Below, piece by piece: positions 1-64,000 of a stretch of DNA of 64,000 nucleotides. Under the pieces are notes generated by a model. That model was given only the letters and a program-made list of their open reading frames with translations. It was not told the origin of the DNA and made no database searches. Location: assembly GCA_029266425.1 (NCBI GenBank), contig JAQSWY010000005.1, forward strand, positions 62,001 through 126,000. The letters are read 5' to 3'. The position numbers and the translations under genes are program-made. Source of the stretch: Xanthobacteraceae bacterium (GTDB taxonomy: Bacteria; Pseudomonadota; Alphaproteobacteria; Rhizobiales; Xanthobacteraceae). Position 1 is the first letter of the stretch. Each line of letters starts with the position of its first letter.

Positions 1-933
1 GAAGGCGTCACGCGCGATTGCCCGATCGCGATAGAGCAGGCAGCCGCAATCGACCGGCTGATAGAGCCATTTGTGCGCGTCGAGCGAAAGTGAGTCGGCC
101 GCGGACAGGCCCTGGAACTGTTCTGGCACGGCGAGCGCCGCGAGGCCCCCATAGGCGCCGTCGACATGCATCCACAGGCTCTCCCGGCGAGCGATGCCGG
201 CAATGTCGGCAAGCGGATCGATGGCGCCGGTCGCGACCGCGCCGGCGGTGGCAACAACGGCGATGGGGGTGCGGCCTGCGGCGCGATCCTCCAGGATCGC
301 CGCCTCGAGCGCGTCCATCCGCATCCGGAAATCCGCGTCGACCGGGATCAGCCGAAGGTTGTTCCGGCCGATGCCGAGCAGCGCGACCGCTTTCGGGATC
401 GACATGTGGACCTGCTCGGAGGCATAGACGATGCCCGGCCGGGCGCCGTCCTCATTGGCGGGGAGCTTCGCCTCGCGCGCCATGGCCAGCGCCATGAGGT
501 TGGCCGCCGAGCCGCCGCCGCAGAGGCTCCCGGCAAAGCCGGCGCAGCCGACCGCTTCCGCCAGCCAGCCGACGACGGCGTGCTCGATGGTGACCGCCGC
601 GGGCGCTGATCGCCACGCCCCGACATTCTGGTTGAGCGCCGCGGCCAGCAATTCGCTGATCGCACCGACCGGTTCGCCGGAGCCGAAGACGTATCCGAAG
701 AATTTTCCGCCGGACGGCCGGCCGTGATCGGCGATCACCCTGAAGTCGTCGAGGACCTCTCGCCCGCGCCCGTCTTCGGCCCATGGCCGCGCGAACAGCC
801 GTGCCGTGATCTCGCCGCTCGTGACCGGATAGGCCGGGCGCTCCTCGACGCTTGCCCAATAGTCCCTGGCGAGATCGACGGCCGTCTCCAGCAAGCCGGA
901 CAGTTCTTGATCGGAAATCTCCAGCTCGCGCAT
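1..933 (-). CDS. PLP-dependent amino acid decarboxylase (group II), C-terminus cut by window edge
   Basis: Pyridoxal-phosphate enzyme of the aromatic-L-amino-acid/glutamate decarboxylase family, expected to decarboxylate an amino acid to its amine in the cytoplasm. The visible 311 residues include an SLCGGGSAANLMAL segment for cofactor binding, a VHVDGAYGG-type aspartate segment (here WMHVDGAYGG) and the LDAHKWL motif with the Schiff-base lysine at K288. The start is the ATG at 931-933; an in-frame TGA lies four codons upstream. The rest of the protein, normally about 150 more residues, lies outside the window. Substrate cannot be told from this part. It is followed (upstream on the same strand) by the diguanylate cyclase gene, with 65 bases between. 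Confidence 0.88.
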   Translation of the reverse strand, partial: MRELEISDQELSGLLETAVDLARDYWASVEERPAYPVTSGEITARLFARPWAEDGRGREVLDDFRVIADHGRPSGGKFFGYVFGSGEPVGAISELLAAALNQNVGAWRSAPAAVTIEHAVVGWLAEAVGCAGFAGSLCGGGSAANLMALAMAREAKLPANEDGARPGIVYASEQVHMSIPKAVALLGIGRNNLRLIPVDADFRMRMDALEAAILEDRAAGRTPIAVVATAGAVATGAIDPLADIAGIARRESLWMHVDGAYGGLAALAVPEQFQGLSAADSLSLDAHKWLYQPVDCGCLLYRDRAIARDAF

Positions 934-998
934 CTCGTCAACTCACCCGTCACTCCGCCGGCGGGCAGGCTAGATGGCCAGCCGTGAACCAACAAGCC

Positions 999-1949
999 TC
1001 ACGCCTGCCGGGGTGTCGCCTGGCCGGGGGTGCCGTCGAGGATGAGCTGGTTGCGACCGGCGAGCTTGGCGGCATAGAGCGCCTTGTCGGCGCGCGCATA
1101 GATGCTGGCGACGCAGTCGGCGGTCATGCTCTCGGCGACGCCGGCCGAGAACGTGTAGGCGAAATCCGGCCGGTCGTTCAGCGGGCGCGAACGGCGGATC
1201 ACGGTGAGCATGCGCTCGATGAGCAGGGCGGCCTGGGACGCCGAAGTGGCGGGCAGCACGAGCACGAACTCCTCGCCGCCGACCCGGCCGAAGCAATCGG
1301 TGCGCCGCACCAACGCCTGGATTCGCCGGGCGAAATCGCGCAGCACCGCATCGCCGACATGATGGCCGTAGCGGTCATTGATGTATTTGAAATTGTCGAG
1401 ATCGAGCAAGGCGACGGAGCCTGCGGGGCCGTCGCCGCGGGCCGGCTGGCCGAGCATGTCCTCGATCATCGCCGTGACATAGCGCCGGTTGGCGATACCG
1501 GTCAGCTCGTCGGTCTGCGCCGCCTTGATCGCGAAATCACGGTCCTGCCGCACCGCGCGGTCCTCGGCGCGCAGCGAGGTGATGTCGCTGGCGATGCACA
1601 GCATCCAGCCGCCCGCATCGACGGTCTCGGTCATCCACAGCCAGCGGCCGTCGGCAAGATCGGTCTCGAATGCCCGGAAGCCGGCCTTGCCGCGGCGCGA
1701 CAGGGTGGAGACCAGCCACTCCTCGAAATCGGGGGCGCGGATCACCGTACCGCGGCCGGCGTGGAAATTCCGGCGCATCAGGTCGGGCCAGAACGGCTCT
1801 TCCGCGGGCTCGATGAAATAGGCGGCGCGGAACGCCCGGTTGGCATAGCGCAGGCGGTCGAACGGATCATAGGCAGCGACGAGAACCGGGGTGTTCTCGT
1901 ACATGGTGCGCAGATGGTCGACGACGTCGTGCATGCGGGAAATATACAC
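999..1949 (-). CDS. PAS-GGDEF diguanylate cyclase
   Basis: Predicted to make cyclic di-GMP from two GTP. The 316-residue protein has an N-terminal PAS-like sensor segment (about residues 15-125, with no transmembrane helix, so probably cytosolic) and a GGDEF domain from about residue 140. The DELTGIANRR entry motif, the LLDLDNFKYIND metal/substrate segment and the signature GGEEF at 224-228 are all intact. An inhibitory I-site RxxD (RRTD, 215-218) sits exactly five residues before GGEEF, so product feedback inhibition is likely. The start could also be M6. No EAL domain is present. Confidence 0.93.
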   Translation of the reverse strand: MYISRMHDVVDHLRTMYENTPVLVAAYDPFDRLRYANRAFRAAYFIEPAEEPFWPDLMRRNFHAGRGTVIRAPDFEEWLVSTLSRRGKAGFRAFETDLADGRWLWMTETVDAGGWMLCIASDITSLRAEDRAVRQDRDFAIKAAQTDELTGIANRRYVTAMIEDMLGQPARGDGPAGSVALLDLDNFKYINDRYGHHVGDAVLRDFARRIQALVRRTDCFGRVGGEEFVLVLPATSASQAALLIERMLTVIRRSRPLNDRPDFAYTFSAGVAESMTADCVASIYARADKALYAAKLAGRNQLILDGTPGQATPRQA

Positions 1950-2040
1950 TCTTTGATGAAGCTACGTAGGTCGCCATGTGCGTCGAGATAGCGTCGTCTG
2001 AGCGCCAGGAAACCGTAATCCCCGAGAAATCCCATCTGCC

Positions 2041-2127
2041 CTCATCCCCGGACTTGATCCGGGGATCCAGCCATGACGCACGTGCCCGGTCGAAGTCCGG
2101 GTCCCCGGATCAGGCCCGGGGATGAGG
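2041..2127. repeat. palindromic intergenic repeat, related variant
   Basis: Two arms, CTCATCCCCGG... at 2041 and ...CCCGGGGATGAG ending at 2127, form an imperfect inverted repeat of about 26 bases per arm around a short spacer. It shares the CATCCCCGG / CCGGGGATGA arms with the elements at 4426, 14291 and 48204 but has a different centre. It sits at the 3' end of the TetR gene, and the last residues and stop codon of that gene lie inside it. Confidence 0.75.
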
Positions 2128-2856
2128 TGTGAGCGACTGGCGGGCCGCCTTGCCAGGCGCCGCCGTCGCTTGTGCCTCAAACTCGCTGAGAAAGCTGGCG
2201 ACGATCCGTGCCACCAAGGCCGGCTTGTCCTCCATCACCGGCAGGCGATGGATGTATTTGCGCACCAGGAAATAGATGAAGGTGGAATGCAGGTGCCAGG
2301 CCAGCTCGAATTCGAGCGGATCGATCACCTCGTCCTCTGCCAGCCCGCGATAGACGCGCAGCTCGCGCACGATAATCTCGAGCAGGACATTGACCCTGGT
2401 CTGGATGTAGCGGGCAATGATGTCGTGGCCGGCAAGGCTGGCATAGAGCGAGACGCGTATCCAATGATACTCGTCCACCGCATCGAAATAGGAGAGGTAG
2501 AAATTCTCCAGCCGCTTGGGGAAGGGGATGCTGCGGTCCCGCAGGCCCGTCTCCCAGGCAGGTGACCAGCGCTGCAGGAACACCTTCTCATAGACCTGCT
2601 CGACCAGATTCTGCTTGGTGCCGAAATAGCGGAAGATCAGACCCTGGGAGACGCCGATGCGTTGGGCGAGCTCCTTGGTCTGGGCCTCGAAGCCGTGCTC
2701 GCCAAAAAACTCCACCGCGGCGTCGAGGATCATGCGGGCGCGCACGTCCGGATCGAGCCGGGTCCGGGGCCTCCGGCGGGTGGCGACGCCAGGACGCGCG
2801 CCGGCCTTCTTGCGCGATGGGCGGGGCGTCGGATCGGTATTGATCGGCGTCTTCAA
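2110..2856 (-). CDS. TetR/AcrR family transcriptional regulator
   Basis: DNA-binding repressor-type protein of about 248 residues. The N-terminal HTH is clear (MILDAAVEFFGEHGFEAQTKELAQRIGVSQGLIFRYFGTKQNLVEQVY); the rest is an all-helical ligand-binding domain. The reading frame is open to 2925, but that start is a TTG without a ribosome site. I prefer the TTG at 2854-2856, which has GGAG seven bases ahead; both are uncertain. The C-terminal residues are encoded inside a palindromic repeat. It is divergent from the Liv-type importer operon at 3085 and probably controls it through the inverted repeats between them. Confidence 0.85.
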   Translation of the reverse strand: MKTPINTDPTPRPSRKKAGARPGVATRRRPRTRLDPDVRARMILDAAVEFFGEHGFEAQTKELAQRIGVSQGLIFRYFGTKQNLVEQVYEKVFLQRWSPAWETGLRDRSIPFPKRLENFYLSYFDAVDEYHWIRVSLYASLAGHDIIARYIQTRVNVLLEIIVRELRVYRGLAEDEVIDPLEFELAWHLHSTFIYFLVRKYIHRLPVMEDKPALVARIVASFLSEFEAQATAAPGKAARQSLTPHPRA

Positions 2857-2912
2857 CGGCTTGCTCCGGCCGCTCGTACAGATGGAGGTCCACAATCCTC
2901 TAGACCTGTCCG

Positions 2913-2963
2913 GCGCTATTGACAATCAGCTCAATAATGTATTGCGTTCCTGCTCAATAGCGC
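2913..2963. promoter_or_regulatory. putative TetR operator / divergent promoter region
   Basis: A perfect 9-base inverted repeat, GCGCTATTG at 2913-2921 and CAATAGCGC at 2955-2963, encloses a second palindrome CAATA-atg-TATTG at 2932-2944. A perfect -35-like TTGACA overlaps the left arm at 2919-2924; a -10 is less clear (TATTGC at 2940). The location between divergent TetR and importer genes fits an operator. Binding is inferred. Confidence 0.5.
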
Positions 2964-3084
2964 TGAGTGCAGCACGAAGAATCGATACCGCGGCAGCGGG
3001 CGCCAAGCCGTCGCCGCGGATGACAGAACGGGGGACGCCAAACCCGTCGACCAGCCGAAAAGGCGATGCCCGGGAGGAGAAGTC

Positions 3085-4365
3085 ATGGGGTTCAGCCAAG
3101 GTATCACCCGCCGCGCCGCCATTGCGGCGCTGGCATCGGGGGTCACTCTCGCCAGCTTTCCCGCCTTCGGACAATCCAATGCCCCGCCGATCCGCATCGG
3201 CATGGGAATCGCGCTGTCCGGAGGGCTCGCCGCCTTCGGCAAATCGGCGCTGCTCGGCATGCAGCTCTGGGCGGAGGATGTGAACGCCAAGGGCGGCTTG
3301 CTGGGTCGCAAGGTCGAGCTCGTCTATTATGACGACCAGAGCACGCCGGCGACGGTGCCCGGCATCTATGCCAAGCTGATCGATGTCGACAAGGTCGACC
3401 TCGTGGTCTCCGGCTACGCCACCAACCAGATCGTCGCCGCCATGCCGACGGTGATGCAGAAGAAGAAGGTCTTCATGACCCTCTTCGGGCTGGCGGCGAA
3501 CGACAAGTTCAAATATGGCCGCTATTTCCAGATGCAGCCCAACGGGCCGGATGCGCAGGCCGAATTCTCCAGGGGCTTCGTCCAGGCGGCGATGTCGATG
3601 GAGCCGAAGCCGAAGACCATCGCCATCGTCGGCGGCGACGCCGAGTTCCCCGCCATTGCCACCGCCGGCGCGCGGGAGAATGCCAAGGCCGCGGGCCTGA
3701 AGATCGTCTACGACCGCACCTATCCGCCGAACACCATCGAGTTCGCCTCGGTTGTCCGGGCGATCAAGTCCACCAGTCCGGACGTGGTGTTCGTCGCGTC
3801 CTATCCGCCGGATTCCGCCGGCATGGTGCGCGCGGTGCGCGAGGTCGGCCTCGATGCGAGGATGTTCGGCGGCGGCATGATCGGCCTGCAATCGGCCGCG
3901 CTGAAGACGCAGCTGGGTTCCGCGCTGAACGGCGTCGTCGCCTACGATCTCTACGCGCCAGAGCCGACCATGAAATTCCCCGGCGTCGAGGATTTCCTGG
4001 TGCGCTACCGGAAGGAAGCCGAGAAGCAGGGTGTCGATCCGCTCGGCTTCTATATCGCCCCGCTCGCCTATGCTGAATTGCAGATCCTCGGCCAGGCGGT
4101 GGAGGCGACCAAGTCGCTCGATGACGCCAAGCTCGCCGATTACATCCACCAGACCTCGTTCAACACCATCGGCGGCGAGATCAAGTTCCAGGAACGCGGC
4201 GAGTGGGCCGAGCCGCGCATCCTCTGGGTCCAGTACCAGGGGATCGTCGGCAACGACCTCGCGCAATTCAAGGAAGCCGGCAAACAGGTCATCATCTATC
4301 CGGAGCGATTCAAGTCCGGCGACCTGAAGTATCCGTTCAGCGCGCTGGCGAAGCCGGCTCCGTGA
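3085..4365 (+). CDS. ABC importer substrate-binding protein, branched-chain amino acid/amide type
   Basis: Periplasmic type I binding protein (LivK/UrtA-like, 426 residues) that captures the solute for the LivHMGF transporter encoded next. An N-terminal signal with an RR pair at residues 9-10 and a hydrophobic core ending near AFGQS (about 30) suggests export, possibly by Tat. The mature part has the typical opening IRIGMGIALSGGLAAFGKSALLG and the LVVSGYATNQIVAAMPTV segment of Peripla_BP_6 proteins. The ATG is preceded by GGAGGAG. A repeat element separates it from livH. Ligand unknown; urea, amides and amino acids are all possible for this family. Confidence 0.88.
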   Translation: MGFSQGITRRAAIAALASGVTLASFPAFGQSNAPPIRIGMGIALSGGLAAFGKSALLGMQLWAEDVNAKGGLLGRKVELVYYDDQSTPATVPGIYAKLIDVDKVDLVVSGYATNQIVAAMPTVMQKKKVFMTLFGLAANDKFKYGRYFQMQPNGPDAQAEFSRGFVQAAMSMEPKPKTIAIVGGDAEFPAIATAGARENAKAAGLKIVYDRTYPPNTIEFASVVRAIKSTSPDVVFVASYPPDSAGMVRAVREVGLDARMFGGGMIGLQSAALKTQLGSALNGVVAYDLYAPEPTMKFPGVEDFLVRYRKEAEKQGVDPLGFYIAPLAYAELQILGQAVEATKSLDDAKLADYIHQTSFNTIGGEIKFQERGEWAEPRILWVQYQGIVGNDLAQFKEAGKQVIIYPERFKSGDLKYPFSALAKPAP

Positions 4366-4425
4366 TGGGTGCCGGATGTCTCGCTCAGAATGCGTCGACG
4401 GCAGAGAAGTGGTTCATTCCCGCCT

Positions 4426-4508
4426 GTCATGGCCGGGCTTGTCCCGGCCATCTCGGCCTCTGATGCACGGTCAGGAATCGAGATCCCCGGCACAAGGCCG
4501 GGGATGAC
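4426..4508 (-). repeat. 83 bp dispersed palindromic element, copy A
   Basis: Read on the minus strand it begins GTCATCCCCGGCCTTGTGCC and ends in GGCCATGAC, with two inner hairpin arms (CCCCGGC.../GCCGGGG and GGCCGGG.../CCCGGCC). It is nearly identical to the copies at 14291-14372 and 48204-48286, which lie in the opposite orientation. It separates the binding-protein gene from livH, so it may act as an mRNA stabiliser or attenuator between them. Confidence 0.85.
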
Positions 4509-4534
4509 GGTCATTTCAAGTCCCGGAGACCGAC

Positions 4535-5410
4535 ATGGAATTCAGCTGGGACCTGCTGCTGAACGCGGTCGCCTCCGGGATCATGCTCGGGGGCTTCTAT
4601 GCCGCCGTGGCGCTCGGCGTGACCATAGCCTTCGGCATGCTGGACATCGTCAATATCGCCCACCCCGCCTTCATCGTGCTCGGCGCGTTCCTGGCCTATC
4701 TCGGCATCAACAGCTTTGGCGTCGATCCGTTTCTGTCGGCGCCGCTGTTCGCCATCGGCGGCTTCCTGTTCGGGCGGCTGTTCTATCGCGTCTACTATCA
4801 TTTCTTCGAGAAGCGCGGCGATGATTCCCTGCAGGGGCTCGCCTTCTTCTTCGGCATCATGTTCATCGTCGAGATCAGCCTGGTGCTGCTGTTCGGCGTC
4901 GACTATCGCCTCGTCGACCTGCCCTATCTCGCCACGACCTATGAGATCGGTTCCGTCCAGATCCCGCTGCGCCTCGCGGTGCCCTGCATCGCCGGCGTCG
5001 CCATGCTGCTTGGCGTGCAGCTCTATCTCTCGAAGAGCTTCACCGGCCGCGCCATACTCGCGGTGGCGCAGGATCCGGAGGCGGTGCGCCTCATCGGCGC
5101 CAGTCCGGTGAAGACCAAGGAGATCGCCTTCGGCATCGCCGTCGGCACCGCCATTGTCGCCGGCGTGCTGCTGATCATCATCCAGTCGGTGGAGCCGTCG
5201 ATCGGCCGCGAATTCATCGGCCGCGCCTTCGCCATCTGCGTGCTTGGTGGAATGACCAGCCTGCCGGGCACGCTGATCGCCGCCATGATCCTCGGCATCG
5301 CCGAGACCATGACCTCGACCTTCTTCGGTCCGTCCTGGTCGCCGGCGGTGGCGTTCGGCGTGCTGCTGCTGACCCTTGCCTTCCGTCCCGCAGGAATACT
5401 CGGCCGATGA
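4535..5410 (+). CDS. livH: branched-chain amino acid-type ABC transporter permease LivH
   Basis: Inner-membrane permease (291 residues, BPD_transp_2 family) that pairs with LivM to form the channel. Multiple hydrophobic helices run through the protein; the start region MLGGFYAAVALGVTIAFGMLDIVNIAHPAFIVLGAF and the late FIGRAFAICVLGGMTSLPGTLIAA loop are typical of LivH. Its stop overlaps the LivM start by four bases (ATGA), showing translational coupling. A repeat element precedes it, which may lower its expression relative to the binding protein. Confidence 0.92.
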   Translation: MEFSWDLLLNAVASGIMLGGFYAAVALGVTIAFGMLDIVNIAHPAFIVLGAFLAYLGINSFGVDPFLSAPLFAIGGFLFGRLFYRVYYHFFEKRGDDSLQGLAFFFGIMFIVEISLVLLFGVDYRLVDLPYLATTYEIGSVQIPLRLAVPCIAGVAMLLGVQLYLSKSFTGRAILAVAQDPEAVRLIGASPVKTKEIAFGIAVGTAIVAGVLLIIIQSVEPSIGREFIGRAFAICVLGGMTSLPGTLIAAMILGIAETMTSTFFGPSWSPAVAFGVLLLTLAFRPAGILGR

Positions 5411-6399
5411 GCGTTGTCCTTCCCTCCGCCGCGACACCTGCCGCCCGTCGCGCGGCGCGGCCCTTCAGCCTGCCGATCCTCGTCGCCGGCCTTGCGCTGG
5501 TCGCGGCCGAGATGCTCATCGGCGACAAGGTGAGCGAGTATTACTTCCTCGCCGCCTACGTCATCCTGCAATATGTCGTGCTCGCCACCGGCTGGAACAT
5601 ACTCGGCGGTTATGCCGGCTACGTGAATTTCGGCACGGCGGGCTTCTTCGCGGTCGGCTGCTACACCACCATCGCGCTGGAGAACCTCGTCGATCTGCCG
5701 CTGCCGGTGGCGATCCTTGGCGCCGGCGTGGTGGCAGGGCTGCTCGGGCTCGGCACCGGCTTCCTCACGCTCAGGCTGCGCGGCGTGTTCTTTTCCATCG
5801 CCACGCTGGCGCTCGCCGTGGTGCTGCAGACCCTGATCGTGAACTGGAGCTTCGTCGGCGGCTCGCGCGGCGCCTATATGCTGCGGCCGGATGCGACCGC
5901 GCCCTTCGCCAGCTATGTGCAATATCTCCTCGTGGTGATGACGGCGCTCGCCACCTTCGCCGTGCTGGTCGCGGTGGCGGTGGAGCGGTCCTGGGTGGGC
6001 ATGGGGCTCGCCGCGATCCGCGACGATGAACTCGCGGCGGAGGCGAGCGGCGTGCCCGGGCTGAGGCTCAAGCTGCTGGCGACGACGCTGTGCGGCGCGC
6101 TGATGGGCATGGCCGGGGCGCCTTTCCCCTATTTCATCACGTATGTCGATCCGCCCTCGGTCTTCAGCCTCGCCATCGCGGTGAACGCCATCGCCATGCC
6201 GCTGATCGGTGGCACCGCCGCCTGGTGGGGGCCGGTGCTCGGCGCCATCCTGTTAGGGGCGACACAGCAGGTGCTCACCGTCACCATCTCCTCGGCGGCG
6301 AATTTGCTCATCGTCGGCATCGTGCTGGTGGTGTTCGTCACCGTGGCCCCGACCGGCGTGGTCGGTCTGGTGCGGGCGTGGCAGGGGAGGCGCTCATGA
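5407..6399 (+). CDS. livM: branched-chain amino acid-type ABC transporter permease LivM
   Basis: Second permease (330 residues) of the importer. Hydrophobic throughout after a short basic N-terminus; the segment LATGWNILGGYAGYVNFGTAGFFAVGCYTTIAL and the EAA-like loop MGLAAIRDDELAAEASGVPG are hallmarks of LivM. It overlaps livH and livG by ATGA junctions on both sides, so all four genes are one transcript. Confidence 0.92.
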   Translation: MSVVLPSAATPAARRAARPFSLPILVAGLALVAAEMLIGDKVSEYYFLAAYVILQYVVLATGWNILGGYAGYVNFGTAGFFAVGCYTTIALENLVDLPLPVAILGAGVVAGLLGLGTGFLTLRLRGVFFSIATLALAVVLQTLIVNWSFVGGSRGAYMLRPDATAPFASYVQYLLVVMTALATFAVLVAVAVERSWVGMGLAAIRDDELAAEASGVPGLRLKLLATTLCGALMGMAGAPFPYFITYVDPPSVFSLAIAVNAIAMPLIGGTAAWWGPVLGAILLGATQQVLTVTISSAANLLIVGIVLVVFVTVAPTGVVGLVRAWQGRRS

Positions 6400-7130
6400 C
6401 GCCGATCCTCCAAGCTCCGATCCTTGAGGCCCAGAACATCACCAAGCGGTTTGGCGGCTTCACCGCGCTCGATGCTGTCGATTTCACCATTGCGCCGGGC
6501 GAGCGGGTGGGGCTGATCGGACCCAATGGCTCGGGCAAGAGTACCTTCGTGAACTGCCTCAGCGGCGCGCTCAATCCGGAGCGCGGCACCATCCTGTTCG
6601 AAGGGGCGAGGATCAACGGGCTTCCCGCCTGGCAGCGGGCGCGGCGCGGCCTGGTGCGCTCGTTCCAGATCCCGCGCCCGTTCAAAAAGCTCAGCGTGGT
6701 GGAGAACGTGCAGGTGCCGCTGCGCTTCGCCCTCGCCACGCCGCCGGTGGAGGGCAGCGAGCGCCGGGCGCTGGCGATACTGGAGAGCATCGGCCTCGCG
6801 GCCAAGGCTGATCGGAGCCCCAGGGATCTCAGCCAGGTGGAACTGCGCAAGCTCGAGCTTGGCCGCGCGCTCGCTGCCAGCCCGCGCCTCCTGATCGCCG
6901 ACGAGGCGATGGCCGGGCTTTCCGACAGCGAGGTGGACGAGATCGTCGAGCTCTTGGAGCGGCTGAACCATGACGGCATCGCCATCATCCTCATCGAACA
7001 CATCATGCGCGCGGTGATGCGCTTCTCGCAGCGCATCGTGGTGCTGGTGGCCGGGCGCAAGATCGCCGACGGCGATCCCCATGAGGTGATGCGCCACGCC
7101 GAGGTGGAGAGGGCGTATCTTGGCCAATAG
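6396..7130 (+). CDS. livG: ABC transporter ATP-binding protein LivG
   Basis: ATPase subunit (244 residues) of the Liv-type importer. Walker A is GPNGSGKST near residues 42-50 and Walker B is LLIADEAMAGL. The signature motif is LSQVE instead of LSGGQ, a variant seen in parts of the LivG/UrtD group, so I do not read it as inactivation. The start ATG overlaps the livM stop; the frame is open further upstream, but that part is livM in another frame. Confidence 0.9.
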   Translation: MTPILQAPILEAQNITKRFGGFTALDAVDFTIAPGERVGLIGPNGSGKSTFVNCLSGALNPERGTILFEGARINGLPAWQRARRGLVRSFQIPRPFKKLSVVENVQVPLRFALATPPVEGSERRALAILESIGLAAKADRSPRDLSQVELRKLELGRALAASPRLLIADEAMAGLSDSEVDEIVELLERLNHDGIAIILIEHIMRAVMRFSQRIVVLVAGRKIADGDPHEVMRHAEVERAYLGQ

Positions 7131-7851
7131 CATCACCGTCGAGGGGCTGCATGCCGGCTATGGCGCGGTCCGGGTGCTGACCGGCATCGACCTCACCGTC
7201 GGCTCCGGTGAGACCGTCGCGCTGCTCGGCACCAACGGCAACGGCAAGAGCACGCTGATGAAATGCGTCACCGGCCAGGTGCGCCCCACGCAGGGGCGGG
7301 TGCGCGCAAAGATCGACGACGTCGACTACGACCTCGCCGGTCGCTCCACGGAGGAGATTGTCGGCCTCGGCATCGCGCTGGTGCCGGAGGGGCGGCGGCT
7401 GTTCCCGAAGCTCACGGTCGAGGAGAATCTGCTGCTCGGCGCGTTCCGCGCGGCGGCGCGGCCGAAGCGGGCGGAGACCCTCGGCTTCTGCTACGACGCC
7501 TTCCCGCGCCTGAAGGAGCGCCGCAGCCAGCTCGCCGGCTCGATGAGCGGCGGCGAGCAGCAGATGCTCGCCATCGCGAGGGCGCTGATGACGCTGCCGA
7601 AGATATTGCTGGTCGACGAACCCTCCGTCGGCCTCGCGCCGATCCTGGTGGCGCGGACCATCGACACCATAGCCGAGCTCAAGCAACGCTTGGGCCTTAC
7701 CGTGCTCATGGCAGAGCAGAACTTCCCGCAGGCGATCCGCATCGCCGACCGCGGCTATGTGCTGGTGCACGGCCGGATCGAGCACGTGGCGGAGGACCCG
7801 CAGGCGCTGCGCGAAAGCGACATCGTGCGGAAGCTCTATCTCGGCGGGTGA
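7120..7851 (+). CDS. livF: ABC transporter ATP-binding protein LivF
   Basis: Second ATPase (243 residues) of the importer. Walker A GTNGNGKST, signature MSGGEQQMLAIARAL and Walker B ILLVDEPSVGLAP are intact. The start is a TTG that overlaps the end of livG by 11 bases, which fits the coupled translation of this operon. Its 3' end overlaps the convergent LysR gene by 16 bases. Confidence 0.9.
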   Translation: MANSITVEGLHAGYGAVRVLTGIDLTVGSGETVALLGTNGNGKSTLMKCVTGQVRPTQGRVRAKIDDVDYDLAGRSTEEIVGLGIALVPEGRRLFPKLTVEENLLLGAFRAAARPKRAETLGFCYDAFPRLKERRSQLAGSMSGGEQQMLAIARALMTLPKILLVDEPSVGLAPILVARTIDTIAELKQRLGLTVLMAEQNFPQAIRIADRGYVLVHGRIEHVAEDPQALRESDIVRKLYLGG

Positions 7852-8729
7852 GCTTCGCCGAGGCGCTCCATCATCCAGCTGCGGAAACGGTTGATCCGCA
7901 AGGGGCGGGGCCATTCGCTGCGATAGATGAGGTAGAAGCCGTCCTGCGATTCATAGAACCGGTCGAACGGCGCAATGAGATTGCCCTTCTGCTGGTCGGC
8001 CTCGAAGAAGCCGCGCCGGCCGAGCACGATCCCCACCCCGTCCAGCGCTGCGCTATAGGCGATATCGGTGCTGGAGAAGGTCATGCGGTGGGGCATCGGC
8101 GCCGACGGCGCGCCGGTGATCGCGTACCATCGGCTCCAGTCCTCGGCGCCGCCGGGGGTCTGCAGCAAGGCGTGGTGCTCGAGGTCCTGCGGCTTCTCCA
8201 GCGGCGGGCTCTTGCTGAGATAGGCCGGGCTGCAGACCGGCTGCACCGCGCAGCGCATCAGGAGGTCGGCGCTGAGGCCGGGGCGTTCCTCCATGCCGAG
8301 GCGGATGGCGACATCGACGTCGCCCGGCATCGGGTCGCCGGGCATGGCCGGACTGATGATGACCTCCTGGTCGGGAAAGCGCAGATGGAAATCCGGCAGC
8401 CGCGGCACCAGCCAGAGCCGGATGAAATAGCGCGAACCCCATATGTGGAGCGGATGAGCGGCCTGCTGGGCATCCATGTTGCGGGTCGCGCTCTCCAGCC
8501 GCCCGAAGGCGTCCTGCACCGAGGCGAGATAGGTCCGGCCTTGATCGGTCAGCCGGACTTCGGTTCCCTCACGGGCGAACAGCCGGATGCCGAGATGGTC
8601 TTCCAGCTTGCGGACCTGGCGGCTGACCGCGCCCGGCGTGACGTTCAGCTCGGCGGCCGCCTTGCTGAAATTCGCCAGCCGGCCGGCCACCTCGAAGGTG
8701 CGCACCGCGTTGAGAGGTGGAAGGCGCAT
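7836..8729 (-). CDS. LysR family regulator (GcvA-like)
   Basis: DNA-binding regulator of 297 residues. The N-terminal winged HTH reads MRLPPLNAVRTFEVAGRLANFSKAAAELNVTPGAVSRQVRKLEDHLGIRLF in the usual GcvA-like arrangement, followed by the effector-binding domain. It is divergent from the metallo-beta-lactamase/Tct operon starting at 8885, with an inverted repeat between them, so that operon is its likely target. Effector unknown. Confidence 0.92.
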   Translation of the reverse strand: MRLPPLNAVRTFEVAGRLANFSKAAAELNVTPGAVSRQVRKLEDHLGIRLFAREGTEVRLTDQGRTYLASVQDAFGRLESATRNMDAQQAAHPLHIWGSRYFIRLWLVPRLPDFHLRFPDQEVIISPAMPGDPMPGDVDVAIRLGMEERPGLSADLLMRCAVQPVCSPAYLSKSPPLEKPQDLEHHALLQTPGGAEDWSRWYAITGAPSAPMPHRMTFSSTDIAYSAALDGVGIVLGRRGFFEADQQKGNLIAPFDRFYESQDGFYLIYRSEWPRPLRINRFRSWMMERLGEAHPPR

Positions 8730-8740
8730 TGGGGCGAGCT

Positions 8741-8755
8741 TTGAGTTTTTCTCAA
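8741..8755. promoter_or_regulatory. putative LysR-type operator (T-N11-A)
   Basis: TTGAG-N5-CTCAA, a perfect inverted repeat containing the T-N11-A pattern of LysR boxes, lies 12 bases upstream of the lysR start and 130 bases ahead of the divergent operon. Functional assignment is inferred from position and form. Confidence 0.5.
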
Positions 8756-8884
8756 TGAGCCCGCACTATAAGTCGTTTGACGGCTTCAGGAAGTCCTTTC
8801 TAGATCGCCTGCAATATGAGCTGTTGCCGGATCGCCTGAGCGACGATCCGAGCGATCAGCCGTCACCGGGCAGGAAATCATTGA

Positions 8885-9799
8885 ATGGCTGAACAGGCTC
8901 TCGCAGCGCGCGCGCCGGCGGCGGTCGTCGCCATGGGACCGATTACGGAACTCGCGCCCGGCCGGCTCTATGCGCTCCAGAATGTCATCAAGCTCGACGG
9001 GCGCGTCAGCGCCTATCCGGCGGATGCGCGCGGCTACACGGTGTCGAACTGCTACCTGATCAAGGAGGGCGACGACGCGGTGCTGCTCGACAGCGGCTTC
9101 ACCGCCCATGCAGCCTCGCTGATCGCGCAGATCGGCAGCATCCTCGAGCCCGAGGCGACGCTCTCGGTCTATCCGCTGCGCATCAACGAGTACATGTCGG
9201 TGTGCAATGTCGAGGCGATCGCCGCCAACTTCAACGTCATCCAGTGCTATTCGGGCAATCCCGATGCGGCGCTCTGGGTCGATTTCGGCGGGCGCTCGGA
9301 CGCCGCCGATCCGAAGCCCTATTCGCTGAAGACAACACTCGTCGCGCGCAAGCAGACGCTCCATGTCGGCCGCGACAAGAGCCGCGCCATCGACGCCTTC
9401 CAGGCGCCGATCCGACTGATCGGCACGCGCTGGATCTATGACGGCGCGACCCGCACGCTCTTCACCTCCGACAGCTTCTCGCATGAATGGAGCCAGAGTC
9501 CGGCCGGTCCCTGGACCACCTCGATCGAGGACAACACCACGACGCCGGCGCAACTGCGCAGCTTCCTTCTGAACACGCGCTATTGGTGGCTGGAGGGCGG
9601 CGACACCGAGACGCTACGCAGCAAGATCGCCGAGGTGTTCGACAAATACGACATCGAGACGATCGCTCCGGGCTATGGCCGGATCCTCAAGGGCCGCGAC
9701 CTCGTCGAGAAGCAATTCGCCATGTTCGACGAGGTGCTGCGCAAGCTCGACCGCAGCGCCATCGCTCCCCGTTATGTCGACCGTGACGAGCTGAGGTGA
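8885..9799 (+). CDS. metallo-beta-lactamase-fold protein with altered metal motif
   Basis: A 304-residue protein with MBL-fold features: the opening strand LIKEGDDAVLLDSGF and a late TLFTSDSF segment where a metal-bridging aspartate is expected. The usual HxHxDH loop after the second strand is replaced by YPLRINEYMSVCN, with no histidine, so canonical di-metal hydrolysis is doubtful. It starts a run of co-oriented genes (second MBL protein, TctCBA, GlcG-like); its stop overlaps the next possible GTG start. The function and any substrate are unknown; a link to the solute taken up by Tct is a contextual guess. Confidence 0.7.
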   Translation: MAEQALAARAPAAVVAMGPITELAPGRLYALQNVIKLDGRVSAYPADARGYTVSNCYLIKEGDDAVLLDSGFTAHAASLIAQIGSILEPEATLSVYPLRINEYMSVCNVEAIAANFNVIQCYSGNPDAALWVDFGGRSDAADPKPYSLKTTLVARKQTLHVGRDKSRAIDAFQAPIRLIGTRWIYDGATRTLFTSDSFSHEWSQSPAGPWTTSIEDNTTTPAQLRSFLLNTRYWWLEGGDTETLRSKIAEVFDKYDIETIAPGYGRILKGRDLVEKQFAMFDEVLRKLDRSAIAPRYVDRDELR

Positions 9800-10653
9800 G
9801 TGCCATGTGCGGACACAGCACGGTCCAACGCAAGACGCTGCCGCGCGAGATCGCGGACGGCGTGTTCTGGCTCGGCGATTGCCTCGAGCAGCGCGCCAAC
9901 GGCAAGATCTACCACACCTATAATGCCGCCTTTCTGCTGGTCGGTACCGAGGCCTCGATGCTGATCGAGACCGGGCACCCGAAGGATTTCCCGCTGCTCG
10001 ACGGGCAGCTGAAAGAGCTGCTCGCAGGGCGCCCGCCGCTGCAGTATCTGTTCGTGACGCATCAGGAGACGCCGCATTCCGGCGGGCTCGGCCGGGTGCT
10101 CAGCCGCTACCCGCAAGCCGTGCTGTGCGGAGACCTCTGCGACTATCACCTCGCCTTCCCGCATCTCGAAGGCCGGCTGCTCGACATGAAAGGCGGCGAC
10201 AGCATCGATCTCGGTGGGCGCACCTTCGTCGCGGTGGAGCCGGTGATCCGCGATCTGCGCACCACATGGTGGGGCTTCGACACCAAGGAGCGGGTGCTGT
10301 TCCCCGGCGACGGCTTCGCCTATAGCCACTATCACGAGGACGGACATTGCGGCCTGTTCGCCGAAGAGGCGGTGTCGCTGAACCTGCCGGAAGTCTCCGC
10401 GGTGTTTGCCGACCGTGCGCTGTTCTGGACCAAGTTCACCGACATGAACCTCTATGCCGACCGGCTGCAATGGCTGGTCGACGAACTCGACGTGCGCGTC
10501 ATCGCCCCCAGCCACGGCCTGCCCATCCTCGATCCAGCGGCGACGGTGCCGAAGGTGAAGGAAGGGCTGCTCTATGGCAGCGCGGTGCCGGAATCCGGGA
10601 CCGAGACCGGGCTTGCGCCGCCGCCAAGGGAACTCGAAGACACCCGCCGCTGA
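9796..10653 (+). CDS. metallo-beta-lactamase-fold protein, flavodiiron-like metal loop
   Basis: A 285-residue MBL-fold protein. The metal loop reads THQETPHSGG, which resembles the HxExDH pattern of flavodiiron (ODP) domains but with proline in place of aspartate. LFPGDGFAYSHYHEDGHCG supplies the later aspartate and possible histidine ligands, and APSHGLPI the last histidine. There is no flavodoxin domain. The GTG at 9796 overlaps the previous stop (ATGA-like junction); the ATG at 9805 is an alternative. It is probably a paralogue of the preceding protein. Confidence 0.72.
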   Translation: MSAMCGHSTVQRKTLPREIADGVFWLGDCLEQRANGKIYHTYNAAFLLVGTEASMLIETGHPKDFPLLDGQLKELLAGRPPLQYLFVTHQETPHSGGLGRVLSRYPQAVLCGDLCDYHLAFPHLEGRLLDMKGGDSIDLGGRTFVAVEPVIRDLRTTWWGFDTKERVLFPGDGFAYSHYHEDGHCGLFAEEAVSLNLPEVSAVFADRALFWTKFTDMNLYADRLQWLVDELDVRVIAPSHGLPILDPAATVPKVKEGLLYGSAVPESGTETGLAPPPRELEDTRR

Positions 10654-10688
10654 GCGGCGCACCAATAAGACGATAGAGGGAGGAAAAC

Positions 10689-11705
10689 ATGGACCACACG
10701 ACGAAGACGACGAGCCGTGGACGACGCCTGCCGCGGCGCGCTGCGTGCTTGGCCGGGGCCGCATTCGCGGCGGCGATGGCACTGCCGTTTGCGGTGCAGG
10801 CCGACGACTATCCGAGCCGGCCGATCAAGCTCATCGTGCCGGGCACCGCCGGCGGCGGCATGGATGTCATCGCCCGCGTCATCGGCGACAAGATCAGCGC
10901 CAGCCTGAAGCAGCCGGTGGTGGTGGAGAACAAGGCTGGCGCCGGCGGCAACATCGCCATCGACTACGTCGCCAAGGCCCAGCCCGACGGCTACACCGTC
11001 GTTATCGGCCAGACCGCGCATTTCTCCATCAACCCGTCGCTCTACAGCAAGCTGCCCTTCGATTCGATCAAGGACTTCGTGCCCATCGTCATGCTGGCGG
11101 AATCGCCGAACGTCATGGTGGTCGGCGCGCAGTCGCCCTACAAGACGCTCGCCGATGTGGTGAAGGCGGCGAAGGAATCGCCGGATGGACTTGCGTTGGC
11201 CACTCCCGGCAACGGCACCGTCTCGCACCTCACCGGCGAGCTGTTCCAGAAGGCCGCCGGCATCAAGTTCACCCACATCCCGTACAAGGGCGCGGCCCCG
11301 GCATTGACCGACGTGATGGGCGGGCGTGTGCCGGTCATGCTGTCCTCGGTGCCGACCGCGCTGTCGCAGATCAAGGCCGGCAAGCTGCGACCCGTTGCAG
11401 TCTCGGCGGTGAAGCGTAGCCCGGCGCTGCCGGATGTGCCGACCATCGGCGAACAGGGCTACCCCGGCTTCGATGCCGGCACCTGGTACGGGCTGCTGGC
11501 CCCGACCGGCACGCCGCCGGAGGTGATCAAGAAGCTCAACCTTGCCGCCAATGAGGCGATCAAGCTGCCGGAGGTCCGCGAGAAGATCCTGGCCGAAGGC
11601 GGCGATGTCGTCGGCGGCACCAGCGACGCGTTCGCGACGATGCTGAAGGCCGATTACGACAAGTGGACGAAGGTGGTGAAGGAATCGGGCGCCAAGATCG
11701 ACTGA
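10689..11705 (+). CDS. tctC: tripartite tricarboxylate transporter substrate-binding protein TctC (Bug family)
   Basis: Periplasmic receptor (338 residues) for the TctABC secondary transporter. A long signal peptide with basic start (RGRRLPRRAACLAGAAFAAA) ends near AVQA. The mature chain starts DDYPSRPIKLIVPGTAGGGMDVIARVI, the standard Bug-family opening, and contains HIPYKGAAPALTDVMGGRV. GAGGAAAAC upstream gives a ribosome site. Ligand is a carboxylate or other small acid; the sequence does not tell which. Confidence 0.93.
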   Translation: MDHTTKTTSRGRRLPRRAACLAGAAFAAAMALPFAVQADDYPSRPIKLIVPGTAGGGMDVIARVIGDKISASLKQPVVVENKAGAGGNIAIDYVAKAQPDGYTVVIGQTAHFSINPSLYSKLPFDSIKDFVPIVMLAESPNVMVVGAQSPYKTLADVVKAAKESPDGLALATPGNGTVSHLTGELFQKAAGIKFTHIPYKGAAPALTDVMGGRVPVMLSSVPTALSQIKAGKLRPVAVSAVKRSPALPDVPTIGEQGYPGFDAGTWYGLLAPTGTPPEVIKKLNLAANEAIKLPEVREKILAEGGDVVGGTSDAFATMLKADYDKWTKVVKESGAKID

Positions 11706-11799
11706 TCGCCCTCGATTCGTGGAGCAGCGCCGGCCCGAGCATGCTGTGAGGGTCGGCGCACCCGCATATATCCCCATCCTCGAATTCGGAACGACCGCG

Positions 11800-12276
11800 A
11801 TGCGTCTCGCCATTCGTGCGCCCAGGGAATTCTGGCTCGGCCTCGTCTATCTCACCTTCGGTGCCGGCGGCCTGTGGTTCGCGCAGGATTATCCGATGGG
11901 CACCGCCGGCCGGATGGGGCCGGGCTACATGCCGAGCGCGGTCTGCCTGCTGCTGCTCCTGTTCGCGCTCATCTCCTTCGCTCGCTCGGTGCAACTCACC
12001 GGCGAGCCGGTCGGCGCGCTGGCGTTGAAGCCGCTCCTGCTGGTGCTCGCCGGCGTCATCGCCTTCGCCCTGCTTGCCGAGCCGCTCGGGTTGATCGGGG
12101 CGATCATCGCTCTGGTGATGCTCAGCGCCGCCGGGAGCCCGGAGTTCCGCCTGCATTGGGCGCCGATGCTCGGCCTCGTCGGTCTCATCGTCTTCTGCGG
12201 CGCGGTGTTCGTGTGGGGACTCGGGGTTCCGCTGCCGCTGCTCGGCACGTGGTTCAGCGCTTGGTTCGGTCACTGA
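11800..12276 (+). CDS. tctB: tripartite tricarboxylate transporter small membrane protein TctB
   Basis: Small integral membrane subunit, 158 residues, with about four hydrophobic helices (starting EFWLGLVYLTFGAGGLWF). The family motif GPGYMPSAVCLLLLLF near residue 40 is present. The frame is open from 11719, but the ATG at 11800 gives the normal family length and N-terminus. It lies between tctC and tctA in the usual CBA order. Confidence 0.88.
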   Translation: MRLAIRAPREFWLGLVYLTFGAGGLWFAQDYPMGTAGRMGPGYMPSAVCLLLLLFALISFARSVQLTGEPVGALALKPLLLVLAGVIAFALLAEPLGLIGAIIALVMLSAAGSPEFRLHWAPMLGLVGLIVFCGAVFVWGLGVPLPLLGTWFSAWFGH

Positions 12277-12286
12277 GGGCGCAACG

Positions 12287-13792
12287 ATGGAACTCCTCGG
12301 CGATCTCGGCCTCGGGCTGCAAACCGCACTCAGCCTCACCAATCTCGGCTATTGCTTCATCGGCGTGCTGCTCGGCACCGCGATCGGCGTGCTGCCGGGT
12401 CTCGGCCCGGTGGCGACCATCGCCATGCTGCTTCCGCTCACCTTCGGCCTGCCGGCCGAGACCGCGCTGATCATGCTCGCCGGCATCTATTACGGCGCGC
12501 AATATGGCGGCTCGACCACGGCGATCCTGGTCAACCTGCCCGGGGAATCCTCCTCCGTCGTCACCACGCTCGACGGCTACCAGATGGCGCAACGCGGCCG
12601 CGCCGGTGTCGCGCTCGCCACTTCGGCGATCGGCTCCTTTGTCGCCGGCACCATCGCGACCGCGGTGATCATGCTGTTTGCGCCGCCGCTCGCCGAGCTC
12701 GCGCTCGAATTCGGCCCGGCGGAATATTTCTCGCTGATGGTGCTCGGCCTCATCGCCTCGATCGTGCTGGCGCAGGGCTCGCTCCTGCATGCGCTCGGCA
12801 TGATCCTGATCGGCCTGCTGCTCGGCTTCGTCGGCACCGATGTCAATTCCGGCATGCAGCGCTATGTGTTCGACCTCCCAGAACTCGGCGACGGGCTGAA
12901 CTTCGTGCTGCTCGCCATGGGCATGTTCGGGCTCGGCGAGATCATCGCCAATCTCGGCAGCGGGATCAGCCGCGACCTGCAGACCAAGATCATCAGCTCG
13001 CTGATGCCGAGCCGCGAGGATTTCCGGCGCATGGCGATGCCGATCCTGCGCGGCACGCTGTTCGGCTCGGTGCTCGGCATATTGCCGGGCGGCGGCGCCA
13101 TGCTGGCGTCCTTCGGCGCCTATTCGCTGGAGAAGAAGCTGTCGCGGCGGCAATGGGAATTCGGCAAGGGGGCGATCGAGGGCGTCGCCGCGCCGGAGAG
13201 CGCCAACAATGCCGGTGCGCAGACCTCCTTCATTCCGATGCTGACCCTCGGCATTCCCTCGAACGCGGTGATGGCGCTGATGATCGGCGCCATGATCATC
13301 CAGGGCATCCAGCCCGGGCCGTCGGTGATGACCGAGCAGCCGGCCCTGTTCTGGGGTCTGATCGTGTCGATGTGGATCGGGAACCTGATGCTGCTGATCC
13401 TCAATCTGCCGCTGGTCGGCTTCTGGGTGAAGCTGATCTCGGTGCCGTACCGCTTCCTCTATCCGATCATATTGGTGTTCTGCTGCATCGGGGTGTTCAG
13501 CCTGAACAACTCGACCTTCGACATATATGTGATGGCGCTGTTCGGCCTCGTCGGCTACGTGTTCCGCCGGCTCGGCGCGGAGCCGGCGCCGATGCTGCTC
13601 GCCTTCATCCTCGGGCCGATGATGGAGGAATATTCCCGCCGTGCGATGCTGCTGTCGCATGGCGATCCGATGATCTTCATCACCAGCCCGATCAGCGGCG
13701 CGATGCTGCTGGCGGCGGTCGTGCTGATCATTATCGTGCTGCTGCCGACCATCAGCCGCAGCCGTGTCGAGGCCTTCCAGGAGGAAGCCTGA
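12287..13792 (+). CDS. tctA: tripartite tricarboxylate transporter large permease TctA
   Basis: Large permease of the TTT system, 501 residues and roughly 11-12 hydrophobic segments. Motifs IGVLPGLGPVATIAMLLPLTFGL, IYYGAQYGGSTTAILVNLPGE and the second half repeat GILPGGGAMLASFGAYSLEKK are typical. It is 10 bases after tctB. Transport is driven by an ion gradient in this family. Confidence 0.95.
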   Translation: MELLGDLGLGLQTALSLTNLGYCFIGVLLGTAIGVLPGLGPVATIAMLLPLTFGLPAETALIMLAGIYYGAQYGGSTTAILVNLPGESSSVVTTLDGYQMAQRGRAGVALATSAIGSFVAGTIATAVIMLFAPPLAELALEFGPAEYFSLMVLGLIASIVLAQGSLLHALGMILIGLLLGFVGTDVNSGMQRYVFDLPELGDGLNFVLLAMGMFGLGEIIANLGSGISRDLQTKIISSLMPSREDFRRMAMPILRGTLFGSVLGILPGGGAMLASFGAYSLEKKLSRRQWEFGKGAIEGVAAPESANNAGAQTSFIPMLTLGIPSNAVMALMIGAMIIQGIQPGPSVMTEQPALFWGLIVSMWIGNLMLLILNLPLVGFWVKLISVPYRFLYPIILVFCCIGVFSLNNSTFDIYVMALFGLVGYVFRRLGAEPAPMLLAFILGPMMEEYSRRAMLLSHGDPMIFITSPISGAMLLAAVVLIIIVLLPTISRSRVEAFQEEA

Positions 13793-13838
13793 CACCGGCC
13801 GGGCTGCGATTTCGTCTCAGATGTATCAGGGGGTTTTC

Positions 13839-14255
13839 GTGAAGCTGGAAGTCGCTCAATCGATCCTCGCCGGCGTGCTCGCCGATGCCCGCGGGCGCGG
13901 CCTCAACCCGCTCGCCGTTGCGGTGCTGGACGCCCGCGGCGCGCTGCGTGCGCTGCTCGCGCAGGATGGCACCAGCACCAAGCGCGCCGAGATCGCGATG
14001 GGCAAGGCCAATGCCGCCATCTCGATGGGACTCGGCACCCGCGACATCGCCAAGCGGCCGCCGCATTTCCTGGCGGCGGTGACCCACGCGGTCGGCGGCC
14101 TGTTCGTGCCGGTGCCGGGCGGCGTGCTGGTCAAGGATGCGGCGGGCGAGATCATCGGCGCCGTCGGCGTGTCGGGCGACACATCCGACAATGACGAAGC
14201 TGCGGCCATCGCCGGCATCACGGGCCAAGGGCTGGTGGCGGATACCGGGGCGTAG
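13839..14255 (+). CDS. GlcG/HbpS family protein (DUF336)
   Basis: A 138-residue protein of the GlcG/HbpS family, described as heme- or cobalamin-adduct-binding or of unknown role. It has the typical AVLDARGALRALLAQDGTS and LFVPVPGGVLVKDAAGEIIGAVGVSGDTSDNDEAAA stretches. I choose the GTG at 13839 because AGGGGG lies five bases ahead; the ATG at 13821 lacks a ribosome site. These genes often sit at the end of catabolic or transport operons, as here after tctA. Confidence 0.82.
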   Translation: MKLEVAQSILAGVLADARGRGLNPLAVAVLDARGALRALLAQDGTSTKRAEIAMGKANAAISMGLGTRDIAKRPPHFLAAVTHAVGGLFVPVPGGVLVKDAAGEIIGAVGVSGDTSDNDEAAAIAGITGQGLVADTGA

Positions 14256-14290
14256 GGGCCCTCGCTTCTGACCGAATATCCGAGAACGAC

Positions 14291-14372
14291 GTCATCCCCG
14301 GCCTTGTGCCGGGAATCTCGTTTCCGGATCGTGCACCGAGGTCGAGATGGCCGGGACAAGCCCGGCCATGAC
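14291..14372 (+). repeat. 83 bp dispersed palindromic element, copy B
   Basis: Same element as at 4426-4508 (opposite orientation) and 48204-48286 (same orientation): GTCATCCCCGGCCTTGTGCC at the left, CCCGGCCATGAC at the right. It lies between the convergent GlcG-like and SDR genes, where it could serve as a bidirectional transcription stop. Confidence 0.87.
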
Positions 14373-14442
14373 AAGTGGGGATCTCCCACTTTTCGTGCCA
14401 TCGATGCATTATCAGTCACGTCTCAGCTTTGCTGTCTGCGGT

Positions 14443-15222
14443 TCACGCCACATCCATCTCCTGCAGCGCCATGAGCGATTCCGGCAGCACTTGGCCGCCG
14501 TCGATCACCATGGTCTGGCCGGTGATGTAGGCGGCTTCCTCGGAGGCGAAGAACAGCGCTGTGTTGGCGATGTCGGCGACGCTGCCGAGACGCTTCATCG
14601 GGATCGAGGCTTCCATCGAGGCGATGTAGTCGGGGCCCATGCCGTCCATGCCCTCGGTATGAATATTGCCCGGCATCACCGCATTCACCGTGATGTTCCA
14701 CGGCGCCAGTTCGATCGCCGCGGTGCGCATGAAGCCGAGCTGGCCGGCCTTCGAGGCGCCGTAGTGCGACCAGCCGGGATAGCCGGTGATCGGCCCGGTG
14801 ATGGAGGAGGTCAGCACGATGCGGCCCTTCTTTCTAGCCTTCATCTCCGGCAGCACGGCGGAGACCGAGAGGAAGGTGCCCTTGAGATTGGTGCCGATGA
14901 CATGGTCGAAATCGGCCGCGGTCATCGCCCCGAGCTTCGCCGCGGGGAAAATGCCGGCATTGGCGCACAACACGTCGATGCTGCCATAGCGCTCAACAGC
15001 GCAGGCGGCCATCGCCGAACAGTCTCCGGGCACGCTCACATCCGCAGCGAAGGCCGATGCATTGGCGCCGATCTCGGCGGCGACCTTCTCGGCCTCCTCG
15101 AGATTGCGGCTGACCACGAGCACGTTCAGTCCCGCTTCCCCGAACCGTCGCGCCATGCCGCGCCCGATGCCCTTGCTGGCGCCGGTTACAATGACGGTCT
15201 TCCCCGCTAGCGACGTGAACAT
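14443..15222 (-). CDS. short-chain dehydrogenase/reductase (FabG-like)
   Basis: NAD(P)-dependent oxidoreductase of 259 residues. The Rossmann motif TGASKGIG lies at residues 13-20, NAG at about 88-90, and the catalytic S...YGASK tetrad residues around 140-160. The C-terminus is long (MVIDGGQVLPESLMALQEMDVA). It is divergent from the polyamine-type importer operon, so it may act on a compound imported by that operon, but this is only context. Confidence 0.9.
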   Translation of the reverse strand: MFTSLAGKTVIVTGASKGIGRGMARRFGEAGLNVLVVSRNLEEAEKVAAEIGANASAFAADVSVPGDCSAMAACAVERYGSIDVLCANAGIFPAAKLGAMTAADFDHVIGTNLKGTFLSVSAVLPEMKARKKGRIVLTSSITGPITGYPGWSHYGASKAGQLGFMRTAAIELAPWNITVNAVMPGNIHTEGMDGMGPDYIASMEASIPMKRLGSVADIANTALFFASEEAAYITGQTMVIDGGQVLPESLMALQEMDVA

Positions 15223-15479
15223 AGTCGTGCAATCCTTCTATTTTTGCTGATTCCGCAAATGCTTAGCAATTCCCTCGCAGCATGGGTCAATGATGCTGCC
15301 GAAAGATTGAGCTGCCTGCGTTTTCAGCAGGGTGCGACGCATGTTTCGTGTTGTAAAGCCCAAAAAGGAATGTTTAGGTTCACACAAATTCCAACATCAG
15401 AACCACTTGTCACCGGCCTGATGCATGGCGAATGCGCGGAGATCCTATCCCGCGCCAACAAACGAGGGGACTTTTCGTG
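15223..15479. other. intergenic region between SDR and polyamine-type importer operon
   Basis: 257 bases without a gene, less GC-rich than its neighbours. It must hold two divergent promoters. A weak inverted repeat GGAAT (15367-15371) / ATTCC (15388-15392) is a candidate site for the DeoR regulator encoded in the operon. GAGGGG at 15464-15469 is the ribosome site for the binding protein. Confidence 0.4.
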
Positions 15480-16622
15480 ATGGCTGGGATTTCCAGAAGG
15501 TCAGTGCTGCAGGGCATGGGCGCGCTCGCCGCGGCCGGCCCGATGCTGGGCATCAACAAGGCGTTCGCGGCGCGCGAGAAGGAGCTGAACATCCTGTGCT
15601 GGGAGGGCTACAACTCCGCACAGGTGCTCGATCCGTTCCGCCAGATGAAGGGCGCCACGGTGAAGGCCGAGAGCCTCACCAACGATCCGACCATGATCAA
15701 CCGGCTGCGCGCCGGCGAGATCAACACCTGGGACCTGATCAACGTCAATAATCCCTGGGCGCGCAAGGTCATGCTGCCCGAGAAGCTGATCAAGCCGCTG
15801 CCGCGCGCCGAGTTCGAGCCGTTCTTCGACAAGATGCTGCCGATGTTCAAGCCGCCCTACAAATGGGCGATGAGCACGGATGGCAAGGAGTTGATCGGCA
15901 GCTGCCAGCGCTTCGGGCCCTACAGCTTCGTCGTCAATACCGACAAGGTGAGCCGCAAGACCGCCGAGGGCGAGGGCTGGAACATCTTCAACGAGCCCTC
16001 CATGGCCGGCAAATACGGCATCCTGGAATCCGACGACTGGAACGTCTTCAACATCTTCGTGCTGGCCGGCATCGACCCGTTCAAGACCCACACTCCGGAC
16101 GAGATGGCGAAGTTCGAGGAGACTGCCAAGCGAATCTTCAAGGGCGCCAAGCTGATCGGCGACATCGCGTCGATGAACCAGGCGCTGATCTCCGGCGAGA
16201 TCGACCTGCATCTCACCGGCGGCACCTATTCGGTCTCGCCGGCCCGTGCCGACGGCCATCCGAATCTGCGCGGCATCACCCCCCTCAAGGGGCCGATGCA
16301 AGGCGGCAAGGGCGGTATTTCCTGGATCGAGGTGACCTCGACGGTGAACAACCCGAACCTGTCGCCGCTCGCCATCGAGTTCCTGAAATATGTGCAGGAT
16401 CCGAAGGTGGCGCACACCGTGGCGTTCGCCGAGGGTACTTTCAATCCGGTGGCGCAGATGGGCAACAAGGCGTGCTTCGACCTCTTCACCAAGGAGGAAC
16501 TCGATGCCATCCAGTGGGACAGCCTGGAAGAGGAAATGGCCCGCTCGGTCGAGTACGACATCGTGCCCGACTACGACAAGGCGCTCGACATCATGAACGC
16601 CGCCAAGCGCCTGCGCGGGTGA
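15480..16622 (+). CDS. polyamine-type ABC importer substrate-binding protein
   Basis: Periplasmic extracellular solute-binding protein of the PotD/PotF type, 380 residues. A Tat-like signal (SRRSVLQGMG at residues 5-14) precedes a cleavage near KAFAA. The mature chain begins EKELNILCWEGYNSAQVL, the usual opening of spermidine/putrescine binders. The ATG at 15480 follows GAGGGG; upstream codons are unlikely to be used. First gene of an eight-gene operon. Confidence 0.87.
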   Translation: MAGISRRSVLQGMGALAAAGPMLGINKAFAAREKELNILCWEGYNSAQVLDPFRQMKGATVKAESLTNDPTMINRLRAGEINTWDLINVNNPWARKVMLPEKLIKPLPRAEFEPFFDKMLPMFKPPYKWAMSTDGKELIGSCQRFGPYSFVVNTDKVSRKTAEGEGWNIFNEPSMAGKYGILESDDWNVFNIFVLAGIDPFKTHTPDEMAKFEETAKRIFKGAKLIGDIASMNQALISGEIDLHLTGGTYSVSPARADGHPNLRGITPLKGPMQGGKGGISWIEVTSTVNNPNLSPLAIEFLKYVQDPKVAHTVAFAEGTFNPVAQMGNKACFDLFTKEELDAIQWDSLEEEMARSVEYDIVPDYDKALDIMNAAKRLRG

Positions 16623-16718
16623 TGGGCTTCGTGGCTGATCGGCCGACGCTGAAACTCTGAGCCGGTGCGCCAGCGCGCGCCGGCGGCGGGCCATGACCCG
16701 CGCACGACGGAAGACACG

Positions 16719-17822
16719 ATGCTCCAGACTTCGCCTGCCTCGGTGATCGACGCCGCGCCCAAGCCCATCCTTCAGCTCGTCGGCGTGCGCAAGACGTTCG
16801 GCACCTTCGTCGCAGTGGAGGGGATCGACCTCGATGTGATCGAGGGCGAATTCCTCACCATTGTCGGGCCGTCCGGCTCCGGCAAGACCACCCTGCTGCG
16901 CATGCTCGCCGGCATGGACACGCCGACCGCGGGCAACATCACGCTGCACGGCACGCTCATCAATGACGTCCCGCCGAACAAGCGGCCGACCTGCCTCGTC
17001 TTCCAGTCGCTCGCACTGTTCCCGCACAAAAGCGTCGGCGAGAACATCGCCTTCCCGCTGAAGGTGAAGGGCGTCAATGCGGCCAGGCGCAAGGCGCGGG
17101 CGCTGGAGCTGATGAAGCTCGTGCGGCTGCCGGAGGATTATCACGACAAGAACGTGATGAAGTGCTCGGGCGGCGAGCGCCAGCGCGTCGCCCTCGCCCG
17201 TGCGCTGGCCTATGACCCCGAAGTGCTGTTCTTCGACGAGCCGCTCTCGGCGATCGACTACAAGCTGAAGAAGACGCTGGAGAAAGAGCTGAAGGACCTC
17301 CACCGCGAGACGGGAAAGACCTTCATCTACATCACCCACAGCCTGGAAGAGGCGATGGTGATGTCCGACCGCATCGGGGTGATGCGCGCCGGCCGGCTGG
17401 TGCAGGTCGGAACGCCCGAGGAGATCTACGGCGCGCCGGCCGATCGTTTCGTCTGCGAGTTCCTCGGCGAGGTGAACACGATCAAGGTGCGCCGCGGGCT
17501 GGACGACAACTGGACCGGCATCGATGTCGACGGCAGCTTCCGGCTGCGCCCGCCGGACGACGGCGCCGTGCTCGACGAAGCCCTCGTCATGGTGCGCCCG
17601 GAATATATGCGTTTCCTCGGCCCCGATGACGTTGCCGACAACCGAATCGAGGGGCTCGTCTACAACGAATATTCGCTGGGCTCGCGCATGCAGTACCAGG
17701 TCCGCGTCGGCGAGAAGGTGATGCTGGTCGAATTGTCGCGCGGCCGCGCGCTGCGGCCCGGCGCCGATCGCCGCGTCACGCTGGGCTGGGACGCGGCCGA
17801 CGCTTTCACGCTCGGGAGCTGA
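16719..17822 (+). CDS. polyamine-type ABC importer ATP-binding protein (PotA-like)
   Basis: ATPase of 367 residues energising the importer. Walker A is GPSGSGKTT, the signature CSGGERQRVALARAL and Walker B VLFFDEPLSAID. The C-terminal 100 residues form a TOBE-like regulatory domain, as in PotA/CysA proteins. The frame is open from 16665; the ATG at 16719 gives the usual short N-terminus. Confidence 0.92.
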   Translation: MLQTSPASVIDAAPKPILQLVGVRKTFGTFVAVEGIDLDVIEGEFLTIVGPSGSGKTTLLRMLAGMDTPTAGNITLHGTLINDVPPNKRPTCLVFQSLALFPHKSVGENIAFPLKVKGVNAARRKARALELMKLVRLPEDYHDKNVMKCSGGERQRVALARALAYDPEVLFFDEPLSAIDYKLKKTLEKELKDLHRETGKTFIYITHSLEEAMVMSDRIGVMRAGRLVQVGTPEEIYGAPADRFVCEFLGEVNTIKVRRGLDDNWTGIDVDGSFRLRPPDDGAVLDEALVMVRPEYMRFLGPDDVADNRIEGLVYNEYSLGSRMQYQVRVGEKVMLVELSRGRALRPGADRRVTLGWDAADAFTLGS

Positions 17823-17825
17823 GCG

Positions 17826-18731
17826 ATGGCCGAAATCACCATCGCCCGTCTGCCGGAGACCGCGACGCAGGTGCGCAGCGCCCGCATGCTGTCGCTCGGC
17901 GCGCGCTGCGCGCTGCCGGTCGCCATCCTGCTCGGCGTCGGTTTTCTCGCGCCGATCATCGCCATTTTCGGCTATGCCTTTGCGACTCCGCGCAGCTTCG
18001 ACGTGTTCCGCAGCTTCACGCTGGAGAATTTCGCGACCCTGTTCGACCCCACCAATACGGTGTGGCTCTCCTTCCTCTGGTCGTGCGGCTTCGCGTTGTT
18101 CACCGTGGCGATCCTCGCGCTCATCGCCTATCCGATCGCCTACGGGCTGAACGTGGTGTTCGGACGCGCCGCGCCGCTCATCAGCGTGCTGTTCGTCTTC
18201 CCGCTCTTCGTCTCGGAGAATGTCCGGCTCTATGGCTGGGTGCTGTTCTACATAAAGAACGGCGTGCTCGACGGGACGCTGAAGTATTTCGGGCTTTCGG
18301 GCGGGCCGGAGGTGCTGTTCACCCCGGGCATGACGCTGTTCGGCATGGTCTACACCTATCTGCCCTTCATGCTGTTCCCGATGACGCTCGGCCTCGCTCT
18401 GGTGCCGCGCGATCTCGTCGATGCCGCCCGCGATCTCGGGGCCGGCCGGCTCTTCATCTGGCGCGAGATCGAACTGCCACTGGCGATGCCGGGCATCCTC
18501 ATCGGCATGCTGCTGACCTTCGTGCTCGGCATCGGCGCGACCGCCGAGGCGAAGATCCTGGGCGGGCAGTCGATCATCGTCATCTCGCACGATATCGAGA
18601 TCGCCTTCACCTATTCGCAGAACTGGCCGCTCGGCTCGGCGCTCTCGGTGGTGGTCACCGTCTTCATCGCGGCGTTGACGCTGTTCGCGCTGTCGAAGCT
18701 CGACCTCGACCGCATGCTGGGGAGGCGCTGA
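17826..18731 (+). CDS. polyamine-type ABC importer permease (PotB-like)
   Basis: Inner-membrane permease, 301 residues and six expected helices. The cytoplasmic EAA-type loop reads LVPRDLVDAARDLGAGRLFIWREIELPLAMPG, which contacts the ATPase. Starts three bases after the ATPase stop and ends three bases before the next permease, so co-translation is likely. Confidence 0.92.
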   Translation: MAEITIARLPETATQVRSARMLSLGARCALPVAILLGVGFLAPIIAIFGYAFATPRSFDVFRSFTLENFATLFDPTNTVWLSFLWSCGFALFTVAILALIAYPIAYGLNVVFGRAAPLISVLFVFPLFVSENVRLYGWVLFYIKNGVLDGTLKYFGLSGGPEVLFTPGMTLFGMVYTYLPFMLFPMTLGLALVPRDLVDAARDLGAGRLFIWREIELPLAMPGILIGMLLTFVLGIGATAEAKILGGQSIIVISHDIEIAFTYSQNWPLGSALSVVVTVFIAALTLFALSKLDLDRMLGRR

Positions 18732-18734
18732 GCC

Positions 18735-19535
18735 ATGCGGCGCGCTACGAAGCGGACCAACGCACTCATCTGGGCCTGGACGCTCTTCGTCCTCGTCGTG
18801 ATCTATCTGCCGATCGTCTGCGGCGCGCTCGCCAGCTTCAACAAGAGCCGCTATTTCGGCTTCCCGATCAAGGCCTACTCCACCGACTGGTGGGACAAGA
18901 TGTTCGCCTCGATCGAGATCGGCATGATCGTGAAGACCTCGATCAGCGTCGCGTTGCTTGTAACGCTGTTCTCGGTGGTGATCGCCACCTTCGGCGCGCT
19001 CGCCTTCGCCCGCTATGACTGGAAGGGGCGGCGGCTCTACCAGAAGCTCATCATCCTGCCGATCTTCTTCCCGCAGCCGGTGCTCGGGCTTGCTCTTCTC
19101 CTCGGTTTCAATGCGGTGGGCATCCAGACCACCTGGATGACCGCGGTATTCGCCCATCTCGTCTGGATCGTGCCGGTGGTGACGCTGGTCATTGCCATCC
19201 AGGTCTATGGCTTCGACCCCTCGCTGGAGGAGGCGGCGTTCGATCTCGGCTGCTCGCGCCTCCAGGTGCTGCGCGAGGTGACGCTGCCGCTGCTATGGCC
19301 CGGCATCTGGTCGGGCATGCTGTTCGCGTTCCTGCTGTCGTGGAGCAATTTCCCGCTCTCGCTCTATACGACGGGCGCCGACAGCACGATCCCGGAATGG
19401 CTCTACGCCAAGATGGTCGCCGGCTATACGCCGATGGTGCCGGCGCTCGGCACCATGGCGACCATCAGCGCCGCCGCCATCCTTCTCGCCGGCGGTCTGA
19501 TCGGCCTTCTCGTGCGACGGCGGCAGGCAGCATGA
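18735..19535 (+). CDS. polyamine-type ABC importer permease (PotC-like)
   Basis: Second permease, 266 residues, with the EAA loop DPSLEEAAFDLGCSRLQVLREVTLPLLWPG. Its stop overlaps the start of the DeoR gene (ATGA). It forms the heterodimeric channel with the preceding permease. Confidence 0.92.
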   Translation: MRRATKRTNALIWAWTLFVLVVIYLPIVCGALASFNKSRYFGFPIKAYSTDWWDKMFASIEIGMIVKTSISVALLVTLFSVVIATFGALAFARYDWKGRRLYQKLIILPIFFPQPVLGLALLLGFNAVGIQTTWMTAVFAHLVWIVPVVTLVIAIQVYGFDPSLEEAAFDLGCSRLQVLREVTLPLLWPGIWSGMLFAFLLSWSNFPLSLYTTGADSTIPEWLYAKMVAGYTPMVPALGTMATISAAAILLAGGLIGLLVRRRQAA

Positions 19536-20350
19536 ACAAGATGGACCCGCCGCCCCCGCGCAACCTCCTGCCCCCACGCAAGCCTCGGCTCGACAAGGCC
19601 TCGCGGCAGGAACGCATCCTTGCCGAAATGATGGCCTCGGCGACGCTCCGGGTCGGCGACCTCGCCGCCGATCTCGACGTCTCCACCGAGACGATCCGGC
19701 GAGACCTGTTCGACTTGCAGGAGCGCGGCCTCGTCAACCGGACCTATGGCGGGGCGGTGCGCCCGTTCGCGGCGGAACCCTCGGTCACCGAGCGGCACCG
19801 GCTGATGGTGGCCGAGCGCGAAGCCATCGCGGCGATGACGGTGAAGTTCATCAAGCCGAAGGAAGTGATCGCCATAGGCGCCGGCGCCACCACCACCCAT
19901 GTCGCCCGCCGCATGGCCGCGGAATGCCGTGACCTTACCGTCATCACACATTCCTTCTCGGTGGCCACCGTGATCGCCGCCAACCCGACGATCGACGTCA
20001 TCATGTGCCCCGGCCACTATGATGCGCGCGAGGGCATGATGTTCGGTGCCGAGACCATCGAATTCCTGCAATCCTACAATGTGAACCGCGCCATTCTCGG
20101 CATTTCCGGCCTCACTACGGAGGGCCTAGCGGACGCCGAGGCGGGGGCCGCCTGGGTCTACAAGGCGATGATGAACCGGGCCTCGGAGACCATCATCGTC
20201 TCCGACCACAAGAAGTTCGATGTGCAGGCGCTCGCCATCTGGGCGCGGATTCCGGACATACAGCGCCTCGTCGTCGACGCGCCGCCCGAGGGCGCGATCG
20301 GACGCGCATTGGCGCGGGCGCGGGTCGAGGTTTCGGTGGCGGGGAAATAG
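19532..20350 (+). CDS. DeoR family transcriptional regulator
   Basis: 272-residue regulator with N-terminal DeoR HTH (RQERILAEMMASATLRVGDLAADLDVSTETIRRDLFDLQERGLVNRTYGGA) and a DeoRC sugar-phosphate-isomerase-like effector domain. DeoR proteins usually sense phosphorylated metabolites; a kinase is encoded two genes downstream, so a phosphorylated amine or amino alcohol is a reasonable inducer (inference). The ATG overlaps the permease stop. Confidence 0.9.
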   Translation: MNKMDPPPPRNLLPPRKPRLDKASRQERILAEMMASATLRVGDLAADLDVSTETIRRDLFDLQERGLVNRTYGGAVRPFAAEPSVTERHRLMVAEREAIAAMTVKFIKPKEVIAIGAGATTTHVARRMAAECRDLTVITHSFSVATVIAANPTIDVIMCPGHYDAREGMMFGAETIEFLQSYNVNRAILGISGLTTEGLADAEAGAAWVYKAMMNRASETIIVSDHKKFDVQALAIWARIPDIQRLVVDAPPEGAIGRALARARVEVSVAGK

Positions 20351-20352
20351 CG

Positions 20353-21258
20353 ATGTGGCAGCAGCGCCCGGCGGACGAGCGGATCGAGATCGAGGTCGAT
20401 GGCCATCGTGTCGTCGCCTACAGCTACGGGACCGGCGAGGAGGTGCTGTTCCTGCTGAATGGCGGGCCCGGCCTGCCGTGCGACTATCTGCGCGACGCCC
20501 ACAGCTTTCTTGACCAGCACGGCTACCGCGTCGTCGCCTTCGACCAGCTCGGCTGCGGCGCCTCCGACAAGCCGGAGGACCCGGCGCTGTGGTCGATCAC
20601 CCGCTATGTCGAGGAGACCGAGACGGTGCGGCGCGCGCTCGGGCTCGGCAAGGTGCACCTCCTCGGCCACAGCTGGGGCGGCTGGCTCGCGATCGAATAT
20701 GCGCTCACCTATCCCGAGGCGCTGAAGACGCTGATCCTGGAAGACACCGCCGCCGACCTGCCGCATCTGATGCAGGAGATGCACCGGCTGCGCTCGGCGC
20801 TCGGGGCCGAGACGGTCGAGATGCTGCTCGCCCGCGAGGCGGACGGCAGCTACGACCATCCCGAATACCAGGCGGCGATCACGCTGATGAACTATCGCCA
20901 TGTGTGCCGGCTCAACACCTGGCCGGCGCCGCTGCTGGCATCGCTGAACGACTGGAACATGGGCCCCTATATGGCGATGCAGGGGCCGAACGAGTTCCTC
21001 TATATCGGCAATCTCAAGGACTGGAACCGCGTCCCCGACCTGCCGCGCATCACCTGCCCGGTGCTGATCACCGTCGGCAAGCATGATGAGATCACGCCGG
21101 CCTGTGCGCTGCGCATGAAGCAGCAACTCGCCCAGGCCGAGCTTACCGTGTTCCCGAACTCCAGCCACATGCCGTTCTATGAGGAGCCGGCCGCCTACGA
21201 CGCGGTGCTGCTCGGCTTCCTCGCCAGGCACGCGGCCCACGCGAAGGATGCGGCGTGA
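20353..21258 (+). CDS. alpha/beta hydrolase, proline iminopeptidase-like
   Basis: 301-residue serine hydrolase. The oxyanion segment GGPGLPCDY, nucleophile elbow GHSWGGW, acid segment GKHDEITP and catalytic histidine NSSHMPFYEEP are all in order, as in proline iminopeptidases (S33). It could release an amine or amino acid from a conjugate such as an amide. Two bases separate it from the DeoR gene, and the kinase follows directly. Confidence 0.87.
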   Translation: MWQQRPADERIEIEVDGHRVVAYSYGTGEEVLFLLNGGPGLPCDYLRDAHSFLDQHGYRVVAFDQLGCGASDKPEDPALWSITRYVEETETVRRALGLGKVHLLGHSWGGWLAIEYALTYPEALKTLILEDTAADLPHLMQEMHRLRSALGAETVEMLLAREADGSYDHPEYQAAITLMNYRHVCRLNTWPAPLLASLNDWNMGPYMAMQGPNEFLYIGNLKDWNRVPDLPRITCPVLITVGKHDEITPACALRMKQQLAQAELTVFPNSSHMPFYEEPAAYDAVLLGFLARHAAHAKDAA

Positions 21259-22281
21259 ATGACGAGCACCATGTACGACAGCCACTTCCTCGATCGGCTG
21301 GAATCCGGGTTGCGCGCCGCGCTGCCGCGCTGGGGCCTGTCCGAGGCGACGGACCTGCGCCTGCTCACCATTTCCGAGAACGCCACCTTCCGCGCCCATG
21401 ACCCGGTGAGTGCCCGCGACGTGGTGTTCCGCGTCCATCGGCCCGGCTACCACACGCGGGCCGAGATCGCCTCCGAGCTCGCCTGGCTCGGTGCGCTGGG
21501 TCGTGCGCAGGTGGTGCCGACGCTCACACCGGTCCCGCAGCTGGATGGCGAACTGATCGCCGACATCGACGATGACGGCGTCATCCGCCACGTCGTCGCC
21601 TTTGGCCTGATCGAGGGCCGCGAGCCCGCCGAGGGCGAGGATATAGTGCGCTGGTTCCACGAACTGGGCGCCATCAATGCGCGGCTTCATGCCCATGCGA
21701 AGGACTGGCAGCGTCCCGCCGGCTTCGTGCGCAAGGTGTGGGATTTCGATGCCATGCTGGGCGACGTCAAGCTCTGGGGCGACTGGCGCGCCGGGCTCGG
21801 TCTCACACCCGAGGGCAAGGCGGTGCTGGAGCGCACGGCACGCGTGCTGCGCCAAAAGGTCGAGGCCTATGGCAAGGGCGAGCACCGCTTCGGCCTCGTC
21901 CATGCCGACATGCGCGTCGCCAATCTGCTGGTCGATGGCGACAGGCTCTCGGTGATCGACTTCGACGATTGCGGCTTCTCCTGGTATCTCTACGACTTCG
22001 CCGCGGCGGTCAGCTTCATCGAGCACGAGCCGTTCATTCCCGAGCTGCAGACGGCCTGGATCGCCGGCTACCGCACCGTGGCGCCGCTTTCCGACGAGGA
22101 ATGCCAAATCCTGCCTGTCTTCATCATGCTGCGGCGCATGCTGCTGACCGCCTGGATCGCCTCGCATTCCGAGACCCCGACGGCGCAGGCGCTGGGCGAG
22201 ACCTACACGCAGGGCACCGTCGCGCTGGCGCGCGCCTTCCTCGCGAGCCAGGCCGCGGAAGGCGAGAGGGCAGCCTCATGA
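21259..22281 (+). CDS. APH-family phosphotransferase (kinase)
   Basis: 340-residue aminoglycoside-phosphotransferase-fold kinase, cytosolic. The catalytic loop HADMRVANLL (HxDxxxxN) and the metal motif VIDFDDCG are intact. Members of this fold include homoserine, choline, ethanolamine and hydroxylysine kinases. Because the next gene resembles amine-phosphate phospho-lyases, it probably phosphorylates a hydroxyl group of an amino alcohol or hydroxy amino acid (inference). Confidence 0.85.
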   Translation: MTSTMYDSHFLDRLESGLRAALPRWGLSEATDLRLLTISENATFRAHDPVSARDVVFRVHRPGYHTRAEIASELAWLGALGRAQVVPTLTPVPQLDGELIADIDDDGVIRHVVAFGLIEGREPAEGEDIVRWFHELGAINARLHAHAKDWQRPAGFVRKVWDFDAMLGDVKLWGDWRAGLGLTPEGKAVLERTARVLRQKVEAYGKGEHRFGLVHADMRVANLLVDGDRLSVIDFDDCGFSWYLYDFAAAVSFIEHEPFIPELQTAWIAGYRTVAPLSDEECQILPVFIMLRRMLLTAWIASHSETPTAQALGETYTQGTVALARAFLASQAAEGERAAS

Positions 22282-23603
22282 AGACCCGGGAACTGCAGAT
22301 CCTCGCACTCAACGCCTTCGGGAACCGTCCGACGGACGGCCTCTCGCCGGACATTGCGGCACTGGTCGAGCGGCGCCGGAAGAGCTTCGGCGCCGGCTCG
22401 GTGCTGTTCTATGACGAGCCCTTGAAGATGGTGCGCGCCGAGGGCGCCTATCTCTATGCCTCCGACGGGCGGGCCTATCTCGACTTCTACAACAATGTGC
22501 CGACGGTCGGGCACTGCCATCCGCAGGTGGTGGAAGCGGTGCGCCGCCAGGTCGGCGAACTGAACATCCATTCGCGCTACCTGTTCGACGTCGCGCACGA
22601 CTATGCGGAGGCGCTGCTCGCGACCTTCCCGGCCGAACTCTCCAATCTGGTGCTGACCTGCACCGGGAGCGAGAGCAACGATCTCGCCTTGCGCCTTGCG
22701 AGGAAAGCGTCGGGCGGCGCCGGCTTCGTCGTCACCCGCACCGCCTATCACGGCAACACACTGGCGGTGACCGAGGTCTCGCCTTCCTCCTACAAGAACG
22801 GCGCGCCGCCGCCGCATGTGCGCATGGTGCCCCCGCCCGATCCGGCGATCTTCGGCAATGACGTCGCGCAGGGCTTTGCCGATGCGGTCACCGGCGCCAT
22901 CGGAGCGATGGAGGCCGACGGCATCCGCTTTGCCGGCTTGCTGGTGGATACGATCTTCTCTTCCGATGGCGTGTTTGCCGACCCCGTGGGCTTCCTCAAG
23001 CCTGCGGTGGACGCGGTGCATGCGGCGGGCGGCCTGTTCATCGCCGACGAGGTGCAGCCCGGCTTCGGGCGCACCGGCGAGGGCATGTGGGGCTTTACCC
23101 GCCACGGCGTCATGCCGGACGTCGTCACCATGGGAAAGCCGATGGGCAATGGCTATCCGATCGCCGGCCTGGTGACGCGCCCGGAGATCCTTGCCGATTT
23201 CTGCGCCGATTTCGGCTATTTCAACACGTTCGCCGCGAGCCCGGTCGCCACCGCCGCGGCGCTCGCGGTGCTGGAGGCGATCGAGGAGGACGGGCTGATC
23301 GCCAATACGCGAGATGTCGGCCGGCATCTGATGGGGCGCCTGAGGCGACTGCAGGCCAGCTCTCCGATCACCGCGGTGCGGGGCGCCGGGCTCTATCTCG
23401 GGGTCGAGTTCGGCACCGAGGGGGGCCCCGCGCCCGGCATCGCCAAGGGCCTCATCAACGGCCTGCGCGAGCGCGGCATATTGATCGGCGCCGCCGGGCA
23501 ATACGGCAATGTGCTGAAGATCCGCCCGCCGCTCTGCGTCACCACCGAGCATGCCGACTTGCTGGTCGATGCCATGGAGGAATTGCTCGAGGGGGTGGGC
23601 TAA
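22278..23603 (+). CDS. class III PLP aminotransferase-family protein, probable amine-phosphate phospho-lyase
   Basis: 441-residue PLP enzyme. YLDFYNNVPTVGHCHPQVV, the SNDLALRLAR stretch, TAYHGNT and the lysine motif VVTMGKPMGNGYPIAG match closely what I recall of ethanolamine-phosphate and phosphohydroxylysine phospho-lyases (AGXT2L1/AGXT2L2) rather than of GABA or ornithine transaminases. Such enzymes eliminate phosphate and ammonia to give an aldehyde. The preceding gene is a kinase of the hydroxylysine kinase fold, and they overlap by ATGA. A transaminase role cannot be excluded. Coordinates use the ATG at 22278; the longer frame upstream overlaps the kinase. Confidence 0.82.
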   Translation: MKTRELQILALNAFGNRPTDGLSPDIAALVERRRKSFGAGSVLFYDEPLKMVRAEGAYLYASDGRAYLDFYNNVPTVGHCHPQVVEAVRRQVGELNIHSRYLFDVAHDYAEALLATFPAELSNLVLTCTGSESNDLALRLARKASGGAGFVVTRTAYHGNTLAVTEVSPSSYKNGAPPPHVRMVPPPDPAIFGNDVAQGFADAVTGAIGAMEADGIRFAGLLVDTIFSSDGVFADPVGFLKPAVDAVHAAGGLFIADEVQPGFGRTGEGMWGFTRHGVMPDVVTMGKPMGNGYPIAGLVTRPEILADFCADFGYFNTFAASPVATAAALAVLEAIEEDGLIANTRDVGRHLMGRLRRLQASSPITAVRGAGLYLGVEFGTEGGPAPGIAKGLINGLRERGILIGAAGQYGNVLKIRPPLCVTTEHADLLVDAMEELLEGVG

Positions 23604-24289
23604 CGCTCACTGAGCCAGGCTTCGAGCGCCGCGGCGGTGGCGTCCATCACGCAGGCGCCGACCGCTTCGCCGACCGCGGTGTGCATGCCGGCAAAGGCGG
23701 CGGGGGCCGAGCCGTGCGGCGCCGCCATCACGATGCAGTCGGTCCCGGTGCCGGTGACGATGCGATCCGCCCGGCGATAGCCGGCTTCCACGATCGCGAC
23801 GGTGCGCGCCTGCGCGACGAGGGAGGCGGCCTCCAGCAACGCGGCGTCGGTGAGCGGCGTCGAGACATGGCACATGATGTTCACCGTGCCTGCCTCGTGG
23901 AAGCGCGGCTGCGCAATGCGGGCACCGACCCGCTCGCCATTATTGAGGCCGAGCGTCACCACGCAGTGCGCTTCCACCCCCTCGATCTCGACCGAGCGAA
24001 GCTCGAAGCGAGCGATGCTGCGCGCGGTCATCATGCCGACCGCCTCCGAGAGCCCGACTGACGCCAGGCGTTCCGTGAACCACTCGGCGGGCGCCCGGTC
24101 GGCCGGCAGGTCGGCGTTGCTCACCTGGAGCCAGGCGACACTCCTGGTGTCGACCAGGCCGGGCCGGTTCAGCGACCAGCTCACCGCCCGCTGCGGTGCC
24201 GGAAAGTGGACCGTGAGCCAGGGCGGCGCGCATTCGAGCGCGAACGGAGCGGCCGTGTCGCGGCGGGGAGGGGAGAAGGCGCGGTTCAT
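23600..24289 (-). CDS. cbiZ: adenosylcobinamide amidohydrolase CbiZ
   Basis: 229-residue protein of the CbiZ family, which removes the aminopropanol tail from adenosylcobinamide (or pseudo-cobalamin) in B12 salvage. Family features visible: AVSWSLNRPG, SEAVGMMTA near residue 85, a VTLGLNNGERVGA turn, GTVNIMCHVSTPLTDAALLEA and TGTGTDCIVMA. It stands alone here, with no other cobalamin gene nearby. It converges on the aminotransferase gene with a 4-base overlap and is divergent from the heme oxygenase remnant. I saw no cobalamin riboswitch in the ~100 bases upstream. Confidence 0.82.
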   Translation of the reverse strand: MNRAFSPPRRDTAAPFALECAPPWLTVHFPAPQRAVSWSLNRPGLVDTRSVAWLQVSNADLPADRAPAEWFTERLASVGLSEAVGMMTARSIARFELRSVEIEGVEAHCVVTLGLNNGERVGARIAQPRFHEAGTVNIMCHVSTPLTDAALLEAASLVAQARTVAIVEAGYRRADRIVTGTGTDCIVMAAPHGSAPAAFAGMHTAVGEAVGACVMDATAAALEAWLSER

Positions 24290-24387
24290 GGGCGGAGTTT
24301 GCTGATTGTTCGGTCATCGGGACGCAGAGGTAGGGAGATTGCATCGCTCAAACGTCTTGGTAATGAGGGGTATTGGAGTGAAACACC

Positions 24388-24888
24388 ATGACGATTGCAA
24401 CGAATGTCGGTCCGGAAGGCCGGGCGAAGCGCCTGAGGGCGGCCTCGACCGCCATGCATGAGCGGGTCGACAATGCGGTGATGGCGGCGGCGCCCTTTGC
24501 CAGCCGCGAGCATTATGCGCGCTTCCTGCGCTTCCAGAGCCGCCTGCATCGGCGCGTCGAAGCGCTCTATGCCGACCCGGACCTGCAGCCCTTGCTGCCC
24601 GATCTTGCCGGCCGTTCGCGCCTTACCGAGGTCGAGCGCGATCTCGCCGATCTCGGCCTCGCTTTGCCGGATGCGGACGAGGCGGCGCCCCGCCTGCCGC
24701 TCCCGGAAGCGCTGGGCTGGGTCTATGTGGTCGAGGGCTCGAACGTGGGTGCGGCCATCCTCGTTTTGCCCATGTGCTCGACCTCGTCGGGCAAGAGCTG
24801 GATGCGGGCTGATCAGAGTCACCGATGGCTACGTCATCGCCAGGCAGGTTCTGGCCGAAGCCGACACTTGCTCTCTGTGGAGGTTTGA
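24388..24888 (+). pseudogene. biliverdin-producing heme oxygenase, 3' truncated
   Basis: The first ~127 residues match bacterial heme oxygenases: the proximal heme ligand region ASTAMHERVDN (H24), then HYARFLRFQSRLHRRVEALY and the distal helix start LGWVYVVEGSNVGAA. After about position 24770 the similarity stops and about 40 unrelated residues follow to the stop. Normal enzymes run to about 190-200 residues and need the rest of the distal helix. The break coincides with the left end of a segment carrying a recombinase, so insertion or deletion most likely destroyed the gene. Activity is improbable. Confidence 0.72.
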
Positions 24889-24899
24889 GTGTGTGGGTC

Positions 24900-24927
24900 C
24901 AGCCAGCGCGCTATTGCGCGCTGGCTG
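24900..24927. other. perfect inverted repeat (11 bp stem)
   Basis: AGCCAGCGCG - CTATTG - CGCGCTGGCT with one extra C:G pair outside. No T-run follows. It lies between the broken heme oxygenase and the recombinase and may be a recombination site, an element end or a transcription stop for either gene. Confidence 0.6.
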
Positions 24928-24988
24928 CGACGCCAACGTGCCCACTCAATGCTAAAAGCCGGCGAGCTGCGCCTTGACGCAAATGAGT

Positions 24989-25603
24989 TCAGCCCGGCAC
25001 GTCGCGCGGTAGGATCGGCTTCGGGGCACGCCGCGGAAAATAGCGATACACCGTCGTCGGTGAGACGCCGAGCGCGCGGGCCACGTCCGATATTGTGATG
25101 GTGCTCTCGGCGAGAAGGCGGCGGGCTTTCGCCAAATCCTTGGCAGAGAGCGCCTGCGGCCGGCCGCGCTGGCGCGTTGGCGCAGGCGTCGTCGGCTCGC
25201 TTTCCGATGGCGGCTCGACCAGCCGCGCAAACTCCCGGCAGATCGCACTGAAGGCATCGCCGTTCGGCGTCTCCGGCACGAAGAGTTCGCCGATGCGCAC
25301 GCTCACGCCGGCCCGGCGCAGCCATTCCACCTGCAGGACGATCATTTCGATGTCGACACCGAGATGGCGCGTCGCTGGCACCACCAGAACGTCGCCCGGT
25401 CGCAGGAAGTCGAGCGCTATGCGGAAATTGGGGCGTTCGCCGCGCCGTGTCTCGTAATCCGTGAAAACCTTTTCGCAACCAAGCGCTTCGAGCATAGCCA
25501 CCTCTGCAGGCTGCGCATTGTCGCGCCCGCTCGATCGGCTGTCACCACGCACATCTGAAGGCACTGAGCCACCCCGGCTCAGCACGGTATATCCGATCAA
25601 CAT
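24989..25603 (-). CDS. serine recombinase (resolvase/invertase family), probably degenerate
   Basis: About 204 residues from the ATG at 25601-25603 (frame open further upstream without typical content). The N-terminal catalytic domain MLIGYTVLSRGG...ERPNFRIALDFLRPGDVLVVPATRHLG aligns with resolvases and the C-terminus has an Hin-type HTH (ISDVARALGVSPTTVYRY). The conserved GYARVS is GYTVLS, so the active-site serine remains but the adjacent arginine is lost; DRLGRS has become TRHLGVD, losing another arginine. Strand exchange is therefore doubtful. No target site or transposase was recognised. Confidence 0.75.
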   Translation of the reverse strand: MLIGYTVLSRGGSVPSDVRGDSRSSGRDNAQPAEVAMLEALGCEKVFTDYETRRGERPNFRIALDFLRPGDVLVVPATRHLGVDIEMIVLQVEWLRRAGVSVRIGELFVPETPNGDAFSAICREFARLVEPPSESEPTTPAPTRQRGRPQALSAKDLAKARRLLAESTITISDVARALGVSPTTVYRYFPRRAPKPILPRDVPG

Positions 25604-26086
25604 AAGCCCCACAGCCGGGCGGCGCTTTTCGCAGAAAGCAAACACCCGTGGACGGCAGTCGCCTGCCGTTCCCGCTGTCCCCTTGATACATCCCGTTGTA
25701 AAAATAGCACAACGCGCGGCATTTGCTACGCGAAATTTCTTAATCTCCTCAAAAATATCTGAGTTATGAGAATCAGGCTTATTTTTGGTAATTTCATTGA
25801 GCGAGATGCGCCGCACAACGATATGCAAACACTGAGATAATTCGTGCACCTATGGTTTTTCAGTAATTTGAGGTATTGAATCACCATTTTTGGAAGGTTC
25901 TGCGCGTCGCGCGGCATCAACTCCGGATCACTTGTACCTCAACGTGCCGCTGGGTAGCGTCGCCCCGGGTCGTGATCGTCCCGATTCCTGCCCCATATGT
26001 GGCGGGATCGTGGATCGGATCGCGGACGGGGGCGGATCGGCGGGGTCCGACGCTGCCGTCGGTTGGTTCAAATGGGGCAGAGCTGT
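25604..26086. other. AT-rich gene-free stretch upstream of the autotransporter
   Basis: 483 bases without a convincing gene. From about 25690 to 25890 the composition is clearly more AT-rich than the rest of the window (runs such as TTGTAAAAATAG and CTCAAAAATATC), which suggests foreign DNA or an H-NS/MucR-type silenced promoter region. It should hold the promoter of the autotransporter gene; I could not fix -35/-10 boxes. Confidence 0.5.
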
Positions 26087-29000
26087 ATGGCCAAGAGATA
26101 TGTGAACAAGAACGTTGCCAAGCGCGGTATCTCCCGCTTGCGCCGTGAGCGGGCGGCTCCCGCTCCGGTGCTGGTGGATCACCGCAAAGGTGCACTGTTC
26201 GGCTCGGTCTCAGTGCTGGTGCTGGGCGTGGCGCTGCTCGCAACCGGCGGCGTCAAGCCCGCGGCGGCAGCCTGCTCGGGCCTCAATACCGGATCGGCGA
26301 CCTGCGACGGCGCCGTCGCCGGGCCGGTCACTCATACTCCCGCCGTGACCTCGACCATCACCATCGTCGGCGTTCCCGCGACCACGATAACGTCGGCTGG
26401 AACTGATTACGGCCTGTACGTCAATCCGACCGTTGGTGGCACGACCCAGGTTATCACGGTTCAGGACGGCGCCACGATCAATACCGTCGACGGCGACGAC
26501 ATCGTGGTCCGCGCCAACTTCGCGACCGAGGCCTTCAACGTCAATGTGACGATGGACGGCAATCTCAATAGCTCCACCGTGGACCCGGCCGTCGTCGGCG
26601 AAGGCATCGACATCAGCACGCCCGGGGGCGTGACGAACGTGACCGTCGGTGCCACCGGCAACATCAATGTCGGCGGCGACGGCATCGCGGTGATAAACAC
26701 CGGCCTGAATGGCAGCGGGCTGACCGTCCACGGCATCAACATCACCAATAATGGTGAAATCCTCGCCGACTCCAACGGCATCTTCGCCTGGCAGGCCGGC
26801 AACGCCACCAACGTCATCGTCAACAACGGCACCATTGGCCTCGCGGGCGATCCGGTCGGCAGCAATCCGGGCGTCGGGCGTGGCAACTTAGGCATCGCGG
26901 CGAGCGCGGTCGACTGGAGCGGTGACGGCCCGGGGCTTTCCGTCACCAACAACAACGACATCTATGCGGTCGGCACCGCCATCCAGGCAACATCGAGCGG
27001 GACGGCCGATATTCTGGTCCAGACCGCCGCAGGCTCCGTGACGAGCAGCACCGCCGGCTGGGGTATCTTCGCGCAGGCGACCGGTACGGGTGACGTCCAA
27101 GTCAATCACAATGGTGCGTTGACTGCCGGCATCACCGGTATCGAGGCGCGGTCGAATACCGGCGCCATCACCGTGAACACGTCCGCGGGCAGCACGGTCA
27201 CGACCACCAATCCGGTTGTCGGCTACGGCATATTCGCAGCCAGTGAAGCGGGCCCGGTGACGGTCAATCACGCGGGTACCGTCACGGACGGCGGGATCTA
27301 CGCCTCGACCACCGGCGTCGATCTGACCGACACGGTGACGGTGGCCCTTACCGGCGACGTAACGGTCACCCCAGCCGACCGCGCGGCGGTCGAAGCCTAC
27401 GGCATAAACGGTCTCGTGACCGTCAGCAGTGGCGTGGATTCGCAAGTGGTCGGCACGGCATACGGTGTTCGTGCGGGCACCAGCGGTACGGCTGGGATCG
27501 ACATCGACCTGCTTGGCGATGTCACCGCGACGCAAGTGGGCGGCGGCTCCGCGGTCTATGCTTTCACGACCGGCGCGAGCACCGGCATCGACATCAACAT
27601 TGGGGTTGACTCCGTCATCAGCGGCGCGGGCTACGGTGTCGTGGCGCAGTCTCAGGGCACTGCGGGCGGCATCATCCTGAACGTCGACGGCGACGTGACG
27701 TCCGCCCTTGACGGTGTCCGCGGCGAGATCACCAACGCCGCGAACGCCGCCAACATCGGGGTGACTCTCGGTGCGGCTGGCGCCGTGGTTTCAACCACGG
27801 ACGACGGCATCCAGGCCGAGACCTTGGGCAACGGCGCCGTCACGGTGAGCGTCCTTGGCGACGTCACCGCCGGCAACGGCAGCGGCGATGCGGGTGTCCA
27901 GGCGGCCGTGGTCGGCGGCCTGCTGACCGTGAACACCGGGGTGGCCTCCGACATCGACGCCACCGAGCGCGGCATCGACGCGCACAGCTTCGGCGCCGGC
28001 AACATCACGATGGATCTTAGCGGTGACATCGACGCCGGCTACGGCAACCCGGCGGACCTGGATGTGGCCGGCGTCTTCGCCGACGCTACCTCCACCGGCG
28101 ATATCGGCATCCTGACCCGCGGCAGCTCTCAGATCACTTCCGAGCGCGACGGCATCTTCGCCCGCACCAATGCCGGCTCGATCGCCATCGTTGCCAATGG
28201 CCAGATCGGTGGCTTCGACACCACCTCGCTCAGCTTCGAGACGGTCGGCAACAATGGCATCAACGCCCTTGTGGTCGGAGGCGGCGCCACCGGCTCCGAC
28301 GTCGACGTGGTAAATAACGGCCTCGTCGCCGCCGCCAACATCGGCATCAACGCCTTCAACAATGCCGCCGGCGCGGTGGATAACACCCCCGACATCAACG
28401 TCATCAACTTCGGCGTCATCTACGGTGAAGAGACCGGCGTTCTCGCCACCTCCACCAATGGCGGCGCGTTCGTCGGCAATGCCGGCATCCTGCTCGGCGG
28501 CGACTGGGACAGCGGCTCTGCGGTGGAGTTCAACACGGCAACGGGTGGCGGGCTCACAAATAACGGCATCATCGCCTCGGCCGATGCCGCGCAGGACATG
28601 CTGCACGACATCGATGCGCTCATCGACAACAACGTAACCAACCCCTTCGCCTATGTCGGGGCGGTGATCGACGGCGTGCAGGACGGTGCCGACGATCTCG
28701 CCGTGCTTGGCTCCGCCGGCACCGTCCAAGTCCAGAACAACTTCGTCATGATCGGTCGCGTCGACCTCAATGGCGGTGTGGCTGGCTCGAACTTCGTCGA
28801 GAACAACTTCCTCTGGGTCACGACCGGCACGAACGACATCAATGGTGACGTCGAAAATAACGGCTGGATCCAGACCGCGGTCGACGCCGATCTGTCCGAA
28901 TACACAGAATTCACCCGCGTGGCGAACAACACCTGGGTGAACAACGGCGTCATCTCCACGCTTGACGGCCAGGAGGGCGACTGGACCGCGATCACCGGCG

Positions 29001-30439
29001 CCGGCGCCGGCGTGACCTTCAACGCCGGGCCGGACAGCCTCGTGATCCAGGACACCTTCCTCGGCGCTCCGGGCTCCATCTCGGACGTGCTGCAGATCGG
29101 CGGCGAAGACCAGTTCGGCTTTGATGGCGGCATTGCCACCATCATCGGCCAGACTAGGGTGTTCGTTAACGACACCAATAACGGCGTCGGCGCCTTCAAT
29201 CCCACCGGCATCCTCGCCATCGCCCTGCCCGATGGTAGTTTCGCTCCCGATGCCTTCATCATCGACCCGAACAGCCCCGGCTACGACCCGACCTATGGCG
29301 TGATCGACAAGGGCTTCTTCGACTACGCGCTTTTGTCGGTTCAGGATCAGCCGGGCTACGAGGATGGCTTCTATTACTTCGGCATCCCCGGCCAGGAAGC
29401 CTTCCAGCTGCCGAGCCTGATCAGCGGCGCGCAGAGCATCTGGCACGACACCACCGGCGTGTGGCTGGACCGCCAGGCCGACCTGCGCAGCTACCTGGTG
29501 AACCCGGTCGTGGTTGCCGCGCCGACCACCATCGTCAGCAAGGAGCAGGGCCTCATCACCAAGGCTCAGCCGATGGTGGCGCAGGCGAGCGTCACCCCGG
29601 GCGTGTGGGGCAAGGCGCTGGGCAGCTGGGCAACGCGTGACAACAAGGCGAACTACTCGATCCTCGGCAACAACTTCAGCTACAACACCAGCTACGACCA
29701 GGACACCTACGGCTTCATCGCCGGTGCCGACTTCGGCAAAACCTACGGCGACAGCGCCTGGGTCTTCGGCGCGATGGGCGGCTACATCAACTCGAAGCTC
29801 GACTTCGACAGCTCCTCGACCTCGGCGGAATACACCGGCGGCACCGTCGGCGTGTACGCCACCTACCTGAGCGGCGGCTTCTTCATCGACGGTCTGTTCA
29901 AGGCCGACTTCCTGGAGATGGACTACGACGTGTCGTCGCTCGCCAACTTCGGCTACACCGGCGAGACCTCGGACGTGACCAACCTCGGCTTCACGATCGA
30001 CACCGGCTACCGCTTCGGCTGGGGCAGCAGCGCCTGGTTCGAGCCGGTCGCCACCGTGTCCTACGTGAACACCCAGATCGACGACCTCAACGACTTCCCG
30101 GACACCACGGTGAAGTTCGAGGACGGCGACAGCCTGCGCGCCTCGATCGGTGCCCGGGTCGGCGGCCGGGTCTATGACGCCCCGACCTACTGGGTCGAGG
30201 CCTCGGCCACCGGCCGGTTCTGGTACGAGTTCGAAGGCGAGAACAAGGCCATCATCGAGAACCCGGGCGACGACTTCGCCGCCTACGACGATTTCGACGG
30301 CGGCTTCGGCGAAGTGGCCGGCAGCCTGAACTGGTTCGGCAAGGAGAATGGCTGGAACGGCTTCGTGAACGCCAGCGTGCTCTTCAACGACGACTACACC
30401 AACGGTTCGGGCAAGGTCGGCGTTCGCTACCAGTGGTGA
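26087..30439 (+). CDS. autotransporter (type Va) with long beta-helix passenger
   Basis: 1,450-residue surface protein. An extended signal region (basic residues 1-50, hydrophobic core GSVSVLVLGVALLATGGV, cleavage near AAAA at about 60-65) leads into a passenger of ~1,100 residues built of degenerate repeats rich in G, N, T, V and D (VTVNHAG, VNNG, LTGDVTVT), typical of beta-helices. From about residue 1170 (TPGVWGKALGSWATRDN) to the end is a 12-strand autotransporter barrel finishing with aromatic YQW. Likely an adhesin or surface layer. Start chosen at the ATG with GGGGCAGAG upstream. A strong terminator follows. Confidence 0.88.
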   Translation: MAKRYVNKNVAKRGISRLRRERAAPAPVLVDHRKGALFGSVSVLVLGVALLATGGVKPAAAACSGLNTGSATCDGAVAGPVTHTPAVTSTITIVGVPATTITSAGTDYGLYVNPTVGGTTQVITVQDGATINTVDGDDIVVRANFATEAFNVNVTMDGNLNSSTVDPAVVGEGIDISTPGGVTNVTVGATGNINVGGDGIAVINTGLNGSGLTVHGINITNNGEILADSNGIFAWQAGNATNVIVNNGTIGLAGDPVGSNPGVGRGNLGIAASAVDWSGDGPGLSVTNNNDIYAVGTAIQATSSGTADILVQTAAGSVTSSTAGWGIFAQATGTGDVQVNHNGALTAGITGIEARSNTGAITVNTSAGSTVTTTNPVVGYGIFAASEAGPVTVNHAGTVTDGGIYASTTGVDLTDTVTVALTGDVTVTPADRAAVEAYGINGLVTVSSGVDSQVVGTAYGVRAGTSGTAGIDIDLLGDVTATQVGGGSAVYAFTTGASTGIDINIGVDSVISGAGYGVVAQSQGTAGGIILNVDGDVTSALDGVRGEITNAANAANIGVTLGAAGAVVSTTDDGIQAETLGNGAVTVSVLGDVTAGNGSGDAGVQAAVVGGLLTVNTGVASDIDATERGIDAHSFGAGNITMDLSGDIDAGYGNPADLDVAGVFADATSTGDIGILTRGSSQITSERDGIFARTNAGSIAIVANGQIGGFDTTSLSFETVGNNGINALVVGGGATGSDVDVVNNGLVAAANIGINAFNNAAGAVDNTPDINVINFGVIYGEETGVLATSTNGGAFVGNAGILLGGDWDSGSAVEFNTATGGGLTNNGIIASADAAQDMLHDIDALIDNNVTNPFAYVGAVIDGVQDGADDLAVLGSAGTVQVQNNFVMIGRVDLNGGVAGSNFVENNFLWVTTGTNDINGDVENNGWIQTAVDADLSEYTEFTRVANNTWVNNGVISTLDGQEGDWTAITGAGAGVTFNAGPDSLVIQDTFLGAPGSISDVLQIGGEDQFGFDGGIATIIGQTRVFVNDTNNGVGAFNPTGILAIALPDGSFAPDAFIIDPNSPGYDPTYGVIDKGFFDYALLSVQDQPGYEDGFYYFGIPGQEAFQLPSLISGAQSIWHDTTGVWLDRQADLRSYLVNPVVVAAPTTIVSKEQGLITKAQPMVAQASVTPGVWGKALGSWATRDNKANYSILGNNFSYNTSYDQDTYGFIAGADFGKTYGDSAWVFGAMGGYINSKLDFDSSSTSAEYTGGTVGVYATYLSGGFFIDGLFKADFLEMDYDVSSLANFGYTGETSDVTNLGFTIDTGYRFGWGSSAWFEPVATVSYVNTQIDDLNDFPDTTVKFEDGDSLRASIGARVGGRVYDAPTYWVEASATGRFWYEFEGENKAIIENPGDDFAAYDDFDGGFGEVAGSLNWFGKENGWNGFVNASVLFNDDYTNGSGKVGVRYQW

Positions 30440-30472
30440 GTGTTGCCGAAGCAGCCTGAGACCGAATAAATC

Positions 30473-30507
30473 ACGGGCCGGCCCTTCGGGGTCGGCCCGT
30501 ACTTTTT
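30473..30507 (+). terminator. Rho-independent terminator of the autotransporter gene
   Basis: GC-rich hairpin with arms ACGGGCCGGCCC and GGGGTCGGCCCGT around a TTC loop, followed by five T at 30503-30507. It is 34 bases after the stop codon. Confidence 0.85.
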
Positions 30508-30668
30508 GAGGGCCGGACATCCCAGCCGGGGGCTTGCATGTCCGCTCGCTCGGCTTGACGTTGCCCCTTAAGCGCCCTGCACCCTTCTCGAGGTCATAAC
30601 TTCTAGCGAAGCTCAGGCCGCGACAAACCGGCCATGACGCTGAAGGGCCTCCACTCTTCGACCATCTC

Positions 30669-33221
30669 CTAGAACCGCCAGCTCACACTGGTGCGCAGCG
30701 TGCGGCCGGGCGAGGGCAGCAGGCCGGTCGAAAGCGGGTCGAGGTAGTAGCGATCGAAGGCGTTCTCCAGGCTGAAGTCCCAGGTGATGTCCTCGTTGAA
30801 CTTGTAGCTGCCGAAGAAGTCGACAATCGTGTTGGCCGCCCAGTAGTTCGGCGCATTGACGGCACCGGCGAGCAGCCGATAACCGCCATACCGCTCACCG
30901 AAGAAATAGGCCCGGCCGCCGAGCGTGAGCGCCTCGTCGAACAGCCGGATGCCGGCGGTGATGGCGCCGGAATATTCCGGCGGTATGGTCACCACGCCAT
31001 AGTCGCCTGCGGCCACGTCGAAGCTGCATACGCCGCCTTCTCCACAGAATTGGATATCGGTATATTTGGTGAAATTTGCTTCGATGAAGAATTTCCCGGC
31101 GTCATAGGAGCCGGATAGCTCATAGCCGACGAACTTCGCCCGTGGGATGTTCGTCCAGGTATAATAGAAGTCGTTCGGTATGCGCGTGCGGATGATGTAG
31201 TTGTCGTAGTTGTTATTGAAATAGGAAGCCTTCAGCCGCAACTTGTCGCCGCCGATGAAAACATTGTCTCGCAGGAAATTGACGCCGAACTCGGCGTTCT
31301 TGGAGATCTCGGGTTCGAGGTCCGGGTTCGGAAGCACGGTGGAGAAGGTGAGAGAGGCGGATTCGCGCAGGCTCGGCGGCCGCCAGCCTTCCGTGTAGAG
31401 CGCGTAGAACTGCAGGCCCTGCGCCAGCGTGAACTCGACGCCTGCCGACGGATTGAGCCGGCTGCCTTCCTTCTCGGGATACTCGCTGAGATGGTCGGTC
31501 GGCTTCACCTGATAATAGTCGTAGCGCAGGCCGCCGAGCAGGGCGACCCAGCCCGTCATCTCCAGCTTCGACTGGTTGAAGGCGCTGAGCAGAAGCCGGT
31601 TGCCGTTCGGGTTCTTGCTTTGCAGGCCGAAATAATAGCTGGCCTTCTCATCGGCCATTTCATAGACCGCCTCTACGCCGTTGTTCACCCGCAACTGGCC
31701 GAGCGGGGTGTCGAACAGGGAAATATTGGCGGTGTCGCCGCCATAGGTGCGGATATGGCTCTTGCCGTCACCATCCGGCGCGCCGGCGAAATCCTTGAGC
31801 ACCTCGCTGTAGGTCTCGACATCGGAAGCCCAGGCATGCGCGGTGAAGTTGATATAGTCGCTGCCTGGATCGTAGGTGTATTTTGAGGTGAAGGTATTCG
31901 TCGTCGTCTCGGCGAGGGCGAACTGTTCATAGGGCGTGATGATCGTCGGATGCCCGACGAAGGACAGCAATGTCTCGTTATAGTCGCCGTAGTTGTTGTT
32001 GTAATAGATGTAGCCGAGCTCCAGCGCGTGAGCGTCGCCCCAGCTCACCTTGCCCTTGGCGAGGAAGGAGGTCACGTCCTGCGAAGTGTTGAAGGCTTCC
32101 CATCCTGGCTTGATCGGGGAGAGCGCCCGCTCCACTGGCGTCGATCCGGGGATACGGTTGTCGAGAAAGCTGTCCGCGCCATTGGTGCCGACGAAGTAAT
32201 TGCCGGCTTTGCGCCGCGAGGCCGCGGCGATGAACTCGTAATTCTCCTTCTTCACGCCGGCCGCGACGCTTCCCGACCAAGCGTCGCCGTTGAAGAAATC
32301 GGGTGGGCTGGTCTCGTAGTCGTGGGATCCGGCGGGGGGCGGCGTCGCCATGTCGCCGCCGAGGCTCCCTTCGAGCCGCGCGCCATATTCGGCATCGGGC
32401 CTCAATATGTCGCCCGCCTCGATGGTGCGCATGTTGACGACGCCGCCCATGGCGCCGACGCCGCCGGCCCCACCATAAGGGCCCTTGTTGATATCGACGC
32501 CGCCGATGAAGTCGGGGTCGATATAGACCTCGTTGCGGCTGCCTCGATAGCCGCGATAGGAACTGCCGGTCTGGCGCGTGCCGTCGACCATGACATTGAC
32601 CCGGTTCTGACCCTGCAGGCCGCGTATGTTGAGGTCAACGGAGGCGCCGATCCGGTTGCCCGACGCGATCACGCCGGGGGTGTCGCGGAAGATGTCACCG
32701 ACCGAGGTCGGCGGCAGCCGCTCGATCTGCTCGCCGGATATGAAGCTCACCGGTCCGGGCGTTGCATAGGGGGCGTCGGCGGGTGGCACATTGGCGGTGA
32801 CGTCGATCGGGTCGAGTTCCTCCGAGCCGTCCGGCGCGACGCCGACGGGCCGTGTCGCCTCTCCGCGGCGGGACAGCACGGCGGTCGAGGCGCTGGTGAA
32901 GCGGGCGGACAGGCCGGTGCCGGCCAGCAACCGCGAGAGCGCCTCGGCTGCCGTCAGCGTGCCGGTGACCTGCGCCGAGGAGCCAGTCAGCGCCTCCTGG
33001 CTGGAGCGCACGACCTGCACGCCGGTCAAGGCGGTGAAATCGGCGAGAGCGGCGAGCAGCGGCTTGGCCGGGATGTCGAACTGCCGGGAGCGCGGTCGCG
33101 AGGGCTGCGCGGCCTGTGCGCTCGCCTGCCCCGCCTGGACCAGCGGCAATGCCGCGAGCGCCAGGACCAGCGCGGAGGCACCGCACAGCAGGCGCCGCCG
33201 CACCGAGATCTTCTTCGTCAT
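30669..33221 (-). CDS. TonB-dependent outer membrane receptor with STN signalling domain, heme-receptor-like
   Basis: 850-residue receptor. Signal peptide (RRRLLCGASALVLALAALPLVQAGQASA), then a secretin/TonB N-terminal STN domain (FDIPAKPLLAALADFTALTGVQVV) that signals to an anti-sigma factor, a plug (LPPTSVGDIFRDTPGV, NIRGLQGQNRVNVMVDGTRQ, YIDPDFIGGVDINKGP) and a barrel ending in WRF. YTEGWRPPSLRESA and NPDLEPEISKNAE resemble the FRAP/NPDL region of heme/hemoglobin receptors such as HasR. The fecR and fecI-like genes directly upstream make the standard regulatory trio. Start taken at M16 of the open frame (33221). Substrate is inferred; siderophores are possible. Confidence 0.88.
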   Translation of the reverse strand: MTKKISVRRRLLCGASALVLALAALPLVQAGQASAQAAQPSRPRSRQFDIPAKPLLAALADFTALTGVQVVRSSQEALTGSSAQVTGTLTAAEALSRLLAGTGLSARFTSASTAVLSRRGEATRPVGVAPDGSEELDPIDVTANVPPADAPYATPGPVSFISGEQIERLPPTSVGDIFRDTPGVIASGNRIGASVDLNIRGLQGQNRVNVMVDGTRQTGSSYRGYRGSRNEVYIDPDFIGGVDINKGPYGGAGGVGAMGGVVNMRTIEAGDILRPDAEYGARLEGSLGGDMATPPPAGSHDYETSPPDFFNGDAWSGSVAAGVKKENYEFIAAASRRKAGNYFVGTNGADSFLDNRIPGSTPVERALSPIKPGWEAFNTSQDVTSFLAKGKVSWGDAHALELGYIYYNNNYGDYNETLLSFVGHPTIITPYEQFALAETTTNTFTSKYTYDPGSDYINFTAHAWASDVETYSEVLKDFAGAPDGDGKSHIRTYGGDTANISLFDTPLGQLRVNNGVEAVYEMADEKASYYFGLQSKNPNGNRLLLSAFNQSKLEMTGWVALLGGLRYDYYQVKPTDHLSEYPEKEGSRLNPSAGVEFTLAQGLQFYALYTEGWRPPSLRESASLTFSTVLPNPDLEPEISKNAEFGVNFLRDNVFIGGDKLRLKASYFNNNYDNYIIRTRIPNDFYYTWTNIPRAKFVGYELSGSYDAGKFFIEANFTKYTDIQFCGEGGVCSFDVAAGDYGVVTIPPEYSGAITAGIRLFDEALTLGGRAYFFGERYGGYRLLAGAVNAPNYWAANTIVDFFGSYKFNEDITWDFSLENAFDRYYLDPLSTGLLPSPGRTLRTSVSWRF

Positions 33222-33358
33222 ACCCGAACCCCATAGCAATGCGCGGCCGCTTCTGTGGCCTGTCAACTATGGAACGATTGGGGGGGTGTCGATTCCTCAA
33301 GTCTTTCCAAAGATTAGAAATAGGATAAACTCGGCGGGGCCGGGATCGAATACCCGCA

Positions 33359-34321
33359 TCATCTCATGATGAGCGTAGCGACGCCGGGGATTGACACCGT
33401 CTTCAACCCGAGGGCACTGCGCAGCGCCTCCAGCACCGCGTCGGGCTCGTCTGCGCGAAAGACGCCGGACAAGGTCAGCGCGCCCAATTGCCGATCAGTC
33501 AGCATCACCCGCCCGGGCATGGCCCGGTCGAGATCGGCGACAACCTCGGCAAGGGACGCGCGGTCGAACACTATGAGGCCGCGGCGCCAGGCGAGCGCGG
33601 TCTCCGCATCGACGGCCTCGGTGGCGCCGAGCCGACCGTCGGCCACCTTGACGCGCTGGCCCGGCGTCAGCTCGACGGCATGTGCCGCGGCACCTGCCGT
33701 GTCGACCGCCACCTGCCCGCGCTCGACGGTGACGACCACGGCATCCGCGTCGCGCTCGACGCCGAAGGCGGTACCGAGCACGCGCACCTCGGCGCTGCCG
33801 GCATGGATCCGGAAGGGACGGGCGGCATCGCGGGCGACATCGACCCAGACCCGGCCGCGGAGCAGCGTCAACTCGCGCGTGGTGCCGTCGATCCGCACAT
33901 CGGCCGCGCCGTCGCCGTCGAGATAGAGCCGGGTGCCGTCGGCGAGCGTATGCTCGACATGGCTGCCGGGAGCGGCGGCGTAGTCGGCGGTGAGCCGGTC
34001 GAACAGACCGGGATCGCGCCAGATCGCGCCACTCGCCACCAGCAGGAGCGCGGCTGTAGCGAACGCGGCGCGGGCGAACAGGCGGCGCGTGCCGCGCGGT
34101 GCCCCGGTCCTTGCCGGGGTGCGATACCAATGGCCGGCGCCGAGCGCGTCCGCGACCTCCCGCGTCTCCTCCCACAGTTCCGCCATGCGGGCATAAGCCG
34201 CCGCGTGGGCAGAGCTCTGCGCGTGCCAGCGGCGGAAATCCGCCTGGTCGGAGGCGGTGGCGGAAGGGTCGTTGAGGCGCACGAACCAGGACGTGGCCTC
34301 GCGGGCGATGCGTTCCGCCAT
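33359..34321 (-). CDS. FecR family anti-sigma/sigma-activating protein
   Basis: 320-residue inner-membrane regulator. N-terminal cytosolic part (MAERIAREATSWFVRLNDPSATASDQADFRRWHAQS) binds the sigma factor, one transmembrane helix lies near AAFATAALLLVASGAIW, and the periplasmic FecR domain (GSHVEHTLADGTRLYLDGDG ... LRGRVWVDVARDAARPFRIHAG) receives the signal from the receptor STN domain. The ATG is one base after the sigma stop, so the two are translationally coupled. Confidence 0.92.
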   Translation of the reverse strand: MAERIAREATSWFVRLNDPSATASDQADFRRWHAQSSAHAAAYARMAELWEETREVADALGAGHWYRTPARTGAPRGTRRLFARAAFATAALLLVASGAIWRDPGLFDRLTADYAAAPGSHVEHTLADGTRLYLDGDGAADVRIDGTTRELTLLRGRVWVDVARDAARPFRIHAGSAEVRVLGTAFGVERDADAVVVTVERGQVAVDTAGAAAHAVELTPGQRVKVADGRLGATEAVDAETALAWRRGLIVFDRASLAEVVADLDRAMPGRVMLTDRQLGALTLSGVFRADEPDAVLEALRSALGLKTVSIPGVATLIMR

Positions 34322-34322
34322 C

Positions 34323-34904
34323 TCATCCGCCCCGTTTCGATCGGTCACTTCGGTGCGCCTCCGCCTCGCCGCGCCCACTCATGGAACGTTTCCCTTCCTG
34401 GTATCCCTCATTGGTCCGCTCGCCCCTGAAGCGGCGGCAGAGCTCCAGCGCGCGGATCATGTCCTTCTCGACCGTGCTGACCGAGACGCCGAGCGCTGCC
34501 GCGATGCTGCCATAGGTCATGCCGTCCAGGCGGTTGAGCAGGAAGACGCGCTGGGTCCGCTCGGGCAAGGTGCGCAGTACGGCGAGGAATTCATCGAACT
34601 CCTCGCGGGCGATCATCGCCGCGTCGGCTTGCGGCTCGCTCGACGCCTCCTCGCGCGGCAGGGTCTCGGCATAGGCCGCACGGACCTTGCCGGCACGCAG
34701 GTGATCGATGGCGAGGTTGCGGGCGGTGCGGAACAGCAGCCCTTTGTCGCTGTCGGATACAGGCTGGCCCTGGAGCCGCAGATAGGTGTCCTGCGCAATG
34801 TCCTCGGCCGTGGCGCGGCTGCCGACGATGCGCCCGATGGCGCGCACCAGCCGGCTGCGCTCGGCAAGGAAGAGCTTCAGGAGGTCGCCGGCCGTGGTCG
34901 CCAT
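34323..34904 (-). CDS. ECF sigma factor, FecI-like
   Basis: 193-residue RNA polymerase sigma factor with region 2 (ATAEDIAQDTYLRLQ, RTARNLAIDHLRAGKVRAAY) and region 4 (LPERTQRVFLLNRLDGMTYGSIAAALGVSVSTVEKDMIRALELC). It directs transcription of the receptor gene downstream when FecR signals. I use the ATG at 34904; the frame is open to 34949. The upstream stretch to 35000 is locally AT-rich and is where an iron-responsive repressor would be expected to bind. Confidence 0.92.
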   Translation of the reverse strand: MATTAGDLLKLFLAERSRLVRAIGRIVGSRATAEDIAQDTYLRLQGQPVSDSDKGLLFRTARNLAIDHLRAGKVRAAYAETLPREEASSEPQADAAMIAREEFDEFLAVLRTLPERTQRVFLLNRLDGMTYGSIAAALGVSVSTVEKDMIRALELCRRFRGERTNEGYQEGKRSMSGRGEAEAHRSDRSKRGG

Positions 34905-35320
34905 GGTCGCCGCGTTTGCTCGCCGGCAACTTGCCGGTCCGTCGCGCATTAGCGGAAGCGGACGAGGCTCTCAATCTCTATGTTTTTGAATACTTATAAA
35001 GCAGAATCTAATCTGGCGCATTGGGCCGATCAGCTTGGCGTGATCGAGGCAAGGCGGTGTCCCGGCGCTCGGCCTGGTGTGCCCCGATGGTCTCACCGCA
35101 ATCAGCGCAGCTCTTCCCGCGCGGCAAGCGGGTGGCCATTGCCGCGTGTCTCGGTTATCGAACCCGTCGCGCCGTAGAGCCCTGTCCGCTCGGATGGGCT
35201 CATCCGAGCGGGAAGATAGTGCTCTCGATTCAAAAAAGCTGGAGCATGTTCTCATCGCAAGAGTCATCCGACTTTTGCGGCACGTGACCCGGGCGGCAGT
35301 GAATGCGTGGAGACGTCATC
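34905..35320. other. intergenic region between sigma factor and MFS exporter genes
   Basis: 416 bases with no convincing gene. It is locally AT-rich at 34975-35020, ahead of the fecI-like gene, and carries a perfect hairpin at 35186-35211. The end (35220-35300) should contain the promoter of the exporter gene; none was identified with confidence. Confidence 0.4.
35186..35211. promoter_or_regulatory. perfect inverted repeat, possible operator or RNA hairpin
   Basis: CCGCTCGGATG - GGCT - CATCCGAGCGG: 11 paired bases with a four-base loop, 110 bases upstream of the exporter start. No T-run follows, so not a classic terminator. Could be an operator for an exporter regulator or a leader hairpin. 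Confidence 0.45.
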
Positions 35321-36853
35321 ATGTTGCAGCCCGGCACTTCGGCATCGCCCAAGGCGACCCGCCGCGAATGGATCGGGCTGGCGGTGATCGCGCTGCCGTG
35401 CCTCGTCTATTCGATGGACCTCACCGTGCTGAACCTCGCCGTTCCGCACCTCGCCCTCGATCTCGCGCCATCGGCGGCCGAGCTGCTCTGGATCATCGAC
35501 ATATACGGCTTCCTGCTGGCCGGCGCGCTCATCGTCATGGGCACGCTCGGCGACCGCATCGGCCGGCGCCGCCTCCTGCTGATCGGGGCGGCGGCGTTCG
35601 CGCTCGCCTCGACGCTCGCCGCCTTCGCCAACAGCGCCGCGACGCTGATCGCGGCGCGGGCGCTGCTCGGCATTGCCGGGGCGACGTTGGCGCCCTCGAC
35701 GCTCTCGCTCATCCGCAACATGTTCCTCGACGATCGCGAGCGCACCTTCGCCATCGGGGTGTGGATCGCCTGCTTCTCCGCCGGCGCCGCCATCGGGCCG
35801 CTGATCGGCGGCGCCGTGCTGTCGCATTTCTGGTGGGGTGCGGTGTTCCTGCTCGGCGTGCCGGTTATGGTGCTGCTGCTGGTGCTGGGCCCGTTCCTGC
35901 TGCCGGAGTATCGCGACGAGGATGCCGGGCGCATGGACATCCTCAGCGCCGTGCTGTCGGTCATCGCGGTACTGGCGGTGATCTACGGGGTGAAGCGGAT
36001 CGCCGAGGACGGGGTCAGCCTGGAGAACTTCGTCCCCATACTCATCGGCCTCGCCGTCGGCGTGAAGTTCGTGCGCCGGCAGCAGCATCTCGCCGAGCCG
36101 CTGATCGACCTCAGCCTGTTCCGGGATCCGGCGATCAGCACGGCGCTCACGGTGAACATGCTGGCGCTGTTCAGCGCCATGGGCATCTTCCTGTTCATCT
36201 CGCAATATCTCCAGCTCGTCATTGGCATGGGGCCGTTCGAGGCCGGGCTGTGGACGGCACCATCGGGCATCGCCTTCGTCGTCGGCTCTCTGGGAACGCC
36301 CTTCGTGGTGCGCTTCATCCGTCCGGTCGACGTCGTGGTCGGCGGCCTGCTGCTCGCCGCCGCCGGCTTCGTGCTGATGACGCGGATGGACCCCGCCGCG
36401 CCGCTGCCGGTGCTGGTGCCGGCCATCGTCATGTTCTGCCTCGGGCTGTCGCCGGTCGGCACGCTGACCACCGATCTGGTGATGCGGGTGGCGCCGCCGG
36501 AGCGGGCCGGAGGGGTGTCCGCCATCTCCGAGACCAGCTTCGAGCTTGGCGCCGCGCTCGGCATTGCGGTTTTGGGGAGCATCGTCGCCGCGCTCTATCG
36601 CCTCGCCATGGCGGATGTCGTGCTCGATCTGCCGGCAGATGCGCTCGGTGCGGCGCGGCGCACGCTCGACGGCGCGGTGGTTGCCGCCGGCCGGTTGCCG
36701 CCTTCCGTTGGTGAGCCGCTATTGGCGGCCGCACATGGCGCGTTCGCCCACGCGCTCAGCGTGGCGGCGATGGTCTGCGCCGGCGTGACCGCCTTTGCCG
36801 CCGGGCTGGCGGCGCTGATGCTGCGGCGGGTCGGGTATAAGGGTGACCGGTAA
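35321..36853 (+). CDS. smvA: MFS multidrug exporter, DHA2 family, SmvA-like
   Basis: 510-residue, 14-helix proton-driven exporter. SMDLTVLNLAVPHLALDLAPSAAELLWIIDIYGFLLAGALIVMGTLGDRIGRRRLL is characteristic of SmvA (methyl viologen and cationic biocide efflux). The ATG at 35321 (M7 of the frame) places the protein start at the family position; 35303 is possible. Monocistronic, followed by a palindromic repeat that can act as terminator. A regulator is not adjacent. Confidence 0.88.
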   Translation: MLQPGTSASPKATRREWIGLAVIALPCLVYSMDLTVLNLAVPHLALDLAPSAAELLWIIDIYGFLLAGALIVMGTLGDRIGRRRLLLIGAAAFALASTLAAFANSAATLIAARALLGIAGATLAPSTLSLIRNMFLDDRERTFAIGVWIACFSAGAAIGPLIGGAVLSHFWWGAVFLLGVPVMVLLLVLGPFLLPEYRDEDAGRMDILSAVLSVIAVLAVIYGVKRIAEDGVSLENFVPILIGLAVGVKFVRRQQHLAEPLIDLSLFRDPAISTALTVNMLALFSAMGIFLFISQYLQLVIGMGPFEAGLWTAPSGIAFVVGSLGTPFVVRFIRPVDVVVGGLLLAAAGFVLMTRMDPAAPLPVLVPAIVMFCLGLSPVGTLTTDLVMRVAPPERAGGVSAISETSFELGAALGIAVLGSIVAALYRLAMADVVLDLPADALGAARRTLDGAVVAAGRLPPSVGEPLLAAAHGAFAHALSVAAMVCAGVTAFAAGLAALMLRRVGYKGDR

Positions 36854-36855
36854 GT

Positions 36856-36966
36856 CCCTCTCCCCATTGGGGAGAGTGGCCCGCGTAGCGGGTCGGTGAG
36901 GGGGAGCGCGATTGCAGAGCGGCGGAGACCCCTCATCCCAGCCCTCTCCTCTATGGGGAGAGGGGG
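36856..36966. repeat. composite palindromic repeat downstream of the exporter gene
   Basis: Two hairpins: CTCTCCCC-att-GGGGAGAG at 36858-36876 and CCCTCTCC-tctat-GGGGAGAGGG near 36942-36963, joined by a segment containing GCCCGCGTAGCGGGTC. This composition is common as a dispersed element in alphaproteobacterial genomes and differs from the 83 bp family elsewhere in the window. It begins three bases after the stop codon. Confidence 0.75.
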
Positions 36967-37020
36967 CCACGTCGGCATTACGGCGAGCATTGCAACTAAG
37001 GGTCGGGGTGGAGGAGGCGG

Positions 37021-37836
37021 TCAGGATTTCGAATCCTCCGCCGCCTCCATCTGCTCGAAGGCGGCGTCCGTGACCTTGCCGAGCTTCGTTCGGTCGAACT
37101 TGCCGGCGATCGCGTAGCCGCAGCCGTCGTCGCGCCAGACGAAGGTAGAGACGCCGGCACGGGCGATGAATTCCGGCCGGCTCGTGCCGGTCTCGCCGGT
37201 CTTGATGTAGATGGTGAGGCGCTGGTGCTGCTCGTCCTCGTACATGATCTGCGCCGCGGCATCCTCGCCGCCCGGCAATATGCGCCCGCCGATCAGCCGG
37301 AAGCCATAGGCGGACAGGTCCGGCACCGGTAGCGAATGGTTCAGCCGCTTGGAGATCCAGTCGGCGAGATAGGCGCTGCGCTCGGCGCCGACCTCCACGG
37401 GGTGCACTGGGTCGGAGACGAAAAGGCGGTGCGCGGCGACGGCGAGCGCGGCGACCTGGTCCGGAGCCGACGTCTGGGACTGCGGCGCAGGGCTACTCCA
37501 GGATCCGCTGACGGAGTTGGCGAGCCACCCGCTACCGGCGCCGATGGTGAAGACCAGGCACGCGGCGGCGAGCCGGCCGATCAGCGCGCGGTGGCGCCGG
37601 TTGCGGTTGGCAGCGATGGCGGCGATGCGCAGCCGCGCCGGGATGGGGGCGTCGGCGCGGTGCCGCAGCCGCAGGGCCAATTGGTCGCGATGGCTGCGAT
37701 AGGCGGCAAGCCGGCTCTCGAGCGCAGGATTGGCGCGCACGAATTCCTCGACGAAGGCGAGGCGCGAGGGTGCCACCCGCCCATCGACATAGGCCTGCAG
37801 GTCGTCTTCCCCGATGGGGCCTCCAGGCTCCCTCAC
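37021..37836 (-). CDS. transmembrane anti-sigma factor
   Basis: 271-residue membrane regulator. A short cytosolic N-terminus (DDLQAYVDGRVAPSRLAFVEEFVRANPALESRLAAYRSHRDQL) resembles anti-sigma domains of ChrR/RsiW-type proteins but without a zinc motif; one transmembrane helix is at about residues 86-105 (LIGRLAAACLVFTIGAGSGWLA), followed by a periplasmic domain of about 160 residues. It overlaps the ECF sigma gene by four bases. Signal unknown. Confidence 0.85.
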   Translation of the reverse strand: MREPGGPIGEDDLQAYVDGRVAPSRLAFVEEFVRANPALESRLAAYRSHRDQLALRLRHRADAPIPARLRIAAIAANRNRRHRALIGRLAAACLVFTIGAGSGWLANSVSGSWSSPAPQSQTSAPDQVAALAVAAHRLFVSDPVHPVEVGAERSAYLADWISKRLNHSLPVPDLSAYGFRLIGGRILPGGEDAAAQIMYEDEQHQRLTIYIKTGETGTSRPEFIARAGVSTFVWRDDGCGYAIAGKFDRTKLGKVTDAAFEQMEAAEDSKS

Positions 37837-38402
37837 TTCACCCTCCTCAAACCGACCTGTCCGGCGCCGAGATACTGGCGCAGCCGCTCACGACCCCGGC
37901 TGAGGCGCGACATGACGGTTCCCACCGGCACGTCCAGGATGCGCGCCACTTCCTGATATTCGAGCTCCTCGACGCCCACCAGCAGCAGCACGCTGCGCTG
38001 TTCGGCGGGCAGCGCGTCGAGCCCTGCCAGCACGTCGCGCAACATCAGCCGCTCTTCCGGGTCGCTCTCGGTCGACGGTAGGTCGTCGTCTTCGAATGCG
38101 ACCTGCTCGCCGCGCCGCCGCCGCGCCCGAAGCCCGCTGACGAAGAGATTGTGCAGAATGGCGAACAGCCAGGCCCGGACATTGCCATCGCGGCGCCGCA
38201 GGTGCCAGCGTCCGATGGCGCGCTCGAGGCAGTCCTGCACCAGATCGTCCGAGCCTTCCTCGTCGCGCAGCAGGGCCCAGGCGAAGCGGCGCAGCGCCGG
38301 GATGTGCGGCTCGATGAGGGTGGCGATCTCGTTCATGACCTCGGGGTCCGGGCGGGATGGTTGCAGCAACCGCCCAATGGACGCCGGCGACAAGCGATTC
38401 AT
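37833..38402 (-). CDS. ECF sigma factor
   Basis: 189-residue ECF sigma. Region 2 (FAWALLRDEEGSDDLVQDCLERAIGRWHLRR ... RAWLFAILHNLFVSGLR) and region 4 (LPAEQRSVLLLVGVEELEYQEVARILDVPVGTVMSRLSRGRERLRQYL) are complete. ATG at 38402 follows AAGGA; M23 is a shorter alternative. Its partner anti-sigma overlaps it. It is divergent from the type III polyketide synthase operon and probably controls it and itself. Confidence 0.92.
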   Translation of the reverse strand: MNRLSPASIGRLLQPSRPDPEVMNEIATLIEPHIPALRRFAWALLRDEEGSDDLVQDCLERAIGRWHLRRRDGNVRAWLFAILHNLFVSGLRARRRRGEQVAFEDDDLPSTESDPEERLMLRDVLAGLDALPAEQRSVLLLVGVEELEYQEVARILDVPVGTVMSRLSRGRERLRQYLGAGQVGLRRVK

Positions 38403-38462
38403 TCCCGTTCCTTGTCCTTCTGCTGCGTAACGAGGTCGTGATCGTGCTCACGGCGACGCGAT

Positions 38463-38488
38463 GGAATGCCGGCATTCGGGGCGGCGTC
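38463..38488 (+). promoter_or_regulatory. putative ECF-type promoter with 14 bp palindrome ahead of the polyketide synthase gene
   Basis: GGAAT at 38463-38467 and CGTC at 38485-38488 are spaced by 17 bases, a typical ECF -35/-10 layout, 44 bases upstream of the polyketide synthase start. The -35 overlaps a perfect palindrome GAATGCCGGCATTC (38464-38477), so a related CGAAT box appears on the other strand toward the sigma gene. Recognition by the adjacent sigma factor is inferred. Confidence 0.45.
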
Positions 38489-38531
38489 CATCTGTTCGTA
38501 GATGCGGGGGCATCCGCACGAGAGACCAGTC

Positions 38532-39659
38532 ATGCGCCTGATATCCGACAGCGATCCTTCTGCCCCGAACACGTATGCGACCACACGAGGCGCGCCCCGC
38601 GACGAGCGTGTGCCGCGCGCCCGCCTCATCTCGCTTGCCACGGCGGTGCCGGAGCATGTGCTCATGCAATCCGACGTCGCCACCGAAATGCATCGCTTCT
38701 TTGCAGAGATATTCAGTAATTCCGAGACCATGGCCGGCATCTTCGCCTCGACCGGCATCCGCCAGCGCCATGCGGCCCGCCCGCTCGACTGGTATCTCGA
38801 GCCGCGGGGCTGGCCGGAGCGTACCGCCGTCTACATGGAGACCGGCTGCGCTCTGTTCATCGAGGTCGCCAACCGCGCCCTCGAGGCCGCTGGCACGAAG
38901 GCGGCGGACGTCGATGCCGTGGTCTTCGTCTCCACCAGCGGCATTGCCACACCCAGCATCGAAGCGGTGGTGCATGAGCGCATGGGGTTCCGCCCCGACA
39001 TCGAGCGCGTGCCGGTTTTCGGGCTCGGCTGCGCCGGCGGCGTCACCGGGCTCGCGGTTGCCGCCCGCCTTGCCCAGGCGCGGCCCGGCTCGACCGTGCT
39101 GATGGTGACGGTCGAGCTCAGCACGCTCGCCTTCCGCCTCGACCGGCCAGACAAGGCCAACCTCATCTCGACCGCGCTGTTCGGCGACGGTGCCGCCGCC
39201 TGCGTGCTGCGCACCGGCGAGAACGGCATCGCCGAGATCGAGGGGGCCGGCGAGCATCTGTGGCCGGATACGCTCGGCATCATGGGCTGGAACATCGATC
39301 CGGTCGGCTTCGGCGTGGTGCTGGTGCCCGACGTGCCGTCCTTCGCCGCGACCAATCTGAAGCCGGCGGTGACCAGCATACTCGGCCGCATCGGGCTGGC
39401 GCCGGAAGATGTCGGCCGCTTCGTCTGCCATCCCGGCGGCACCAAGGTGGTGGCGGCGATCGAGCGCGCCTTCGGCCTCGACCAGGGCTCGCTCGACCAT
39501 GAGCGCGGCATACTGGCCGAGTTCGGCAACATGTCGGCGCCGACCGTGCTCTTCATCTTCGAACGCGTGATCGCGGACGGGCTGCCGGAACGCTCGACCC
39601 TGGTCTCGATGGGACCGGGGTTCACCGCCTCCTGCGTCTCGCTCGCCCGCGCAGCGTGA
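38532..39659 (+). CDS. type III polyketide synthase (chalcone synthase-like)
   Basis: 375-residue condensing enzyme that extends a fatty acyl or other starter CoA with malonyl units to make alkylpyrones or alkylresorcinols. The catalytic triad is visible: Cys167 in FGLGCAGG, His300 in CHPGGTK and Asn333 in GNMSAPT. FGDGAAACVL and the closing GPGFTASC loop also match. The ATG at 38532 has GAGAG before it; the frame is open to 38502. The next gene is an ICMT-type methyltransferase, the same order as srsA-srsB of Streptomyces and bpsA-bpsB of Bacillus (established families), which supports a phenolic lipid or pyrone product. Confidence 0.9.
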   Translation: MRLISDSDPSAPNTYATTRGAPRDERVPRARLISLATAVPEHVLMQSDVATEMHRFFAEIFSNSETMAGIFASTGIRQRHAARPLDWYLEPRGWPERTAVYMETGCALFIEVANRALEAAGTKAADVDAVVFVSTSGIATPSIEAVVHERMGFRPDIERVPVFGLGCAGGVTGLAVAARLAQARPGSTVLMVTVELSTLAFRLDRPDKANLISTALFGDGAAACVLRTGENGIAEIEGAGEHLWPDTLGIMGWNIDPVGFGVVLVPDVPSFAATNLKPAVTSILGRIGLAPEDVGRFVCHPGGTKVVAAIERAFGLDQGSLDHERGILAEFGNMSAPTVLFIFERVIADGLPERSTLVSMGPGFTASCVSLARAA

Positions 39660-39670
39660 GGGGCAGGAAC

Positions 39671-40195
39671 ATGGAAGCCATCCTCATTCTCGGTCTCGTC
39701 ACGCTGCAGCGGCTCGGCGAGCTGGTGCTCTCGAACCGCAATACCGCGCGGCTCATGGCCGAGGGCGCGCGCGAGGTGGGAGAGGAGCACTATCCCTTCA
39801 TGGTGGCGCTGCATGCCGCATGGCTCGCCGGCCTGTGGTGGCTGGCGAGCCCGTGGGGAGGGATGGGCGAGCTGCCGGTCAGCCTCGCGCTGCTGATCGT
39901 CTATGTGCTGCTGCAAGTCTTGCGGTTCTGGGTGATCGCCACCCTCGGCCGGCGCTGGACCACCCGCATCATTGTGCTGCCGGATGCGCCGCTGGTCCGG
40001 GCCGGCCCGTACCGCTTCCTCGGCCATCCGAACTATGTGGTCGTGGTGGGCGAGATCGCGGTGCTGCCGCTGATGTTCGGGCTCGGCTGGTACGCGCTGC
40101 TGTTCTCGGGGCTGAACGCGCTCGTCCTCTTCGTCCGCATCCGCGCGGAGAATGCGGCGCTCGGCATCGGCTCGAGGCAGCAGGTGCGGACGTGA
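39671..40195 (+). CDS. isoprenylcysteine carboxyl methyltransferase (ICMT) family protein
   Basis: 174-residue membrane methyltransferase with about four helices and the C-terminal SAM site (RWTTRIIVLPDAPLVRAGPYRFLGHPNYVVVVGEIAVLPL; GPYRFLGHPNY is the diagnostic motif). In type III PKS operons such enzymes O-methylate the polyketide (SrsB/BpsB). The ATG at 39671 follows GAGGGGCAG. The stop overlaps the GTG of the exporter gene. Confidence 0.87.
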   Translation: MEAILILGLVTLQRLGELVLSNRNTARLMAEGAREVGEEHYPFMVALHAAWLAGLWWLASPWGGMGELPVSLALLIVYVLLQVLRFWVIATLGRRWTTRIIVLPDAPLVRAGPYRFLGHPNYVVVVGEIAVLPLMFGLGWYALLFSGLNALVLFVRIRAENAALGIGSRQQVRT

Positions 40196-41790
40196 AAGCG
40201 GACGCCGCGCCGCCTCCCGAGACGGTGCCCGCACGCACCTGGGTCGGCTTCGCCGCGATGTGCCTCGGCATGTTCATGGCGGTGCTGGACATCCAGGTGG
40301 TGGCGACCTCGCTGCCGGCGATCCGCGGCGCGCTCGGCATTCCCGCCGGGCTCATGAGCTGGATCCAGACCGCCTATCTCATCGCCGAGGTGATCGCGAT
40401 CCCGCTGACCGGCGTGCTCACCCGCGCGCTCGGCATGCGGGTGCTGTTCGCGGTCGCGGTCGGCGTCTTCACGCTGGCCTCGATCGGCTGCGCCGCGAGC
40501 ACCGGCTTTTCCTCGCTGGTGGCGGCGCGGGTGGTGCAGGGCTTCTCCGGCGGCATGCTGATCCCGCTGGTGTTCTCCGCGGTGTTCCTGCTGTTCCCGT
40601 TCCGCCTGCAGGGCTTTGCGACGACGCTTGCCGGCATGCTCGCGGTGCTGGCGCCGACCGTCGGGCCGGTGGTCGGCGGCTGGATCACCGAGACCACCTC
40701 CTGGCACTGGCTGTTCCTGGTCAATGTCGTGCCGGGCATCCTCGCCTGCGCGCTCGGCCTCGCGATGCTGGCGCGGGCGGGTGCGGACCGCTCGCTGCTG
40801 CGCGCGCTGGACATTGCCGGGCTCGCCTTGCTGGCAGTCTGCCTCGCCAGCCTCGAGATCGGGCTGAAGGAAGCGCCGCAGCGCGGCTGGCTGTCGGGGC
40901 CGGTGGGGGCGCTTCTGGCGGCGAGCGTTTTCGCCGGGGGATACTTCGTCTGGCGCATGCTGCGCGGCGCGGCGCCGATCGTCGAACTGCGCACCTTCCG
41001 CGACCGCGGCTTCGCCATCGGCTGCGCGCTCAGCTTCATCCTCGGCATGGGACTCTATGGCTCGGTCTATCTGATGCCGGTGTTCCTCGCCTTCGTGCGC
41101 GGCCACGGGCCGCTTGCTATCGGAGTGGTGATGCTGGTCACCGGCGTCACCCAGCTCGTCACCTCGCCTTTGGCGGTGGCGCTGGAACGCCGCACCGAGG
41201 CGCGGCTGCTGACGGTTGTCGGCTTCGCCGTGTTCGGCATCGGCCTCGCATTGAGCGCCTACTCGACCCGCGAGACCGATTATGACGGCATGTTCTGGCC
41301 GCAGATCGTGCGCGGCGCCGCGATCATGCTGTGCCTGCTGCCGCCGACGCGGCTAGCGCTCGGCCGGCTGGCGCCGGATCAGGTGCCGGACGCCAGCGGA
41401 CTGTTCAACCTGATGCGCAATCTCGGCGGCGCCATCGGCATCGCCTTGATCGACACCATCATGTTCGGGCGGGCGCCGGTGCATGGCGAAGCCTTGAGGC
41501 AGCGGCTGCTCGCCGGCGACACCAGCGCGGCCGACCTCATCGGCCTGCCGCCGGGCGTGCTGACCGGACCGGTGACGCTGCCGGTCAGCCCCGCCATCGA
41601 GGCGTTCGTGCGCCCGCTGGTGGAGAAGGTGGCGCTGGTCCAGGCGATCAACGAGGCGTGGGCCATGCTCGCCTGCGCCATGTTCGTCGGCTGCGTGCTG
41701 GCGCTGCTGGCGCCGGCAACGGCTGTACCTGCGCCACTCCATCCGAGTTCTGCCGGCGACGCACGATCACCCGGTCATCCTGCCGGCTGA
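40192..41790 (+). CDS. MFS transporter, DHA2 family (EmrB-like)
   Basis: 532-residue exporter with 14 predicted helices. The N-terminus TWVGFAAMCLGMFMAVLDIQVVATSLPAIRGALG and motif C-like GPVVGGWITETTSWHWLFLVNVVPG are typical of EmrB. A GTG start overlaps the methyltransferase stop, so the polyketide synthase, methyltransferase and exporter are one operon and the exporter probably moves the product or its precursor. The last 143 bases overlap a gene on the opposite strand. Confidence 0.9.
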   Translation: MKADAAPPPETVPARTWVGFAAMCLGMFMAVLDIQVVATSLPAIRGALGIPAGLMSWIQTAYLIAEVIAIPLTGVLTRALGMRVLFAVAVGVFTLASIGCAASTGFSSLVAARVVQGFSGGMLIPLVFSAVFLLFPFRLQGFATTLAGMLAVLAPTVGPVVGGWITETTSWHWLFLVNVVPGILACALGLAMLARAGADRSLLRALDIAGLALLAVCLASLEIGLKEAPQRGWLSGPVGALLAASVFAGGYFVWRMLRGAAPIVELRTFRDRGFAIGCALSFILGMGLYGSVYLMPVFLAFVRGHGPLAIGVVMLVTGVTQLVTSPLAVALERRTEARLLTVVGFAVFGIGLALSAYSTRETDYDGMFWPQIVRGAAIMLCLLPPTRLALGRLAPDQVPDASGLFNLMRNLGGAIGIALIDTIMFGRAPVHGEALRQRLLAGDTSAADLIGLPPGVLTGPVTLPVSPAIEAFVRPLVEKVALVQAINEAWAMLACAMFVGCVLALLAPATAVPAPLHPSSAGDARSPGHPAG

Positions 41791-42069
41791 ACTCCAGGGT
41801 GTCCGGTTCAGTGCCGACCGTGCCGGGCGCGGAGAAGGTGACGCTCTGACCCGACGCCAGCACGGCCTGGACCCGCAGCGGCTCCACGCTCTCTGCATAA
41901 GCGAACGTGGCGACGAGATGGAAGCCATCCGGCTCCACCGTGTAATAGGCAGTGCCGGCGGACCCGGCGAGGTCGATGCTGTGCGCCTGCACCGGCTTCA
42001 ACGGGTCGGCCTGGACGCTGCCGGTGGCGGCGAGCAGCAGGCCCGCGGCTGTCAGGTTGCGGAGCGCGC

Positions 42070-42073
<4 letters not shown>
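41648..42073 (-). CDS. hypothetical secreted protein
   Basis: 141 residues; clear signal peptide (MSALRNLTAAGLLLAATGSVQA) and a ~95-residue beta-rich mature part (YYTVEPDGFHLVATFAYAESVEPLRVQAVLASGQSVTF...). No family recognised. It begins at an ATGA overlap with the SDR gene. Its C-terminal third is antisense to the end of the exporter gene, and the last ~30 residues (Arg/Pro-rich) may be an artefact of that overlap, so a shorter functional protein is possible. Confidence 0.68.
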
Positions 42074-42891
<818 letters not shown>

Positions 42892-42965
42892 TGGTCTGGT
42901 CCTCCATTTGCCGGCCGTTCGCCGGTTCATGGCGGAAGGGTTTACATCCACCGTTCAATGTCTCA

Positions 42966-42995
42966 TATGTCATAGATGCCTCGTTTCAGGACATA
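42966..42995. promoter_or_regulatory. inverted repeat between SDR and AraC-type regulator genes
   Basis: TATGTC at 42966-42971 and GACATA at 42990-42995 form a 6-base inverted repeat with an 18-base spacer, lying between divergent genes. Possible operator; short arms make this tentative. Confidence 0.3.
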
Positions 42996-43021
42996 GCCTG
43001 TCGCGATTTGAGGGACACGCC

Positions 43022-43978
43022 ATGCAGCGCATCGGTTTCATCGTCTTCCCGAAGTTCCAGGTGATGAGCTTCGCCGCGGTCTCGGTGTTCGAGTTCGCCA
43101 ATATCACCGCGGGAACGCCGCTCTATGAGGTGCACTTTCTCTCCGAGGAGGGCGGGCCGGTGCGCTCTTCGGTCGGCATGGCGGTGGAGACGGAGCCGTT
43201 CGGCGAAGCCGCCTTCGATACCCTGATCGTCGGCGGCGGCACCGAGCCGATCGAGGCCTCGCCCGGCCTCGTCGCCTTTGTACGGCGTGCGCTGCCGGCA
43301 TCGCGCCGGGTCGCGGCGATCTGCACCGGCGCCTTCGTCCTGGCCGAGGCTGGGCATCTGGAAGGGCGGCGCGCCACCACGCACTGGGCCTATGCGCGCG
43401 ACCTCCAGGCGCAGTTCCCGAAGATGAAGATGGAGGAGGACCGCATCTTCATCGTTGACGGCCCGGTCTGGACCTCGGCCGGCATGACCGCGGGGATCGA
43501 TCTTGCGCTCGCCATGGTGGAGAAGGACCATGGCGCCGAGCTCGCCCGAAGCATCGCGCGCAAGCTCGTCGTCTATCACCGCCGCGCCGGCGGCCAGTCG
43601 CAATTCTCGGCCCTGCTGGAGCTGGAGCCGAAATCCGACCGCATCCAGGCGGCGCTTTCCTATGCCAAGCGGAATCTGCGGGGCCCGCTGTCGGTCGAGG
43701 AGCTGGCCGAAGCGGCGCATTTGAGCCCGCGCCAGTTCAGCCGAACCTTCCGCGCCGAGACCGGTCAGTCGCCGGCGAAAGCGGTGGAGCATCTCCGCGT
43801 CGAGGCGGCGCGGCTGATGATGGAGAGCAGCCGGCATCCGATCGACGTGGTCGCAAGCGAGACCGGCTTTGCCGACCGCGAGCGCATGCGCCGCGCCTTC
43901 CTGCGCGCCTTCGGCCAGCCGCCGCAGGCGATCCGCCGCAATGCGCAGGCGGAAGGGACGCCGCTTCTCACCAGCTGA
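43022..43978 (+). CDS. GATase1-like/AraC-family transcriptional regulator (FtrA-type)
   Basis: 318-residue regulator. An N-terminal DJ-1/PfpI-like domain (residues 1-190; nucleophile-elbow segment AAICTGAFVLAEAG with Cys) precedes an AraC double-HTH (IQAALSYAKRNLRGPLSVEELAEAAHLSPRQFSRTFRAETGQSPAKAVEHLRVEAARLMME). The cysteine may sense electrophiles. ATG at 43022 chosen; the open frame upstream has no related content. Its 3' end overlaps the convergent NrsF gene by 11 bases. Confidence 0.92.
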   Translation: MQRIGFIVFPKFQVMSFAAVSVFEFANITAGTPLYEVHFLSEEGGPVRSSVGMAVETEPFGEAAFDTLIVGGGTEPIEASPGLVAFVRRALPASRRVAAICTGAFVLAEAGHLEGRRATTHWAYARDLQAQFPKMKMEEDRIFIVDGPVWTSAGMTAGIDLALAMVEKDHGAELARSIARKLVVYHRRAGGQSQFSALLELEPKSDRIQAALSYAKRNLRGPLSVEELAEAAHLSPRQFSRTFRAETGQSPAKAVEHLRVEAARLMMESSRHPIDVVASETGFADRERMRRAFLRAFGQPPQAIRRNAQAEGTPLLTS

Positions 43979-44603
43979 GCAACCGCTTGCCCGCCAGATA
44001 ACCCGCCAGCGTCACGAAGCCGACCGCGATCGGGTACCAGGTGGCGACGAAGAGCGGGCTGTCATCGGTGCAATTGGCGGCATAGAAGGTCGCGGCGATG
44101 CCGCTCGCCGCCAGCCCAGCCACGGCGCCGGCAAGGCCAGGACGGGTCGGCGCGCCCTGCCGCAGCGCCAGCAGCAGCAGGGCGAGCGGGCCGATCGCCA
44201 GGAACGGGATCAGCGTCAGGCAAAAGCGCACATGGGTGCCGACAAGCCGCTCGCCCCAGGTCTGCGACGGCATGACCGCCAGCTCGGCAATGACGGCGAG
44301 GATGAGCAGCGCCGGGGCTAGGATCGGCGCCCAGCGCCAGCGGCCGGCCGAAACGCCGGGCTGCGCCAGCCGCATGGCGAGGCCGAGCGCGGTCGCGGCG
44401 AGGATCAGTGTGACGACGAACTTGAAGAGGAAGCGCACCGTTTCGATGGCCTCCATGAAATCCGGCCGCGGTCCCATCAGGGTGAAGAACAGCGCCGCCG
44501 CCACCAGCGCGCCGCCGCCGGCGGCGAGCGCCAGTGCCCGCGTGAAGCGCCAGCGCACCGGGGCGTCCTGGGAGAGGGCGTTGATGAGGTCGTCGGTCCT
44601 CAC
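43968..44603 (-). CDS. nrsF: NrsF family anti-sigma factor (DUF1109)
   Basis: 211-residue protein with six hydrophobic helices (first FTRALALAAGGGALVAAALFFTL) and a short cytosolic N-terminus MRTDDLINALSQDAPV, the NrsF/DUF1109 layout. It retains the SigF-type sigma factor at the inner membrane until a metal or redox signal is received. Conserved cysteines are few: one in TFYAANCTDD and one in RFCLTLIP. It overlaps the sigma gene by four bases. Confidence 0.9.
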   Translation of the reverse strand: MRTDDLINALSQDAPVRWRFTRALALAAGGGALVAAALFFTLMGPRPDFMEAIETVRFLFKFVVTLILAATALGLAMRLAQPGVSAGRWRWAPILAPALLILAVIAELAVMPSQTWGERLVGTHVRFCLTLIPFLAIGPLALLLLALRQGAPTRPGLAGAVAGLAASGIAATFYAANCTDDSPLFVATWYPIAVGFVTLAGYLAGKRLLSW

Positions 44604-45145
44604 GGCACTTCACTCCGGTACAGCACGGCCAGGGTCTTGAGCGCGCGGTGCAGGGCCACGCGCACCGCGCCCTCGCTCATGCCGAGCTTTGCGGCGGTCT
44701 CGCGGATGCCGACCCCGGCCAGCGAGACCGAACGCACGATACTCTGCTGCGGTTCGCGCAATTGCATCACCAGGCGCTCGACATCGATATGGTCCAGCCC
44801 GTCGCCCTGGTCCTCGGCCTCCAAAGTTTCCAGCATATCGTCGATCGGCACATGGGCGGCGCGCCCGCGGCGGCGCAGGCTGTCGATCAGCTTGTTGCGC
44901 ACGATGGCCGATATCCATGGCCCGAGCGGGCGCGCCGGATCCCAGCTCCCACGCTTCACATGGATGGTCAGCAGCACTTCCTGCACCAGATCCTCCGCAT
45001 CGCTGCGCGTCGCGCCCAGCTGCTCGCAGCGCCGCCGCGCCATGGCGCGCAGATGCGGGGTCAGCGCCTGCAGGAAACGCCGATAGGCGTCGGCGTCGCC
45101 CGCGATCGCCGCACGCATCCACAAGGCCCATTCTTCTTCGCGCAT
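44600..45145 (-). CDS. sigF: ECF sigma factor, SigF-like
   Basis: 181-residue ECF sigma with region 2 (GATRSDAEDLVQEVLLTIHVKRGSWDPARPLGPWISAIVRNKLIDSLRRRGR) and region 4 (LREPQQSIVRSVSLAGVGIRETAAKLGMSEGAVRVALHRALKTL). Two starts are possible: GTG at 45157 and ATG at 45145. The promoter GTAAC-N17-CGTA ends at 45172, which would leave almost no leader before the GTG, so I choose the ATG, which has GAAAG upstream. Controls the bufferin operon and, from its own promoter, itself. Confidence 0.9.
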   Translation of the reverse strand: MREEEWALWMRAAIAGDADAYRRFLQALTPHLRAMARRRCEQLGATRSDAEDLVQEVLLTIHVKRGSWDPARPLGPWISAIVRNKLIDSLRRRGRAAHVPIDDMLETLEAEDQGDGLDHIDVERLVMQLREPQQSIVRSVSLAGVGIRETAAKLGMSEGAVRVALHRALKTLAVLYRSEVP

Positions 45146-45171
45146 TGAAGCTTTCACGCGGCGTCTCTTAC

Positions 45172-45197
45172 TACGCGAGCGTACCCGGCTTTGTTAC
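45172..45197 (-). promoter_or_regulatory. SigF-type promoter of the sigF-nrsF operon
   Basis: On the minus strand GTAAC (45197-45193), 17 bases, then CGTA (45175-45172). The box pair and spacing are identical to the promoter facing the bufferin genes at 45257-45282, indicating autoregulation by the same sigma. Confidence 0.7.
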
Positions 45198-45256
45198 AGG
45201 TGTTTTGCGAAAAATATTCGTGTGCATCGCGACAAGGAGTTTTTTCTCCAACCTGC

Positions 45257-45282
45257 GTAACACGAGCCTTCCCCGTTCCGTA
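45257..45282 (+). promoter_or_regulatory. SigF-type promoter of the bufferin operon
   Basis: GTAAC (45257-45261), 17 bases, CGTA (45279-45282), 51 bases upstream of the first bufA start. Same boxes and spacing as the divergent promoter at 45172-45197. Confidence 0.7.
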
Positions 45283-45333
45283 GAGCCCCATGCCAGCCAC
45301 TTCCGGCTTGCTCTTCTTAACGAGGATTTTCCG

Positions 45334-45609
45334 ATGGACAATCGCATGCTCACCCTCGCGCTGGCGGGCTCGCTGGCCACCGTCATTGCGGCGGCCGCTA
45401 CTCCGGCTTCGGCCCAGGATGCCGGTAAGGAGAAATGCTACGGCGTCGCCATGAAGGGGCAGAATGACTGCGCCGCCGGCAATCATGCCTGCGCCGGCCA
45501 TTCCAAGACCGATTACGACAAGGCCTCCTTCAAGCTGGTGCCGACCGGTACCTGCGTGAAGATGAAGACGCCGCAGGGCATGGGCTCGCTGAAGCCCGGC
45601 AAGGCCTGA
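45334..45609 (+). CDS. bufA: bufferin precursor BufA (DUF2282), first copy
   Basis: 91-residue precursor of a ribosomally made, modified peptide. A Sec signal (MDNRMLTLALAGSLATVIAAAATPASA) is followed by a short mature part with four cysteines, C35, C46, C53 and C74, in EKCYG, NDCAAG, HACAG and GTCVK contexts. In characterised bufferins (established for the DUF2282/BufB family) the two central cysteines become thiooxazoles and the peptide sequesters copper in the periplasm. AACGAGGA precedes the ATG. Located directly after the SigF promoter. Confidence 0.88.
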   Translation: MDNRMLTLALAGSLATVIAAAATPASAQDAGKEKCYGVAMKGQNDCAAGNHACAGHSKTDYDKASFKLVPTGTCVKMKTPQGMGSLKPGKA

Positions 45610-45651
45610 GCTGCCGCGCGCATCGCCCCAGAACCTGTTCAGGAGTTCGCC

Positions 45652-45924
45652 ATGAACACCACCCTCACCGCCGCCGCGCTGGCCGCCTCGCTCGCCGCCG
45701 CGCTCACCGTCGCCGCCGCTCCGGCCTCCGCCCAGGAGCCGGCTAAGGAGAAGTGCTACGGCGTCGCCCTCAAGGGGCAGAACGACTGCGCCGCCGGCCC
45801 CGGCACCACCTGCGCCGGGACCTCCAAGATCGACTATCAGAAGAATGCCTGGAAGCTGGTTCCTGCCGGCACCTGCGTCACCATGAAGACGCCGAACGGC
45901 ACCGGCTCGCTCACCCCGAGCTGA
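45652..45924 (+). CDS. bufA: bufferin precursor BufA (DUF2282), second copy
   Basis: 90-residue paralogue of the preceding gene; signal ends ...AAAPASA, mature cysteines C35, C46, C54 and C75. The [16 protein letters not shown] stretch is nearly identical between copies, whereas the loop between C46 and the third cysteine differs by one residue (PGTTCAG versus NHACAG) and the tail is shorter. A recent tandem duplication is likely. Ribosome site CAGGAG. Confidence 0.88.
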
Positions 45925-46010
45925 CCGCTCGGGCCCAGCCGAATGCGCGGCGCGGCGGGGGCCGTCGCGCCGCCTCTTCCCGGCCGGGACCTCATCAGAC
46001 GAGGCAGACC

Positions 46011-46868
46011 ATGATCCCTTCACAGCTTCCTCCACGCGCCGGCGTCGGCTTCAAGCCGGAGCATTTCGCCGCCATCGACCGGGCGCCGCAGCCCATCGGC
46101 TTCTTCGAGGTTCATGCAGAGAACTATATGGGCGCCGGCGGGCCGCCACATGCGCAGCTCGGCCGGCTGCGCGAGGACTACGCGCTCTCGGTCCATGGCG
46201 TCGGCCTCTCGATCGGCTCGATGCAGCCGCTCGACCGCGCCCATCTCGCGCGGCTGAAGACAGTTTGCGACCGCTACCAGCCGGAAAGCTTCTCCGAGCA
46301 TCTCGCCTGGTCGAGCCACGATGCCGTCTTCCTCAACGACCTGCTGCCGCTGCCCTATACCGACGAGACGCTGACGCGCGTCGCCGAGCATGTCGACGAG
46401 GTGCAGACTTTCCTCGGCCGGCAGATGCTGCTGGAGAACCCGGCCACCTATGTGCTGTTCGAGCAGAGCACCATCCCCGAGACCACCTTCCTCAGGGAGG
46501 TGGCGGCGCGCACCGGCTGCGGCCTCCTGCTCGACGTCAACAACGTCTTCGTCGCCGCCACCAATCACCGGCTCAATGCGCGCGCCTATCTCGCAGACTT
46601 CCCGCTGCACCTCGTGCGGGAGATCCATCTCAGCGGCCATTCCGAGACGGTGGACGATGCCGGGGCGCCGCTGCTGATCGATTCCCACGACACGCCGGTG
46701 AAGGATCCGGTCTGGGCGCTCTATGCCGAGGTGCTGGAGCGGACCGGACCAGTCGCCAGCCTGGTCGAATGGGACAATGACGTGCCCGAATGGCCGGTGC
46801 TGCGTGCTGAGGCCGAGGCGGCGCAGGCCGTCCTCGACCGTACGGTGCGGCACGGCAAGGCGGCGTGA
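46011..46868 (+). CDS. bufB: multinuclear non-heme iron oxygenase BufB (DUF692/MNIO)
   Basis: 285-residue TIM-barrel enzyme that oxidises precursor cysteines. Metal-ligand segments typical of DUF692: [57 protein letters not shown] and IDSHDTPV. Cytosolic, so modification precedes export. ATG at 46011 follows GAGGCAGACC. BufC follows 9 bases later and presents the precursor. Confidence 0.92.
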
Positions 46869-46877
46869 GGGCAGGCC

Positions 46878-47630
46878 ATGTCCATCGCCATGCAAGGCCG
46901 TTTCGTCGACGCGCTGCGTGAGGCCGGCGGCGTGCCCGGGGGCGTCACCTCGTGGAACCGTCCGCGGCCCGAGCGACGCTTCGAGGTGTATCGCAACAAC
47001 GTGGCCTTTGGGCTCTCGCGAGCGCTGGCCCAGCGCTTCCCGGTCACCGAAAAGCTGGTCGGCGAGGAGTTCTTCGCCGGCATGGCGCACGCCTTCATCG
47101 CCGCGCATCCGCCGTGCTCGCCGCTGCTGCTCGCCTATGGCGACGAGCTCGCCGAATTCGTCGCCGAATTCGCGCCGGCGGCGGATCTGCCCTATCTGCC
47201 GGACGTGATCCGGCTGGAGGCGGCGCGCGGACACGCCTATCACGCTGCCGACGTGGCGCCGCTCGCACCGGCGGCGCTTGCCGAGATGCCGCCGGAACGG
47301 TTGGCGGCCCTCAATTTCGAATTGCATCCGGCATTGAACGTGGTGCGTTCCGCCCATCCGGTTGTGACCATATGGGCGATGAATGCCGGCGAGATGCCGC
47401 TTGAGCCGCTCGACGCCTGGAACGCTGAAGACGCATTGATCGTGCGCCCGGCGCTCCATGTGCTGGTGCGGCGCCTGCCGGCGGGGGGCGCGGCGTTCCT
47501 CGAGGCGCTCGCCGCCGGGGCCGCGCTCAGCGCGGCGGTCGAACTGGCGCTCGCCGACGATCCGCACTTCGACCTGACCGTGAACCTCGCCGGCGCCTTC
47601 GAGGCCGGCGCGTTCGCGGCCTTTCATTGA
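46878..47630 (+). CDS. bufC: BufC, partner protein of BufB (DUF2063)
   Basis: 250-residue protein of the DUF2063/HvfC family with an N-terminal helical domain (RRFEVYRNNVAFGLSRALAQRFPVTEKLVGEEFFAGMAHAFIAAHPPCSPLLLAYGDELAEFV), named DNA-binding in databases but known in MNIO systems as a substrate-recognition partner, plus a C-terminal RRE-like beta domain. Encoded right after bufB. Confidence 0.88.
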   Translation: MSIAMQGRFVDALREAGGVPGGVTSWNRPRPERRFEVYRNNVAFGLSRALAQRFPVTEKLVGEEFFAGMAHAFIAAHPPCSPLLLAYGDELAEFVAEFAPAADLPYLPDVIRLEAARGHAYHAADVAPLAPAALAEMPPERLAALNFELHPALNVVRSAHPVVTIWAMNAGEMPLEPLDAWNAEDALIVRPALHVLVRRLPAGGAAFLEALAAGAALSAAVELALADDPHFDLTVNLAGAFEAGAFAAFH

Positions 47631-47651
47631 TCCGGGAACCGGAGAGACATC

Positions 47652-48131
47652 ATGTCCGACGCTCATACCATTCCCGTGGCGGCCGGCTCGCCCGCGGCCC
47701 GGCCGCAGCCGGCGATCATCGGGCTGCTCAGCCGCATCCCCTATGATCTGATCGCGCTGGTCGCCCGCCTGTCGATGGCCGCGGTGTTCTGGCAGTCCGG
47801 CCAGACCAAGGTCGAGGGCTGGCATGTCTCGGAAAACGCCATCTATCTGTTCCAGAACGAGTATCGCCTGCCGCTGATCGACCCGGTGATCGCCGCGAAC
47901 CTCGCCGCCTTCGCCGAGCATCTCTTCCCGGTGCTGCTGGTGCTCGGGCTCGCCACGCGCTTCGCGGCGCTGGCCCTGCTCGGCATGACTCTGGTGATCG
48001 AGATCTTCGTCTATCCGGATGCATGGCCGGTGCACGGCACTTGGGCGACCTGCTTCCTGCTCCTGATCGCGCAGGGGCCGGGACGCATCGCGCTCGACCA
48101 CCTCATCGCGCGCAAATGGCTGCGGGGTTGA
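47652..48131 (+). CDS. DoxX family membrane protein of the bufferin operon
   Basis: 159-residue protein with four expected helices (ALVARLSMAAVFWQSGQTKVEGW, LAAFAEHLFPVLLVLGLATRFAALALLGMTLVIEIFVYP). DoxX proteins close many DUF2282/DUF692 operons; the role may concern quinone or thiol redox balance. GGAGAGACATC precedes the ATG, 21 bases after bufC. Confidence 0.88.
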   Translation: MSDAHTIPVAAGSPAARPQPAIIGLLSRIPYDLIALVARLSMAAVFWQSGQTKVEGWHVSENAIYLFQNEYRLPLIDPVIAANLAAFAEHLFPVLLVLGLATRFAALALLGMTLVIEIFVYPDAWPVHGTWATCFLLLIAQGPGRIALDHLIARKWLRG

Positions 48132-48203
48132 GAAGTTCACTGGGAGCTCCCTCCTAGATAGGACCTCATTCTGAGAGGCTGACCGACAATTCCCCAATCA
48201 GCC

Positions 48204-48286
48204 GTCATCCTCGGCCTCGTGCCGGGGATCTCGATTCCGGACAGTGCATCAGAGGCCGATATGGCCGGCACAAGGCCGGCCATGAC
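48204..48286 (+). repeat. 83 bp dispersed palindromic element, copy C
   Basis: GTCATCCTCGGCCTCGTGCC at the left and GGCCGGCCATGAC at the right; matches copies at 4426-4508 and 14291-14372, with compensating changes in the second arm pair (CCGGCAC...GGCCGG). It lies between the convergent DoxX and TetR genes. Confidence 0.87.
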
Positions 48287-48302
48287 GTGGGAAATGGGTA
48301 AC

Positions 48303-48944
48303 TTAGCGCGGCGCCGCTGGGTCAGGCTCTGAGGTGGTTAGACTTGTTGCCTCGCCGTTACCGCCGTCGAGCAGCGCGAGCGCCGGGCGCAGCATTCCTT
48401 CCAGCAAGGGGCGCTCGGGGCGGGTGCGGGCCAATACGCGGATGCCGAGCAGCACGCCGAGCAGCAGCCGAGCGAGGTCGTCCGAGGCTTGCGCGCTCGA
48501 TATGGTGCCGTCGGCTTGGCCGGCGACGACGCAGCGCCGGAAGAACGCCTCCACCTGGCGCAGCACGTCGCTCACGGCTTGCAGAAAATCCGGGTCGTGC
48601 GGCGCCACTTCGAGCACGGAGTTGACCAGCATGCAGCCCTTGCGCGCCGGGTCGTCGAGCGAACGCTCGATGATCTCGCGGAAGAAGGCCTCGATCGCCG
48701 CACGCGGCGCCAGCTTGCCCTCGAAGCGGCCGACGCGGTCGCCGAAGCTCGCTTTCACATAATGATCGAGCGCCCGGCGATAGAGCGCGCGCTTGTCGCC
48801 GAACGCGTTGTAGAGGCTGGCTCCGGTAATCCCCATGCGATCGGCGAGGTCGCGCACCGAGGTCGCCTCAAAGCCGCGCGCCCAGAAGCACTGGACGGCG
48901 GCGTCCAGCACCTCCTTCTCGTCGAATTCGCGCGGTCTCGCCAT
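48303..48944 (-). CDS. TetR/AcrR family transcriptional regulator
   Basis: 213 residues. HTH MARPREFDEKEVLDAAVQCFWARGFEATSVRDLADRMGITGASLYNAFGDKRALYRRAL followed by a helical effector domain with one cysteine segment (RKGCMLVNSVLEVAPHD), as in TetR_C_16-type regulators. It starts 16 bases after the GST stop codon, so the two form one operon, probably autorepressed. Confidence 0.9.
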   Translation of the reverse strand: MARPREFDEKEVLDAAVQCFWARGFEATSVRDLADRMGITGASLYNAFGDKRALYRRALDHYVKASFGDRVGRFEGKLAPRAAIEAFFREIIERSLDDPARKGCMLVNSVLEVAPHDPDFLQAVSDVLRQVEAFFRRCVVAGQADGTISSAQASDDLARLLLGVLLGIRVLARTRPERPLLEGMLRPALALLDGGNGEATSLTTSEPDPAAPR

Positions 48945-48960
48945 GGCGGATGTGCACCCC

Positions 48961-49671
48961 TCAAACCGCTTCCGTGGCGGGATAGTTGGACGGGAACAGC
49001 GCCCGACGGCTCTCCTCGTCCATCTCCTTCTTGAAGGCGTGATCGGTGCCGACGAGGCGCGCCCGCGCGGCGGCGGGGCGGTCATTGACGCGATGGAACA
49101 GGGCGCGGAGGTTGGGAAAATCCGCCAGCGGATCGTCTTCGCCGGGGCGCACGAAGTTGGCGCGGTCGAGCCAGCCCCAGGCCGACATGTCGGCAATGGA
49201 ATAGTCGTCGCCGAGAATATAGGGCCGACCCTCGAGGTGGCGGTCGAGCACCTCATAGTGCCGTTCCGCCTCGCGCCGGTAGCGATTGATCGCGTAGGCG
49301 ACCTTCTCCGGCGCGGCATTCTGGAAGTGCACGGCCTGCCCGGAGAACGGGCCGAGCCCGGTGGCGATGAAGAAGAACCAGGACAGCAATTCCGGCCGGT
49401 TGGCCGCGGTGCCACCGAAGCGGCCGGTCTTCTCCGCGAGATAGATCAGGATTGCGTTGGAATCGAAGATGCGCGCCTCAACGCCGCCCGGCCCGTCCGT
49501 GTCGATGACGGCCGGGACCTTGCCGTTCGGGTTGATCGCCCGGAAACCTCGCGCGTGCTGCTCGCCCTTGCGGGTGTCGACCGGCACCACCTCATAGGCG
49601 AGGCCGGCCTCTTCCAGGAACAGTGCGACCTTGGCCGGATTGGGCGTCGGGTGGAAATAGAAGTGGATCAT
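48961..49671 (-). CDS. glutathione S-transferase (Ure2p/YfcG-like)
   Basis: 236-residue GST. Thioredoxin-fold N-terminus FHPTPNPAKVALFLEEAGLAYEVVPVDTRKGEQHARGFRAINPNGKVPAVID with the TPNPAK glutathione-binding turn; helical C-terminal domain with YSIADMSAWGWLDRA. Disulfide reductase or detoxification of electrophiles is typical. Co-transcribed with the TetR gene. Confidence 0.92.
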   Translation of the reverse strand: MIHFYFHPTPNPAKVALFLEEAGLAYEVVPVDTRKGEQHARGFRAINPNGKVPAVIDTDGPGGVEARIFDSNAILIYLAEKTGRFGGTAANRPELLSWFFFIATGLGPFSGQAVHFQNAAPEKVAYAINRYRREAERHYEVLDRHLEGRPYILGDDYSIADMSAWGWLDRANFVRPGEDDPLADFPNLRALFHRVNDRPAAARARLVGTDHAFKKEMDEESRRALFPSNYPATEAV

Positions 49672-49862
49672 GCTGGGTGTCCTCCACGCAGGCGTGCGGT
49701 GCTTTGTTCTAGAGCGGTTGCTCTAAAATGCCGGGAATCAATCCCCGGCGCAACGGCATCGACTGGACAAATCGCCACGAACCATGAAGTTCAAGGCGCC
49801 CCGACCTCGCCGGGATTCTCCTGCGGCGAGGCGATATCGGCGACGTGTTCGAGTGACGTGGA

Positions 49863-51086
49863 ATGGTGAATGCAGGACTGAAAGCGCTGAGCGGCATCCG
49901 CGTCCTCGACCTGTCGCGCGTGCTGGCGGGTCCCTGGGCGACGCAGACGCTCGGCGATCTTGGCGCCGAGATCATCAAGGTCGAGCGCCCCGGCAGCGGT
50001 GACGACACCCGTGGCTGGGGGCCACCCTGGCTCAAGGACGCAGATGGCCGGCCGACGGCCGAGAGCGCCTATTTCCTTTCCGCCAACCGCAACAAGAAAT
50101 CCGTCACCATCGACATCGCCAGCCCCGAAGGCCAGGCTCTGGTGCGCCGTCTTGCCGAGACCAGTGACGTCGTGGTGGAGAATTTCAAGGTCGGGGGCCT
50201 CAAGGCCTACGGGCTCGACTACGCCAGCCTTCACGCGGTCAATCCGCGCCTGATCTATTGCTCCATCACCGGTTTCGGCCAGACCGGACCGGAAGCCGAA
50301 CGCGCCGGCTATGATTTCATGATCCAGGGAATGTCGGGCCTGATGTCGATCACCGGCGCACCGGACGGCGAGCCGCAAAAGATCGGCGTCGCCCTGGTCG
50401 ACGTGCTCACCGGGTTGAACGCCACCATCGCCATCGTCGCCGCCCTGCAGCAGCGCCATGCTACGGGGCGGGGCCAGCACATCGATCTCGCGCTGTTCGA
50501 GGTGGCGGTGGCGAGCCTTGCCAATCAGGCGCTGAACCAGCTGGTCTCCGGGGTCGCGCCGCAGCGGCTCGGCAATGCGCATCCCAACATCGTGCCCTAT
50601 CAGGCGTTCGAGACCGCCGACGGCCACCTCATCCTCGCCGTCGGCAATGATGCGCAGTTCGCCCGCTTCTGCCGCGTCGCCGACTTGCCGGAGGTCGGCG
50701 CCGATGCGCGCTTCGCCACCAATGCCGGACGTGTTGCGGCGCGCGAGGCGCTCATCCCGCTCATCGCCGCCGCCATGCGGGCGCGCTCGACGCGGGAGTG
50801 GATCGCGGCACTGGAAATCGAGGGCATACCGTGCGGGCCGATCAACACCGTCGAACAGGCCTTCGCCGAGCCGCAGGCTTCCGCGCGCGGCCTCACCCTC
50901 GGCTTGTCGCACGCCAGCGGCGTGGCGGCGCCCGGCGTGCGCAGTCCGCTCCGGCTCGGCGACAGCCCGATGGAGGACGCGACAGCGCCGCCGCGTCTCG
51001 GGCAGCACACCGCGGAGGTGCTGGCCGATGTGCTCGGGCTTGGCGAGGCCGAGATCGCGGAACTGCGGAAGGCCGGCGCGATCTGA
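49863..51086 (+). CDS. CaiB/BaiF family CoA transferase
   Basis: 407-residue family III CoA transferase that moves CoA between carboxylic acids. VLDLSRVLAGPWATQTLGDLGAEIIKVERPGSGDDTRGWGPP is the diagnostic opening, and the catalytic aspartate lies in GYDFMIQGMSGLMS (about residue 150). No acyl-CoA dehydrogenase or hydratase is adjacent, so substrate is open. Ends 76 bases before the sugar dehydrogenase. Confidence 0.93.
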   Translation: MVNAGLKALSGIRVLDLSRVLAGPWATQTLGDLGAEIIKVERPGSGDDTRGWGPPWLKDADGRPTAESAYFLSANRNKKSVTIDIASPEGQALVRRLAETSDVVVENFKVGGLKAYGLDYASLHAVNPRLIYCSITGFGQTGPEAERAGYDFMIQGMSGLMSITGAPDGEPQKIGVALVDVLTGLNATIAIVAALQQRHATGRGQHIDLALFEVAVASLANQALNQLVSGVAPQRLGNAHPNIVPYQAFETADGHLILAVGNDAQFARFCRVADLPEVGADARFATNAGRVAAREALIPLIAAAMRARSTREWIAALEIEGIPCGPINTVEQAFAEPQASARGLTLGLSHASGVAAPGVRSPLRLGDSPMEDATAPPRLGQHTAEVLADVLGLGEAEIAELRKAGAI

Positions 51087-51162
51087 CCGGCGGCGCGCCG
51101 ACATTGGCTTTCCTCAATGCCCGTGCTTTTAAGACGCGCGCAGAAACCCTCCGGGACCCGCC

Positions 51163-52506
51163 ATGCAGTCCGTTCCCTCGCCGGCCCTCCAGCTCAAGGA
51201 GCTGATCTCCGACCGCCGCGCCCGCATCGGCGTCATCGGCCTCGGCTATGTCGGCCTGCCTCTGGCGCTGGTCGCGGTCGAGGCGGGCTTTCCGGTGCTC
51301 GGCCACGACATCAATGGCAAGCGCGTTGCCGAGATCGCCGCCGGCAAGCAGGTCATCCGCTACATCCCCGCCGAGCGGATGGAAGCGGCGCTCGCCACCG
51401 GGCGCTTCGAGGTCACGGCCGGCGTCGAGGCGTTCGGCGACTGCGACGTGCTGGTGATCTGCGTGCCGACGCCGCTCACCCGGCAGCGCGAGCCGGAGCT
51501 CTCCTTCGTCGTTGCCACCGCCCGCACCATCGCCAAATCGCTGCGCCCGGGCCAGCTGATCGTGCTGGAATCCACCACATGGCCGGGCACCACGGTCGAG
51601 GTGGTCAAGCCGATCCTGGAGGAGACGGGGCTGGTATCGGGTCGTGACTTCTTCCTCGCCTTCTCGCCGGAGCGCGAAGATCCCGGCAACCCCAGCTATT
51701 CCACCGCTACCATCCCGAAAGTCGTCGGCGGCGACGGCGCGATTGCCGGCGAACTCGTGGAAGCGCTCTATGCCGGCCTGGTCGAGCGGGTGGTGCCGGT
51801 GTCCTCGACCCAGACCGCCGAGGCGGTGAAGCTCACCGAGAACATCTTCCGCGCCGTCAACATAGCTTTGGTCAACGAGCTGAAGACCGTCTACGCCGCC
51901 ATGGGCATCGACATCTGGGAGGTGATCGACGCCGCGCGGACCAAGCCGTTCGGCTTCATGCCGTTCTATCCGGGGCCGGGGCTCGGGGGGCACTGCATCC
52001 CGATCGATCCCTTCTATCTCACCTGGAAAGCGCGGGAATTCGATATCGAGACCCGCTTCATCGAGCTCGCCGGCCAGATCAACACCCGCATGCCCTATGT
52101 GGTGGTGGACCGGCTTGCCGCCGAACTCGACGCCACCGCCGGGCGCGGCCTCTCCGGCGCGCGCATATTGGTGCTCGGCGCCGCCTACAAGAAGGACGTC
52201 GACGACACCCGCGAGAGCCCGGCGCTGAAGCTGATGGAACTGATCGACGAACGCGGCGCGGTCTGCGAGTACCACGACCCGCACGTCCCAGTGCTGCCGC
52301 CGACCCGCCGCCACCCGCGCCTTGCCGGCAAGGCGTCGACCCCGCTCGATGCCGCGACCATTGCCGGCTTCGACGCCGTGCTGGTGGCGACCGATCACGA
52401 GGCGATCGATTATGCGCTGGTGGCCGCGCATGCCCGCCTTGTCGTCGACACCCGCAACGCCTTCGCCCGCCTCGGTCTCAACCCGAAGCGCATGGTCAAG
52501 GCGTAG
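51163..52506 (+). CDS. nucleotide sugar dehydrogenase (UDP-N-acetylglucosamine 6-dehydrogenase-like)
   Basis: 447-residue NAD-dependent enzyme oxidising a UDP-sugar to the uronic acid. Rossmann GLGYVGLPLALVAVEAGF, STTWPGTTVEVVKPILEE, FSPEREDPGN, the helix AEAVKLTENIFRAVNIALVNELKTV, and catalytic Cys in GGHCIPIDPFYLTWKARE are intact. The HCIPIDPFYLTWK form resembles WbpA-type UDP-GlcNAc/GalNAc dehydrogenases. It stands alone, without glycosyltransferases. Confidence 0.9.
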   Translation: MQSVPSPALQLKELISDRRARIGVIGLGYVGLPLALVAVEAGFPVLGHDINGKRVAEIAAGKQVIRYIPAERMEAALATGRFEVTAGVEAFGDCDVLVICVPTPLTRQREPELSFVVATARTIAKSLRPGQLIVLESTTWPGTTVEVVKPILEETGLVSGRDFFLAFSPEREDPGNPSYSTATIPKVVGGDGAIAGELVEALYAGLVERVVPVSSTQTAEAVKLTENIFRAVNIALVNELKTVYAAMGIDIWEVIDAARTKPFGFMPFYPGPGLGGHCIPIDPFYLTWKAREFDIETRFIELAGQINTRMPYVVVDRLAAELDATAGRGLSGARILVLGAAYKKDVDDTRESPALKLMELIDERGAVCEYHDPHVPVLPPTRRHPRLAGKASTPLDAATIAGFDAVLVATDHEAIDYALVAAHARLVVDTRNAFARLGLNPKRMVKA

Positions 52507-52545
52507 CGCCTCTCGCCGACTTAACCCGACTTTCGTTATCGGCAA

Positions 52546-52575
52546 TTGCGCCCGGTTGCGCCGGATTTATATAAT
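52546..52575 (+). promoter_or_regulatory. putative sigma70-type promoter of the ABC-like/cNBD/cyclase operon
   Basis: A perfect TATAAT at 52570-52575 with TTGCGC at 52546-52551 (18-base spacing), in a locally AT-rich patch rare in this window. It lies 85 bases upstream of the TTG start at 52661. Confidence 0.5.
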
Positions 52576-52660
52576 GATTGCGTGACAAGGCGCCGCTTCG
52601 CAGTGCGCCTGTGCCGCTGCCCGGATCTACCCGCTTCCGACGACGAAGGGCGCAAAGGCT

Positions 52661-55438
52661 TTGCTGGTCAACTTCTTCCAATATGTCTGGCGCTACAGCC
52701 GGCGCGAGCAGATCATCGTGCTCGGCTATGTGCTGGCGTCTCTGCCCTTCTACTGGTGGTCGCTCGACGTTCCCAAGCGCATCGTCAATGAGGCGATCCA
52801 GGGCGGCGCCTTTACCAACGGCCATACCCAGGCGCGCTTCTTCGAGATGACGCTGACGCTGCCGGACTTCCTCGGCGGCGGCAGCTACCACCTCTCCGAT
52901 GGCTTCATGCTGGAGCAGCTGCCGTATCTCTATGCGCTCAGCATGGTGTTCCTGGCGCTGACGCTGATCAACGGCTGGTTCAAATACGTCATCAATATCC
53001 GCAAGGGGATACTGGGCGAGCGCATGCTGCGGCGGCTGCGCTTCGATTTGTTCGCTTTGGTGCTGCGGTTCCGGCCGGAGGACATCCGCACCACCAAGTC
53101 GGCCGAAGTCGCCAGCATGATCAAGGACGAGGTGGAGCCGATCGGCGGCTTCTTCGGCGAGGCCTTCATCACGCCGGCCTTCCTCGGCACCCAGGCCATC
53201 ACCGCCATGACCTTCATCATGACGCAGAACATGTGGCTCGGGCTGATCGCCTTCGGGCTGATCGCGGTGCAGGGCTTCGTCATTCCGCGCCTGCGTCGCG
53301 AGCAGATCCGCCTCGGCCGCGAGCGCCAACTGGAATCGCGCACGCTCTCGGGCCGGATCGGCGAATTCGTCGAGGCGGCGCCGGCCATCCACGCCTATGG
53401 GGTGACGCATTACAGCGGCGCCGATATCGGCAAGCGGCTCGGCACGTTGTTCGATATCCGCCTCAGGCTCTATCGCCGCAAGTTCGCGGTGAAATACCTC
53501 AACAACCTGCTGGCGCAGCTGACCCCCTTTGTCTTCTACATTCTAGGCGGCTATCTCGCGCTGAACGGGCGGCTCGACATCGGCCAGCTGGTCGCGGTGA
53601 TCGCGGCCTATCGCGACCTGCCGACCCCGATCAAGGAGCTGATCGACTGGGACCAGCAGCGCGCCGACGTCACCGTGAAATACGAGCAGGTGGTCGGCGC
53701 GTTCTCCAAGGACGTGCTGCTGCCGCCGGAACCTGAGACGGACGGCGATCCGATCCCGGCGGACGCCGATATCGGGGTCAGCGGCCTCAGGGTGGTGAAC
53801 AGCCGCGGCATCGTCCAGCTCGACCGTGTCACCACCACCTTGCCGCGACCGAGCCGCATTGCCCTGGTCGGCGGGGCGGGGAGCGGGCGCGACGTGCTCG
53901 CCAAGGTGCTCGGCCGCCAGATCACCGACTATCAGGGCAGCGTCACCATCGGCGGGCGCGAGCTCGGCACGATGACCGATCGCGCCGCGAGCCGCTCCGT
54001 CATCTATGCCTCGAGCGAACCGCACATCATGTCCGGCTCGATCCGCGACAATCTGCTCTTCGCCCTGCGCGATGCGGTGCCGCCCGTGCCGGAGGATCTC
54101 GACGCCAAGGCGCGCGCCGAGCTCATCGAGGCGCGGATGACTGCCAATCCGCTGGTCTCTCCCGATGACGACTGGATCGACTATTCCGGCGTCGGCGCCT
54201 CCGGACCCGACGAGTTGGACGGCGCCATCATCGAGGCGCTGCGCGTCGTGCGCGGCTATGACGACATCTTCCGCGTCGGCTTTGCGAGCCGGCTCGGCGA
54301 CGACGTCGATCCTGCGCTCGCGACGCGCCTGCTGGAGTCCCGCAGTGCCATACTCGACCATTTCCGCGAGCGCGGCCTATTGAAGTTCGTCGAGCCGTTC
54401 GAGGCCGGCGCCTTCAACATGAACGCCAGCATCGGCGAGAACCTCTTGTTCGGCGTGCCGGTCGGGTCGCGTTTCGCGCCGGAGAACCTCGCCCAGGACA
54501 ATTTCGTGCGCGCCATCATCTCGGCGGAGGCGCTCGCCGGGCCGCTCCTGGCGATCGGGCTGAAGATCGTCGAGACCGTCGCCGACGTGTTCCAGGGCAT
54601 GGCGGCGGACAACCCGCTGCGCGAGCGCTACTCCTTCATCGACGAGGGCGACCTCGAGACGCTGCTGCCGGCGCTGCAGGGCAATTGGCTGGACAACCAG
54701 CGCGAGCGCATTCCGAGCGCGGTGCGCCAGCAGCTGATCGGCTATGGGCTGATGTATGTCGAGCCCCGCCACCGCCTCAACATGATGGATGACGATCTCG
54801 TCGCCCGGGTGCTGCGTGCCCGCAAGAGCTTCCGCCAGTTCCTCCCCGCCAGCGAGGCCGGCGCCATCGAGTTCTATGACGCCGGCCGGCTGATGCCGGC
54901 GGCGCCGATCCGCGACAACCTGCTCCCCGGCCGCATCCGCTACGGCAAGATGCATGAGCGGGCCCGCCTGCTCGCCGCCGTCGCCGAGGTGCTGCAGCAG
55001 CGCGGGCTGGAGACCTTCGTGGTCTCCAAGGGCCTCGACCAGGACGCCGGACCCGGCGGGCGCCTGCTCTCGCCGCAGCAGCGCGCCACCATCCAGCTGG
55101 CCCGGCTGATGCTGCGTCGGCCGGACACTCTGGTGCTCGATGGGGCACTCTCTAGTTTCTCGGGCTCGGAAGCGCATATGATGATGAAGAACATCTGCGC
55201 GGCCATGGAAGGGCGCACGCTCATCGTCAGCCAGTCGGAGGAGGACGATGTCAGCGACTTCGACATCGTGCTGACGTTCGACGGTGCCAAACTCACCAGC
55301 GTGGTGCGCGAGAACGAGATGTCGGCAGCGGGCGAGATCGAAAATACGGGTGAAAACCGGGCCACGCTGGTGCCTGAGCCTTCCGGCGCGGCGGACGCCG
55401 GTGCCTCGCCACCTACTCCGCAGGAGGTAGGGAAATGA
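52661..55438 (+). CDS. ABC-exporter-like membrane protein with degenerate, expanded nucleotide-binding region
   Basis: 925 residues. The first ~340 form an exporter-type transmembrane domain (helices near 18-33, 88-108, 170-210, 285-300). The following domain resembles an ABC ATPase, but the phosphate loop (403-411) is VGGAGSGRD, lacking the Lys and Ser/Thr; the signature position reads LLSPQQ (802-807) and Walker B DTLVLDGALSS has Gly828 where catalytic Glu is expected. About 390 residues separate the P-loop from the signature, against ~100 usually, and this span contains three Q-loop-like segments: SGSIRDNLLF (458-467), NASIGENLLFG (588-598) and AAPIRDNLLPG (747-757). The TTG start has AAAGG upstream. 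ATP turnover seems unlikely; the role is unknown. It overlaps the cNBD gene by ATGA. Confidence 0.82.
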   Translation: MLVNFFQYVWRYSRREQIIVLGYVLASLPFYWWSLDVPKRIVNEAIQGGAFTNGHTQARFFEMTLTLPDFLGGGSYHLSDGFMLEQLPYLYALSMVFLALTLINGWFKYVINIRKGILGERMLRRLRFDLFALVLRFRPEDIRTTKSAEVASMIKDEVEPIGGFFGEAFITPAFLGTQAITAMTFIMTQNMWLGLIAFGLIAVQGFVIPRLRREQIRLGRERQLESRTLSGRIGEFVEAAPAIHAYGVTHYSGADIGKRLGTLFDIRLRLYRRKFAVKYLNNLLAQLTPFVFYILGGYLALNGRLDIGQLVAVIAAYRDLPTPIKELIDWDQQRADVTVKYEQVVGAFSKDVLLPPEPETDGDPIPADADIGVSGLRVVNSRGIVQLDRVTTTLPRPSRIALVGGAGSGRDVLAKVLGRQITDYQGSVTIGGRELGTMTDRAASRSVIYASSEPHIMSGSIRDNLLFALRDAVPPVPEDLDAKARAELIEARMTANPLVSPDDDWIDYSGVGASGPDELDGAIIEALRVVRGYDDIFRVGFASRLGDDVDPALATRLLESRSAILDHFRERGLLKFVEPFEAGAFNMNASIGENLLFGVPVGSRFAPENLAQDNFVRAIISAEALAGPLLAIGLKIVETVADVFQGMAADNPLRERYSFIDEGDLETLLPALQGNWLDNQRERIPSAVRQQLIGYGLMYVEPRHRLNMMDDDLVARVLRARKSFRQFLPASEAGAIEFYDAGRLMPAAPIRDNLLPGRIRYGKMHERARLLAAVAEVLQQRGLETFVVSKGLDQDAGPGGRLLSPQQRATIQLARLMLRRPDTLVLDGALSSFSGSEAHMMMKNICAAMEGRTLIVSQSEEDDVSDFDIVLTFDGAKLTSVVRENEMSAAGEIENTGENRATLVPEPSGAADAGASPPTPQEVGK

Positions 55439-55944
55439 CGATCGATGACGAAGTCAGGTCCTTGCAGAAGTTCCGCATGTTCGAGGCGGTGGAGGCCTCC
55501 AAGCTGAAGCTGCTGGCGATGATCGCGGACCGCATCGTGTTCCAGCCGGGCGAGGTCGTCTATGAGCAGGGCGCGGCCTCCGATGCCGTGTTCATCGTGC
55601 TGAGCGGCCAGTTCAAGGTGTCGCTTAACACCGATCGCGGCGTGATCGACTTCGCCGAGCATGTCCGCGGCGCGCTGCTCGGCGAGGCTGGGGTGCTGTG
55701 CGGCCAGACCCGCGGCGTCACCATCACCGCCGAAAACGAGGTCATCGCGCTCCGGATCGACCGCGAGCCCTTCATGCAGCTGCTCGAGGAATCCAGGCCG
55801 TTCAACCTCGCGGTGATGCGCGAGCTGAGCCGGCAGATCCTCGACCTCAACAAGATCTGCGCGCAGCTGGTGATGCGCCTGCCGGACGGTGCGCCGGCCG
55901 TCGACGCCTCCCGCCCGCTCACGCCTCCTGCCGTCACGCACTGA
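55435..55944 (+). CDS. stand-alone cyclic-nucleotide-binding domain protein
   Basis: 169 residues, essentially one cNMP-binding domain (residues 8-130; FQPGEVVYEQGAASDAVFIVLSGQFKVSL) without a DNA-binding HTH. In the phosphate-binding cassette LLGEAGVLCGQTRGVTITA the Glu and Arg that contact the cyclic phosphate are kept, so binding of cAMP or a relative is plausible. The C-terminal helix continues for ~25 residues. It overlaps both neighbours (ATGA/TGATG), so it is a subunit-like partner of the ABC-like protein and the CyaC-like protein. Confidence 0.88.
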   Translation: MTIDDEVRSLQKFRMFEAVEASKLKLLAMIADRIVFQPGEVVYEQGAASDAVFIVLSGQFKVSLNTDRGVIDFAEHVRGALLGEAGVLCGQTRGVTITAENEVIALRIDREPFMQLLEESRPFNLAVMRELSRQILDLNKICAQLVMRLPDGAPAVDASRPLTPPAVTH

Positions 55945-57695
55945 TGTCGCCCGCCTCGAGCCCCGCCGCCGAGCCGCGCACGCCGCGCAGCCGCATCACG
56001 AGCAATGTCTGGGTGCGCCCGGCGCGGATGTGGTCCGGGATCATCCTGTTCGCATTCGTCACCACCCACCTCCTCAACCATGCGGTCGGGGTCTTCGGCA
56101 TCGCCGCCATGGAAGCGGTCCAGGAGTGGCGCTGGGCGCTGTGGAAGGCGCCGCCCGGTGCCATCGTGCTCTATGGCGCGGCCCTCGTGCATATCGCCCT
56201 GACCACGCACCGCCTCATCCGCCGCCAGACCTGGCGCATGCCGGACGACGAGGTGCTGCAGATCATCTTTGGTTTCTCCATACCGTTTCTGATCGTCGGC
56301 CACATCGCCGAGACCCGGATCGGTGGCTCCTTCTACGGGGTAGACGAGGCCTATCGCGCGGTGCTGTATCGGCTGTGGCCGAGCGCGGCGTGGTGGCAAA
56401 GCGCCTTGCTGGTCGTGGCCTGGACCCACGGGGTGATCGGGCTGCACCACATCGTGCACCACCGGCGCTGGTATCCGCGCTGGCGGATGAGCTGCATCGT
56501 CCTGGCCGTGCTGATCCCGGTGCTGGCGCTCGCCGGCTTCGTCGCCGCGGCACGCGAGGCGCGCGCCATGGCGCCGCCAGCGCCGCTCGGCGAGATGCAG
56601 CGTGCCGGCATCGACGAGGTGCGCATGCTGATGGACAGCGGGCTCGCGGCCTTCGCCTTCGGCGTCGTCGGGCTGCTCGCCTTCGCCTATATCCGCCGGC
56701 GCGCTGCGGCCACGGTGACGCTCACCTATCGCGGCTACGGGCCGGTGAAGGTGCCGCGCGGCACCTCGGTGCTGGAAGCGAGCCGTATGCACCACATCCC
56801 GCACCCCTCCGCCTGCGGCGGACGCGGGCGCTGCTCCACCTGCCGCATCCATGTGCTGGCCGGGTCGGGCGAATTGCCGGACCCGTTCGGCGTCGAGGGC
56901 CGGCTGCTGGACCGCATCGGCGCCTCGGCCAATGTGCGCCTCGCCTGCCAGATCCGGCCGACCCACGATATCAGCCTGCGCATATTGATGCCGGTGCTGG
57001 GCGAGCAGAGGGTGCGCGAGGAGGACGAGCAGCAGATCCAGGAATGGGCACTGGAGCAGGAGGCGACCGTGCTCTGCCTCGACCTGCGCGCCTTCAACAT
57101 GCTGACCCGCTCCAGCCAACCCTATGAGATCGCGGTCCTGATCAACCGCTTCGCCTCGGAGATGACGCAGGCGGTGGAACATCGCGGCGGGCGCGTCGAC
57201 CAGATGCACGGCCACGGCCTCGTCGCCATCTTCGACACCCCGACCGGCAGCGCCAGCGCGCGCAACGCGCTCAACGCCGCCCAGGACATGGCGCGGGTGA
57301 TCGACCTGCTCAATGCCGAGATCAGCGGCGCACTGCCGATCCCGATCCGCGCCGGCATCGGCATCCATAGCGGCCCCGTGGTGCTCACCCGCATCGGGGC
57401 GGATGTGGCGTCTTCCTCGCTGCGCGCCTTCGGCGGCACCATCACCATCGCCGCCCGGCTGGAAGCGGCGACCAAGGACATGCTGGCCGACTTCGTGGTC
57501 TCCGAGGCGACGGCAAAAATTTCAAAATTCGACTTTTCCGGATTGAAGTCACGGGACATCATGGTCGACGGTAGCGACATGGCGGTTTCCGCCTTTATGA
57601 TCGGCGACCAGGAGGCCTTGGCGCAGGTGCTCGGCGGGACCAAGATGCTGGCGGAAACAAAAGCGCAAACGGCGATGGCCGCGGCGAGAGGATGA
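55944..57695 (+). CDS. cyaC: CyaC-like membrane protein: SDH-type anchor, [2Fe-2S] ferredoxin and degenerate class III cyclase domain
   Basis: 583 residues. Residues 25-250 hold six expected helices with histidines for heme (H42, H46, H83, H89, H120, H162, H168-169) like succinate dehydrogenase anchors; 255-350 is a ferredoxin domain with C291, C297, C300 and C335; 372-555 is a class III nucleotide cyclase. This is the order of the quinone/redox-responsive CyaC of Sinorhizobium meliloti (established family). By eye-alignment, only the first metal Asp (D380) and the transition-state Arg (R505) remain; the adenine Lys is Q420, the second metal Asp is H424, the Thr/Asp specificity position is R494 and the Asn is T501. 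cAMP synthesis is therefore doubtful. ATG overlaps the cNBD stop. Confidence 0.85.
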   Translation: MSPASSPAAEPRTPRSRITSNVWVRPARMWSGIILFAFVTTHLLNHAVGVFGIAAMEAVQEWRWALWKAPPGAIVLYGAALVHIALTTHRLIRRQTWRMPDDEVLQIIFGFSIPFLIVGHIAETRIGGSFYGVDEAYRAVLYRLWPSAAWWQSALLVVAWTHGVIGLHHIVHHRRWYPRWRMSCIVLAVLIPVLALAGFVAAAREARAMAPPAPLGEMQRAGIDEVRMLMDSGLAAFAFGVVGLLAFAYIRRRAAATVTLTYRGYGPVKVPRGTSVLEASRMHHIPHPSACGGRGRCSTCRIHVLAGSGELPDPFGVEGRLLDRIGASANVRLACQIRPTHDISLRILMPVLGEQRVREEDEQQIQEWALEQEATVLCLDLRAFNMLTRSSQPYEIAVLINRFASEMTQAVEHRGGRVDQMHGHGLVAIFDTPTGSASARNALNAAQDMARVIDLLNAEISGALPIPIRAGIGIHSGPVVLTRIGADVASSSLRAFGGTITIAARLEAATKDMLADFVVSEATAKISKFDFSGLKSRDIMVDGSDMAVSAFMIGDQEALAQVLGGTKMLAETKAQTAMAAARG

Positions 57696-57699
57696 CGAT

Positions 57700-59592
57700 G
57701 TGCTGGCGGCCGTGACCCCCGAAGTGCTGCGTATCGAGGATCTGCGTATCGGCTTCGCCCTCCACGGCCAACTGGACGAGGTGGTGAAGGGGGTATCGTT
57801 CCGCGTGCCCGCCGGCCGCACCGTGGCGCTGGTGGGCGAGTCCGGGTCCGGCAAGACCGTCATCTCCCGCGCGGTGATGGGCCTCTTGCCCCCCAACGGC
57901 GTGATCACCGAGGGGCGGATCCTGTTCTCCGATCCGGCCCGCAAGCCGAACGGCGAGGCCAAGGCCCCGCTCGACATTGCCGGGCTGCCGACGGACGGCA
58001 AGGTGATCCGCCATCTGCGCGGCGGGCGCATCGGCATGATCTTCCAGGAACCGATGTCCTCGCTCTCGCCGGTCCACACCATCGGCAACCAGGTCGAGGA
58101 AGCGCTGCAGCTGCATCGCCCGCATCCGCACCGGGAAGCCCGCGCGGTGACCGAGCGGATGCTGGAGCTGGTCGGCTTCCGCGAGCCGCAGCGGGCCTAT
58201 GACCGCTATCCGTTCGAGCTCTCCGGCGGGCTTCGCCAGCGCGCCATGCTCGCCATGGCGCTGATCTGCCATCCGGCCCTGCTGATCGCCGACGAGCCGA
58301 CCACCGCGCTCGACATGACCATCCAGGCCCAGGTGCTGAAGCTGATGAAGGAGCTTCAGCAGGATATCGGCATGGCGATCCTGCTCATCACCCACGACCT
58401 CGGCGTCGTCGCCAACATGGCGGAGGAGGTCGTGGTGATCTATCAGGGCGCGATCATGGAGATGGGCACGGTCGACGACGTGTTCCGCGATCCCCGCCAT
58501 CCCTATCTCAAGGCCCTGCTGAAGGCCTGCCCGCGCTTCGACATGCCGGATGGCGAGCGGCTGGTAGCGCTGCGCGACATTCCGCCCGTGGTGCCGGAGC
58601 GGCCCGACGCGTACCGCCTGGAGACCTGCGGCGCGCCGATCCTCACTGTCGAGAACCTCCGCAAGACCTATGGCGGCAAGAAGAACGGGGGCGGCGTCAT
58701 CGCCGTCGACGATGTCAGCTTCGAGATCCGCCGCGGCGAATGCATGGGCCTCGTCGGCGAGAGCGGCTCGGGCAAGACCACGGTAGGCAATCTGATCACC
58801 CGTGCCCGCGCCGCGGATTCCGGCTCGATCACCTTCCACGGCCGCAACGGGCCGATCGATGTGCGCGCCCTCGGCAAGGACGCGCTGCGCGCCTTCCGGC
58901 CGTGCATGCAGATGATCTTCCAGGATCCGGTATCCTCCCTGTCGCCGCGCATGACCGTGCTCGACATCATCCGTGAGCCGATGATCATCCAGGGCCGCGG
59001 CGATTCCGACTGGCAGAAGGAGCGCGTCATCGAGCTGATGCGCTTCGTCGGCCTCGATCCGCGCTTCCTCAATCGCTATCCGCACAGCTTCTCCGGCGGC
59101 CAGCGCCAGCGCATCGGCATCGCCCGCGCCCTCGCGCTCGATCCCGACCTCATCATCTGCGACGAGCCGGTCTCCGCGCTCGACGTCTCGGTGCAGGCGC
59201 AGGTCCTCAATCTGCTGAAGGACCTGCAGAAGGCGCTCGGCCTCACCTACCTCTTCGTCTCGCACAATCTCGCCGTCGTCCACTACATGGCCGACCGCAT
59301 CGCGGTGATGGCGCGCGGGCGCATCGTCGAGATGGCGACGCGCGACGCGCTGTTCGCCAATCCGGTGCATCCCTATACGAAGAACCTGTTGAAGTCGGTG
59401 CTGGTGCCCGACCTCGATCAGCGCTTCGATTTCGAGATCCCGATGTCGGCCGGCGGTGCCTCCGATCCGCAGATCTGGCCGGAGGCGTTCCGCGGCATCA
59501 ATGGCGGGGGCCTTGCCCCGGTCGATCTCGGCGGCGGCCATATCGTGCTGGCGGACCGCGACTGCGTCCGCTCCGACCTCGTGCCGGCATAG
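57700..59592 (+). CDS. peptide-type ABC importer ATP-binding protein, tandem (DppD-DppF fusion)
   Basis: 630-residue protein with two complete ATPase domains: Walker A GESGSGKT near 45 and again near 350 (GESGSGKTT), signatures [15 protein letters not shown] and [15 protein letters not shown], Walker [14 protein letters not shown] and [13 protein letters not shown]. Linker with [12 protein letters not shown] is an oligopeptide ATPase C-terminal region. The GTG start is four bases after the cyclase stop, so the importer is probably in the same transcript. Confidence 0.92.
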
Positions 59593-59600
59593 GTCGCACC

Positions 59601-61547
59601 ATGTGGAATGCTTCGATCCGACTGGTGTTGGCGCTTCTCCTTCTGCTCGGCGCCGGCCTGTGGCTGCCGACCCGCGTCGTGGCGGCGGCGGGCATACCGG
59701 ATGTCTCGGCCGAGCCGCCGATCCTCGCCGACGAGGTGCGCGCCGGCGGCCTGCCGCCGATGGCGGAGCGCCTGCCGGGGCAGCCGCGGGTGATCGATCT
59801 CAAGGCGATGGGCCGCGAGCCGGGGCGCTATGGCGGCACGCTGCGGCTGCTGATGGGCGACCAGCGCGATATCCGCATGGTGACGCTCTATGGCTATGCC
59901 CGACTGATGGTGTTCGACCTCGAGGGCAATCTCGAACCCGACATTCTGCGCTCGGTCGATGTCGAGGAAGCCCGGGTCTTCACCCTGCATCTGCGCGAAG
60001 GACATCGCTGGTCGGACGGCGCGCCCTTTACCGCGGAGGATTTCCGCTACTGGTGGGAGGACGTCGCCAACAATGCGACCCTCAATCCGGGCGGGCCGCC
60101 GCGCGCCATGATGGTCGGCGGCCAACCGCCGCGGTTCGAGGTGATCGATCCGCTCACCGTCCGCTACACTTGGACGATGCCCAATCCGGGCTTCCTGCCG
60201 GCATTGGCGGCGGCGAACCCCTTCGTCATCGCCATGCCGTTCCACTATCTGAAGCAGTTCCACGCCCGCTATGCCGACCCCGACGCGCTCGCCAAGCTGG
60301 TCAAGCAGGTTCGGGTGAAGGATTGGAGCGCGCTTCACGACCGCAAGGCGCGCGCCTACCGCCCGGAGAATCCGAACCTGCCGACGCTCGGGCCGTGGAA
60401 GCCGCTGACCTACCCGCCGGCGGAACTCTTCCTGTTCGAGCGCAACCCCTATTATCACCGGGTCGACGAGGCCGGCCGCCAGCTGCCCTATATCGACAAG
60501 GTCTCGATATCGATCGGCACCTCCTCGCTGATCCCGGCCAAGGTCGGGGCCGGTGGCGCGGATCTCCAGGCGCGCTATCTGCGCTTCGACAGCTACACCT
60601 TCCTGAAGGCGGCCGAGGAGCGGCAGAATTACCGGGTGCGGCTCTGGGAGAATGGCGAGGGCGCCAATGTCGCCGTCGTGCCGAACCTCAATGCCGCCGA
60701 TCCCGGCTGGCGCGCCGTGCTGCGCGACGTGCGGGTGCGCCGCGCGCTCTCGGTCGGCATCAATCGGCGCGACATAAACGAGGTGATCTTCTTCGGCCTC
60801 GCCCATGAAGGCGCCAACACCGTCATACCCGGCAGCCAGCTCTACGATTCCAAGTACGATCAGGCCTGGGCGCACTATGATCCGGCGCTCGCCAACCGAT
60901 TGCTCGACGAGGCCGGCCTCGCCAGGCGCGACAGCGACGGCATCCGCCTGCTGCCCGACGGGCGGCGCGCCGAGATCACGGTGGAGACCGCCGGCGACAG
61001 CACCGAGGAATCCGATATCCTGGAGCTCGTCGGCTATGACTGGAAGAAGCTCGGGATCGCCATGTTCGTGCGGCCGACGCAGCGCGACATACTTCGCCGC
61101 GGCGTCATCGCCGGCAAGGTGATGATGTCGACCTGGAAGGGGCTCGATAATTCGATCCCGAGCCCGGACATGGAGCCGACCGAGCTGGCGCCGTCCAATT
61201 CCATGCAGTTCCAATGGCCGCTCTGGGGCCAGTACGCCGACAGCATGGGCCATGAGGGCGAGGCGCCGGACCTGCCGGAAGCGGCCGAGCTCGTCGAGCT
61301 GCACCAGAAATGGCGGCATTCGACCAGCGTCGAGCAGCGCCGCGATATCTGGCGCCGCATGCTGGAGATCAATGCCGACCAGGTCTTCACCATCGGCATC
61401 GTCAACCGCACCCGCCAGCCGGTGGTGGTGTCGAACCTGCTACGCAATGTGCCGGACGTCGGCGTCTATGCGTTCGAGCCCGGCTCGTATTTCGGCATCT
61501 ATCTGCCGGACACGTTCTGGTTCGACGGCGACGCGCAGAAGGAGTGA
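59601..61547 (+). CDS. peptide-type ABC importer substrate-binding protein (family 5)
   Basis: 648-residue periplasmic binder, longer than typical DppA (~535). Signal peptide MWNASIRLVLALLLLLGAGLWLPTRVVAAA; mature chain has PGRYGGTLRLLMGDQRDIRM, FTLHLREGHRWSDGAPFTAEDFRYWWEDV and DVRVRRALSVGINRRDI. The extra length and lack of close resemblance to DppA suggest a non-peptide or unusual ligand; some relatives bind sugars or opines. Confidence 0.9.
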   Translation: MWNASIRLVLALLLLLGAGLWLPTRVVAAAGIPDVSAEPPILADEVRAGGLPPMAERLPGQPRVIDLKAMGREPGRYGGTLRLLMGDQRDIRMVTLYGYARLMVFDLEGNLEPDILRSVDVEEARVFTLHLREGHRWSDGAPFTAEDFRYWWEDVANNATLNPGGPPRAMMVGGQPPRFEVIDPLTVRYTWTMPNPGFLPALAAANPFVIAMPFHYLKQFHARYADPDALAKLVKQVRVKDWSALHDRKARAYRPENPNLPTLGPWKPLTYPPAELFLFERNPYYHRVDEAGRQLPYIDKVSISIGTSSLIPAKVGAGGADLQARYLRFDSYTFLKAAEERQNYRVRLWENGEGANVAVVPNLNAADPGWRAVLRDVRVRRALSVGINRRDINEVIFFGLAHEGANTVIPGSQLYDSKYDQAWAHYDPALANRLLDEAGLARRDSDGIRLLPDGRRAEITVETAGDSTEESDILELVGYDWKKLGIAMFVRPTQRDILRRGVIAGKVMMSTWKGLDNSIPSPDMEPTELAPSNSMQFQWPLWGQYADSMGHEGEAPDLPEAAELVELHQKWRHSTSVEQRRDIWRRMLEINADQVFTIGIVNRTRQPVVVSNLLRNVPDVGVYAFEPGSYFGIYLPDTFWFDGDAQKE

Positions 61548-61550
61548 GCC

Positions 61551-62549
61551 GTGCTGCGCTACATCACCCGGCGGATCGCGATCATGGTGCCGACCTTATT
61601 GGTCGCCAGCGCGCTCATCTTCACCGTGATGCAATTGCCGCCGAGCGACTATTTCGAGACCTATGTGGCCGAGATGGCGGCGCAGGGCGAGAAGGTCGAC
61701 ACCAGCCGCATCGAATTCCTGCGCAAGGAATACGGCTTCGACCTGCCGCCGGTGCAGCGCTACTTCAAATGGATCACCGGCTTCTTCCAGGGCGATTTCG
61801 GCTACTCGTTCGAATATGAGATGCCGGTGCGCGAGATCGTCGGCGAACGGCTCGGGCTCACCGTGCTGCTCTCGCTCTCCACCATATTGGTGACCTGGCT
61901 GATCGCCTTTCCGATCGGGATCTATTCCGCCACCCACCAATATAGCTGGGGCGATTACGGACTTACCTTCCTCGGCCTGCTCGGCATCGCGATCCCGCAC
62001 TTCCTGCTGGCGCTGATCGTGATGTACTTCGCCAATGTCTGGTTCGGCCTGTCGATCGGCGGGCTGATGGACCCGATGTATTTCGACCAGCCGATGAGTT
62101 GGGACAAGGCGCAGTCGATCCTCGCCCATCTGTGGATCCCGGTGCTCATCATCGGCGCCGGCGGCACCGGCACCATGGTGCGGGCGATCCGGGCCAACCT
62201 GCTCGACGAGCTGCGGAAGCAATATTACGTCACCGCAAAGGCCAAGGGCCTCTCGCAGCGCCGCGCGCTGGTGAAGTATCCGCTGCGGATGTCGCTAAAC
62301 TTCTTCATCTCGGGCATAGGCGACGTGCTGCCGACCATCGTCTCCGGCTCCGAGCTGACCGCCGTAGTGCTGTCGCTGCAGACCACGGGACCCTTGCTGC
62401 TGCGCGCGCTGCAGAGCCAGGACATGTATCTCGCGGGTTCGTTCCTGATGTTCCTGTCCTGCCTCACCGTGATCGGGGTGCTGATCTCGGATATCGCGCT
62501 CGGCTTCCTCGATCCGCGCATTCGCTTCACCGGCGGGGCTTCCAAATGA
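61551..62549 (+). CDS. peptide-type ABC importer permease (DppB-like)
   Basis: 332 residues, six helices. N-terminus MLRYITRRIAIMVPTLLVASALIFTVMQLPPSDYF and EAA loop LLDELRKQYYVTAKAKGLSQRRALVKYPLRMSL are typical. GTG start three bases after the binding-protein stop; overlaps the next gene by ATGA. Confidence 0.92.
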   Translation: MLRYITRRIAIMVPTLLVASALIFTVMQLPPSDYFETYVAEMAAQGEKVDTSRIEFLRKEYGFDLPPVQRYFKWITGFFQGDFGYSFEYEMPVREIVGERLGLTVLLSLSTILVTWLIAFPIGIYSATHQYSWGDYGLTFLGLLGIAIPHFLLALIVMYFANVWFGLSIGGLMDPMYFDQPMSWDKAQSILAHLWIPVLIIGAGGTGTMVRAIRANLLDELRKQYYVTAKAKGLSQRRALVKYPLRMSLNFFISGIGDVLPTIVSGSELTAVVLSLQTTGPLLLRALQSQDMYLAGSFLMFLSCLTVIGVLISDIALGFLDPRIRFTGGASK

Positions 62550-63745
62550 CCGCAGGTCCCATGCCACCCCCGCAGCCCGGCGTGCTGGCCGGCCCGGAGC
62601 GGCTGCCGCACATCATCGCCGAGGGCCCGTTCGATCCCTACACCGCCGAGGTGCTGACCGACGCGCAGAAGCGGGTCTATCTCGCCTCGCAGCTCACCTT
62701 GATGTGGTGGAAGTTCAAGCGGCACCGCCTCGCTCTGTTCTCCGGCATCTTCCTGATCGGGCTCTATTCCGCGATCCTGATCTGCGAGTTCCTGGCGCCG
62801 TACGACTATCAGGCGCGGCACACCGACTTCATCCGCTCGCCGCCGCAAGCGATCCACCTGTTCCATGACGGCGCGTTTGTCGGCCCCTTCACCTACGGGC
62901 TGAACTATCAGCTCGACATGCAGAACATGCGGCGCACCTATTCGGAGGACCGCACCCGGATCTATCCGGTGCGCTTCTTCTGCCAGGGCGACCCCTACAT
63001 GTTCTGGGGCATGATCCCCGGCAACCGGCATCTGATGTGCCCGGGGGAGGGCGGCACGCTGTTCCTGCTCGGCACCGACCGGCTCGGCCGCGACATGCTC
63101 TCGCGCATCATCTATGGCGCGCGGATCTCGCTCACCATCGGCCTCATCGGCGTCGCGGTGAGCTTCACCCTCGGCATCATCATCGGCGGGCTCGCCGGCT
63201 ATTATGGCGGCCTGTTCGACCTCGTCATGCAGCGGGTGATCGAGGTCATCCAGTCGCTGCCGCACATCCCGCTCTGGCTCGCTTTGTCGGCGATCATGCC
63301 GCCGACCTGGAGCCCGCTGCTGGTCTATTTCATGATCACCATGATCCTCGGCCTGATGGACTGGACCGGGCTCGCCCGCGCGGTGCGCTCCAAGCTCTTG
63401 TCGCTGCGCGAGGATGATTATGTCGTCGCCGCCCAGCTGATGGGCGCGCGGACCCCGCGCATCGTGTTCCGCCATCTGGTGCCGGGCTTCCTCAGCCATC
63501 TGATCGCCTCGGCGACCATCACCATCCCGACCATGATCCTCGGCGAGACCGCGCTGAGCTTCCTCGGCCTTGGCCTGCGGCCGCCCATCACCAGCTGGGG
63601 CGTGATGTTGAACGAGGCGCAGAACATCAATATCGTGGTGTTCTACCCATGGCTCATCCTGCCCGTGGTGCCGGTCATCGCCGTGATCCTCGCCTTCAAT
63701 TTCCTTGGCGACGGCCTGCGCGATGCTGCCGACCCCTATCATTGA
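62546..63745 (+). CDS. peptide-type ABC importer permease (DppC-like)
   Basis: 399 residues, longer than DppC (~300) because of ~95 residues inserted after the first helix (periplasmic loop ARHTDFIRSPPQAIHLFHDG...CPGEGGTLFLLGTDRLGRD). The GTDRLGRDMLSRIIYGARISL and EAA loop LREDDYVVAAQLMGARTPRIVFRHLVPGFL motifs are standard. ATG overlaps the previous stop. Confidence 0.92.
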   Translation: MTAGPMPPPQPGVLAGPERLPHIIAEGPFDPYTAEVLTDAQKRVYLASQLTLMWWKFKRHRLALFSGIFLIGLYSAILICEFLAPYDYQARHTDFIRSPPQAIHLFHDGAFVGPFTYGLNYQLDMQNMRRTYSEDRTRIYPVRFFCQGDPYMFWGMIPGNRHLMCPGEGGTLFLLGTDRLGRDMLSRIIYGARISLTIGLIGVAVSFTLGIIIGGLAGYYGGLFDLVMQRVIEVIQSLPHIPLWLALSAIMPPTWSPLLVYFMITMILGLMDWTGLARAVRSKLLSLREDDYVVAAQLMGARTPRIVFRHLVPGFLSHLIASATITIPTMILGETALSFLGLGLRPPITSWGVMLNEAQNINIVVFYPWLILPVVPVIAVILAFNFLGDGLRDAADPYH

Positions 63746-63790
63746 CGAGCATGTTCCGCAGAAGTTGCCGCCTTTTGCCAGCCCAAAGTG

Positions 63791-64000
63791 ATGCCCGCCT
63801 TCATGTCCGGCCTTTCCCGTCTCGAGAAGACGCTGTTCCGCCTCGAAGCCCAGCGCGCATGCCTTGCCTGGGCGTTCGAGGAGATCGCCGATCGCCCCGG
63901 ATTCGTGCTGGAACTCGGGCTCGGCCTCGGGCGCACCTATGACCATCTGCGCCGCCATCTGCCCGGTCGCGACATCCTGGTCTTCGACCGGGTGAACGTC
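63791..64000 (+). CDS. class I SAM-dependent methyltransferase, C-terminus cut by window edge
   Basis: First 70 residues only. FVLELGLGLGRTYDHLRRHLPGRDILVFDRVN is the SAM-binding motif I with the following acidic strand. The ATG at 63791 starts 45 bases after the importer operon. Substrate unknown. Confidence 0.75.
   Translation, partial: MPAFMSGLSRLEKTLFRLEAQRACLAWAFEEIADRPGFVLELGLGLGRTYDHLRRHLPGRDILVFDRVNV

Follow-up and report, generated by a model that had tools for sequence, protein, structure and literature searches.

Gene content of the locus

The window, a stretch of 64,000 nt from a contig of a Xanthobacteraceae bacterium, contains three overlapping genes on the plus strand that, on open reading frame analysis, encoded an ABC-like protein, a protein with a cyclic-nucleotide-binding domain (cNBD) and a CyaC-like protein (Table 1). 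The first two are joined by an ATGA overlap and the last two by a TGATG overlap, and the frames and overlaps bore out the three-gene arrangement described in the sequence-only reading. The start given there for the ABC-like gene (nt 52546) was too early, as that frame is broken by a stop at nt 52583; a TTG at nt 52661 was used instead. In the close relatives L038 and L040-L043, in which starts were picked mechanically, the earliest possible start was also a TTG directly ahead of the matching N-terminus. Four bases past the end of the CyaC-like gene, an importer gene cluster begins with its ATPase gene.

Table 1 Features of the trio locus and its neighbours in the window
Feature	Position (nt)	Strand	Basis
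Nucleotide sugar dehydrogenase, recurrent cluster member	51163..52506	+	TIGR03026 above cut-off; found in 21/80 loci
Degenerate (pseudo-)ABC exporter homologue, 925 aa, TTG start	52661..55438	+	Pfam, Foldseek, Walker residues
Insert in nucleotide-binding domain, about residues 471-731, tandem Q-loop/helical subdomain copies	54071..54853	+	hhalign
Lone cNBD, 169 aa, no HTH	55435..55944	+	Pfam cNMP_binding only; E84, R93 kept
CyaC-type protein, 583 aa: membrane anchor, ferredoxin, degenerate cyclase	55944..57695	+	S. meliloti cyaC homology; model
Helical membrane anchor with His42, 46, 83, 120, 162	56001..56705	+	His conservation in alignment
2Fe-2S ferredoxin domain, Cys291, 297, 300, 335	56712..56984	+	Pfam Fer2; Cys conservation
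Class III cyclase fold, catalytic residues lost	57039..57605	+	Foldseek 1wc1; residue table
Importer ATPase, two nucleotide-binding domains, both intact-looking	57700..59592	+	Pfam; residue inspection
Family-5 solute-binding protein of importer	59601..61547	+	Pfam; nearest solved chains; co-occurrence with ABC family
Importer permease B	61551..62549	+	Pfam
Importer permease C, ATG at 62546, overlaps permease B	62546..63745	+	Pfam
Methyltransf_17 methyltransferase, cut by window end	63812..64000	+	Domain match

The trio lies in a glycan-type gene cluster. Beyond the window on the same contig, the Methyltransf_17 gene is followed on the opposite strand by glycosyltransferases and a deacetylase-like gene, and among the locus stretches examined, in which neighbours were identified by named component searches, glycosyltransferases occurred in 60 of 80 pseudo-ABC loci versus none of 20 control regions. 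The earlier description did not include this cluster.

Retained folds and lost catalytic residues

The ABC-like protein matched Pfam ABC_membrane over residues 88-315 and ABC_tran only partly, over residues 387-493. The top Foldseek matches of its structure model (pLDDT 83.8) were ABC transporters, many of them exporters, and the exporter transmembrane fold was recovered, with modest TM-scores, against MsbA (7ph3), TmrAB (6rah) and YbtPQ (8vsi). Its Walker A motif reads GGAGSGRD, with the Lys replaced by R410 and the Ser/Thr by D411, while in Walker B D827 is retained and the catalytic Glu is replaced by G828; three of the four Walker catalytic residues are thus lost, and the Lys-Ser/Thr and Asp-Glu combination of active ABC exporters is absent. 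An insert of about 260 aa interrupts the ATPase domain and consists of repeated copies of that domain's helical subdomain, recognizable by DNLLF/ENLLFG motifs. In hhalign comparisons of the alignment segments, R2-R3 and R1-R3 gave probabilities of 97.7 and 94.7, and since R1-R2 was weak (26.6), the repeat claim rests on the former two comparisons.

Across the pseudo-ABC family, all four Walker residues were found in one of 127 proteins and three of them in another three, whereas the six best-scoring ordinary exporters fetched from the window genome were all canonical. Judged from these residues, loss of the ATPase is a trait of the family. Many relatives keep the Walker A Lys (25/29, 26/80 and 1/17 in three sets), and members of the family may therefore still bind ATP.

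The cNBD protein matched Pfam cNMP_binding alone (63.7 bits) and possesses no HTH. Both phosphate-contact residues, E84 and R93, are present as previously described, and thus the window cNBD may still bind a cyclic nucleotide.

The CyaC-like protein, with Pfam Fer2 and Guanylate_cyc domains, shared 34.7% identity with Sinorhizobium meliloti CyaC (L035) across 96% of the query. In its structure model (pLDDT 82.4) the cyclase domain matched 1wc1 by Foldseek (E 1.6e-13). Alignment to L035 showed that one metal Asp (D380) and the Arg (R505) are kept, while the Lys is replaced by Q420, the second metal Asp by H424, the substrate Asp by G498 and the transition-state Asn by T501. Four of the six positions compared are thus lost, in agreement with the earlier statement that most catalytic residues are missing, and the full CyaC-type set of catalytic Lys, Asn and two metal Asp, with Arg, is not present; from these substitutions, quinone-dependent cyclase activity is predicted to be absent. 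The residue tables and fold matches together upheld the view that catalytic residues are gone from two of the three proteins and the folds are kept.

The redox part of the protein is conserved. H42, H46, H83, H120 and H162 of the anchor, putative haem ligands, occur in 58-59 of 59 aligned rows, and the ferredoxin Cys ligands in 58 of 59, the remaining row ending before that region. The degenerate cyclase evolves under purifying selection, with omega of 0.03-0.05 among L038, L041 and L042. Recent pseudogenes were ruled out, dN/dS being well below 1. Purifying selection in this close Ancylobacter set and conservation of the redox ligands indicate that the catalytically dead domain probably does something. 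The anatomy of the trio is seen again in relatives, where purifying selection acts on it, and is thus more than chance.

Distribution of the pair and of the trio

Of the 289 alphaproteobacterial genomes sampled, 98 carry the pseudo-ABC family. A cNBD gene directly follows the ABC gene at 78 of the 80 loci, and 39 of these 78 show ATGA at the ABC stop; in three proteins (L122, L123 and L128, the last being the window genome's own paralogue) ABC and cNBD are fused. The ABC-cNBD pair, rather than the trio, is the widely conserved core. Pseudo-ABC and CyaC co-occur in 75 genomes (odds 121, versus 8 for an unrelated control gene; phylogeny ignored), but are at most 15 kb apart in only 3 of the 289, which counts against the explanation preferred below. 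The family and the binding protein of the importer occur together in 89 of the 98 ABC-bearing genomes (odds 620, phylogeny ignored). The genomic link behind the earlier proposal that a peptide importer could be the output of the trio thus stands, but the peptide-only label does not, because the binding protein, whose nearest solved chains are 5ipw, SPH1118 and an alpha-galactoside-binding protein, is similar to binding proteins for oligosaccharides and also to those for peptides.

The genome search proposed in the sequence-only reading found the trio conserved beyond this strain, with 26 CyaC-type genes, window included, located at most 1.6 kb downstream of ABC-cNBD genes. Twenty-two of these are degenerate, having lost at least two of Lys, Asn and Arg, whereas among the CyaCs that were fetched from the class sample all 28 non-adjacent ones are intact; the four intact adjacent ones (L050, L054, L067 and L115) count against the preferred explanation. 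The degenerate CyaCs form one clade in the tree, and loss and adjacency therefore count as a single event; likewise, when degeneration was tested against adjacency on independent pairs, one pair only was obtained, so that the association is not treated as recurrent. The tree and residue counts omit L045, whose cyclase is cut by a contig end, and the L138 fragments are absent from the table of residues; L117, with a CyaC-like gene on the opposite strand 816 bases off and Lys to Gln as its only change, was treated as non-adjacent in the tree and is outside the 28 intact. In 11 of 21 trios with degenerate CyaC the phosphate-binding Arg of the cNBD is lost as well, versus 1 of 74 other cNBDs, in a test that ignores phylogeny (L094 was left out as no cNBD was found, and L112 is likewise without one).

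Possible function and comparison with known systems

The reading we favour, though with somewhat less than even confidence, is that the trio is a membrane regulatory unit of the glycan/oligosaccharide cluster in which a redox-to-cAMP switch has turned into direct protein contact. From its sequence, the ABC-like protein would be a non-hydrolysing, exporter-shaped scaffold, and adjacency and fusion suggest the cNBD as its nucleotide-sensing subunit. Genome co-occurrence and published CyaC biology point to an ancestral control by a quinone/redox-regulated CyaC-type adenylate cyclase, the signal running from redox state through cAMP and the cNBD to the pseudo-ABC protein. In the window clade, the CyaC gene lies beside the ABC-cNBD pair, with haem and Fe-S ligands kept and cyclase catalysis apparently lost, and some cNBDs of the clade have lost their phosphate contacts too. 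Redox state may then be passed by contact from the cyclase-shaped domain to the cNBD/ABC, and the complex would regulate synthesis or transport of the glycan of the cluster, neighbouring importer included. That a second-messenger pathway is here changing to a protein relay, composed of a quinone/redox sensor that no longer makes cAMP, a cNBD losing cAMP binding and a non-hydrolysing ABC scaffold gating synthesis or transport of the glycan, is held more tentatively.

Two alternatives keep cAMP in the pathway, and both appear unlikely. In mammalian cyclases, the C1 half supplies the metal aspartates. By analogy, and as the main rival to the favoured reading, the CyaC-like protein may be half a cyclase, giving the metal aspartates to a pairing with another class III cyclase that gives Lys, Asp, Asn and Arg, so that redox would still control cAMP via a heterodimer. 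The one-half pattern is seen in 21 of the 22 degenerate CyaCs, which keep both metal Asp and lose at least two of Lys, Asn and Arg, and the window genome has six other cyclase-domain places, three with all six residues; however, the window protein itself has lost the second metal Asp (H424), 23 of the 26 trio stretches examined contain no other cyclase domain (exceptions L046, L050 and L054), and the accompanying loss of the cNBD Arg in about half of the trios (11/21) also disagrees with it. It is similarly improbable that ordinary cAMP signalling operates, with the cNBD-ABC unit hearing cAMP from other cyclases and the CyaC-like protein as a silent or structural third subunit. This is consistent with E84 and R93 in the window cNBD, with retention of the Arg by 73 of the 74 cNBDs that do not belong to trios with degenerate CyaC, and with the paralogous ABC-cNBD fusion lying in the same genome beside a CHASE2 cyclase with all six residues, but not with purifying selection on a dead cyclase in the close Ancylobacter set and its conserved redox ligands.

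Functionless, decaying remnants would account for the catalytic residues gone from two of three proteins, but are very improbable, as the genes remain open and in the same order across genera, their starts overlap, ligands are conserved and the dN/dS values already contradict decay. A Pycsar-like anti-phage system, with a cyclase and a cyclic-nucleotide-gated membrane effector, is scarcely credible, although in a PADLOC scan of the trio proteins PycC models matched the cyclase domain and PycTIR and TIR-effector models the cNBD, as the ABC protein had no PADLOC match and the identified neighbours are glycan and importer genes; it was rejected because cyclase residues are lost and the cNBD protein has a cNBD only (no TIR domain was matched by Pfam in the trio).

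The pseudo-ABC family connects a redox cyclase with an importer and a cluster of surface-glycan type, and sister clades with live versus dead cyclases and cNBDs are a natural experiment on whether contact can replace a second messenger. A phrogs search gave generic ABC and cyclase matches only. In the titles, abstract openings or passages found, the pseudo-ABC family was not described and pseudo-cyclases appeared in cardiac work only, while nothing was found for CyaC with ferredoxin or for glycan-cluster terms.

The trio had been proposed as a new kind of signalling unit, but its redox-cyclase architecture is already known from S. meliloti CyaC, presented in PMC10463352 as a class III adenylate cyclase under redox control that carries a diheme-B membrane anchor. 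The window protein has His and Cys ligands identical to those of CyaC and is alignable across 96% of the query; it differs in having lost Lys, Asn and one metal Asp, and in that the S. meliloti gene lies by regulator genes whereas the window gene overlaps that of a lone cNBD, with a pseudo-ABC gene alongside. According to that paper, variants at Lys410/Thr484 or Asn491/Arg495 had no cyclase activity yet still scored in two-hybrid assays with the published CyaC partner Clr, a cNBD regulator, the result for Asn491/Arg495 being given as data not shown (PMC10463352). The numbering of these four residues matches L035, and in the alignment Lys410, Asn491 and Arg495 correspond to Q420, T501 and R505 of the window protein. 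In the same work, Clr no longer co-sedimented with CyaC in an ATP-dependent manner when CyaC was the Lys410/Thr484 variant, which counts against the contact reading. If that reading holds, the pseudo-ABC unit would be an output of CyaC-type sensors besides the transcription regulators proposed there (PMC10463352).

HetC of Nostoc PCC 7120, as described in PMC10986499, similarly combines an ABC exporter and a cNBD as one working unit; its cNBD is N-terminal, bound ppGpp in vitro and is required for function, and the protein carries a C39 peptidase and depends on the glutamate of its ATPase. In the window family, the cNBD is separate or C-terminal, the window ATPase residues are lost, no peptidase domain was matched by Pfam in the trio, and thus the HetC-like combination of N-terminal cNBD, C39 peptidase and active ATPase in one chain is absent. 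TIGR03896, an NCBIfam cNBD family named "bacteriocin-type transport-associated protein", is also tied by name to an export system, but the window cNBD scored 32 bits against a cut-off of 161. The L128 locus of the window genome (CHASE2 cyclase, MBL and fused ABC-cNBD) shares the same ABC family, a cNBD and a neighbouring cyclase with the trio, but there the cyclase is intact at all six positions, and a single protein comprises both ABC and cNBD.

Gene arrangement and the ABC-like protein

The overlapping arrangement of the three genes, described earlier from sequence alone, was real, and 4 bases separated the CyaC-like gene from the importer that came next, as had been noted. The start at 52546 previously assigned to the ABC-like gene was too early, with an in-frame stop at 52583; the gene begins with a TTG, and in the close relatives L038 and L040 to L043 the first start, picked mechanically, is likewise a TTG at the matching N-terminus.

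Coordinates of the three genes and of related genes at other loci
Feature	Locus	Position	Remark
ABC-like gene	window	52661-55438	overlaps cNBD gene
cNBD (cyclic-nucleotide-binding domain) gene	window	55435-55944	overlaps both flanking genes
CyaC-like gene	window	55944-57695	overlaps end of cNBD gene
Second unit of the window genome	L128 (G000:C212)	2901-9385	CHASE2 cyclase, MBL-fold protein, 1036-aa fused ABC-cNBD
Third ABC relative in the window genome	L129 (G000:C36)	10337-12763	1130-aa open frame
Tandem cyclases after cNBD	Chelatococcus L050 and L054	13194-16372	two cyclases
Rhizobial cluster cyclase	L118	2629-3972	446-449 aa, also in L119, L120, L124
DUF3095 protein	L124	20010-21173	rhizobial cluster version
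DUF3095 protein	L120	992-2218	rhizobial cluster version

In the ABC-like protein, an exporter membrane domain was joined to a nucleotide-binding domain, the two halves of which lay about 300 residues apart. Profile comparison showed further copies of the Q-loop/helical subdomain within the extra stretch, repeat R2 matching R3 with a probability of 97.7 and R1 matching R3 with 94.7, and R1 against R2 with only 26.6. The AlphaFold model (pLDDT 83.8, pTM 0.76, 35 sequences) resembled ABC transporters, with modest TM-scores. The ATPase region had been called non-standard, and indeed the Walker motifs were degenerate in the window (Walker A, GGAGSGRD; Walker B, VLDG) and family-wide. Among 127 aligned proteins, including that of the window, four Walker residues were retained in 1, three in 3, two in 68, one in 38, and none in 17; canonical motifs were seen in all six of the top-scoring ordinary exporters from the window genome. 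Judged from these alignments, degeneracy of the ATPase residues is a trait of the whole family. The Walker A Lys was retained in 25/29 relatives from the class sample, 26/80 from genome_contigs and 1/17 others, and thus many members may bind ATP without turning it over. The sole member with all four residues, L134 (G267:C5), is possibly an ancestral-like form.

At least 487 ABC relatives were confirmed, the best 80 of which were used as loci. A cNBD gene was present at 78 of these 80, directly downstream of the ABC gene and no more than 177 bases away, and the ABC stop lay in an ATGA in 39 of the 78; three large negative gap values were due to over-long frames. At L094, no cNBD was found and a pseudo-CyaC, that is, a CyaC-type protein with catalytic residues lost, directly followed the ABC gene. 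ABC and cNBD were fused in one protein in Azospirillum thermophilum, in Ruegeria conchae and in L128, a paralogue in the window's own genome, and the two are read as a physical unit. The CHASE2 cyclase of L128 retained 6/6 catalytic residues.

The surrounding glycan and importer genes

In the window contig, the order was sugar dehydrogenase, ABC, cNBD, CyaC, importer (four genes) and methyltransferase, followed past the window end, on the opposite strand, by a deacetylase-like gene, with no Pfam match at E 0.001, and four glycosyltransferases. Proteins from the surroundings of the ABC-like family on Rhizobium, Sinorhizobium, Mesorhizobium, Phyllobacterium and Azospirillum plasmids were searched against the same best 80 of at least 487 loci (5.6-22.8 kb each). 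At least one of five glycosyltransferases was found in 60/80, an importer component in 54/80, a polysaccharide-deacetylase homologue in 54/80, and a nucleotide sugar dehydrogenase in 21/80. As controls, 20 regions of the window genome were used (8.4-20 kb, ten around ordinary exporters); none of the 20 matched a glycosyltransferase, binding protein or deacetylase, and 4/20 matched the importer ATPase, which has two canonical cassettes.

The importer had been labelled a peptide importer. Its position stood; the specificity is not secure, since its binding protein was nearest to 5ipw (putative oligopeptide), to SPH1118, which binds pectin (PMC9314435), and to an alpha-galactoside-binding protein. 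Rhizobial versions of the cluster also encoded a DUF3095 protein. A transposon study reported pRL110056 as an O-antigen gene important in root colonisation (PMC11103875); from gene numbering, it may lie inside the cluster of L120 (pRL11, Rhizobium johnstonii 3841), a placement that is a guess.

Residues of the CyaC-like cyclase and the cNBD

Six residues were compared: two metal Asp, the substrate Lys and Asp, and the transition-state Asn and Arg. In the window, catalytic residues were lost as had been proposed (Lys to Q420, Asn to T501, one metal Asp gone). Adjacent CyaC genes, taken as those on the same strand that follow the ABC-cNBD genes within 1.6 kb, numbered 26 (the window, L135/L145, and 24 of the best 80 of at least 487 loci, from genome_contigs). 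No more than one of Lys, Asn and Arg was left in 22 of them; L050, L054, L067 and L115 were intact, another cyclase intervening in L050 and L054. Among 29 non-window genes from the best-scoring places of the CyaC search in the class sample, 28 were not beside an ABC gene so far as contigs reach and all 28 were intact; the 29th, in genome G042, was adjacent and degenerate. The three plasmid CyaCs (L035-L037) were intact, and the CyaC of L117, which lies 816 bases away on the other strand, had lost Lys only. Each of the five His, and each of the four Cys of the ferredoxin domain, was present in 58-59 of 59 rows.

All 22 degenerate CyaCs, some from metagenome bins, formed one clade (SH-aLRT 100; quick tree, 58 rows), and thus catalysis was probably lost once, with later spread across Bosea, Ancylobacter, Labrys, Methylobacteriaceae and others. 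Omega of the dead cyclase domain was 0.03-0.05 within the close Ancylobacter set (L038, L041, L042), below that of the sensor domain; in other CyaC pairs cyclase omega was 0.07-0.43, at times exceeding the sensor.

One half of a heterodimeric cyclase has the metal Asp and lacks Lys, Asn and Arg. Because 21 of the 22 degenerate CyaCs retained both metal Asp and had lost two or more of the other three residues, it is a serious alternative that the CyaC-like protein is such a half; however, the window protein, alone, had lost one metal Asp, and 23/26 trios had no further cyclase domain within the sequence stretch around each.

The cNBD of the window kept its phosphate-contact residues, E84 and R93, as first read. 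Outside pseudo-CyaC trios, the Arg was retained in 73/74, the exception (L045) being next to a CyaC interrupted by a contig end, whereas it was lost in 11/21 pseudo-CyaC trios (nine of the Bosea clade, L046 and L049; Fisher p 5e-8, kinship ignored). These losses fell in two clades.

Two other cyclase forms were observed. In the Chelatococcus tandem, the first carried Lys in place of Arg and Glu in place of the substrate Asp, and the second was an intact CyaC, a possible natural pair. The rhizobial cluster cyclase had Ser for substrate Lys and Asp, with Asn and Arg kept, and possibly differs in nucleotide specificity.

Co-occurrence and comparison with known systems

Across 289 genomes sampled evenly from the class, ABC was found in 98 (E 1e-30), CyaC in 80 (E 1e-25), the binding protein of the importer in 92 (E 1e-80), and a CoA-transferase, an unrelated neighbour gene used as control, in 143 (E 1e-90). 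With kinship ignored, ABC and binding protein had odds of 620 (both 89, ABC only 9, binding protein only 3), ABC and CyaC 121 (75, 23 and 5), and ABC and the control 8 (79, 19 and 64); the ABC-CyaC odds were still 60 among control-bearing genomes. Starts of ABC and binding protein were less than 15 kb apart in 47 genomes; those of ABC and CyaC in only three (G000, the window genome; G042; and G218, 10 kb), so that the link, if real, is mostly not operonic.

At the sequence level, ATPase-residue loss is family-wide, the ABC-cNBD unit stable and the cluster conserved, with redox sensor ligands intact and a cyclase domain without the catalytic set. In the window's clade, redox state would pass by contact from the CyaC-like protein to cNBD/ABC, and the output would be glycan or oligosaccharide handling.

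S. meliloti CyaC is under the control of quinone redox state, acting via two haem B (PMC10463352). According to the same report, replacing Lys410/Thr484 or Asn491/Arg495 gave variants without cyclase activity that kept a positive two-hybrid score with Clr, a cNBD regulator, while Clr no longer showed ATP-dependent co-sedimentation with the Lys410/Thr484 variant. In the window protein, the positions of Lys410, Asn491 and Arg495 are occupied by Q420, T501 and R505. Searches among open-licence papers turned up no family of degenerate ABC proteins that combines a cNBD subunit and a repeated helical subdomain with links to a redox cyclase and to a cluster of glycan and importer genes. The CyaC architecture is already known, as are cNBD-bearing ABC exporters such as HetC (PMC10986499).
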